A DNA stretch of 64,000 nucleotides, taken from contig NC_087379.1 in assembly GCF_963675165.1 (NCBI RefSeq), positions 8,149,839 to 8,213,838 on the forward strand, in the 5' to 3' direction. Shown piece by piece: positions 1 to 64,000 of the stretch (its first letter is position 1; each line of letters opens with the position of its first letter). The stretch comes from Halichondria panicea (lineage: Eukaryota; Porifera; Demospongiae; Suberitida; Halichondriidae). The notes under the pieces were generated by a model. The model was not told the origin of the DNA. It saw nothing but the letters and a program-made list of their open reading frames with translations, and did not search any database. The translations under genes were made by a program, and so were the position numbers.

Positions 1-99
1 TGGGCTTATACTCAACAAGCAGGTTTAACAAGAGGGGCTTATACTCAACAAGCAGGTTTAACAAGATGGGCTTATACTCAACAAGCAGGTTTAACGAGA
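1..99. repeat. 33-bp tandem repeat, three units
   Basis: Three consecutive 33-bp units differ at only one or two positions and run off the left edge of the window. On the minus strand they lie just downstream of the last visible exon of the RhoGEF gene, so they are probably intronic. Confidence 0.9.
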
Positions 100-112
100 A
101 CTAGAGACTTAC

Positions 113-3100
113 TCGTTCTGTGCTATGAAGAGATACTTGGCGCACTGGTTGTAGGCATTGGACAGTAAGATCACGAGGAAGGCATGTTTCTCCACTGCCT
201 GAGATACTGCCCACGTTGCCCTGGAAACAGACTCGGCTTCTTTGAACATACTTTTCTCGAAATTGACACTGCGATGAGACTCAATCCACTCGACCTCCAC
301 CAGAGCTCTGGAGGCGTGGTCAATCACCTTGTAGGAGAAGTCACCTTTGGGACTGAGGGGCGGGGGAAGATGGTTGTCATGATACTGTATAGCGTGTATA
401 GTTCCAGACTATAAAATGTTTGTGGTTTTCGCTGATTTTCGCTGATAAGCATCTACCGGGAACATCTATACTCATGAATTTAATATCTGCTGTAGAAAGG
501 CTGCTATTCAGCACGAAAATTAAATCCGAAAACCTTTCTAACAGCCAATCCACCAAAGCGAACTATACTAGATACAGAGATAATTGACAACAGTGGCATG
601 TACCACTAACTGCAACACCAGCATAAACAATGGGCTGTACTAGACAGCAAGTAACCCTCACTACAAGCACTACATACACTATGTACAACTATCTAACCAC
701 TTTAGTATCTACCATCACTACAGTCTGCTACACTACACTATGACCACCACAGACTGCAACTGTAAAACCCGCAAACAAATCTACCTGTGAAAATGTGTCA
801 CCTTAAGGTATATGGTAATGGCTCCTATACATGCAATACTATATGAAAAAGTATCGGATCTAAAAGGATAAGAATATTAGTTGCTGTTGATTACAGGGGC
901 ACAGGGAACTCACTCTTTTTTCTTCTTGGTAATGATGACATAGTCAGTGAATACGAAAACGTAGAGAGATGTCTTCTTGACCTTGATCTTGCCGAGTAGC
1001 TTCTGCTCCACCTGCAGTTCCACCAGGTTCCCCTTCCTCTCAAGCTGGCGGGAGGCAGACACCAGAGGGAACGGCTTCAGTTTACCAAAGTCCAATCGTT
1101 GGTGGATCTCGACCAGCTGTTCAGTACGTTCCATTTTACGAGCCCCGTCATTGCATGATGTCACCAACTACAGGGAAGGGGGTAGTCAGTATATGGACCA
1201 ACTCAACTACAGGGGAGGGGGGTAGTCACTATATGGACCAACTCAACTACAGGGGAGAGGGGTAGTCAGTATATGGACCAACTCAACTACAGGGAGGGGG
1301 GTAGTCAGTATATGGACCAACTCAACTACAGGGAGGGGGGTAGTCAGTATATGGACCAACTCAACTACAGGGGAGGGTAGGTAGTCAGTATATGGACCAA
1401 CTCAACTACAGGGGAGGGTAGGTGGACCAACTCAACTACAGGGAGGGGGGTAGTCAGTAGAGGGTAGGTAGTCAGTATATGGACCAACTCAACTACAGGG
1501 GAGGGTAGGTAGTCAGTATATGGACCAACTCAACTACAGGGAGGGGGGTAGTCAGTATATGGACCAACTCAACTACAGGGAGGGGGGTAGTCAGTATATG
1601 AACCAACTCAACTACAGGGGAGGGTAGGTAGTCAGTATATGAACCAACTCAACTACAGGGGAGGGTAGGTAGTCAGTATATGGACCAACTCAACTACAGG
1701 GGAGAGGGGTAGTCCTACAACATGTACTGTAAGCTAAGCATTGTGGTTGTTGAGAGGCTAGAGTAGGCAGTCTAAGAAATCATCTAGCCAATAGTCAGCT
1801 GTGCATGGGATGCAATTAGAAAATTATACATCGTGTGAAGTAGTGACTTTGGTTGGTAAAGGCATCCCAGTAATAGCTGTACTCTCACCTTCTGTACTGT
1901 TCTGAGTGTTCTCTCTATGACATGATGGTCTGGGTGGTCCAGGGGGGTGCGATTTAGGATGGCCAGCACTAGTAGAGGCAGTCGCGTGATCCGCTGCATC
2001 GGGAGGAGTAGGAATGATTGCACGTTGAGGGCCTGACAGATCTTGTCCCTCTCTAACCGGCGGAGATAGTCCCGGAACATCATGTTGTTCTCACTGTACG
2101 AGGACAGGACAGACATGAGTTATAGTGCTTGTGAAATGTTGTACAAGTCACTGCTCTTACAGCTACAGATAAGGTTTTCTATACAAGATTATGTCTTCAC
2201 TAGCTTGAGAAAGTGTCTGGATCAGATAGGCAGCTATCACAGATTGTTGCTACTACTGGAGTTACTCACAGGCACTCCTGCATCTCCCTGGTCTGGTACA
2301 CTTGGTTGGTGCAGTACTTGACATAGCATTCAAAATAGTTGCCAGCCTGTGGAGACAGTGATGGCATTACCATATACATGTAGCACAGTAGTCATGGGGA
2401 TACAGAGGAGGGGGGGATGTTGAATATAATTATTTCAGCAGCCATAACTTTAAATTAGTACCTTTGATCTAATTTCAAAAATTTTCTGATTTTCTGAAAG
2501 CTTAGAGAAAGACCTTTTAGATGATGTGTTTCAATCCAAAATTTCATCGGGGCCATAATTTGTCATTTTTCGGCCTTGGACCATGGGCTATTATTCATGG
2601 TATGGCCACAATTGGTAAATACTTTTATCGCTCAATATGAACTTTGATTACGTCATTTGAAAAGTATTTTTCTAAGCTTTCAGAAAATCAAAAAATTATT
2701 GAAATTGGATCCACGGACTTCAAGTTATGGCAGCTGGAAGAGTCCCCAAACCAAAGATCGTACTGGGAGGAAGTTGAACATCTTTCAACAGCCATAATTT
2801 GAGTACCGTTGATCCAATGTCAAAAATGTTATGATTTTCTGGAAGCTTAGAAAAAAACCTTTCAAATGATGTGTTTCAATCCAAATTTTCATCGGAGCCA
2901 TAATTTGTCATTTTTGGCCTCGGACCATGGGCTATAATCCATGGTACGGCTAAATTGGCAAATACTTTTATCTCTCAAATATAAACTTTGATGACACCAT
3001 TTGAAAGGTCTGCTTCTAAGCTTTCCGAAAATCATAAAATCGTTGAAATTGGAATCACGGACTTTAAGTTATGGCAGCTAAAACAGTCTCCATGGAATTT

Positions 3101-4133
3101 GGCAGAAATACCCGGTCACTTACAAATTCTAGGATGATGTCAGAGATGTTTCGCACGACTGCACTCTCTCTCTGTCGTCGTTGCAGCTTCTCCAGGAATC
3201 GTGCACTCACCTCTCGTACCTAAAGAGGGTAGGGCAAGGGGGCGGAGTCAGAATGGTAGAGACATACACAGACTAGGGCTTGCAAAACTACAGATTTTGG
3301 TTTTGTTGAGATTGCTAGATTTCGACCAATGACAGAATTTGTATCTACATGTAAGCACACCATTGAAAGTTAGTTTAAAAACTGGGACAATCTGAACACA
3401 AATTACGAGCTCTCAAAGATAGCTAACCGCAGCTGCTGCATATATACGTACCTCTCTGACATTGGAGAAGATGACGTGATGTTGTCGCTTGTCCAACACG
3501 CGTCTGCCCTCAGGAAGGTTAGGGTTCATCCCGGGGTCATCCATGAAGTGGTTGATGAGCACGTCCAGACTACGCAGGTAAGTAGCCTCCGATGTGATCA
3601 CCTCGTATATGGCCTGGAGGGAAATATGAAGAATATAAAAAATACATTATCTAGGTGCTGTCCACAGAGCCGGAGAAGAGACGTCCTCCTATTTTTAATT
3701 GCTAAAAACAACTTCAACTCTAGACTAATGTTACACTTACATTCACACGTATAAAAAGCTACACAGTGGTGCCAAACCTACCGGTTTTAACAACTCTTAA
3801 GCAAACAGACACCTCACTAAACAACTGCAAGTTAATGATGCATATAGCTGCTATAAAACCCCGCTCTCACGGTTAGCTCAGCAACCCACCTCCTGCAACT
3901 TCCTCTCTTCATCGCTGAGTAACTTGAGTACCCCACTGCTGATCACCTCAGGCTGCTCACACCAGAGTCTACGCTGGGACAGATGCCGTGCCACATCCAG
4001 CTGGTTACGTTTCCGTCCAATTGCATAGCCGTTACTCTGTTCCTTCTCCGAGGCAGTGGGTGGGGCTTCTCTGAGGAACTCTGCTGTGTTGATGTACTGG
4101 TAGAGCGGCTCTGCGTCCGGGTTCCTTTCATCG

Positions 4134-4185
<52 letters not shown>

Positions 4186-4567
4186 ATGTGTGCGTGTGTG
4201 TGTGTGGGGGGGGGGGGGGGGGTAACAGTTAGTTGTAGCAAACTATGTACAGTCTGGATGAGGGCTACAAACGAAAAAAGTTTTCTATCTAGACTGACTT
4301 GAATATCTTCGATGCATTTAAGAGTCCACATGCAGTGACAATAATGCTTTCACTACTTGTGTATTGTACTGCACTGCACTGTACTGCACTGCACTGTACT
4401 GCACTGTACTGTACTCTACCTTATCTTGCTTTTCTTTCTGTGTGTTGGTCTTCGAAGGACTGTACAGATCGTCTCTACTGGGCACCTTGGGCAGCCCTGA
4501 GTGGGAGGAGGGAGAGGGTACTAGTGATAATACTGTAGCTACATAACAACGGATAATAATTAGTTTA

Positions 4568-4616
<49 letters not shown>

Positions 4617-4636
4617 GTGTGTGTGTGTGTGCGTGC

Positions 4637-4693
<57 letters not shown>

Positions 4694-7600
4694 CGTGCGT
4701 GCGTGTGTGTGTGTGTGTGTGTGTGTGGGATACATAAAATGACTACCTAATGTACAACCTGTGTGTGTGGGGGGGGGGGGGGGGTACAAAGGCTAAACTG
4801 TGTGGGAGGTGCATTGCTCACCTAGCTGTGTGGGTGAGAGTGTGCTAGTCTCCTCCTCATCACTGGAGGAGCCCCCTCCCACCTGGTTAGGGGCACGAAT
4901 AGAGCGGTCCATCCTGTCATTCAGGTTATCCAGGGAAGAGGGACGATACAGGCCCTGCATAAGAGGAGAGGCCGGGGTTGTGAATTCTTACCCTGTTTAT
5001 CTAAACTTTACGTCAATAGCACAAGGTTACACAATAAGAGAGGCTATATACACTCTGATTCAGTGAAGGATACAAAGCTAACAACACTACTTTCAACTTC
5101 AGGGTTCATAAAGCAAGGTCACGGTATGCTGATGATTCGAACAACACAATACTGCTGATCAACAAATGAAATACTGTACTGTATTCATGGAAACCAACTC
5201 CCACCAGTACACTAGACAGACATAACATGAACAGCATTGCTGTACAGTATAACACAGTGTTGCAGTATTACATACAGAGAACAGTATACACAGTATTAAG
5301 TACAGTAGAACAGTATACACAGTACTGTATTACAGTACTCACATTTCTTGCCATGCTTGGGTCGAGAGTGGCTGGCTTCACGACAAACCTGTCCGACACT
5401 GACCTCCTGCATATCATAGATTGCCCTCTCTTGACTGAGAAGCTCTTGGCCTGTCGTCGTTGGACTTGAGGAGAGGAAAACTGCGGACGTGTCCAATTCT
5501 CACGGAGGTCTTCCACCGGTAGTGCTGGGATCTTGTTGGTCGAGTTGAACTTGAGAGTGGATGAACTGGTTTGACGGGTTACAGCCACCATCGTTATAGG
5601 AGAGACAGGTGGCTCTGGTGCTGGTACATCAGAGGGGCTGAATTTCGCAGACGAATTATCACTATCAAATGGTGAAGGGTCTTCAAAAATGTCAATTTCT
5701 TCGTAATTTCGTCTCGATGGTTTAACAACAGTTCTGGTGGGTGGGGCCCAGTTTGGCTTCTCCAGTGTGAGCTCCTTTGATTGGTCAGAGTATAAAGATC
5801 CAGCCCGGTCATCAAAAATATCCATCTCCTCGTAATTTCTGCGTGCACGAGCGTAGATTTTCTTCGGGGGGTCTGATGTTTCCTGGGCCCCAACCAATGG
5901 GCCGGAACTGCCGCTAGTCCCCAGTAGGGGGGAGGAGGTGGCCTTGAGTGTTATACTCTCAAGATTGCTTCTCTTTCGAGGGACGGGAACAGACGACAGC
6001 GAAGAATCGATTTCCTCTGAACCTACGGGAGGTCGCGGTGGAGCTCTTCGTGCTGCCATCGACGTCTTTTTCTTTAATTTAGAGTTTGTTGAATACTGGA
6101 CAGTGTCGCCATGACAATCACTCGGAGGTATCCTATTAGTGGGTGTGGTCTTTATCTCGGCGTATACATGACTAGCATCAAAGTCTTGACTATAATATTC
6201 TTCAATCGATTTTTCCGGAGCAATGTCGCAAATTTCATAATTTTCTTGTATAGTGTTAATTTGTGTTGTGTTCAAAATGCTGCTGTATATGCTCATCCTT
6301 TTGCCGCTGTGTGGGGGTACAGGAGGGGGCGGGGACTCTTCATCGACCTTTGACCTTCGAGGAACGGGCGGAGAGCTCGACTCTTCTTGCTGTTGCGGAG
6401 GATTTGGTGGTGGGCGTCTATTAGAACGATTCATTATCGGACTTGGAGTACGTCTATCCTTTGGGATGGGTACGTTAAGGTCGGTTAGTGGATCCTTTGA
6501 TCTTGGTGGAACAGGGGGCGGGGACGGTGACTGAATCCCATTGGTCAACGGTGGCACGAGTGGATCTGATTGGCTCCGATCTTTAACAATTGTCGGCTCT
6601 ATGTTAGGCGTCGGTTGTGCTTGCGTTTGCATCAATAGTAGCTCACGTTTCTCGACATCTTTTGGTGGTTTGGACGGTGGCAGCCCGGACAAAGAGGGGG
6701 TGCTCTGAGAGTGCTCCATACACAGCTGTGACGGCAGAAGATTATTAGACTGAGACTTCTTCTTTACAGCGGGTGAAACGTGAGGAGAATTAGAAGGAGA
6801 TTGGCTGGAGAGGGTTTCAGAAGATGAGGATGTTTTTGATTGTGTGTCTTCGGAGCCGGCAGACGTCGGTAGAGGTGAGAGTGCGTTATGTGTGGGTGGT
6901 GGTGATGGATCTTGTGGGGGCGGCTTTGGTCTGCCTGGTTTAGGAGAGACGGCAGGCTTGGTGGGAGGGGAAGTGGGTGTGGTTTGAACTGGCTCGCTCA
7001 CTCGTCGTGTTTTAGCTATCACTATCGGGGGAGGTGGTTTCTTCATGACTGACTCGCTGTGTATCTTCCTCAGTGATGGGGGGCTACACACAGGTCGAGG
7101 TTTAGTAGCTTCACCTGCACGGCAGAACAACATACATACATGCAATAACAAAAAGCTGCATTTTAGAGTACTAGAGTTAGCTCTGTAACTAGAGCTCAGG
7201 TGGTCTATTATTTCTGGTTTTCTGAAAGCTTAGAAGGAGCTTTTTCAGCTGAATAGAAATTTGAAATGGGCCATAATTTCTCATTATCGGAAAAAGAGGC
7301 CTCTCAGAAAATCAAATAATCGATATGATTGAACTAAAGTTATGAGCTATTTAGCGCTATTTAGCGCTAAAACTTACAAATCATTATTTAAGAAATTGAC
7401 CAACCACATATAATTACCCTCACCTGGCTTCCCACTCGTGGTCACTCCATTAGGGATGATAGTAGTCCTCTGTTGAGTGATAGTTGCCATGGCAGGCCGA
7501 GGTTTCACTTCTGGTTTAGGTTTAGCAGCAATAGGTGGTTTTGGTTTAGTAGGTACAGTCCCTTTGAGGCTGCCTCTATTTCGTGCAGGACTCTTCAGTT

Positions 7601-10600
7601 GTGTGGAGGCAATAGCAGTGTTCAATTTCCCAGACATTGGTGAGCTTTTGGTGAGATGCAGCGCTTTCTTAGCCGGGGGTGGGGCTTTGGATACAGTCTT
7701 GCTGTTGCTAAGGCCGGACAATAGAGTGGCTGGTTTCGGAGGAGGTCGTGGTACAATTCTCACCTCGCGAGCTCTCTTGGCTATTTCATCGCCGCTACTT
7801 TCAGAGTTTATTTGACGATGCTTTACCACCTCGATGAGGGGTTTAGACTGACCAATCCGATTGCTGCCGTCGTCGGTTGCCAAGATCCTCTCGTTCCCAG
7901 AAGTGTCCATATCCGAAGTTTCACTGGAAAAAGGAGCAGTCGATAAATCGGACTCAAATCTTCGATTTTTCCACAGATTTTCTCGGAAGTTGTCACGGAA
8001 ATCAGTATCACTAGTTTCGTTTGAGTCATGAACATTTTCGTCTGAGTTTGAATGTATGCTATCTTTACTGGACACTTGTAGCAGAGGTGGCGGGTCGTTT
8101 AAATCCGCCACATGATTGCTACTTTGGTTAACAAGAGACTCGGTCATGGCGCTGGGCTCTGCGGGGACGTCCTTGTGATTGGACGCTAACGAATTTGGAT
8201 TGGGGGTGACAGAGCGAGTGTCCTCGTATAAATCTTCGCTGTCGGAGTCTGCAATGTCTTCGTTGATATGCACTACTGCTCCTTCGTGAGAGGACAGTCC
8301 TTTTTCACTCGAGTCTGAAGAGCCGGGACCTGTGGGATGTGTGGGGAGGTGGCGAAGATTAGTAAAAGTATACACACTAAAAAATAAAAAACAATTGCAA
8401 AAAATCAATGCGCCCGATAAGGGACTTGAACCCTTGACCCTCAGATTAAAAGTCTGATGCTCTACCAACTGAGCTAACCGGGCTCACAGAAAACTATGCA
8501 ACTTCAGAGTTGATTCAACAACCTAATTCTCCCACACTTCTCCCACACTTCTGACAATGTACGCTATTTACAACATGTACATGTACTACTGACCTTGAGT
8601 TGTACTCTCCTGAGTGCTGAGGTCAGCAGAAGCGTGCTGGGCTAGTTTACTTGGCTTCTTGGCACGAGGTTTAGGACGTGACTTCCTAGAGGAGGCCCTC
8701 CTTCTAGAGACAGGTGTATTGGAGGGACTGGATTGAGGACTACCAGCACTGGGTAGGAGCATGTGCACACCACCTGAGGGGAGGGGGGTTCCCGGGTAAT
8801 CATCAAGCTATATATACACATCATGTGACACAGGGGATTATGCCTCAACCTAGTAAGGGATTACAAACAACGTGGAAACTATATACATATACTAGTTATG
8901 TACCTGTACATGAGCATACGTGTATGTGCCTGTGTGAAAAAATACGATCACAAAACACTAAAGGAAAGTTTGTTTTCGCTTAATTATTAAATTAGACAAT
9001 AAATACTACCAACTGCCATGCATATAGACATACACCGCAATACAGTAACCACGGCAACAACACAGGGGGTGGGGGCTCTCCATTACGCACTGCTATTGCA
9101 TGGATGCAAAAGATCTGACAAGCAATGTTTAGTATAATCCAAGCACGTACGGCGGTGATGTGTGTACATGCATTTGTATGATGTATAACAACATTACTCC
9201 TCCCACACACACAGTACATCAGAACACGGCAATCAGGCATTACCCAGCGGAATTAAAATTAATGGACCACTAAATTACCAATTTAAAAATGAAAGGACTA
9301 TAAATGTATAAAGTTTTAAAGTACAAAGTGAGGAATGAGATAGACAGTGAGTAGTGGCCAGGGACACAAAGGTCACATGGTTGTTTGATGTGTACAGCTG
9401 CACATAGCAACAAAGACTATACAAACCATCTCTACTAATACAGAGTGTGAGCAGGTACTATTAACAGCTAGTCACACAATGCCCACATCACATAAGCACT
9501 AGCTAGGTCAGGTATTGGATGGTGTGAACCATACAGCCATGGGAACACAGGTATCACTGTTACTACAGTGACATCTAACCCTCAATATTGGAATATTATT
9601 GGGACTGAATCAAAGAGGTACACTAAGAGCAACACACGCACACACTCCAAGAGCATTAGTTACCACGATGTAAACAACTCGTATTTGAGCATTTTCACTC
9701 TTAAAGAGTGAGCTTTAATCATGGCCTCTATTCAATGTTGAGAGGAGATAGCCAAAACCACACAATAAAACACATACCATCACCCACGGATATGCTTAAG
9801 AGTCCCTGTAAACAGTATTATACTCTCGAGACAACAAACAGAAAAAATGTGGACAAATTAACGGTAATTCTATCCAATTCTCATACTTATACGGTCGCCT
9901 AGCTAGTGTAAGTTGTTGCATTCTTATGACCCAACCTCATACTCCCTCTGACATATGCCCTGAGATAGGCCTGAGGGACTCCCATCCCAGCTGCTCCAGT
10001 ATGTACAAACATCCTGAGGCCATTACTACATGTATACTAAGGGACCCTGTTGTCTAGACCCTCACACAGGTAATGTGATTAAAGGCTATGTCATTAGATT
10101 AAGAGACAGGGTGGTGGATAGGGTTGGTGAAGTTACATTGCTGTATGGCAGGAGTGAATTGGTTGTAACAAGAGATGGGATGCTTAGGGAGGAGGATGTT
10201 CAACGACAATATTAATAAATAGAGCTACAGTACAGACACTGTCAGAGATATCAAATGTACAGTCAGACACACTGGCAGTGATTCAGTTTGATAATACAGG
10301 GAACAATTACTCGTTTCCACTGACAGTTATTTATTGAAACAGTAATAATTATGGTCAACATAGACTCAGGTGCTGTGTGGTTTTAGCTAGCTAGCTGCAA
10401 GGTTTCCCCGAGGCGTAGGCTAGTGCAGGGATAAGGCCTCCCATCCCACAATATCACACACAGCAGCTGCACGGACTGACTGACTGACTGACAGAGCTAG
10501 TATACCTGTGATAGATGTCTTGAGGTAGACAAATGGAGCACGGATGCGTCTTCTCAACATGGCAGCTACTTTAATATGCTATGCAAACTTGTACACTATG

Positions 10601-13510
10601 CAAACAAACAGACTGGAGTGTATTTAATAAACAGCTAGCTAACTTTCTTCTAAAACACTCTTTTGGCACTGATTCTGAAGTTGCTGTGTATATATAGACC
10701 ATAGGTACACAGCTCATCAGCATACTGCCAAATCCTCCACTCTCACCTTTGCATTGATTTTGTATGGCAACCAATGATATTAAACTGAAGTCCTTGCCAA
10801 GACCGGCTATTCAGCTCCAAAGTAACTGTCTGTACTAGTAGCAGACCAAAGGCTTGTTGTAGGTGGTATACTTGTAACTTCAGCTAGCTAGCTCTACGTG
10901 TTTAGTTATTCTTTGGTTGGCTCTATGGCTTCTGCAGAGTTGATGAATGGCTGCTAATTTGTGAGACAGGAAGAGCAATCATCTATGAATATCATCATCA
11001 CCTTACTTGCAAACTGTACATTAAATATGGACACCACCCTAGAAGCCCCCATATGCTAGAAGCCACCATAATTATGCTAGAAGCTAGCTCTCCAGTCATC
11101 AGTGGGTCAACAGGAAGACTAATGTCGCAACTGTATACCTGCAGCATGATTTATTTTATGTTGGAGCATAAACTATTAATGTTGACGATGTACATGTACT
11201 GTGTGCACACAAAAATACCACATCAAAAGTAACCTCACTTCCTCCCTCAGCAATATACACATTCGACAGTGCACTGAATAAACTCTTTCATCACTTGAAG
11301 TGCAGTAGCTCTAATGACTTGTGTGGGCGGTAGTTTAATCCAGCACTTAGAGCATAAGCCTCAACAAAGCTAGGTCTAAGAGGTACGACGGGTGCCTGTC
11401 TGCATATACAAGCACTAGCACTAAAGTGGGCGGCAGAGGCTGTTATGGTTCTGAATACATAGATCTATATGAACACATGTGGCCACAATTACAATATGCT
11501 GTCTACCTCATATGAGCAGCAACCTTACTCAATAACAAACAAACCGTTGGCCTATCACACATATTTAATAACAATATATCTGTGTCTACAAAAGTTGAGA
11601 CAGACATGTCAATAGATTGTTAGGGACTTTCATTCTATCAATCACAGATATGATGATAAATTATATACACAATCTCTATGGAGGCAATTTGCCACCCTCA
11701 GGCACACACAATGAGAACAATGGGTGAAATGTTCGCACACAAATGGATGCTTTGAGAGCTCTGTTTCTGAAAAAGTGCTAGTAGCATAAACACAACTATA
11801 AACTGCCAGTACAATCTGGAGCATTCTGAACAGCTCAGAGTTCAAAATATGCATTTAGTTCTGATGCTCAAATCACCAAGGCATGCATTCTTTCAGGTAA
11901 TGGATAATTAGGGCCTGAAATCAATCCCTGATATATGTATGTAAGCATGTACACTATAATTAATAGTGTAGATCTACCAAAGAACTACTATTGTAACCTG
12001 GGCGTTCCTAACTCAAGCTATGGTCTCTCAAAGTTAGCGGAGGGGCACAGTGATGCAGCACAGTGCAGTGTATTATTGTACTGTTGCTTTTATAATTAGT
12101 GTAATAACAACGGTGAAAGTCGGGAGGGTGCAGTGAATTAGGGGAGACATTGGGTTGATGATGATTACTAGCTAATGCACGGCTAACCATAACAGTCATC
12201 TGAAGACACCCACTAGCATATGTACGCCACTTGACATAGCTGACTAGATTAGGGACTGCTTTGAGGGATTAGGAGTAAGTAAGTGACAATAAACACAGAA
12301 AACTGATACACACCAAGTCTATATATAGGGTAGATTTCTAAAACTGTAGGATAATTAGGAGAAACATTACACTTATTAGTTGAATAGTGAAAGCGAAGTC
12401 ATACACACCTAATTTCTAAAAGCATACTGTGCAATACATGGCAAGAAGCTTGTACTCTACCCAATCCTCACTGGAAGCAGTGGATGGAATTTGTATGGGT
12501 TCGATATTGACTACAAAACGTCCAACCAAAACTACCAACGACACCAAAACACCAACTAAATCTTATTCATTATCCTAGCTGCTATTCTAGGGACTTTCCC
12601 TCACCGGGTTTCTTCCTGTTCCTCTTCCGTACGGCCTCTCCCCCGTCCACAAACCCATCATCCCGTCCCTCCCCCTCCCCCATCTCATCCGCCTGGGCCA
12701 TGTCCCCCTCCTCGCTCGCATTGGACAATTGAGGGGGGCGTGCTAGTCGTCCGGATAGACGTCTTTTCCGGGGGGCATTGATCATACGAACTGACTTTAT
12801 CTTGTTGGCCACACGCGGGAGGGGGTGTGGTAGTCGTTGTCTTTCCGTTGTCTTGCCTCCTCTCGTTGGTTTTGATCGTTTAATAGGCGCCTTATCTGAG
12901 TGTGGTGAGAAAGAAAAGTGTGAACGGTGATTGTGTGATGTGATAGCAACTAGTTCTCACGCGTTAACAAAACTGTACTTGATATATTAACACTGTGGAG
13001 GGTGAGAAAATTAACGTCCAAAAACTCACTTTTTCTGGCCAATTCTTGAAATTCCTTCTCACTTACAAACATGCTCCAATTCTCGTACCGATGACCGCCC
13101 CCTCGCCCACCCCCCATCATGTGAGAGGTGTGTGACGTGTGAGTGTAGTGTGAGAGACGTGAGAGACGTGGATTATTCTCAATGAAATCAATCGGATCGA
13201 TAGAGTTAGGAAAGTTATCGGTAGTTGAAGAATCCACGGCCTCTGCTGTACTTTCACCGTCGTCTGTCACGTTGCCATTCTCAAAACTGTTCAATGGTTT
13301 CAGTATTTGCTCACTCACGCCATTAGTCAACTGTGGCTTAGGCTCACTCTGGCTTGGAATTTTCCGTACGCCACCGGTAGTCATGTGACTTGCATGTGAT
13401 CCGATAATCCGTTTATTCATACCAGAGGATTTCCTGAGGAGTGCTCTTGCAACTGATGAAGCACTTCGCTCTATGTGTAGCTGAGGAGGCACTTCTGTTC
13501 TGGAGGACAT
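113..13510 (-). CDS. Ephexin-like Rho guanine nucleotide exchange factor (DH-PH), C-terminus beyond window
   Basis: Predicted activator of Rho-family GTPases. Minus-strand coding exons: 13510-13030, 12895-12605, 8773-8594, 8329-7424, 7114-5343, 4954-4822, 4496-4420, 4135-3890, 3613-3452, 3219-3124, 2346-2270, 2093-1889, 1167-914, 352-113. All junction phases agree, giving about 1,706 residues. The N-terminal ~1,280 residues are disordered and rich in Pro and Ser. Exons 8-12 encode the DH domain, with a conserved lead-in (ERKLQE, then EVITSEATYLRSLDVLI) and the LLPMQRITRLPLLV helix typical of the ephexin group (NGEF, ARHGEF5/16/19/26). Exons 13-14 encode the PH domain. Exon 14 ends at a consensus donor (gtaagt), so an SH3 exon may lie left of the window. 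The N-terminus carries a repeated NYE..DI tyrosine motif. The start ATG is the first in exon 1; an acceptor at about 13543 implies an upstream 5'UTR exon. The N-terminal exons are joined by phase, not homology. Confidence 0.88.
396..570. repeat. Degenerate copy of a fold-back repeat
   Basis: The intronic stretch with 'ttttcgctgataagca' and 'ccgggaacat', followed by 'gaaaggct...aaccttt', resembles the repeats at 44813-45206 and 53872-54056. This copy is diverged and its ends are uncertain. Confidence 0.45.
1170..1715. repeat. About 40-bp minisatellite beside a RhoGEF splice acceptor
   Basis: Roughly 13 units of about 40 bp read 'accaactcaactacaggg(g)aggg...gtagtcagtatatgg', with variants. Read on the minus strand, each unit carries 'ccctgtag' followed by 'ttg', nearly the same as the real acceptor and exon start of the PH-domain exon ending at 1167. 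The array lies in the intron just upstream of that exon. Confidence 0.9.
2432..3095. repeat. Intronic palindromic repeat, family A, two tandem units
   Basis: Each unit of about 320-340 bp begins 'agccataa.tt', has 'tttctgaaagctta' near its left arm, the inverse 'aagctttcagaaaatc' near its right arm, and ends 'aagttatggcagct'. The arms are inverted repeats of about 60 bp around a core with 'ccatgggcta'. It lies in the RhoGEF intron between 2347 and 3123. No coding capacity is visible. Confidence 0.8.
4136..4222. repeat. (TG)n microsatellite with poly-G end
   Basis: A (TG)n tract of about 65 bp ends in a run of 16 G. On the minus strand it supplies the polypyrimidine stretch of the acceptor for the RhoGEF exon starting at 4135. 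Confidence 0.9.
4571..4728. repeat. Long (TG)n/(TGCG) microsatellite
   Basis: About 155 bp of near-uninterrupted TG with TGCG interruptions lies in a RhoGEF intron. Confidence 0.9.
7205..7352. repeat. Partial family A palindromic repeat
   Basis: The stretch contains 'ttttctgaaagcttag', a central 'gggccataatttctcat', and 'aaagttatgagct' at the other end, in the order of family A but shorter. It lies in the RhoGEF intron between exons 4 and 5. Confidence 0.6.
8411..8483 (-). tRNA. tRNA-Lys (anticodon TTT)
   Basis: The 73-nt minus-strand sequence folds as a cloverleaf. The acceptor stem GCCCGGT pairs with ATCGGGC (one G-T), the D-arm/A box reads TTAGCTCAGTTGG, and the anticodon loop CTTTTAA sits on a TCAGA/TCTGA stem. 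The T-arm/B box is GGTTCAAGTCC. No intron is seen. Several T-runs follow the 3' end, as expected for a Pol III terminator. The gene lies inside the RhoGEF intron 8330-8593, on the same strand as its host. CCA is not encoded. Confidence 0.96.
8774..12604. other. Large RhoGEF intron without recognisable genes
   Basis: This 3.8-kb stretch separates coding exons 2 and 3 of the RhoGEF, which join in matching phase. It is A+T-rich and holds only short open frames with no family resemblance. No RNA gene or conserved repeat was recognised. Confidence 0.6.
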
Positions 13511-14911
13511 CTTGTGTTGTGTATAATTATGGTGTCAATCTGTAGAGAAAGAGAAAGCAGTTGAACTTGAAGAGCATCAGTTGTGTTGTATACGTTACGT
13601 TAGTGGTGGTCTTCATTATATACAATATCACAGGGTCACAGGGTTCATTTATGTTGGACTCGGCTACCAACATACTATAACCTTAATCATGCGTAGTTTA
13701 TATAATTAAAGTAATGTCAATACAGCAAGTAGCATTGCTGATAACTGTACCAGGGATTATGTAACGCTGCTGCAGATCTATGAATGGCTATAGGGGATCA
13801 AGACTATAAGGGCTAGGGGATCACCACTGTATTCGCTGCTGTAGTTAATAGCAGCGGTGGTAACTCACACATGCTTTCAATGACAGTATAGTGCCTAATT
13901 ACACGGAATGCACGGAATGCAGCGCTTAATATACAAGTAGGGTGTGGCTATTTGTCAGCATATACACGTGTATATCAGAGCTAAAAGCAACACTCAGTGA
14001 TAATCGTTGTTTCATTGACAATAGGCTAAACACGGGACAAATATAGCAACCAACAACTAAAAGGCAATCAAACACACCAACTAATTAGACTGCTTACATT
14101 CCATTCTGAGGATATCCCTATTAAATATCAAATACTGAATTGTTTAGTTTAGTATTAGAGGCCTTATTGTATTATTGTTGAGGGTACCATCTGTTACCAT
14201 GTCAACGATATGGGAGAGGTCCTCTGTGATGACCCCCCACTAGGATAAACACACACACACACACACACACACCCTTCACACACACACACACTCCACACAC
14301 ACAACCCCCCTCACACGCACACACTCCGCACAACCCCCCTCACACACACACACTAAGAGGGGAGGGGCACTATAATTATTATATTATTGACGCCTTGTGT
14401 AGAAGATATTTCGTAATATAGGGTGTGCACAATTGTACTAATACGCACTAATCAACTGATACCATCATTATACACATATTTATCTACTTCACATATTTAT
14501 CTACTTCATGTCAGCTGCTGATGTGCATGTGTGCTATCGATATATCATAGTCAGTACATGTAGTTCATAGCTGCTACCAGTTACACAGCTCACACACACA
14601 GAGCTGGAGTACTCACCTAGAAGCTACCGAGGAGATCCAATATATTGTCCTGTCAGTGTATACACAGTATCAGCGCAGCTCTTAGGAACAGTGTTCTATG
14701 ATATCTATCTATCTACGGTTGAATGACCATGATGATTTAGTATAGTCTAAACGTAAAGGGTCATCACATCAATCAACAAAAATTAATAAGAAGCAGAAAC
14801 TTAATGAAACTAAACGACCTTTACCTACTTTATGCTTGAGTGCTTCTTTCTCAAAAGTGCACCTGCAACCTTTACCTTATCAACTCATCTTGCAGCTTGC
14901 AGTCTTGGAAG
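13511..14911. promoter_or_regulatory. Divergent intergenic region between RhoGEF and ZCWPW1-like gene
   Basis: The two start codons face away from each other 1.4 kb apart. On the minus strand a plausible acceptor (ctctacag, about 13543) precedes the RhoGEF ATG, and a donor-like tag/GTGAGT near 14615 could end a 5'UTR exon. A (CA)-rich, C-rich tract occupies about 14250-14360. No defined promoter element was identified. Confidence 0.45.
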
Positions 14912-17900
14912 ATGTCTACTGCTAACAAGTTTATCTCGCCATTTATTGAAGGTATGCCTGCAAATAACCAAAGCTGTTCCTTAAATGGTCCAGACTTTCA
15001 GTGACACTAGAGCATCATTTTAAAATATGCCACCATTATCACCTTGTACTTGGTAAAGATTATAATTATTATTATACTGTACTCATACACACACAGGAGA
15101 GGACACTCAGGTGCTCGACAACTCCAACAGTTTTCAGCCCACCCTTCCAAGCATGGAGGACTCCCTTGTCGATGATTTCCTCCCTGAAGCAACCACTAAG
15201 CCCAGTCTAGATGACTCTCTTGGTGCAGACGACTACACCCAGCTACCCGCAGAGCAAGCAGCCCTATCTCCTGAGCTAATGTCACTGTCTGATTCAGGCC
15301 TTACATCTGCAGCCACTGAGACTGTAGGCAACAAAGATTCGAGGTATGTGTTGAAATCTTATCCAATGTTGTGCGCATAGTTAATATATATTGTATTGCA
15401 GCCCTGTAGCTTTGAATGATTCGCTTGTGGATGAGACTCAACTACCAGAGGACTTTGTTGCAGTGGATGATGATGAGACTCAACTAACAGAGGGCTGTGT
15501 TACAGTGGATAATGACCAACCTTGTCTGAATGATTCCCTCAATATGGAGGTAACCTCTCCTGGACTATCTGATCATGAGGCAACTATACCTGAGGCCACA
15601 CCTGAGGCCATACCTGGAGGGGGTACAGTTTTTCCAGTCGTGAATGTGCAACAGGCCTCAACAAAGTAAGCATATTCTGTAGGTACTTGTTTTTCATATT
15701 CAGATTATTATTTTTCTACAGAGACGATTTGATTTCACCGTCTGCTGCAATTTTTGGACCCTCGGACGAAAATCTCTCAACTACTCCAGTTAAAACTGAT
15801 GCAAAGGCAGACAAAGAAAGTGTTTCAAGCGAGCGAAATGAACACAAAAAGGTCCGACCTTCATTTGGCAAGAAGAAAAAATCGTTTATTCCGCCAACCT
15901 CCAAATCGGTGTCTCCACAATCAAACCCTGAGGAGAGTTCAGGAGAGCCTCAACCATCCCCCTGTAGTGGTAGTAAGACTGTAAAGAAGCCCACTGTCTC
16001 AAAGCCTCAGCCAAAACTGCAAGAATGCATTAACAAGGAGACTACGGTAAAACCAGACTCGGCTGAAACTAAGACCAAACCTGCTCCAAAGAAAACCAAG
16101 GTGAAGAAATCAACTGAAAAGAAGGAAGGAAAAAATTCAGGCTCAGCTGATAAGGAGAACATACCACCACTTGAGTTGAAACTACCTCTGAAAGCCCTTA
16201 CTAGCAAATCTGTATCCACTAAACCAGTGGAGTCTACGAAAGCTGCTGCAAAGGAAGAACGAGAGAAGAAACGTCTTGAGAGGGAAAAGGCCAAACTAGA
16301 AAAGGAGGAGGCCAAACGAGAGAAGGAGAGACTCAAAATGGAGACCAAACTTGAGCAAGAGAGAAAGAAAGCCGAGAGAGAGCAAAAAAAGATGGAAAAG
16401 GAACTGAAAAAAATGGAGAAACTTCAAGCCAGTGTGGCTAAAACAAAATTGAACTCTCAACCTCCCAAATCACCCAACACTGACAAAAGCGACCAACCTC
16501 CAACAAAAAAGGATGACCCTCAAAATACAGCTAACATTGAAATGCCGGAAAATGCAACTGCTACTGTTCCGATCAACAGCACACCCGACGATACTAGCCA
16601 ACCTAATATGCCAAAAGCTGACAAAAACGATGCAACAAAAGTGTCGCCAGTAACTAGCACAGCTGAAGACAATGTGGTACCCAAAGACGATGAATATCAT
16701 CTACCTGAAAAGAATGACATCCAAACGTCCGAGGAACCTGAGAACTGTAGTAAGACTATCGAGGCCAAACAAATCCCCGTTAAGCCTAAGAAAAGAAAAC
16801 AAGTGTGTGATAGTAACAAAACAGCAAAGAAATTCAAGCCTGATTTCAGTGCTGCCTCTAAACCATCGCAATCCACTGCCATTGTTCCAAAACCCAAGAA
16901 ATCGAGGCCTTCAAAACGGACGAAAACTGACGCCTCTAAACCTGCCAACTATTCAGGCCCAGTGTGGGTACAATGTGATGATTGTAACAAGTGGCGTAGA
17001 TTGACCACCATCGGCGATCCCTGTCTAGTACCTGACCTTTGGACCTGCTCCATGAACGAGGACCCTGGGCATGCTCAGTGTGACACTCCAGAGGAGGGAT
17101 GGTCTGATCTAGGAGAGAGTCAAGAGTTTGTGGAGTCTCCCTTCATCCCTGGGTCCCTAGTCTGGGCCAAGATGGACGGCTATCCTTGGTGAGTGAAGCT
17201 ACTAGTAGGTGTACCCTGTACTCTATAAGGTATCTTGTAGTGTATGTACTTGCATTCAGGGTAGCCTCTTTTTAGTGTATGCATTCAAGTATAATTATCC
17301 TGTAGTGTACGGTACAAGTAATGTTGTTCGCCCTCTTAATGTACGTAGTGCGAGAACTTCAGAGTACCTGATTGTGCATTGCTATTATTAATCTGTAACT
17401 ATAATATGTTGATTCTTAGCCACTGTATCTGATCAGCCTCTCCACACTTGTACCCACTGTAGGTGGCCTGCCATGGTTGAGGAAGACCCCAATGAGGAGG
17501 CCTACTATGAGATGGGCAGGCCAAGCAATCCTGTTCCAGTAAGACTTATTAACTATAATACCCTGCCATGTCATTACACCACCATGCACAGGTGAGGTAC
17601 CATGTTGTGTTTCTGGATACCCCAGTGTGTCGAGCCTGGGTACACTGTCAGAGTGTTCGGACATTTGATCACTCAGCAGATCCCAATCAAGAGAATAGAG
17701 TAAGTGTGTGGTGTGGGTGTGCATGGTGTGTGGGTGTGCGTGGTGTGTGTGTGTGTGTGAGGAGGCAGTTGTCTAACTCTTATGGTGTTTTGTACAGGTG
17801 AATGTTGCTAAGAAATACCATCGTAGTTTGAAGATGGCCACTAAGCAGGCTTCCAAAGCACTCAGCTCTTCATTCCAGGTAACTCTATAGTGTCAAGTGT

Positions 17901-18383
17901 GGGTGATGTGTTAATACTATTATTCTCTCTCTTAGGAGCGACTGGAGAGATTCTCATTCTCACAGAGATTTAGAAAGGGCAACAGGAAAAGAAAAGCAGC
18001 TCTTGTAGAGGAAGGCAAGTGTAGTCCAAACATTAGACAATTATGTTCTGTATCAATTTCCCATTACCAGCGTTTATAATTATTACACTGTATGTATATT
18101 GTGTAAGTGTTATCATCACCAACTCCTATCAGATTGTGTGGATAATCAAAAAGAAGTCCAAACTACTACAAAATCTAGAAAACGCAAATCTGCTCATTTC
18201 TCAGTGGATAGGGACCAGTCAACCGCCAGCCCCACCCCACCTGACCCAGTGGACTCAGTCACAATGGATGATGATACAAAGGTCTCTAATGTGCAGGATA
18301 ACCTGGATACCTCAAGTGAGCAAGAGGGGAAGATGGCTACTAACGAACCAAGCAAACCAAAGCAGTGCATGGCTGAGGAATAA
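14912..18383 (+). CDS. ZCWPW1: ZCWPW1-like CW zinc finger and PWWP histone reader
   Basis: Predicted nuclear reader of histone H3 methylation. Exons 14912-14951, 15097-15343, 15402-15665, 15722-17188, 17463-17538, 17592-17699, 17798-17878, 17936-18014 and 18133-18383 join in frame to 870 residues; human ZCWPW1 is about 650. Residues 1-595 are low-complexity, lysine-rich, with a charged coiled-coil segment and a KEN-box-like DKENIPP. A CW zinc finger follows at about 599-650 (CDDC, KWRRL, LWTC, then the final Cys of AQCDTPEE). A PWWP domain follows (LVWAKMDGYPWWPAMVE, then RYHVVF and RAW). The C-terminal helix (KKYHRSLKMA, ERLERFSFSQRF) also matches ZCWPW1. The intron after 18014 has a GC donor (AG|GCAAGT). 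In mammals ZCWPW1 binds H3K4me3/H3K36me3 marks written by PRDM9; that this protein does so is inference. Confidence 0.9.
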
Positions 18384-18668
18384 ACTAACAGACAATTATT
18401 AGTACGGCAGTCTTCAGTCTGTGTATCACTTGTTACATCATTCAACAACATAATAGAGTCATTCATCACTTCAATATTACTGTCTTATGATTTTTATCAT
18501 TATCAGTACCTTCAACATTAATTTCAATTTAAAGTGTTTAACAATAATAAATAATTAGTATAATTATGTCGTATGTACATGACTGTATACTTATTGAATT
18601 TTTGGATTTAAAATACTCTATCAGTGTTATAGTATATACAATAATAAAGATTTCAGTGCATGCAGTCA
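18384..18668. other. Convergent 3' spacer between ZCWPW1-like gene and SSU72
   Basis: The spacer is 285 bp and A+T-rich. Plus-strand AATAAA signals near 18546 and 18643 fit the end of the ZCWPW1-like transcript. The 3' ends of the two genes probably lie very close together or overlap. Confidence 0.55.
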
Positions 18669-19043
18669 TTAATAAAATGCCACAGTGTGTAGAAGTGTTC
18701 GTCCGTTATGTAGTTCAAAATCTTGAATAATGTCCTCAATTTCATTCTCGAGATCTTCCACCCGGCTCATCTGTACAAGAGGGAGGTACACAGCTTAGCA
18801 CACGCTCAGGGGAGTATAAGCTATAGTAGCTAGTGCACGTGCAAAAATTATGTGAATTGGCTGGGAATGCTCAGTTAAAGGAAGTACATAATTATACTGG
18901 TATAGCTTTGGGAGGGATAGAGGCATACAAGGCAGTATAAAAGAACTATATGGAATGTAGTGAGTACATGCACAAGTTTTAAAAAAGATAAGCGTGAATT
19001 GCTTGTAGTTAACTAGTTTAACTCCTCAGGGTGTGTGTGTGTG

Positions 19044-19077
<34 letters not shown>

Positions 19078-20507
19078 GGTTGCTACCGTTTCACAGAGCT
19101 TTAGTAGTAGGAATGCTCCGAGAGTGGCCTCCTCGTGATTGTCCTTCACCTCCAGATTGATGACCTGCACTGGCCTATAGGAGGCAGTCCCCCGAGACTC
19201 TAACTCTACAGGGACGGGGGGAGGGGGTTGGGGTATTAGCAGTTGACACACTAGAGAGTTACCAATGGCCCCTAGCAACAAATTAAAGGCACAGAATATC
19301 AATGAATTTGTTGGCTGATGTAAGATATGAGAATGTGGGCAATGTGGTGACTTGTGATGTGTACACACACACACACATACACAGGAAAAGCTTGCAAAAC
19401 AAATTAATCACTACCTTCTAAAACAGCATCATAAATTCGTTCCTCGACTGTGAAAATGATGTCAAATTCTTCCTTAGCTTTCTGAAATTGCTCGGGGCAA
19501 GCTTTGATTCTCCTGTTTCGATCCAGCATGTTTAGGATGCCATTTTGTGTATACCTAAACGCTTTGGTTAAGGAAACAGACGTTCATATATACATGCTTA
19601 TAATTATAGGTACGTGTGAACACTAATATTGATAACCCTAATTAATCAGTGACAGTGTGGGGGGTTGCTTAACCTCGTTACAGTCAGAGCTTGAGACAAA
19701 ATAAAATGTTGTAACCTTATACACCACATCACAATGTTTTTGTTAATTACTCTTTATTGGCACACACACACGCATACTACACCTCCACCTTCTCGTTATC
19801 AACAGAGCAAAGGCAAGACATAGCACACATGTGGTAGTAACCTGTCAGCATGATCCCCCCCCCCACCCCCCTTCTTTGTGTTATATTATTTATTGTCACA
19901 CATGTTTGAGAGCAGCTATTATAACGGCCAGAGAGACACCAACAATCTGTCAACTAACAGCCTTCACATCATTTCATCAATCTGCAGTGGAAAACAAAAC
20001 AGTATTAATAAGACATGAACACTTTAACAGGTTGTACATGTACAATACATGAGGGTGTCACATGCTATTTTGTCTCGACCTGTGAATTAAAACACGTTAC
20101 GACCCCCCCACACTGACATGTACACGTTATTACAGCAGAGAGAAAGCAAAAAAAAAGTATGAGAAGATACAAATGAGGGTCTTTCTTCATGAGGTCTTGG
20201 TACATGTCTTCGTAGGTGGTCCCGAACTGGTAGACATTGGGCTGGTGAGCAGCTCTCCCTGGCAGCTTTACTACTGACCCAGTCCCATAGGACTTCACCG
20301 AGTAACCTTTCTTGCTACACGTAAAAAACAAAAAAATTGGGGTCCCATAAATTGACATTATTTTGCCGATACGTTACATCTATTAAGTAAATGAATGTCA
20401 ACAGGATTAAATACACCATGAGCACACTACCTAAGGAGCCCGTGTGCCTCCATGCTTCTGTTCTGGTTGGAAGAGCACACCACAGCTATGGCATGGTTCT
20501 GGAGCAT
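18669..20507 (-). CDS. SSU72: SSU72, RNA polymerase II CTD Ser5-P phosphatase
   Basis: Phosphatase that removes phosphate from Ser5 (and Ser7) of the RNA polymerase II tail and works with the cleavage/polyadenylation machinery. Minus-strand exons 20507-20431, 20314-20171, 19554-19415, 19205-19087 and 18770-18669 join in frame to 193 residues, against 194 in human. The N-terminal catalytic loop VCSSNQNRSMEAH has Cys11 and Arg17 of the CX5R motif. The rest follows the family closely: YGTGS.VKLPG, PNVY.F.TTY..MY.DL, YTQNGIL.MLDRN, then the DNHEEATLGAF loop with the acid Asp, and the C-terminal GRTLLHTVAFY. The ATG at 20507 is preceded by an acceptor, so a 5'UTR exon is likely upstream. Confidence 0.97.
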
Positions 20508-20793
20508 TTTGTGAGCAGCTAAAACCTACTTCACAATACAAATACAATCACTAATTAAGTCCTATAATTGTATCGCGAAATATCCACAGGACAGTGCGCT
20601 TGGTTGATAGCCTTGTCTTCTTGGAAAGCGCTTCTTCTTTCTTGCCGACTTCTTGTTGATCGTTTTGAAGGTCACAAGGTGTAAGTAAAACACGCCTTTT
20701 CCCGTGTTGCTTCTTTTGAAACATCACCCACATGGCCATAATGGCTACCTTCTCTTGATTCTTGTTGAAACCGTATCAGACTAAGCCTGCACG
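20508..20793. promoter_or_regulatory. Shared divergent promoter region SSU72/WDR33
   Basis: Only 286 bp separate the two start codons, which point away from each other. The acceptor before the SSU72 ATG means part of this interval is transcribed as 5'UTR. No TATA box was recognised. Confidence 0.6.
20551..20739 (-). CDS. Possible 62-residue basic small ORF upstream of SSU72
   Basis: A single open frame begins MAMWVMFQKK and ends FRDTIIGLN, with a lysine/arginine-rich middle. It occupies most of the SSU72/WDR33 divergent gap on the SSU72 strand. No family was recognised and no clear donor links it to SSU72. It may be an upstream frame in the SSU72 leader, an independent small gene, or chance. 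Confidence 0.2.
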   Translation of the reverse strand: MAMWVMFQKKQHGKRRVLLTPCDLQNDQQEVGKKEEALSKKTRLSTKRTVLWIFRDTIIGLN

Positions 20794-26502
<5,709 letters not shown>

Positions 26503-26815
26503 ACTAAAAATGAACTAACAATAACTGAACCCTATTAGCAATTATTATACTGTATGTACTGTATAATTGCTATAATTAACTTGTAATTAATATTATTTTC
26601 GCGAATGAACCAAATGCGTTCTCGCTGGCAAGGATCGTGCAGACCTTAATTTATTTTTGCGAAGCCATCAAACTCTCGCAAATTTTGCACCGCAAAACAT
26701 TCTGTAGTATTAATTATTAAATACGGCTAAGAAAATTAATACCAGCATAGCTAAAGCAATATATTGTTTTACAGCTCTACACAGCTGAATAAAGTTACGA
26801 AGCGTATAAGTAGCC
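26503..26815. other. Spacer between WDR33 and ACAP
   Basis: This 313-bp A+T-rich gap separates two same-strand genes. An AATAAA lies at about 26787, just before the ACAP ATG. The stretch 26600-26710 has 'ttttcgcgaa'/'ttttgcgaa' words that recall the fold-back repeats elsewhere, but no complete element was defined. Confidence 0.4.
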
Positions 26816-37107
<10,292 letters not shown>

Positions 37108-37513
37108 CTGTGTATTGTGTGTATTGTGTATAATATTGTATTTTAGCAGCTCATTAATTTTTGTGTGTATACAGCGATTATGTGTTTTAGATGTATCGAC
37201 CCGTTTCAATTACATATGGGATCACCTGACAGGGTTCAGGGAGTTCACACCTCCGAGTTTCAGCGAATTAAATGCTCGAGGCGCTTATTTTTCGCTGCTT
37301 TGAAAATAATTAGATCAACTAAAATTAATGCTTTAGTAATTTTTGGCTATGATTATGGCCGGCCGGCACTGCCCACTTGTTGATCAAACATTTTATCCTG
37401 TACTTGTGTCTACAGCAATATAAACTAAGAGTCAATTGCAACATGACATGCAGTGTCTAATAAATATAGGGTGGGTGGGGCTGGTCTCCTGCAGCAATTA
37501 ATGCATGATACTC
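37108..37513. other. Convergent spacer between ACAP and the LRR gene
   Basis: This 406-bp spacer carries plus-strand 'aataaatata' near 37459, a possible ACAP poly(A) signal. No gene or repeat family was recognised. Confidence 0.5.
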
Positions 37514-38911
37514 TCAACATAATGTACATTTGTAAGAATAAATAATTGTTGAGTTACAGCTAGTAGTGCTGTGAGATGAGAAGCAGTCGTCCTGGTCAGT
37601 GGGGAGAGGTGGGCAGTCATCCAATAACTCCAATCTTGGTAGAACTTGAAACACCCTGTGTGTCAGTGCAGCAGAGACAACAATTATCATAACTCAATGT
37701 GAATGTACACCGCATTTCCATACCATGGATTATCACATAATTAATCAGTAGTTTGGGACTCTTTTATGTTTGTTGGATATACCTGTATCTGTAGTCGGGA
37801 GCATCAGCAGCTGGATTGCCCTTCATTGTTAGTGTCTTTAAGAGAGGGTACTTTCTTGCTAAGGACTGCAAATTCGTCATGGAAACAATGTTATTATTAG
37901 CAATGGATAGGTGTTCCAGATTTGGTGACATTGGTAGACTTGTAAATGAAGTAATACGATTCCTTGATAAGTTCAAATAAACGCAGCTGGGTAGAGTAAC
38001 TTTCTTCATACTGGAGAGAGAGTTGTCAATTAGTTGCAGGCGTTTGCATAAGTGCAGTCGATTGAGGCAGCGATGGAAGTTCCTCAACTGATACTCATCT
38101 CCAAGATTTTGATACGACAAGTTGACCACCTGAAAATATAAAATATACGATTGTTCTATGGGTATGACTAGTGCAGTACCTCTGTGTGTTCCCAATCCTC
38201 TGAAACATTTCTGTAATCTTTCCAATCAAGACTTCTCTTACAGTACATGACTGAGTGAGATGCGTACTGCGAGGTGACGTTACGAGGACCCTCTCTGACT
38301 CGTGGAGAATGGAGAGCACTTCCTCTGAGTGTGTACTCGCCCTCAGTTCTTGCAACCTGTCTGTCAGAAGGATCTGGGTTGGTGTTTAGCTCAAACCATC
38401 TGCTGAACTGGTAGTTAGAGCTGGGAAGATTCTGCAATATACAATGAGGAATAAATAAATCTTATAAATCTATAGCTATACATGTATAAAAACAGTTAAA
38501 TTACTATTGAACAGCTATACATGCAGGGTCAGCATGATAATCTCACAAGCCTTTCGATCACACTTCTTGGGGGGCCCGGCCACCTAGCAGCTATCAGTTC
38601 AGCTAGGTGCATTGTAGTGCCCTATATGCTACCACCGAGTAATGGACTTACCTTGGCCAAGAGTGAGTGTTGTTGAGAGGTGCCGTCATCTTGATGAAGG
38701 ACGAGGGAGGTCTGCCTCAGTAGAGTGTGGTGTGCTGGGTCGCTGGACTGCATCTCACTATATATCTTGCACAACTTGACAGCACACATCTATGTAGAGC
38801 AATAATGAGTTCACACCAAACCTTGTTAATACCCTTAGTGCAAACGAAAAAGAAGTACTTTGTAACTGCATGGTTTACCTTTTCCTTCACATAATCCATT
38901 AAAACATACAT
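37514..38911 (-). CDS. Small leucine-rich-repeat protein
   Basis: Minus-strand exons 38911-38879, 38789-38652, 38431-38180, 38129-37783 and 37655-37514 join in frame to 303 residues. The first ATG (MYVLMDYVKEK) has an in-frame stop just upstream. The N-terminal half has no recognised domain. The C-terminal half carries LRR units of the short protein-phosphatase/SDS22 style (VVNLSYQNLGD, LQLIDNSL, CVYLNLSRNRITSF, LEHLSIANNNIVSM, LLKTLTMKGNPAAD) and ends in an LRR-cap-like YRYRVFQVLPRLELLDD. Such proteins are often cytoskeletal or ciliary adaptors, but the specific family was not recognised. The first exon (11 residues) is the least certain part. Confidence 0.75.
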
Positions 38912-39579
38912 TATCTTTGTCGCTCTCAATTATATAAGCTGAAACAATGGCAAGCAGATCATAATATAATTATGATGAGCCAATTCAGTGCCAACGGCTT
39001 ACGTTAAAAAAAAAAGCGATCTGGCCAGAAACTGCTTAGGGGATAAGTACTACTTTTTAAGGTAGCATAAGTACTGCTTTTTGAAGGCAGCATAAGTACT
39101 ACTTTTTAAGGTAGCATAAGTACTACTTTTTAGGGTAGCATAAGGTACTGCTTTCGAGGGCAGCATAAAGTACACTACACCTAGCAGTGCATACTGAGAG
39201 TTACAGAACTCCGGATAAAGTAGCGCTCTGATGGCAGATGCCGGTTTCCCGACACCCAACCACCAGATCCGGAGCCCCATGAATAACCACAAGCGCTACT
39301 TTGGGTCACCGGAAGTGGTTTGTATAAAGTAGGCAGTGAATCATTGCAAGGTGCAGGGACAAGCCCCTCCCTCTCACTCTCTAGCCACACCTCTCTTGAG
39401 AAATGAAGGAATGTTATTTGACACTCACAGTGCTGGCTAGAGGACCTGGTACACAACACAAGGCCTTAAGGAGGGTAAATCTACTCTTGTCAGTAAAATA
39501 TCGAATATGACTTTATATGTACCCCATATTCTCGTACAGACAACACCTCTCCAAGCATACTATTACAATATTAAGAACC
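38912..39579. promoter_or_regulatory. Divergent spacer LRR gene / CYB5RL with tandem repeat
   Basis: This 668-bp head-to-head gap holds about five copies of a 30-32 bp unit ('gcataagtactactttttaa' with variants) at 39040-39175. An acceptor-like 'ctcgtacag' at 39539 suggests a spliced 5'UTR for CYB5RL. Confidence 0.55.
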
Positions 39580-41126
39580 ATGGACAATTTGGAGGACCCT
39601 TTATCGTACCTACCGGACCCTCCTGACGAGCCGTTGCCTAGCGACTGTTGTGGCACAGGGTGCACTCCATGCGTTATGGACATCTACCACGATGAGCTGC
39701 AAACATGGACGACACTGGTTGCCATGACACCACTGGAAAGAGCCGCTTGGAGACGTGAAAAACTGGGACGTTTAGAGGGAAGAGAGTTGCCTGTCAAGTC
39801 TGCATTGTCTACAAATGAGTTCACAGCACTTACGGTGAAGGATATTGTACAAGTTACAGAGGATTCATTTGTGTACACTATATCTCTGCCTGAGGGTCGT
39901 TGCCTGGGTTACCAGCCTGGCCAGCACTGCATACTCAGGGGAGTGATACCCTAACCCTTCCATCTATTGTGGTACTAAACATAATTTTAACTGAGTATCA
40001 TGCTCTTGCCTATAATTATATTAATTTGCCCCCCCCCCCCCCCAGGATCTCAGATTCATTTGTAATTCTGATGACTTCGCCCCTCCTACATTTTTAATTT
40101 GCCCAATTCGCCCCCCTGATCCAAATTCCTGGATGCATCCCTGGGTACCCAAGCTTACTAGTGTTAATATTTCTACAGGGGGTTTGTTGATTCTTCCGAA
40201 TGCTCTGTGACTAGACAGTACACACCCATCTCTCCACCGGATGAAGATGGTTCCTTTGCTGTGCTTATCAAGGTGAGCAGCCAGCACACACAGTATGCCA
40301 TAATGGTTAGTATCTGCATGTCCTATAATAGTCTCTCTACAGTTGTACAAAGATGGACGTGTGTCGGAGGTGATTAGAGCGTGGGCGGTGGGAACAGTGA
40401 CTGAATGGAAGGGGCCGTTTGGTGGACTCAACTACAAGCCAAACAAGGTACGAATATTAGGTAGTTACAATAATCAGTGTAGTTTGGGTTTAATTAATTA
40501 TCATTTTTTAGGTTGTCCATGTAAATAGATATGGAGGCTGGAGCTAACTAACTTCTGTATAACACACACACACACACACAGTACAGACACACCCCCCACA
40601 CACACACAGTACAGACACACACACCCCCCCACACACACACACACAGTACAGACACCCCCCCCCCACACACACAGTACAGACACACACCCCCCCCCCACAC
40701 ACACAGTACAGACACATTGGCATGCTGGCCTGTGGGACCGGGATAGCACCCATGATTCAAGTCATCAGAACAATCATTGAGAACGAGGCTGACGACACCT
40801 TCATACATCTTGTCTATTCCTCCAGCACACAACACACTGTCCTACTAAAGAAAGAACTTGACAAATACACTGCTTATTGGAACTTTAGATCACTGTACGT
40901 ACTTAGCAAGGCTTCTGAACAAGACACTAAAGCTGATCCAGGACTGATGAAGTATGGAGATAAAGTACACTATGGGAGACTAGACTGTGAGGTGGTGGGC
41001 AGGGAAATGCCTCGGGCATGTACAGAGAGTCATGTGCTGATCTGTGGAACTAGGTCATTCGACAAAGACATGATAAACCATCTTAGTAAGATAGGCTATT
41101 CCAAAAACATGTATCACAAATTTTAA
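39580..41126 (+). CDS. CYB5RL: CYB5RL, NADH-cytochrome b5 reductase-like (complete copy)
   Basis: Predicted FAD/NAD(P)H oxidoreductase. Exons 39580-39938, 40179-40272, 40343-40447 and 40707-41126 join in frame to 325 residues; human CYB5RL is about 315. The N-terminal oxidoreductase-like motif reads LPSDCCGTGCTPCV..IY. The FAD-binding half has PGQHCILRG and RQYTPIS; the NAD half has LACGTGIAPM and ends in a short aromatic C-terminus. The exon 1/2 junction that restores the family alignment (CILR-GFVDS) needs a donor at 39939, where the sequence is CAG|GGGAGTG instead of CAG|GTGAGTG. Either this is a non-canonical or mutated donor, or a base-call error. Without that splice the protein would stop after 125 residues. 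Exons 2-4 recur in the duplicated unit at 49207-50135. Confidence 0.85.
40021..40150. repeat. Possible dispersed repeat at the left duplication breakpoint
   Basis: A 17-C run is followed by 'aggatctcagattca', A+T-rich sequence, a C-run at 40110-40116, and 'ctgatccaaattcctggatg'. This mix inside an intron looks like a repeat fragment, but no second copy apart from the duplication is in the window. Confidence 0.35.
40573..40712. repeat. CA/C-rich minisatellite repeating a splice acceptor
   Basis: Five copies of 'cacacacagtacagacac' separated by C-runs precede exon 4 of CYB5RL, whose own start is cacacag|TACAGACAC. The unit-2 equivalent is 49590-49721 with different C-run lengths. Confidence 0.85.
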
Positions 41127-41467
41127 TTTAAATGGAGAGTCAACATTTTTTTAGTTCGTACCATAATCAAATGCAACAAGTTATATTATGAATGCTGCAC
41201 GGTACGCGTGGTGGAGGTGGCTCTGAGTTAGAGGAGGACTCACTGAGAACCCTAATCTACTAATCCACCACCCTAACCACTAAGCCACACCTATTCTTCC
41301 CAAAGCTATCATTCATCACATTTATTATGCTCAGAGTTATTTTATTGTTTTACAGCAGATTCCAGATTTGTAGAAAATTAATAATTATAATAACCCTAGA
41401 TGCATGTACAATAAAATAAAAAAAAATTAGGAATACATAAATTAGAATATTGATTGTTCTACATAGT
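41127..41467. other. Convergent spacer CYB5RL / OGA, unit 1
   Basis: The spacer contains a plus-strand AATAAA at about 41411 (CYB5RL) and the reverse complement of AATAAA near 41340 (OGA). A tRNA-like stretch lies at 41205-41295. Confidence 0.5.
41205..41295 (-). repeat. tRNA-like relic or SINE head
   Basis: On the minus strand 'tggcttagtggttaggg' fits a Pol III A box (GGCTTAGTGG), and 'gggttctcagtgagtcc' vaguely resembles a degenerate B box. No cloverleaf closes. The unit-2 copy is at about 50214-50300. Confidence 0.35.
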
Positions 41468-44400
41468 TCACAATAGTCGTCCTAAGATAAGCACATCTTC
41501 GGGTGGTGATCCTTTACCAGATGCATCGGCATCCAATCTGAGTATCTTGAAACCGATCTTCTTATAGAATTTCTTTGCACGTTCGTTTTGGGCGTTCATT
41601 TCCAGATGTACACCATGAGACCCTGCAGCAGGCAAGAGCATCAAGTGCACAGTTGTGAGCTATTGAAACCAGCTACTTGGAGGAACACTACAGGCTCTTA
41701 TATATACTTAAAATATACTTGTGAGGCTTGCTTAAATATGAATATGTTTTACGTACAAGGCAAACTACATCACAACAAGATAATTCCCAGATGGACAGAT
41801 AACCTTTAGCCTTGAGAGTGGCGAGGAGCGTCTTGAGCATACGTGTGCCCACTCCTTGTCCTTGTGCCCTCTTCATGAGGTCGATGTGCATGTGAGAGGG
41901 GTAGTCACGCTGGAGACGAGGCGGGAGGAAGAAGCTAGGCCGGAACAAATCCTCAAGCAACTCCTGCAAAGGACATGGTAACAGCTAGTACATAAATTTT
42001 AATTTGCTGCAATTTGTGTTTTAGGCTTTTAGAGAGCAATGTCATCGTGTGAGTATAACTTTATGTACTTTTTTTCCTATAATAGTATACACTGCAAAAC
42101 TTCAACTATAGCACACAAATAACATGCTCACGACTTATAAGACCTAGAACAGTACCTCCTCCGGGTTGGGTCCCTTCTCTCTGACCTCCAGAGGGGGAAC
42201 TGGGTAGTCGTTGGTGACGAGTGGTAGCCACTCCTCCAGGTACGCCTTGTAGAAAGCCTGAGAGTCTAGCGTGGCCAACATGTAGCCGCACACACCCAGA
42301 GCATCCTCCAGAACAAAGCAGAGGTCAGGGCTGAGGGTGAGGTATGGACCAACAAACCTGGGGGGGAGGGGGGTTGAAATAAGTTATGAACAAAAAACCA
42401 TAATGGATTGTGTAACGATATGGGAACGAAGTGCGAACAGGTTAGTGAACTGAGAATGTATTGTCTAAGTGATCTCATGAATGCCCTCCTAGTGATATAC
42501 AAGCATAAGTACAGTACAATGTTTATAATCAATACGTGTCATCATGTACGTGATAAGCGAACAGCTACTACACAACGTACTGTACATGGTATGATAAGCA
42601 GCTCACCTGTCTCCCAGCATGTTAGGAAAGTTGGGGAAGTCCCTTGTTGCATCCCGCCCACTGTTTCCCGTCTCCAGGCAGGTCTGATAGACGAGGGCCT
42701 TGTCGTCAAGACGATACGGGCGTATGGTGTATATCACAGGGGAGGGGGGCTCGGGAGGAGTGTGACCACGCCCATAAAGCTTCTTAGAGCCTCGAACTTG
42801 AGGAAGTAGCCGCTAGAGGGGAACGAGGGCAAAGGTCACACAACCAAGGCCTAACTGGAGGGGGGTCACTGAACATGAGAGGCCTTTAGCATAAATTGCT
42901 TAAGAACCAGAAAAAACCAGTTTCCACTTGAATGAAGATTGTTTTCTAAGAACCAGAAAACCATACCTATTCTACAGTGGAACCTCTGAACAAACCCTCC
43001 GCCTTTATAAGCTTTAACAAGATCAGAGGCTCCACTGTAACCATGGTTTTGAACCACCATCAAAGGTACAAAATCACAAATTATTTTTTCAATACATTGT
43101 AGATACAACAATTCAAAAACAAGCATTTTGCAAAAAACAGAAGGTGAGAATGGAAATGAGAGTGAGTTGTTGTCTATGACAACTGTTGAGAGATAATAAT
43201 TATTCTGATAATTCATAAAGTGATTTTTTAAGTAGTTTCTTTATTGCTGAATCAACTGTTAATTAAATTGTGGTTGATGATTAAAATTATTATTATTAAT
43301 TATTAATTAAACAATTATTGTGAGAATGAATTTAAGCTAGAGCAGAAATTATTAACAACTTAACAAGAATAGAGTGTTTGTTACAGCAGTAATCACCAGC
43401 ACCAGAGAGAGCATCCAAGAGAGAGACAAGCACCACACACACACACACACACACACCACATAAGGGGCCACCTGCCTAAACAGCCCTCAGGCTAATTATT
43501 ATTATTAGATTAGAATGGTGTGTCCATGTTGTGTATCGGCACACAGTGGCAGACGTTATACATCGCGTGCTACACAGTGGTTAGGGGGGAGAGAGAAAGC
43601 CCAACGGTTACCTTCCATACCAGAATAATCATATAGAATAAGGGATTCGACTACATGCATACCGTAGTTGATTAATTACAGCGCCACTCTAATTATACGA
43701 AATTTAAATAATTATTTCTCCCTATATCACCATACGTTCATTTGGTACATATCGTATAAGCGCGAAATTTTCGAGTCATTTGAATTTCGTGAAATGGCCT
43801 CTAAAAGCATTTCGTTGGAATAAATTTGCGCTATTTGGTCAAATCATAGATAAAAGAGAAAGGGATTGGCAACAGAATGCACTTCCGGTACCATCCGTGT
43901 TTCGCCTCGAGGCTTACTTCTAACGTGGGAGTCTAAACATGAATAATTCATGAGAATTGTTTTTGCCGTCTGTAAAAAAGTCTACAAGCAGTTCTACTGC
44001 TAAACATCAACTTCACCTCATTTGTGTGGCGATTTGGGACATAGCACACTACTTAGTAACACAACCTTAGCTATAGGAACACAAGCATGAAAAAGCCTCT
44101 GACAGAGGCTCTCTGTACCTCTAGCTACTTCACGAAAACCAAGATTATATTCTAAATGATACCTACCATCAGGGGGCATGTGTTTAAGTTGGAGGGGTCT
44201 TTGAGAAGTAGGCATTAGACACAATAAGTTTCCCGGGTTTTCGCGGGAGTTTTAGGGCGAAACACGGATGGTTTCAGGCCCATCTGTGTACATTCAATGT
44301 AAAAGCATCACGTGAACTGCCCCCGTTGCCAATCCCTTTCTCTTCTATCTATGATCAAATGACGTTGCGTCTTCTGTTAGATATAAGCATTTCGTGGACC

Positions 44401-47400
44401 TAATTTTCACGGATTGCTAACCCACGAAAACAGCGAAAATTAAGTCCTTCGAAAATTTTGTGCTGTACGGTTGTCTTGCAATGTCTGGCGCTGTAATGTA
44501 CATCAACTACGGTGGAGATAGAGGCCTACATACCTGCATTTCAGCTGTGATTCCGCCCCTAGGAACATGGGGCTCATGGTCTGGGTTGACATCACTCCCA
44601 CCAGCCTCTGTGCGGTGGAGGGAATGCCAAGGATTAGTGAAGGCCATTGTAAACATGTCTTAATTGCACAGCTGGCAGCCATTAGACAATCACACACCCA
44701 CACAACATGGTATCGAAACAATAACAAGATTTTATACGTCATCTAAACTTGTAAAAAGCTGACACATTATCAAACAATTGCTTCCTTTGCAAAGACTATA
44801 CATGTACACACTGTATAGCGAGTATATTTCGAGGGCATAAATGTTTGCGATTTTCGTTGATAAAGCATGTACCGCGAACATTTATACCCTCACATGCATG
44901 CATACTGTAAAAAGGCTACAGTTGAGCCTCGGTTATCCGAATCCCGGTTATCCGAATCCTCGATTATCCGAATGCTAGAGCATAGTGCAATCTGAGCATG
45001 CGCAGTAGGAAATTGCCCACGTGGCTGGCAAAAAGAAGCCAGCTGGCATGTTTTGATTATCCGAATATTTCACTTACCCGAATGGGCCCGGGGACAAAGG
45101 TGTTCGGATAACCGAGGCTCAACTGTACTATTAAATCTGCAAAAATCTTTCTAATGGCATTTTCCGCAAAACTTTATATATACCCTCAAAATATACACGC
45201 TATATGGTACATGTACACACACAAGATGCTTACCCAACCAGGCCACATAAGAGTCCAGGAGCATTGTGGTCTCCTTGGCATCCCAGCTGTACTGGTAGAG
45301 GTCATAGAGGAGTGGGCGGTTGGGGATGGTGGTCAGGTGAGCATACATGTCACTGACGCACGCACATACAGTATGAAACTTCTTAGCTCTTTCACACCAG
45401 CGAGAGACCTGGGGAGGGGGGGGGGGAGAAAAGGCCAATCAATATGTAGGCAGCATAATTATCATGTACTGTACACATAAGTTTATAATAAAGACATGCT
45501 GCAGCTGCCAATAGTGGTTACTGGTAGTGGAAATAACTTCTAAGCCATTGCACAACTGCTAACAGCTGCTAGGGTGTCAGGTGATCAGCTACTTCACATG
45601 GTAATACATAATCACATGATACAATACAATTAGACACCCCATTAGTACATATGTAGCTCACATCGACTAAGTTCATCCCTTCCTCCAGAGGAGAGTCGCA
45701 TGTTTCACCGTCACTCTGCAGTCCATCGTCCGGCTCCATTCTCTCCACACTCCTCACACCACCGCCCACTCCACCCACGCAGTCCACTGGTTCACACCCC
45801 TTCAACTTCTCGTAGCTCTGCAGCAAACTATACCCGGGCGCATTCTCTTTAAGCCAGCAAAACTCCTTCAAAACGTGCAAGGCCTGTTCCCCGTGCTGGT
45901 GGGGAAGGAAAAAATAGTCTACCATTAGACAGAGATCTTTGAATGTGAATTGCTCTGATATAGAAGCCTCTTCAATAGCGCCCTCCACTCTAGGTGGTGA
46001 GGGCACACCCATTGCACTACTGCCTATTTCTTCCTGATCAGAGCAGCCCATTTGTTCAGCATCTATTGCCTTGGCTATGGACTCGGCATCTTTCACGGGT
46101 TTATAGTGTTCTGGTTTGCGTCGTGGGATTTTGAACTCTGCGAACCAATCCTTGAGAGAAGCTACCAGTGCCAATTTGGGGTCGTAAAATGAATCGCCGT
46201 TCCCACTACGTGCGCATTCCTTAGATTTTATATCACTTGAAATATCCAGCGAGGTTAGGTCCGGTGATTCTTCCATCTCGAGCAGCATGGCTTGTCTTGT
46301 TGGGGAGGCTCTTTTGTTGAGAGTATTGGAGCACTTGCTCCACTGGGCTAGGGTGTGTATGGCCACATAGTTGGCACCGTATTCACAGTTTGGGTTTGTT
46401 ACTACACCGCGAAGTTTTTGTAGTAGACCTACGGATCGTCCGTCGTATGGACCGAGGAATAATCGGCGTTGATCGTAGTCGTTGGCGTGGATATTGTCCC
46501 AGATGACAGGTGGACGTTTAATGACTGCCGACAATTCTTCAATGGACTCGACTGATATGACCTTTGATATGACCTTAGGACCTGTAAAGAAAACGAAACA
46601 CAATCACTATAACTACAGAGTTGTAGCCGTATCGAAACAATGGAATGGTACAAGTAGTGACTCAGCTGTTCTATTGTACACATGTAGTTAAGAGAAAAAG
46701 GGAGTGCTAGTGTTTATGGTTAAGAATGCAAAAACAATCATTGCTCTGTTAGTAAACCCCAGACTGAATGGAGTCCCTACAAGATTGCACACACACACAA
46801 TCACATGAGGGGAGTAGAGATCAAAGGATTGGCTGATATCGCATGAAACTTGATCTACAACAACTTTTAAAAATGTAATATAATAATAATTATCACGGAA
46901 ATTAGTCTAACTTTCTGATAAGATGAAAGGCTCAGAGGTCATGACTGTAATGCCACTAATTGTTGACCTCACCTGTCCACATGATATCAATGTCAGGGTG
47001 CAGCTCGGCTCCAATGTGTAGCAGATACTGGGAGTCTGCCACGGTGGGTAGTGCCCGGGAGGCACAATATTCTGTGAGGGAGGGGTTATAAGATAATGGT
47101 GTAGATGAGGGGTTAAACGCCAATAGCATGTTTAACTCGTAACGTACAACACTGATGATTCAGACATGTGGAACAGAAAATGCACAATACAAGAAGTTAG
47201 GCATAACAAGAGATTAAGTGCTGCAATTAGTTGGACACAGTTGGTAGGTCACCTGTTGGACAGAATAGGAATGCCTCAGGGCGCTCCAGGTGTGTGTACA
47301 TGTCGTTAGTGATGGTCACTTGAGCATGAGCAAAGGAGGGGAACACTTTCTCATCGGCAGGACACATGTCAGACTCTATGTCATCAAATAGCATGGAAAA

Positions 47401-48410
47401 CGATTTGCAGCCTAGAGCAGCCACCTGGATGAGGAGGGGGCGGGGGTTAGGCACATACACTTGTGGAAAACCAAAATAAATTTCGGATGTACATCAAGGA
47501 TTTACAATAATTATAGCTCAACTATAGGATATGTTATTAGCTCAACTAGGCTGGACAAATATGAACAATAGCGTATGGAAATGTCAGTGCCAAGAGAGTT
47601 AACTAGGTGGTGGGCATGCACACGTGAGATCACCTGATCCAGTTTTCTCTTGAGTAATGTGACATCTTCACAACTGGAGAAGGTGATATCGAGTCCCGGG
47701 GCAATGGCGTATATAAACAGTACCCCTCTGTCCCTGCACTCCTGGATGAGCAGGGAGAGAGTGTTGGCCTCCTCCAGGGTGTAAAGGTCACGCCAGTATG
47801 CACGATGCTTGTCATCGTCTTTAGGGGCGTACAGGTACACGTTGAGTCCCCACACCGACATACTGTGTGTGTGTGTGGGTGGGGTGTGATGTAGCTACAT
47901 AGATTATGTACAAACGAATAATTTATATTGTGCTGGCAATAATTATGTCAAATCTCTTTTGCTTTGATGCACAGAAACTACTTATTTATTGCTGTACGCT
48001 GTTAAAAATATTACTTACTGAGTGAATAGATCACACCTCTGCTCATGGCTCCATGGTCGTCCATAGAAGCCTGCACACACACAGGGACTAGTTACACACA
48101 CACAGAGAGCATTGCCTTGCATGCCATGTCCCATATAATTATAATTATAAAAATTAATAATAAAAAAAATAATTATGCATTTAATAATTATTTGTGGATT
48201 TGTCATATTTAATAGAGCGAATGCAATAAATCCACAGAAACACATGCAATACTGCACATAAGGCCTGTATCTAAACAGCTACAGTGTAATTAAATAGCTT
48301 AAAAATACAAGCATAGCCGGCCACAGGCGCTACTGTACATCATGATAATTATGACGTTTGTTACCTTCAACCACTCCACATAGAAATTGTCTTTGACTTC
48401 TTGCCGCCAT
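41468..48410 (-). CDS. OGA: OGA, protein O-GlcNAcase, copy 1
   Basis: Hydrolase that removes O-GlcNAc from Ser/Thr of nuclear and cytoplasmic proteins. Minus-strand exons 48410-48365, 48070-48019, 47862-47634, 47424-47253, 47071-46973, 46581-45662, 45408-45234, 44607-44534, 42812-42607, 42357-42156, 41963-41804 and 41622-41468 join in frame to 829 residues; human OGA is about 916. The GH84 domain starts GVVEGFYGRPW, with catalytic Asp123-Asp124 in SMLFDDIE and substrate-site residues in [12 protein letters not shown] charged linker and the stalk helices follow ([32 protein letters not shown]). The C-terminal acetyltransferase-like domain ([46 protein letters not shown]) ends DVLILGRLL, as in human. 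The gene converges on CYB5RL. Copy 2 differs by at least three residues. Confidence 0.96.
42975..43037. mobile_element. 63-bp pogo/Tigger-like MITE
   Basis: The ends are inverted repeats: 'cagtggaacctctga' on the left and the reverse complement of 'tcagaggctccactg' on the right (one mismatch; perfect in the unit-2 copy, 52027-52089). TA dinucleotides flank both sides, as expected for a Tc1/mariner/pogo target. Confidence 0.75.
43843..44356. mobile_element. About 515-bp fold-back element in the OGA intron, copy 1
   Basis: The left arm 'catagataaaagagaaaggg' continuing 'attggcaac' is inverted at the right end as 'gttgccaat...ctatctatg'. A second inverted pair, 'ccatccgtgtttcgcc' and 'ggcgaaacacggatgg', lies inside at unequal distances. 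No coding capacity is visible. The equivalent in unit 2 is about 52895-53409. Confidence 0.65.
44813..45206. mobile_element. Fold-back repeat carrying a nested MITE
   Basis: The left end 'tatagcgagtatatttcgag' is matched in inverse by the right end 'aaaatatacacgctata'. Inside, 'gggcataaatgtttgcg' and 'cgcgaacatttataccc' form another palindrome. The unit-2 copy (53872-54056) lacks the 207-bp insertion at 44919-45125. Confidence 0.65.
44919..45125. mobile_element. 207-bp pogo/Tigger-like MITE, present only in unit 1
   Basis: The ends are perfect inverted repeats of 23 bp beginning 'cagttgagcctcggttat'. TA lies on both sides (44917-44918 and 45126-45127). The unit-2 sequence 'aaaaaggctactattaaat' is the exact empty site with a single TA. 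'ggttatccgaat' words recur near the left end. No transposase frame exists, so it must have moved in trans. Confidence 0.95.
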
Positions 48411-48852
48411 CTGATGTATATCACACACTGTTATCTGTCTACAGACATGTTTATAAGCTTCAACAACAATTTTATTGCACACACGATGCGTAATAAAAAT
48501 ATACCAGCTTCGCTGTCGAGTTGACCTTTGAACCCTTGTCAGACCGGATTGACTACTTTACAATATTTCATTCAAATGTACTGTCTATACTCTTAATTAG
48601 AATGACTGTTGAAAATAATGTTTATAACATGAACTTGAGTTTTGTTGGGGATACATACAAGTGACATGCACACACACCATTCATACACATGTGCACATAA
48701 AACACGTATGTAATCACAAATAAATCAAGGCAACAGAAAAGTCCTTCCTGGCACTGTAACGCTGATAAACGGTTCAAAAGAGAGTACATATAAAGAGAGC
48801 CTTAACATGAAAGAGGTAGAAAAGACAAAGTTACAATAGTAGAAAAACAGTA
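48411..48852. other. Spacer between OGA copy 1 and TENT4 fragment
   Basis: The 442-bp A+T-rich spacer has a minus-strand AATAAA near 48473, just upstream of the OGA start, probably the poly(A) signal of the TENT4-like transcript. The same spacer recurs at 57267-57708. Confidence 0.5.
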
Positions 48853-49135
48853 CTAGCTACTCACATCGTTCGTGGTTGATTGTGTTGAGGAGATGGGCGT
48901 GATCGGGGCAGGCTGCTGTTGCGTGTAATGATTTGTCATAGAATAAGAAGCACCATTAACGGGACTATACACCATCGAGGGGTACTGTTGTTGGACGTAT
49001 GTGGGTGTGGTCAATAGCGGCCCCAGCTGTACAAAATACGGTGAACTAGATGCTTGCGGTGAGAGGGGGTGGGCAGGCCAGTTGGCATCCACCCAGTTTC
49101 GATACTCGTCAACTTCAGCCGATACTTGAATAATT
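48853..49135 (-). pseudogene. Truncated 3' end of TENT4-like gene (unit 1)
   Basis: Only the last ~93 codons are present, from IIQVSAEVDEYRNWV to the stop. They look identical to the end of the complete gene at 57709-59115. The reading frame runs into the duplication junction and lacks the whole catalytic domain and promoter. Confidence 0.92.
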
Positions 49136-49206
49136 CCCCCCCCCTGATCCAAAATCCTGGATGCAGCCCTGGGTACCCAAGCTTACTAGTGTTAATATTT
49201 CTACAG

Positions 49207-50135
49207 GGGGTTTGTTGATTCTTCTGAATGCTCTGTGACTAGACAGTACACACCAATCTCTCCACCGGATGAAGATGGTTCCTTTGCTGTGCTTATCAAG
49301 GTGAGCAGCCAGCACACACAGTATGCCATAATGGTTAATATCTGCATGTCCTATAATAGTCTCTCTACAGTTGTACAAAGATGGACGTGTGTCGGAGGTG
49401 ATTAGAGCGTGGGCGGTGGGAACAGTGACTGAATGGAAGGGGCCGTTTGGTGGACTCAACTACAAGCCAAACAAGGTACGAATATTAGGTAGTTACAATA
49501 ATCAGTGTAGTTTGGGTTTAATTAATCATCATTTTAGGTTGTCCATGTAAATAGATATGGAGGCTGGAGCTAACTAACTTCTGTATAACACACACACACA
49601 CACAGTACAGACACACACAGTACAGACACACACACCCCCCCACACACACACACACAGTACAGACACCCCCCCCCACACACACAGTACAGACACACACACC
49701 CCCCCACACACACAGTACAGACACATTGGCATGCTGGCCTGTGGGACCGGGATAGCACCCATGATCCAAGTCATCAGAACAATCATTGAGAACGAGGCTG
49801 ACGACACCTTCATACATCTTGTCTATTCCTCCAGCACACAACACACTGTCCTACTAAAGAAAGAACTTGACAAATACACTGCTTATTGGAACTTTAGATC
49901 ACTGTACGTACTTAGCAAGGCTTCTGAACAAGACACTAAAGCTGATCCGGGACTGATGAAGTATGGAGATAAAGTACACTATGGGAGACTAGACTGTGAG
50001 GTGGTGGGCAGGGAAATGCCTCGGGCATGTACAGAGAGTCATGTGCTGATCTGTGGAACTAGGTCATTCGACAAAGACATGATAAACCATCTTAGTAAGA
50101 TAGGCTATTCCAAAAACATGTATCACAAATTTTAA
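49207..50135 (+). pseudogene. CYB5RL: CYB5RL 5'-truncated copy (exons 2-4 only)
   Basis: Exons 49207-49300, 49371-49475 and 49716-50135 match exons 2-4 of the upstream gene and keep the frame, with RQYTPIS and LACGTGIAPM intact. Exon 1 (oxidoreductase-like motif, start of the FAD domain) and the promoter are missing, because the duplication junction lies in intron 1. A product would need a new start. Confidence 0.9.
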
Positions 50136-50478
50136 TTTTAATGGAGAGTCAACATTTTTTTAGTTCGTACCATAATCAAATGCAACAAGTTATATTATGA
50201 ATGCTGCATGGTACGCGTGGTGGAGGTGGCTCTGAGTTAGAGGAGGACTCACTGAGAACCCTAATCTACTAATCCACCACCCTAACCACTAAGCCACACC
50301 TATTCTTCCCAAAGCTATCATTCATTATGCTCTTCTATACCCAGAGTTATTTTATTGTTTACAGTGGATTCCAGATTTGTAGAAAATTGATAATTATATA
50401 ATAACCCTAGATGCATGTACAATAAAATTAAAAAATTTTAGGAATACATAAATTAGAATATTGATTGTTCTACATAGT

Positions 50479-53400
50479 TCACAATAGTCGTCCTAAGATA
50501 AGCACATCTTCGGGTGGTGATCCTTTACCAGATGCATCGGCATCCAATCTGAGTACCTTGAAACCGATCTTCTTATAGAATTTCTTTGCACGTTCGTTTT
50601 GGGCATTCATTTCCAGATGTACGCCATGAGACCCTGCAGCAGGCAAGAGCATCAAGTGCGGTGAGCCATTGAAACCAGCCACTTGGAGGAACACTACAGG
50701 CTCTTAAATGAAACAATCCGTATAATAATTATACTTATAATATACTTGTGAGGCTTGCTTAAATATGAATATATTTACGTACAAGGCAAACTACAACAGA
50801 ATTAACACAACAAGACAATTCTCAGATGGGGACGAACAACCTTTAGCCTTGAGAGTGGCGAGGAGTGTCTTGAGCATGCGTGTGCCCACTCCTTGTCCCT
50901 GAGCCCTCTTCATGAGGTCGATGTGCATGTGAGAGGGGTAGTCACGCTGGAGACGAGGCGGGAGGAAGAAGCTAGGCCGGAACAAATCCTCGAGCAACTC
51001 CTACAAAGGACATGGTAACAGCTAGTACATAAATTTTAATTTGCTGCAATTTGTGTTTTAGGCTTTTAGAGAGCAATGTCATCGTGTGAGTATAACTTTA
51101 ATGTAATTTTTTTCCTATAATAGTATACACTGCAAAACTTCAACTATAGTACACAAATAACATGCTCACGACTTATAAGACCTAGAACAGTACCTCCTCC
51201 GGGTGGGGTCCCTTCTCTCTGACCTCCAGAGGGGGAACTGGGTAGTCGTTGGTGACGAGTGGTAGCCACTCCTCCAGGTACGCCTTGTAGAAAGCCTGAG
51301 AGTCTAGCGTGGCCAACATGTAGCCGCACACACCCAGGGCATCCTCCAGAACAAAGCAGAGGTCAGGGCTGAGGGTGAGGTATGGACCAACAAACCTGGA
51401 AGGGGGGGGGGTTGATAAACAGAAAACCATAATGGATTATGTAAATGATATGGGAACGAAGTGCGAACAGGTTAGTAAACTGAGAATGATTGTCTAAGTG
51501 ATCTCATGAATGCCCTCCTGGTGATATACAAGCATAAGTACAGTGCAAGCTGTGGACGCAAAAAAATGTTTATAATCAATACTTGTCATCATGTACATGA
51601 TAAGCGAACAGCTACTACACAACGTCCTGTACATGCATGTATGATAAGCAGCTCACCTGTCTCCCAGCATGTTAGGGAAGTTGGGGAAGTCCCCTGTTGC
51701 ATCCCGCCCACTGTTTCCCGTCTCCAGGCAGGTCTGATAGACGAGGGCCTTGTCGTCAAGACGATACGGGCGTATGGTGTATATCACAGGGGAGGGGGGC
51801 TCGGGAGGAGTGTGACCACGCCCATAAAGCTTCTTAGAGCCTCGAACTTGAGGAAGTAGCCGCTAGAGGGGAACGAGGGCAAAGGTCACACAACCAAGGC
51901 CTAACTGGAGGGGGGTCACTGAACATGAGAGGCCTTTAGCATAAATTGCTTAAGAACCAGAAAAAACCAGTTTCCACTTGAATGAAGATTGTTTTCTTTA
52001 AGAACCAGAAAACCATACCTATTCTACAGTGGAACCTCTGAACAAACCCTCCGCCTTTATAAGCTTTAACAAGATCAGAGGTTCCACTGTAACCATGGTT
52101 TTGAACCACCATCAAAGGTACAAAATCACAAATTATTTTTTCAATACATTGTAGATACAACAATTCAAAAACAAGCATTTTGCAAAAAACAGAAGGTGAG
52201 AATGGAAATGAGAGTGAGTTGTTGTCTATGACAACTGTTGAGAGATAATAATTATTCTGATAATTCATAAAGTGATTTTTTAAGTAGTTTCTTTAATTGC
52301 TGAATCAACTGTTAATTAAATTGTGGTTGATGATTAAAATTATTATTATTAATTATTAATTAAACAATTGTTGTGAGAATGAATTTAGCTAGAGCAGAAA
52401 TTATTAACAACTTAACAAGAATAGAGTGTTTGTTACAGCAGTAATCACCAGCACCAGAGAGAGCATCCAAGAGAGAGACAAGCACCACACACACACACAC
52501 ACACACACCACATAAGGGGCCACCTGCCTAAACAGCCCTCAGGCTAATTATTATTATTAGATTAGAATGGTGTGTCCATGTTGTGTATCGGCACACAGTG
52601 GCAGACGTTATACATCGCGTGCTACACAGTGGTTAGGGGGGAGAGAGAAAGCCCAACGGTTACCTTCCATACCAGAATAATCATATAGAATAAGGGATTC
52701 GACTACATGCATACCGTAGTTGATTAATTACAGCGCCACTCTAATTATACGAAATTTAAATAATTATTTCTCCCTATATCACCATACGTTCATTTGGTAC
52801 ATATCGTATAAGCGCGAAATTTTCGAGTCATTTGAATTTCGTGAAATGGCCTCTAAAAGCATTTCGTTGGAATAAATTTGCGCTATTTGGTCAAATCATA
52901 GATAAAAGAGAAAGGGATTGGCAACAGAATGCACTTCCGGTACCATCCGTGTTTCGCCTCGAGGCTTACTTCTAACGTGGGAGTCTAAACATGAATAATT
53001 CATGAGAATTGTTTTTGCCGTCTGTAAAAAAGTCTACGAGCAGTTCTACTGCTAAACATCAACTTCACCTCATTTGTGTGGCCATTTGGGACATAGCACA
53101 CTACTTAGTAACACAACCTTAGCTATAGGAACACAAGCATGAAAAAGCCTCTGACAGAGGCTCTCTGTACCTCTAGCTACTTCACGAAAACCAAGATTAT
53201 ATTCTAAATGATACCTACCATCAGGGGGCATGTGTTTAAGTTGGAGGGGTCTTTGAGAAGTAGGCATTAGACACAATAAGTTTCCCAGGTTTTCGCGGGA
53301 GTTTTAGGGCGAAACACGGATGGTTTCAGGCCCATCTGTGTACATTCAATGTAAAAGCATCACGTGAACTGCCCCCGTTGCCAATCCCTTTCTCTTCTAT

Positions 53401-56400
53401 CTATGATCAAATGACGTTGCGTCTTCTGTTAGATATAAGCATTTCGTGGACCTAATTTTCACGGATTGCTAACCCACGAAAACAGCGAAAATTAAGTCCT
53501 TCGAAAATTTTGTGCTGTACGGTTGTCTTGCAATGTCTGGCGCTGTAATGTACATCAACTACGGTGGAGATAGAGGCCTACATACCTGCATTTCAGCTGT
53601 GATCCCGCCCCTAGGAACATGGGGCTCATGGTCTGGGTTGACATCACTCCCACCAGCCTCTGTGCGGTGGAGGGAATGCCAAGGATTAGTGAAGGCCATT
53701 GTAAACATGACTTAATTGCACAGCTGGCAGCCATTAGACAATCACACACCCACACAACATGGTATCTATTCACTAGAAACAATAACAAGATGTTATACGT
53801 CATCTAAACTTGTAAAAAGCTGACACATCAAACAATTGCTTCCTTTGCAAAGACTATACATGTACACACTGTATAGCGAGTATAATTATTTCGAGGGTAT
53901 AAATGTTTGCGGTTTTCGTTGATAAAGCATGTACCGCGAACATTTATACCCTCACATGCATGCATACTGTAAAAAGGCTACTATTAAATCTGCAAAAATC
54001 TTTCTAATGGCACTTTCCGCAAACTTTATATATACCCTCAAAATATACACGCTATATGGTACATGTACACACACAAGATGCTTACCCAACCAGGCCACAT
54101 AGGAGTCCAGGAGCATTGTGGTCTCCTTGGCATCCCAGCTGTACTGGTAGAGGTCATAGAGGAGTGGGCGGTTGGGGATGGTGGTCAGGTGAGCATACAT
54201 GTCACTGACGCACGCACATACAGTATGAAACTTCTTAGCTCTTTCACACCAGCGGGAGACCTGGGGAGGGGGGGGGGGAGAGAAAAGGCCAATCAATATG
54301 TAGGCAGCATAATTATCATGTACTGTACACATAAGTTTATAATAAGGACATGCTGCAGCTGCCAATAGTGGTTACTGGTAGTGGAAATAACTTCTAAGCC
54401 ATTGCACAACTGCTAACAGCTGCTAGGGTGTCAGGTGATCAGCTACTTCACATGGTAATACATAATCACATGATACAATACAATTAGACACCCCATTAGT
54501 ACATATGTAGCTCACATCGACTAAGTTCATCCCTTCCTCCAGAGGAGAGTCGCATGTTTCACCGTCACTCTGCAGTCCATCGTCCGGCTCCATTCTCTCC
54601 ACACTCCTCACACCACCGCCCACTCCACCCACGCAGTCCACTGGTTCACACCCCTTCAACTTCTCGTAGCTCTGCAGCAAACTATACCCGGGCGCATTCT
54701 CTTTAAGCCAGCAAAACTCCTTCAAAACGTGCAAGGCCTGTTCCCCGTGCTGGTGGGGAAGGAAAAAATAGTCTACCATTAGACAGAGATCTTTGAATGT
54801 GAATTGCTCTGATATAGAAGCCTCTTCAATAGCACCCTCCACTCTAGGTGGTGAGGGCACACCCATTGCACTACTGCCTATTTCTTCCTGATCAGAGCAG
54901 CCCATTTGTTCAGCATCTATTGCCTTGGCTATGGACTCGGCATCTTTCACGGGTTTATAGTGTTCTGGTTTGCGTCGTGGGATTTTGAACTCTGCGAACC
55001 AATCCTTGAGAGAAGCTACCAGTGCCAATTTGGGGTCGTAAAATGAATCGCCGTTCCCACTACGTGCGCATTCCTTAGATTTTATATCACTTGAAATATC
55101 CAGCGAGGTTAGGTCCGGTGATTCTTCCATCTCGAGCAGCATGGCTTGTCTTGTTGGGGAGGCTCTTTTGTTGAGAGTATTGGAGCACTTGCTCCACTGG
55201 GCTAGGGTGTGTATGGCCACATAGTTGGCACCGTATTCACAGTTTGGGTTCGTTACTACACCGCGAAGTTTTTGTAGTAGACCTACGGATCGTCCGTCGT
55301 ATGGACCGAGGAATAATCGGCGTTGATCGTAGTCGTTGGCGTGGATATTGTCCCAGATGACAGGTGGGCGTTTAATGACTGCCGACAATTCTTCAATGGA
55401 CTCGACTGATATGACCTTCGATATGACCTTAGGACCTGTAAAGAAAACGAAACACAATCACTATAACTACAGAGTTGTAGCCTTATCGAAACAATGGAAT
55501 GGTACAAGTAGTGACTCAGCTGTTCTATTGTACACATGTAGTTAAGAGAAAAGGGAGTGCTAGTGTTTATGGTAAAGAATGCAAAAACAATCATTGCTCT
55601 GTTAGTAAACCCCAGACTGAATGGAGTCCCTACAAGATTGCACACACACACAATCACATGAGGGGAGTAGAGATCAAAGGATTGGCTGATATCCATGAAA
55701 CTTGATCTACAACAACTTTTAAAAATGTAATATAATAATAATTATCACGGAAATTAGTCTGATAAGATGAAAGGCTCAGAGGTCATGACTGTAATGCCAC
55801 TAATGTGTTGACCTCACCTGTCCACATGATATCAATGTCAGGATGCAGCTCGGCTCCAATGTGTAGCAGATACTGGGAGTCTGCCACGGTGGGTAGTGCC
55901 CGGGAGGCACAATATTCTGTGAGGGAGGGGTTATAAGATAATGGTGTAGATGAGGGGTTAAACGCCAATAGCATGTTTAGCATGTTTAACTCGTAACGTA
56001 CAACACTGATGATTCAGACATGTGGAACAGAAAATGCACAATACAAGAAGTTAGGCATAACAAGTGATTAAGTGCTGCAATTAGTTGGACACAGTTGGCA
56101 GGTCACCTGTTGGACAGAATAGGAATGCCTCAGGGCGTTCCAGGTGTGTGTACATGTCGTTAGTGATGGTCACTTGAGCATGAGCAAAGGAGGGGAACAC
56201 TTTCTCATCGGCAGGACACATGTCAGACTCTATGTCATCAAATAGCATGGAAAACGATTTGCAGCCTAGAGCAGCCACCTGGATATGAGGGGGGGGCGGG
56301 GGTTAGGCACATACACTTGTGGAAAACCAAAATAAATTTCGGATGTACATCAAGGATTTACAATAATTATAGCTCAACTATAGGATATGTTATTAGCTCA

Positions 56401-57266
56401 ACTAGGCTTGACAAATATGAACAATAGCGTATGGAAATGTCAGTGCCAAGAGAGTTAACTAGGTGGTGGGCATGCACACGTGAGATCACCTGATCCAGTT
56501 TTCTCTTGAGTAATGTGACGTCTTCACAACTAGAGAAGGTGATATCGAGTCCCGGGGCAATGGCGTATATAAACAGTACCCCTCTGTCCCTGCACTCCTG
56601 GATGAGCAGGGAGAGAGTGTTGGCCTCCTCCAGGGTGTAAAGGTCACGCCAGTATGCACGATGCTTGTCATCGTCTTTAGGGGCGTACAGGTACACGTTG
56701 AGTCCCCACACCGACATACTGTGTGTGTGTGTGGGTGGGGTGTGATGTAGCTACATAGATTATGTACAAACGAATAATTTATATTGTGCTGGCAATAATT
56801 ATGTCAAATCTCTTTTGCTTTGATGCACAGAAACTACTTATTTATTGCTGTACGCTGTTAAAAATATTACTTACTGAGTGAATAGATCACACCTCTGCTC
56901 ATGGCTCCATGGTCGTCCATAGAAGCCTGCACACACACAGGGACTAGTCACACACACACAGAGAGCATTGCCTTGCATGCCATGTCCCATATAATTATAA
57001 TTATAAAAATTAATAATAAAAAAAATAATTATGCATTTAATAATTATTTGTGGATTTGTCATATTTAATAGAGCGAATGCAATAAATCCACAGAAACACA
57101 TGCAATACTGCACATAAGGCCTGTATCTAAACAGCTACAGTGTAATTAAATAACTTAAAAATACAAGCATAGCCGGCCACAGGCGCTACTGTACATCATG
57201 ATAATTATGACGTTTGTTACCTTCAACCACTCCACATAGAAATTGTCTTTGACTTCTTGCCGCCAT
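50479..57266 (-). CDS. OGA: OGA, protein O-GlcNAcase, copy 2
   Basis: Minus-strand exons 57266-57221, 56926-56875, 56718-56490, 56278-56107, 55916-55818, 55435-54516, 54260-54086, 53659-53586, 51862-51657, 51395-51194, 51000-50841 and 50633-50479 have exactly the same lengths as copy 1 and also give 829 residues. All domain motifs and catalytic Asp123-Asp124 are kept. Differences seen by eye: Arg to Gly (RDATGD), Asn to His (GPHPEE) and Ile to Val (FKVLRLD), besides silent changes. Both copies therefore appear intact. The upstream neighbour here is the complete TENT4-like gene. Confidence 0.95.
51863..53585. other. OGA intron (copy 2) with the same MITE-like elements
   Basis: It corresponds to 42813-44533. 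The 63-bp MITE is at 52027-52089 with perfect inverted ends, and the fold-back element is at about 52895-53409. Confidence 0.6.
53872..54056. mobile_element. Fold-back repeat without the nested MITE
   Basis: It is the counterpart of 44813-45206. It shows the empty site 'ggctactatt' where unit 1 carries the 207-bp element. Confidence 0.65.
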
Positions 57267-57708
57267 CTGATGTATATCACACACTGTTATCTGTCTACAG
57301 ACATGTTTATAAGCTTCAACAACAATTTTATTGCACACACGATGCGTAATAAAAATATACCAGCTTCGCTGTCGAGTTGACCTTTGAACCCTTGTCAGAC
57401 CGGATTGACTACTTTACAATATTTCATTCAAATGTACTGTCTATACTCTTAATTAGAATGACTGTTGAAAATAATGTTTATAACATGAACTTGAGTTTTG
57501 TTGGGGATACATACAAGTGACATGCACACACACCATTCATACACATGTGCACATAAAACACGTATGTAATCACAAATAAATCAAGGCAACAGAAAAGTCC
57601 TTCCTGGCACTGTAACGCTGATAAACGGTTCAAAAGAGAGTACATATAAAGAGAGCCTTAACATGAAAGAGGTAGAAAAGACAAAGTTACAATAGTAGAA
57701 AAACAGTA

Positions 57709-59115
57709 CTAGCTACTCACATCGTTCGTGGTTGATTGTGTTGAGGAGATGGGCGTGATCGGGGCAGGCTGCTGTTGCGTGTAATGATTTGTCATAGAAT
57801 AAGAAGCACCATTAACGGGACTATACACCATCGAGGGGTACTGTTGTTGGACGTATGTGGGTGTGGTCAATAGCGGCCCCAGCTGTACAAAATACGGTGA
57901 ACTAGATGCTTGCGGTGAGAGGGGGTGGGCAGGCCAGTTGGCATCCACCCAGTTTCGATACTCGTCAACTTCAGCCGATACTTGAATAATTGAACTAAGA
58001 AGCGAGTCACATTTTGGAGTCGGGTTATCTCGAGTCAGCACTAGAGTGTGTAGCCGCAGGAAAGCTTGCTCGAATGATTGCTTCACTTGCCACATGCCGT
58101 AGCACCCCCTGCTAGCATTGCCGGCTTTAGGGTCAGTGGGGTCAATAATGAACAACATCGATCGATCATCAGCCAGATCATTTTTGTCGAAGTACGAACC
58201 TCCATCCAACACTGTGATACCTGTCTTCATGTAGTTGAAATTTCGGCCATACAACTCGAAAAACTCGATTAGAAGAACTCCTAGATTTGCGTCAGAGTCT
58301 GCAGCTTTGTACCTCGGGTGAACTTGCAGAAAGTTGACAATGAGAAGGATGATACTGTACGAACTGATGCCACCATAGAAGACCTCGTTGAGATTACGCT
58401 GAGTCAGGAACTGCTTTATCACAAGGGCAAGTTTGGGCAGGGCAGGATACTCGTGAATGAACGATGTTATCATTCTCGCACTTTCGATTCCTGTATCTCG
58501 ATTAAAACTGATGTCCACTTTGACCTCCGTTACTTTGTCGATGAATCTGATGATTGGAATGCTGGTCTTGTCCAGGACTAGAATACTACCGTCTACAGCA
58601 ATGTCAGCGGTGACAAAATCCTCTTCAAGCGAGAACAGAGGCAGCTTAGCCCACTGGCCTAGAACAACCAAGTCAATATCACTTGTGGGTAGAAACAAGT
58701 TGTTACACACACTTCCAAACACACTCACAACGGCATGAGGCCATCGGTTTTTGATTATATGAGCCACTCGGGTTATAACATCGGCCCTCATCCGGATCTC
58801 AGACGGTCGAGGTTTCAGATACTCGTAGCAATCGCTAATCTCCTCATGAAGCCCAGGTGGGTCTCGTGGATAGTCTTTAGTTTTCCACGGTGTACAGGTC
58901 TTCGTCGATTCTCCCGAAAGCAGTTTTTTTCTTTTGGACATGCTAGGGATAGTTTGTTCTTGAGCTAGTATACTAGCATCAGTACGTGCCGCTACATCGA
59001 CACTTCCAAGTGGGAGGTAGTCCGGCTGTGACGTGGTTGTTTCCTCAATTTTGGCCCACGTTTCAGAGGCGGGAGTAATACCTGTATGTCTTACTGATGT
59101 TGTGGTGGAGGCCAT
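57709..59115 (-). CDS. TENT4: TENT4-like non-canonical poly(A)/nucleotidyltransferase
   Basis: Predicted terminal nucleotidyltransferase of the PAPD5/PAPD7 (Trf4) group, which adds or trims-and-adds 3' tails on RNA. A single coding exon gives 468 residues from the ATG at 59115, which follows an acceptor (tctgcag), so the 5'UTR is spliced. The catalytic signature VFGSVCNNLFLPTSDIDLVV has Gly134-Ser135 and metal-binding Asp146 and Asp148; the third Asp is in VKVDISFN. The PAP-associated domain follows (QFLTQRNLNEVFYGGISSYS, LGVLLIEFFELYGRNFNY). The last ~75 residues are Gln/Pro/Ser-rich, without the basic tail of vertebrate TENT4 proteins. A gtgagt overlapping the last codons could be a donor, but no further exon was found. 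It lies upstream of OGA copy 2 on the same strand. Confidence 0.92.
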   Translation of the reverse strand: MASTTTSVRHTGITPASETWAKIEETTTSQPDYLPLGSVDVAARTDASILAQEQTIPSMSKRKKLLSGESTKTCTPWKTKDYPRDPPGLHEEISDCYEYLKPRPSEIRMRADVITRVAHIIKNRWPHAVVSVFGSVCNNLFLPTSDIDLVVLGQWAKLPLFSLEEDFVTADIAVDGSILVLDKTSIPIIRFIDKVTEVKVDISFNRDTGIESARMITSFIHEYPALPKLALVIKQFLTQRNLNEVFYGGISSYSIILLIVNFLQVHPRYKAADSDANLGVLLIEFFELYGRNFNYMKTGITVLDGGSYFDKNDLADDRSMLFIIDPTDPKAGNASRGCYGMWQVKQSFEQAFLRLHTLVLTRDNPTPKCDSLLSSIIQVSAEVDEYRNWVDANWPAHPLSPQASSSPYFVQLGPLLTTPTYVQQQYPSMVYSPVNGASYSMTNHYTQQQPAPITPISSTQSTTNDVSS

Positions 59116-60174
59116 CTCCTGCAGACAAATCAACATTCAGAAGGTCAACATATGCTTCTGAAACAATGTTTCACTGCTAAGCATACACTTAAAGCGTAAT
59201 TCGACACAAAACACAACATGTTAATTGGGATGTAATGTATTCTTTTCAAGCAAACCATAGAAAACATGCTCCAATTTACTATGACATTAAATTAACGCTC
59301 ATGTAAAATCTATAGCACCACTCACGTGTTTGCAGAGGGTAACAACAGAGAGTGGTTGGTAAGTGTTTTTCTATTTAAATAGTTCCTGCAGGAAACAACA
59401 CAGTAACAGCAGCTACACAACTGACGGCATGCTATATGAGGTACTATCATGGTTAATATAGCAAGGAATCAAAAGCTTTCCAAGTATTCTAACATTCTAG
59501 GGATAGCTGAGGCAATGAATATTTAATTTGTTAGAGACAAGTGACCCTTAGTGCAATATTCCCAGAAGGATTTCGCATATTGTTAAGAATAGTCACTGAG
59601 AGTACAAAAAATGCAGAGTGTTCTTAGAATTATAAAACCTGACATCACAAACAACGCTGGTTGTGCAATACCTCATAAACATTATTAGGTGTGTCTTGTA
59701 CAATGTATACACAGGGAACTAGTAACTTCACTGAGAGGGACTTACATTAATGCTTCTAATATATTGTATGTACCAATATTAGCTATAAAATTGATATTAT
59801 GTACATGATAATAATCAGTAGAATGATTAAATGAACATGTGCTAACAGATAATGGACTAGTTTGCACGTGTGTGTATCTGACTAGCTTGACTAGCTACAA
59901 CTCACTCTGTGAAGTGATGAAGGTGTGTTTTGGCAGATAGCCGAGTCAGATATGAGAGTTGGTTCAGAGTTGTCTTCAAAAACAGATCAGTAATAGATTT
60001 CTCAAACAAAGACTTTCTCTTGATAGCGTGGGTATTTGAACTACGCCCACTGACACACCCTCAGGAGAACCACGCCCCCTTTGTTGTTGTATTCTTATTA
60101 AAGCACAGTAGTAATTTACTCAAAGAAGTAGAATTTTCGTGACAGTTTTTGTTTGCTGTTCAGGCCATTGAGAT
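59116..60174. promoter_or_regulatory. Divergent intergenic region TENT4-like / SDR
   Basis: The 1.06-kb head-to-head spacer is A+T-rich. It must contain the TENT4-like 5'UTR exon upstream of 59129 and both promoters. No repeats, RNA genes or convincing frames were seen. Confidence 0.5.
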
Positions 60175-61473
60175 ATGAATAGACTACTTAGGGTAGTCAC
60201 ACTACTCATCAAGTTCCTATTCTTCACAATCTGGGGGGCTATACGGGCCTGCATACCAAGATGGTGTTCAAAATCAAGACCTGACTTCAGTGCTGATATT
60301 TGCCTTGTTACGGGAGCTGCTCAGGGCCTGGGCCGACAACTCGCTATCAAATTCGCCGAGAGTGGATCTACAATGGTTCTGTGGGACATTGATCAGCAAA
60401 AACTAAAGGCAGTGGCCGAGGAAATAACTGAAATGGGTAACGAAGTATTTACAGACGTGGTGGACTGTGGGAACAGACATCAAGTGTACCGGGCTGCCAA
60501 GAAGATACAGAAGGATATCGGAGATGTGGCTGTCCTCGTGAACAACGCCGGCCGCCTGTCAGGACAGAAGATATGGGAGAGCTCTGATAAAGCCATCGAG
60601 AAGACGTTTCAAGTCAACACTCTTGCTCATTTCTGGGTAAGCCCCTGTCATTATACATTCTACCGTCTTTCTTTTAATTATAGGACCACTCTAATTATAC
60701 GAAACTTGAATATTTCGCCCATTTATAGCTCCATATAAACTCGTACATGTATAGTAACTAGTGATATCATTTCTATAGTCTAGCGTATGCCAGTTAATGT
60801 ATAGTACCGCAATCCTAGTAGTTGCATATCACATGACAATCAACTGCCCCCCCCCCCACACACACACAGACAGTGAAGGCGTTCCTTCCCTGGATGATGG
60901 AGAACGACTATGGCTATATTGTCCAGATATGTTCTGTGTGTGCGTTTGTGGGTGGTGCCGGACTAACCGATTATTGTGCTTCCAAATCAGCGGCAGTCAT
61001 GTTTGCAGAGACACTTCGTACAGAGCTAAGAGCAGCCAACAAGACTGGGATCAATGTCACCTGTGTGTGTCCGTCGCATATCGGAGATACGAGGATGTTT
61101 GCAGGCGTGAAGACCAGGTTGCAGTGGTTGTTTCGTAGCCTGAGGGCGGAGGACGTGGCTGATCGCACTCTGAGGGCAGTTCAGGACGGGCAGTTCCTTG
61201 TGGCTATCCCTAAACTATTCTATGTGTTCATCTTCTTGAAAGGGTGAGGACAGACTTAGACTGCTCACACGACTTTGTTAATACTTATAATTATTATTAG
61301 CAAATTTATTGTAGTGGTATTGCTTCAATTATTTTATATCCCCTCATAATATATCCCCCCTCCCCCCCCTCGGCCTCCCCCCCCCACGCAGGTTTCTACC
61401 AACTCGAGCTGTTGACTGTATTCAGAGGATAGTTGGAGCAGACGATGCAATAGACAGTAGTCACTCACAGTGA
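60175..61473 (+). CDS. SDR16C-type membrane-anchored short-chain dehydrogenase
   Basis: Predicted NAD(P)-dependent oxidoreductase of the retinol/17-beta-hydroxysteroid dehydrogenase branch (RDH10, SDR16C5, HSD17B11). Exons 60175-60636, 60870-61243 and 61392-61473 join in frame to 305 residues. An N-terminal hydrophobic segment (about 3-25) would anchor it in the ER or lipid-droplet membrane. The Rossmann motif is TGAAQGLGR, followed by WDID for cofactor choice and NNAG. The active site has Tyr and Lys in DYCASK, with the catalytic Ser thirteen residues earlier in QICSVC. The C-terminus (INVTCVCPSHI) is typical. The substrate cannot be read from sequence. It converges on CSTF1 with 180 bp between stops. 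Confidence 0.93.
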
Positions 61474-61653
61474 CAATTCCACCATGTTTGTATGTATGTG
61501 CGTATAATTCTGTTCAATGTCTACTGCATATTTTGTATAATTCCTACACTTCATATTATTATTTGTAAACATTCAATTATCAAAAACTTGTACATTTCAA
61601 CAACACGACAAAAATTAATTACAACATAATAATTATAATAAGTTAGTTGGAAA

Positions 61654-64000
<2,347 letters not shown>

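Follow-up and report, generated by a model that had tools for sequence, protein, structure and literature searches.

A gapless tandem pair of O-GlcNAcase genes with allele-like divergence in the assembled genome of the sponge Halichondria panicea

In the assembled genome of Halichondria panicea, two O-GlcNAcase (OGA) genes lie in directly adjacent repeat units of about 9 kb, which share 4 bp of microhomology (AATT) at their edges and differ from one another about as much as alleles seem to do in this assembly. To a real, young heterogeneous tandem duplication of ~9 kb uniting two haplotypes we give about an even chance, and that the junction between the units is real, mostly as a duplication of this kind, we consider rather probable. 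The window, that is, the whole stretch of 64,000 nucleotides analyzed here (C3:8149839-8213838), belongs to contig C3 (8.48 Mb) of a 131.46-Mb genome assembled in 39 contigs. It also holds a repeat of ~670 bp, with 90% identity between its copies near both window ends (2419-3088 and 63243-63909), and long dinucleotide (CA)n arrays near 36.2 and 62.6-62.9 kb. The features of the duplicated region are as follows.

40111..49135, no strand: duplicated unit 1, 9025 bp, defined by self-comparison and global alignment
49136..57991, no strand: duplicated unit 2, 8856 bp, defined by self-comparison and global alignment
41468..48410, minus strand: OGA copy 1, 12 exons, 829 codons
50479..57266, minus strand: OGA copy 2, 12 exons, 829 codons
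44917..45125, no strand: MITE-like insertion of 209 bp, restricted to unit 1, with a TA at the edge
41317..42650, no strand: divergent block holding 54 of the 99 substitutions, found by the clustering of differences

Self-comparison of the window matched 40111-44919 to 49139-53981 and 45126-49135 to 53979-57991, so that the units form adjacent direct repeats with no gap between them. The strict adjacency, direct orientation and defined junction that characterize a heterogeneous tandem duplication were thus present in both units. The initial annotation had described a tandem duplication of roughly 9 kb with two OGA genes, matching along its whole length and with twelve OGA exons of equal size in each unit; self-comparison and alignment agreed with this description, and both OGA coding sequences were open. 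Global alignment of unit 1 with unit 2 gave 8765 aligned columns, in which we counted 99 substitutions (1.13%; 72 transitions and 27 transversions) and 34 indels. The largest indel was the 209-bp MITE-like insertion, copies of which, among the best candidates scored, were found at 100% identity on C1, C3 and C7, with a further C1 copy at 99% and a C8 copy at 97%. Because these copies are nearly identical, the insertion is probably recent.

The predicted gene in both units can be assigned with confidence to animal O-GlcNAcase, the enzyme that removes O-GlcNAc from proteins. Its 12 exons are equal in length between the units, with AG/GT at all splice borders, and each coding sequence is 2490 bp long. 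When the exon pieces were joined, the best match to an O-GlcNAcase in PDB reached 9.2e-159, and the catalytic NAGidase (GH84) domain was recognized by PF07555 (E 1.4e-83). The translations of both copies contain the stretch FDDIESD, with the Asp-Asp motif of the catalytic domain that is named in PMC4424335. The stalk and the C-terminal acetyltransferase-like domain were covered by three stretches aligned to PDB 9qen, and Acetyltransf_1 was detected with an E value of 2.9e-8. The two copies have their 442-bp upstream interval and exon 1 in common, and in each the catalytic domain is open, so both are probably expressed.

Searching the whole genome with the PF07555 profile returned 4 matches, all within the two units, each of which contributed two exons; no OGA lay elsewhere. 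The O-GlcNAc transferase (OGT) profile PF13844 also gave 4 matches, all at one locus on C16. Judged from the assembly, each chromosome set would carry two OGA genes per one OGT gene. With PF07555 and the queries 44000-46000, 58000-62500 and 37500-41300 we detected no third OGA and no unplaced sequence representing the other haplotype of the locus. The earlier statement that OGA is normally single-copy in animals is in line with PMC4424335, where the one exception is Trichoplax, with two putative OGAs. Among the matches listed, no other report of a duplicated OGA was apparent from titles and the beginnings of abstracts.

The two OGA copies differ at 23 coding positions, 20 of which are silent and 3 of which change an amino acid (R646G, N722H and I805V), leaving 826 of 829 residues identical; dN and dS were 0.0016 and 0.036 by NG86, and 0.0018 and 0.024 by YN00. 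The differences are strongly clustered, as a stretch of 1331 bp takes up 54 of the 99 substitutions; in 2000 permutations the mean was 22.6 and no count exceeded 31. Noncoding divergence reaches 5.6% in this divergent block versus 0.65% in the rest, and the units do not differ at all in their final 838 bp, which take in a polymerase gene fragment, OGA exon 1 and the 442-bp interval upstream of the OGA gene. In OGA exons 1-8 (44534-48410 versus 53586-57266), all 11 differences are silent. This corresponds to about 11 changes in 395 silent sites, the number of sites being an estimate, versus 30 in 4626 noncoding positions outside the divergent block (Fisher p 0.0002). CpG sites account for 4 of the 11 silent changes outside the block, so CpG can be only a partial cause of the excess.

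The duplication cuts into a gene at each side. The left gene presumably encodes a cytochrome-b5-reductase-like (CYB5RL-like) protein, and the right open reading frame (ORF) presumably a TENT4/Trf4-like poly(A) polymerase.

39580..41126, plus strand: CYB5RL-like reductase gene, exon 1 outside the unit; Pfam FAD_binding_6, NAD_binding_1 and Oxidored-like
49207..50135, plus strand: reductase exons 2-4 in unit 2, exon 1 missing; protein same as in unit 1
57709..59136, minus strand: complete TENT4/Trf4-like poly(A) polymerase ORF, 475 aa; Pfam MTPAP-like_central and PAP_assoc
48853..49135, minus strand: 3′ fragment of the TENT4-like polymerase ORF that closes unit 1; no difference from unit 2
49128..49144, no strand: unit junction, AATT microhomology followed by a C run, placed by alignment and edge comparison
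40022..40143, no strand: dispersed repeat of ~122 bp holding the left break; related sequences occur on C10 and C7, and the C5 copy of the intron lacks the repeat

It had been claimed that the junction cuts two genes whose outer copies remain whole. The cutting of both genes was borne out, as was the wholeness of the polymerase ORF at 57709-59136, but the reductase gene can be called only putatively whole. The four exons of the outer reductase gene are open; by eye, however, joining exon 1 to exon 2 at the canonical donor and acceptor (window 39940-40185) breaks the frame. A second copy of the 5′ part of this gene lies at C5:298510-299905, where the exon stretches are nearly identical and insertions break the frame; it lacks the repeat that holds the left break, and at the exon 1 donor and the exon 2 acceptor its letters, compared by eye, are the same as those of the window. 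The frame break at the exon 1/2 border may reflect either non-canonical splicing or an error in the gene model. The C5 match was rejected as a candidate second haplotype of the locus, because it covers nothing but the 5′ part of the reductase gene, with the frame shifted.

The left break falls in intron 1 of the CYB5RL-like gene, inside the dispersed repeat, and the right break within the coding sequence of the TENT4-like ORF. The left edge reads CCCAATTCG followed by CCCCCC, the junction GAATAATT followed by CCCCCCCCC, and the right edge GAATAATT followed by GAACT, with the 4 bp AATT common to both edges and the junction. Random joins gave a match of at least 4 bp in 1.7% of cases when the breaks were placed within 500 bp, and in 1.8% window-wide. 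The match to a simple join is inexact, in that the junction reads AATTCC where the repeat has AATTCG and its C run is longer; we assume a point change and slippage. BLAST detected no match between the left edge (39910-40310) and the right edge (57791-58191), and among the four loci compared none matched the right edge. An origin of the join by repeat-to-repeat recombination is therefore not supported. The window contains no N and no assembly gap between the copies.

On the reading that we prefer, the AATT microhomology would have mediated joining of the TENT4-like ORF to the dispersed repeat in the neighboring CYB5RL-like intron, leaving one chromosome with two complete OGA genes and, as by-products, the truncated reductase and polymerase pieces. 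Each unit would derive from a different haplotype of a single-copy gene, the two having come together either when the duplication arose, by exchange between homologues, or through a later crossover with single-copy chromosomes. We favor such a young heterogeneous duplication because the AATT junction is gapless and its edges offer no overlap that an assembler could use; from this assembled sequence we infer that the junction is present in the animal. That the divergence of the units is allelic rather than accumulated after duplication is the simplest account, because its level is like that of a candidate haplotig pair described below, the MITE-like element is in one unit only and the truncated pieces have not decayed. 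The proposal of a simple tandem duplication with about 4 bp of microhomology accordingly kept its tandem arrangement and its AATT, but not the word simple, since the differences look allelic and pre-existing rather than gathered after the event.

If the units had diverged after the duplication, the truncated pieces should have decayed. We examined 893 bp of them, namely 611 aligned bp of the reductase and 282 bp of the polymerase, and found 4 substitutions in them, all silent; the encoded protein is unchanged, and the 34 indels all lie elsewhere. Assuming that half of the divergence arose on the truncated lineages, the chance of seeing no amino-acid change and no indel was 0.017 with the rate measured outside the divergent block, or 0.0007 if the overall noncoding rate is applied. 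Given its small numbers, this analysis can show at most that the time since duplication was short.

As a second yardstick we probed 3-kb stretches of five unplaced contigs (C27, C22, C28, C39 and C23), of which only C27 and C22 served for comparison. C28 was dropped as a mosaic with C6 at 80-98% that also contained a dispersed family, and C39 and C23 were dropped because the stretches probed lie in repeat families. C27 (57 kb) had one full match, on C6 at 99%, and elsewhere only a repeat of ~400 bp. Over a 10-kb stretch it differed from C6 at 123 of 8943 positions (1.38%) by MAFFT and at 101 of 8888 (1.14%) in two BLAST pieces, with 1-33 differences per kb (BLAST); a tandem array accounts for part of the surplus by MAFFT. 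C22 matched C2 over 5 of 10 kb, at 1.51% divergence (MAFFT) or 1.41% (BLAST), and identity then dropped to 79%, which counts against a plain haplotig there. On the same scale the OGA pair stood at 1.13% (MAFFT) and 1.08% (BLAST, 95 of 8768), with 3-39 differences per kb, and it resembles the C27/C6 pair in both level and patchiness of divergence. We infer that C27 is a left-over haplotig and treat C22 as a candidate; other haplotypic sequence seems to have been kept in the assembly, which counts against a real duplication. Many lengths among the 19 small contigs examined from C18-C39 are exact multiples of 1000 (1000, 2000, 3000, 6000, 39000 and 143000), and we presume these contigs to be pieces cut by the scaffolding program. 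The sole COX1 match in the assembly, C1:5280527-5280718, is short and has two TGA inside; it probably represents mitochondrial DNA copied into the nuclear genome, with the mitochondrial contig missing from the assembly.

An artefact of assembly, already raised as an alternative in the initial annotation, in which each haplotype has one OGA and the two alleles were strung in tandem, would produce the same allele-like divergence. The dN/dS values and the lack of decay in the truncated pieces are as expected of alleles, the assembly yielded no second haplotype of the locus in a separate place, and the level and patchiness of divergence equal those of the candidate haplotig pairs, the haplotig status of these contigs being itself our supposition. 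We nevertheless regard a tandem made by the assembler as unlikely, and as less likely than a real duplication, because there is no gap at the junction, which shows microhomology, and the joined ends have no longer stretch in common. False duplications, according to PMC9516828, are mostly separated by gaps, although sometimes joined by sequence that reads do not support; the OGA pair is like them in its adjacent copies, allelic divergence and origin in one haploid assembly, and unlike most of them in its gapless microhomology join. A true allele-specific tandem duplication within one contig is also described there.

About equally improbable, in our judgement, is an older tandem duplication within a single haplotype, followed by divergence, partial homogenization by gene conversion and retention of both OGA genes by selection. 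Such a history would explain the mosaic of 5.6% noncoding divergence in one block against 0.65% in the rest, as well as the 838 identical bp at one end, and the low dN/dS would then mean that both copies are needed. Against it, the truncated pieces are undecayed, and the match to haplotig-like divergence would have to be a coincidence.

The young heterogeneous duplication that we prefer has a counterpart in ace-1 of Anopheles gambiae and Culex pipiens, where two different alleles lie in strict tandem on one chromosome and one of the breaks carries a transposable element (PMC5137868 and PMC10997782); the routes discussed are unequal exchange in a heterozygote and later recombination with single-copy alleles (PMC10997782). 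The OGA pair shares with ace-1 its adjacent allele-like copies, a repeat at one break and the same two candidate routes. The ace-1 case, however, is read-supported and segregating, spans 203 kb and 12 genes and is under known insecticide selection, whereas the OGA case spans 9 kb with one complete gene, has no known selection and is known from assembled sequence alone. Heterogeneous duplications described so far are few and lie in insecticide-target genes (PMC5137868); that the fused OGA allele pair is one outside this class is a tentative proposal. Trichoplax adhaerens likewise is a non-vertebrate animal with two OGAs, but there the hydrolase domains are 60% identical and the HAT-like part is missing from one protein (PMC4424335), unlike the 826 of 829 residues shared here. 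Two OGA genes in an animal thus have a precedent. What is new here is that the divergence of the pair looks allelic.

Should the duplication prove false, gapless tandem pairs with allele-like divergence would need read support before gene gain is claimed. Should it be true, it would provide a small heterogeneous duplication with a readable junction, whose truncated neighbors form a built-in clock that separates post-duplication divergence from joined alleles. It is possible, though we hold it with some doubt, that divergent OGA alleles have become fused on one chromosome, whether segregating or fixed, so that heterozygosity is locked in and the gene dose of OGA is doubled relative to the single-locus OGT. 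A true duplication would be a natural shift of the OGA:OGT gene ratio in an animal.
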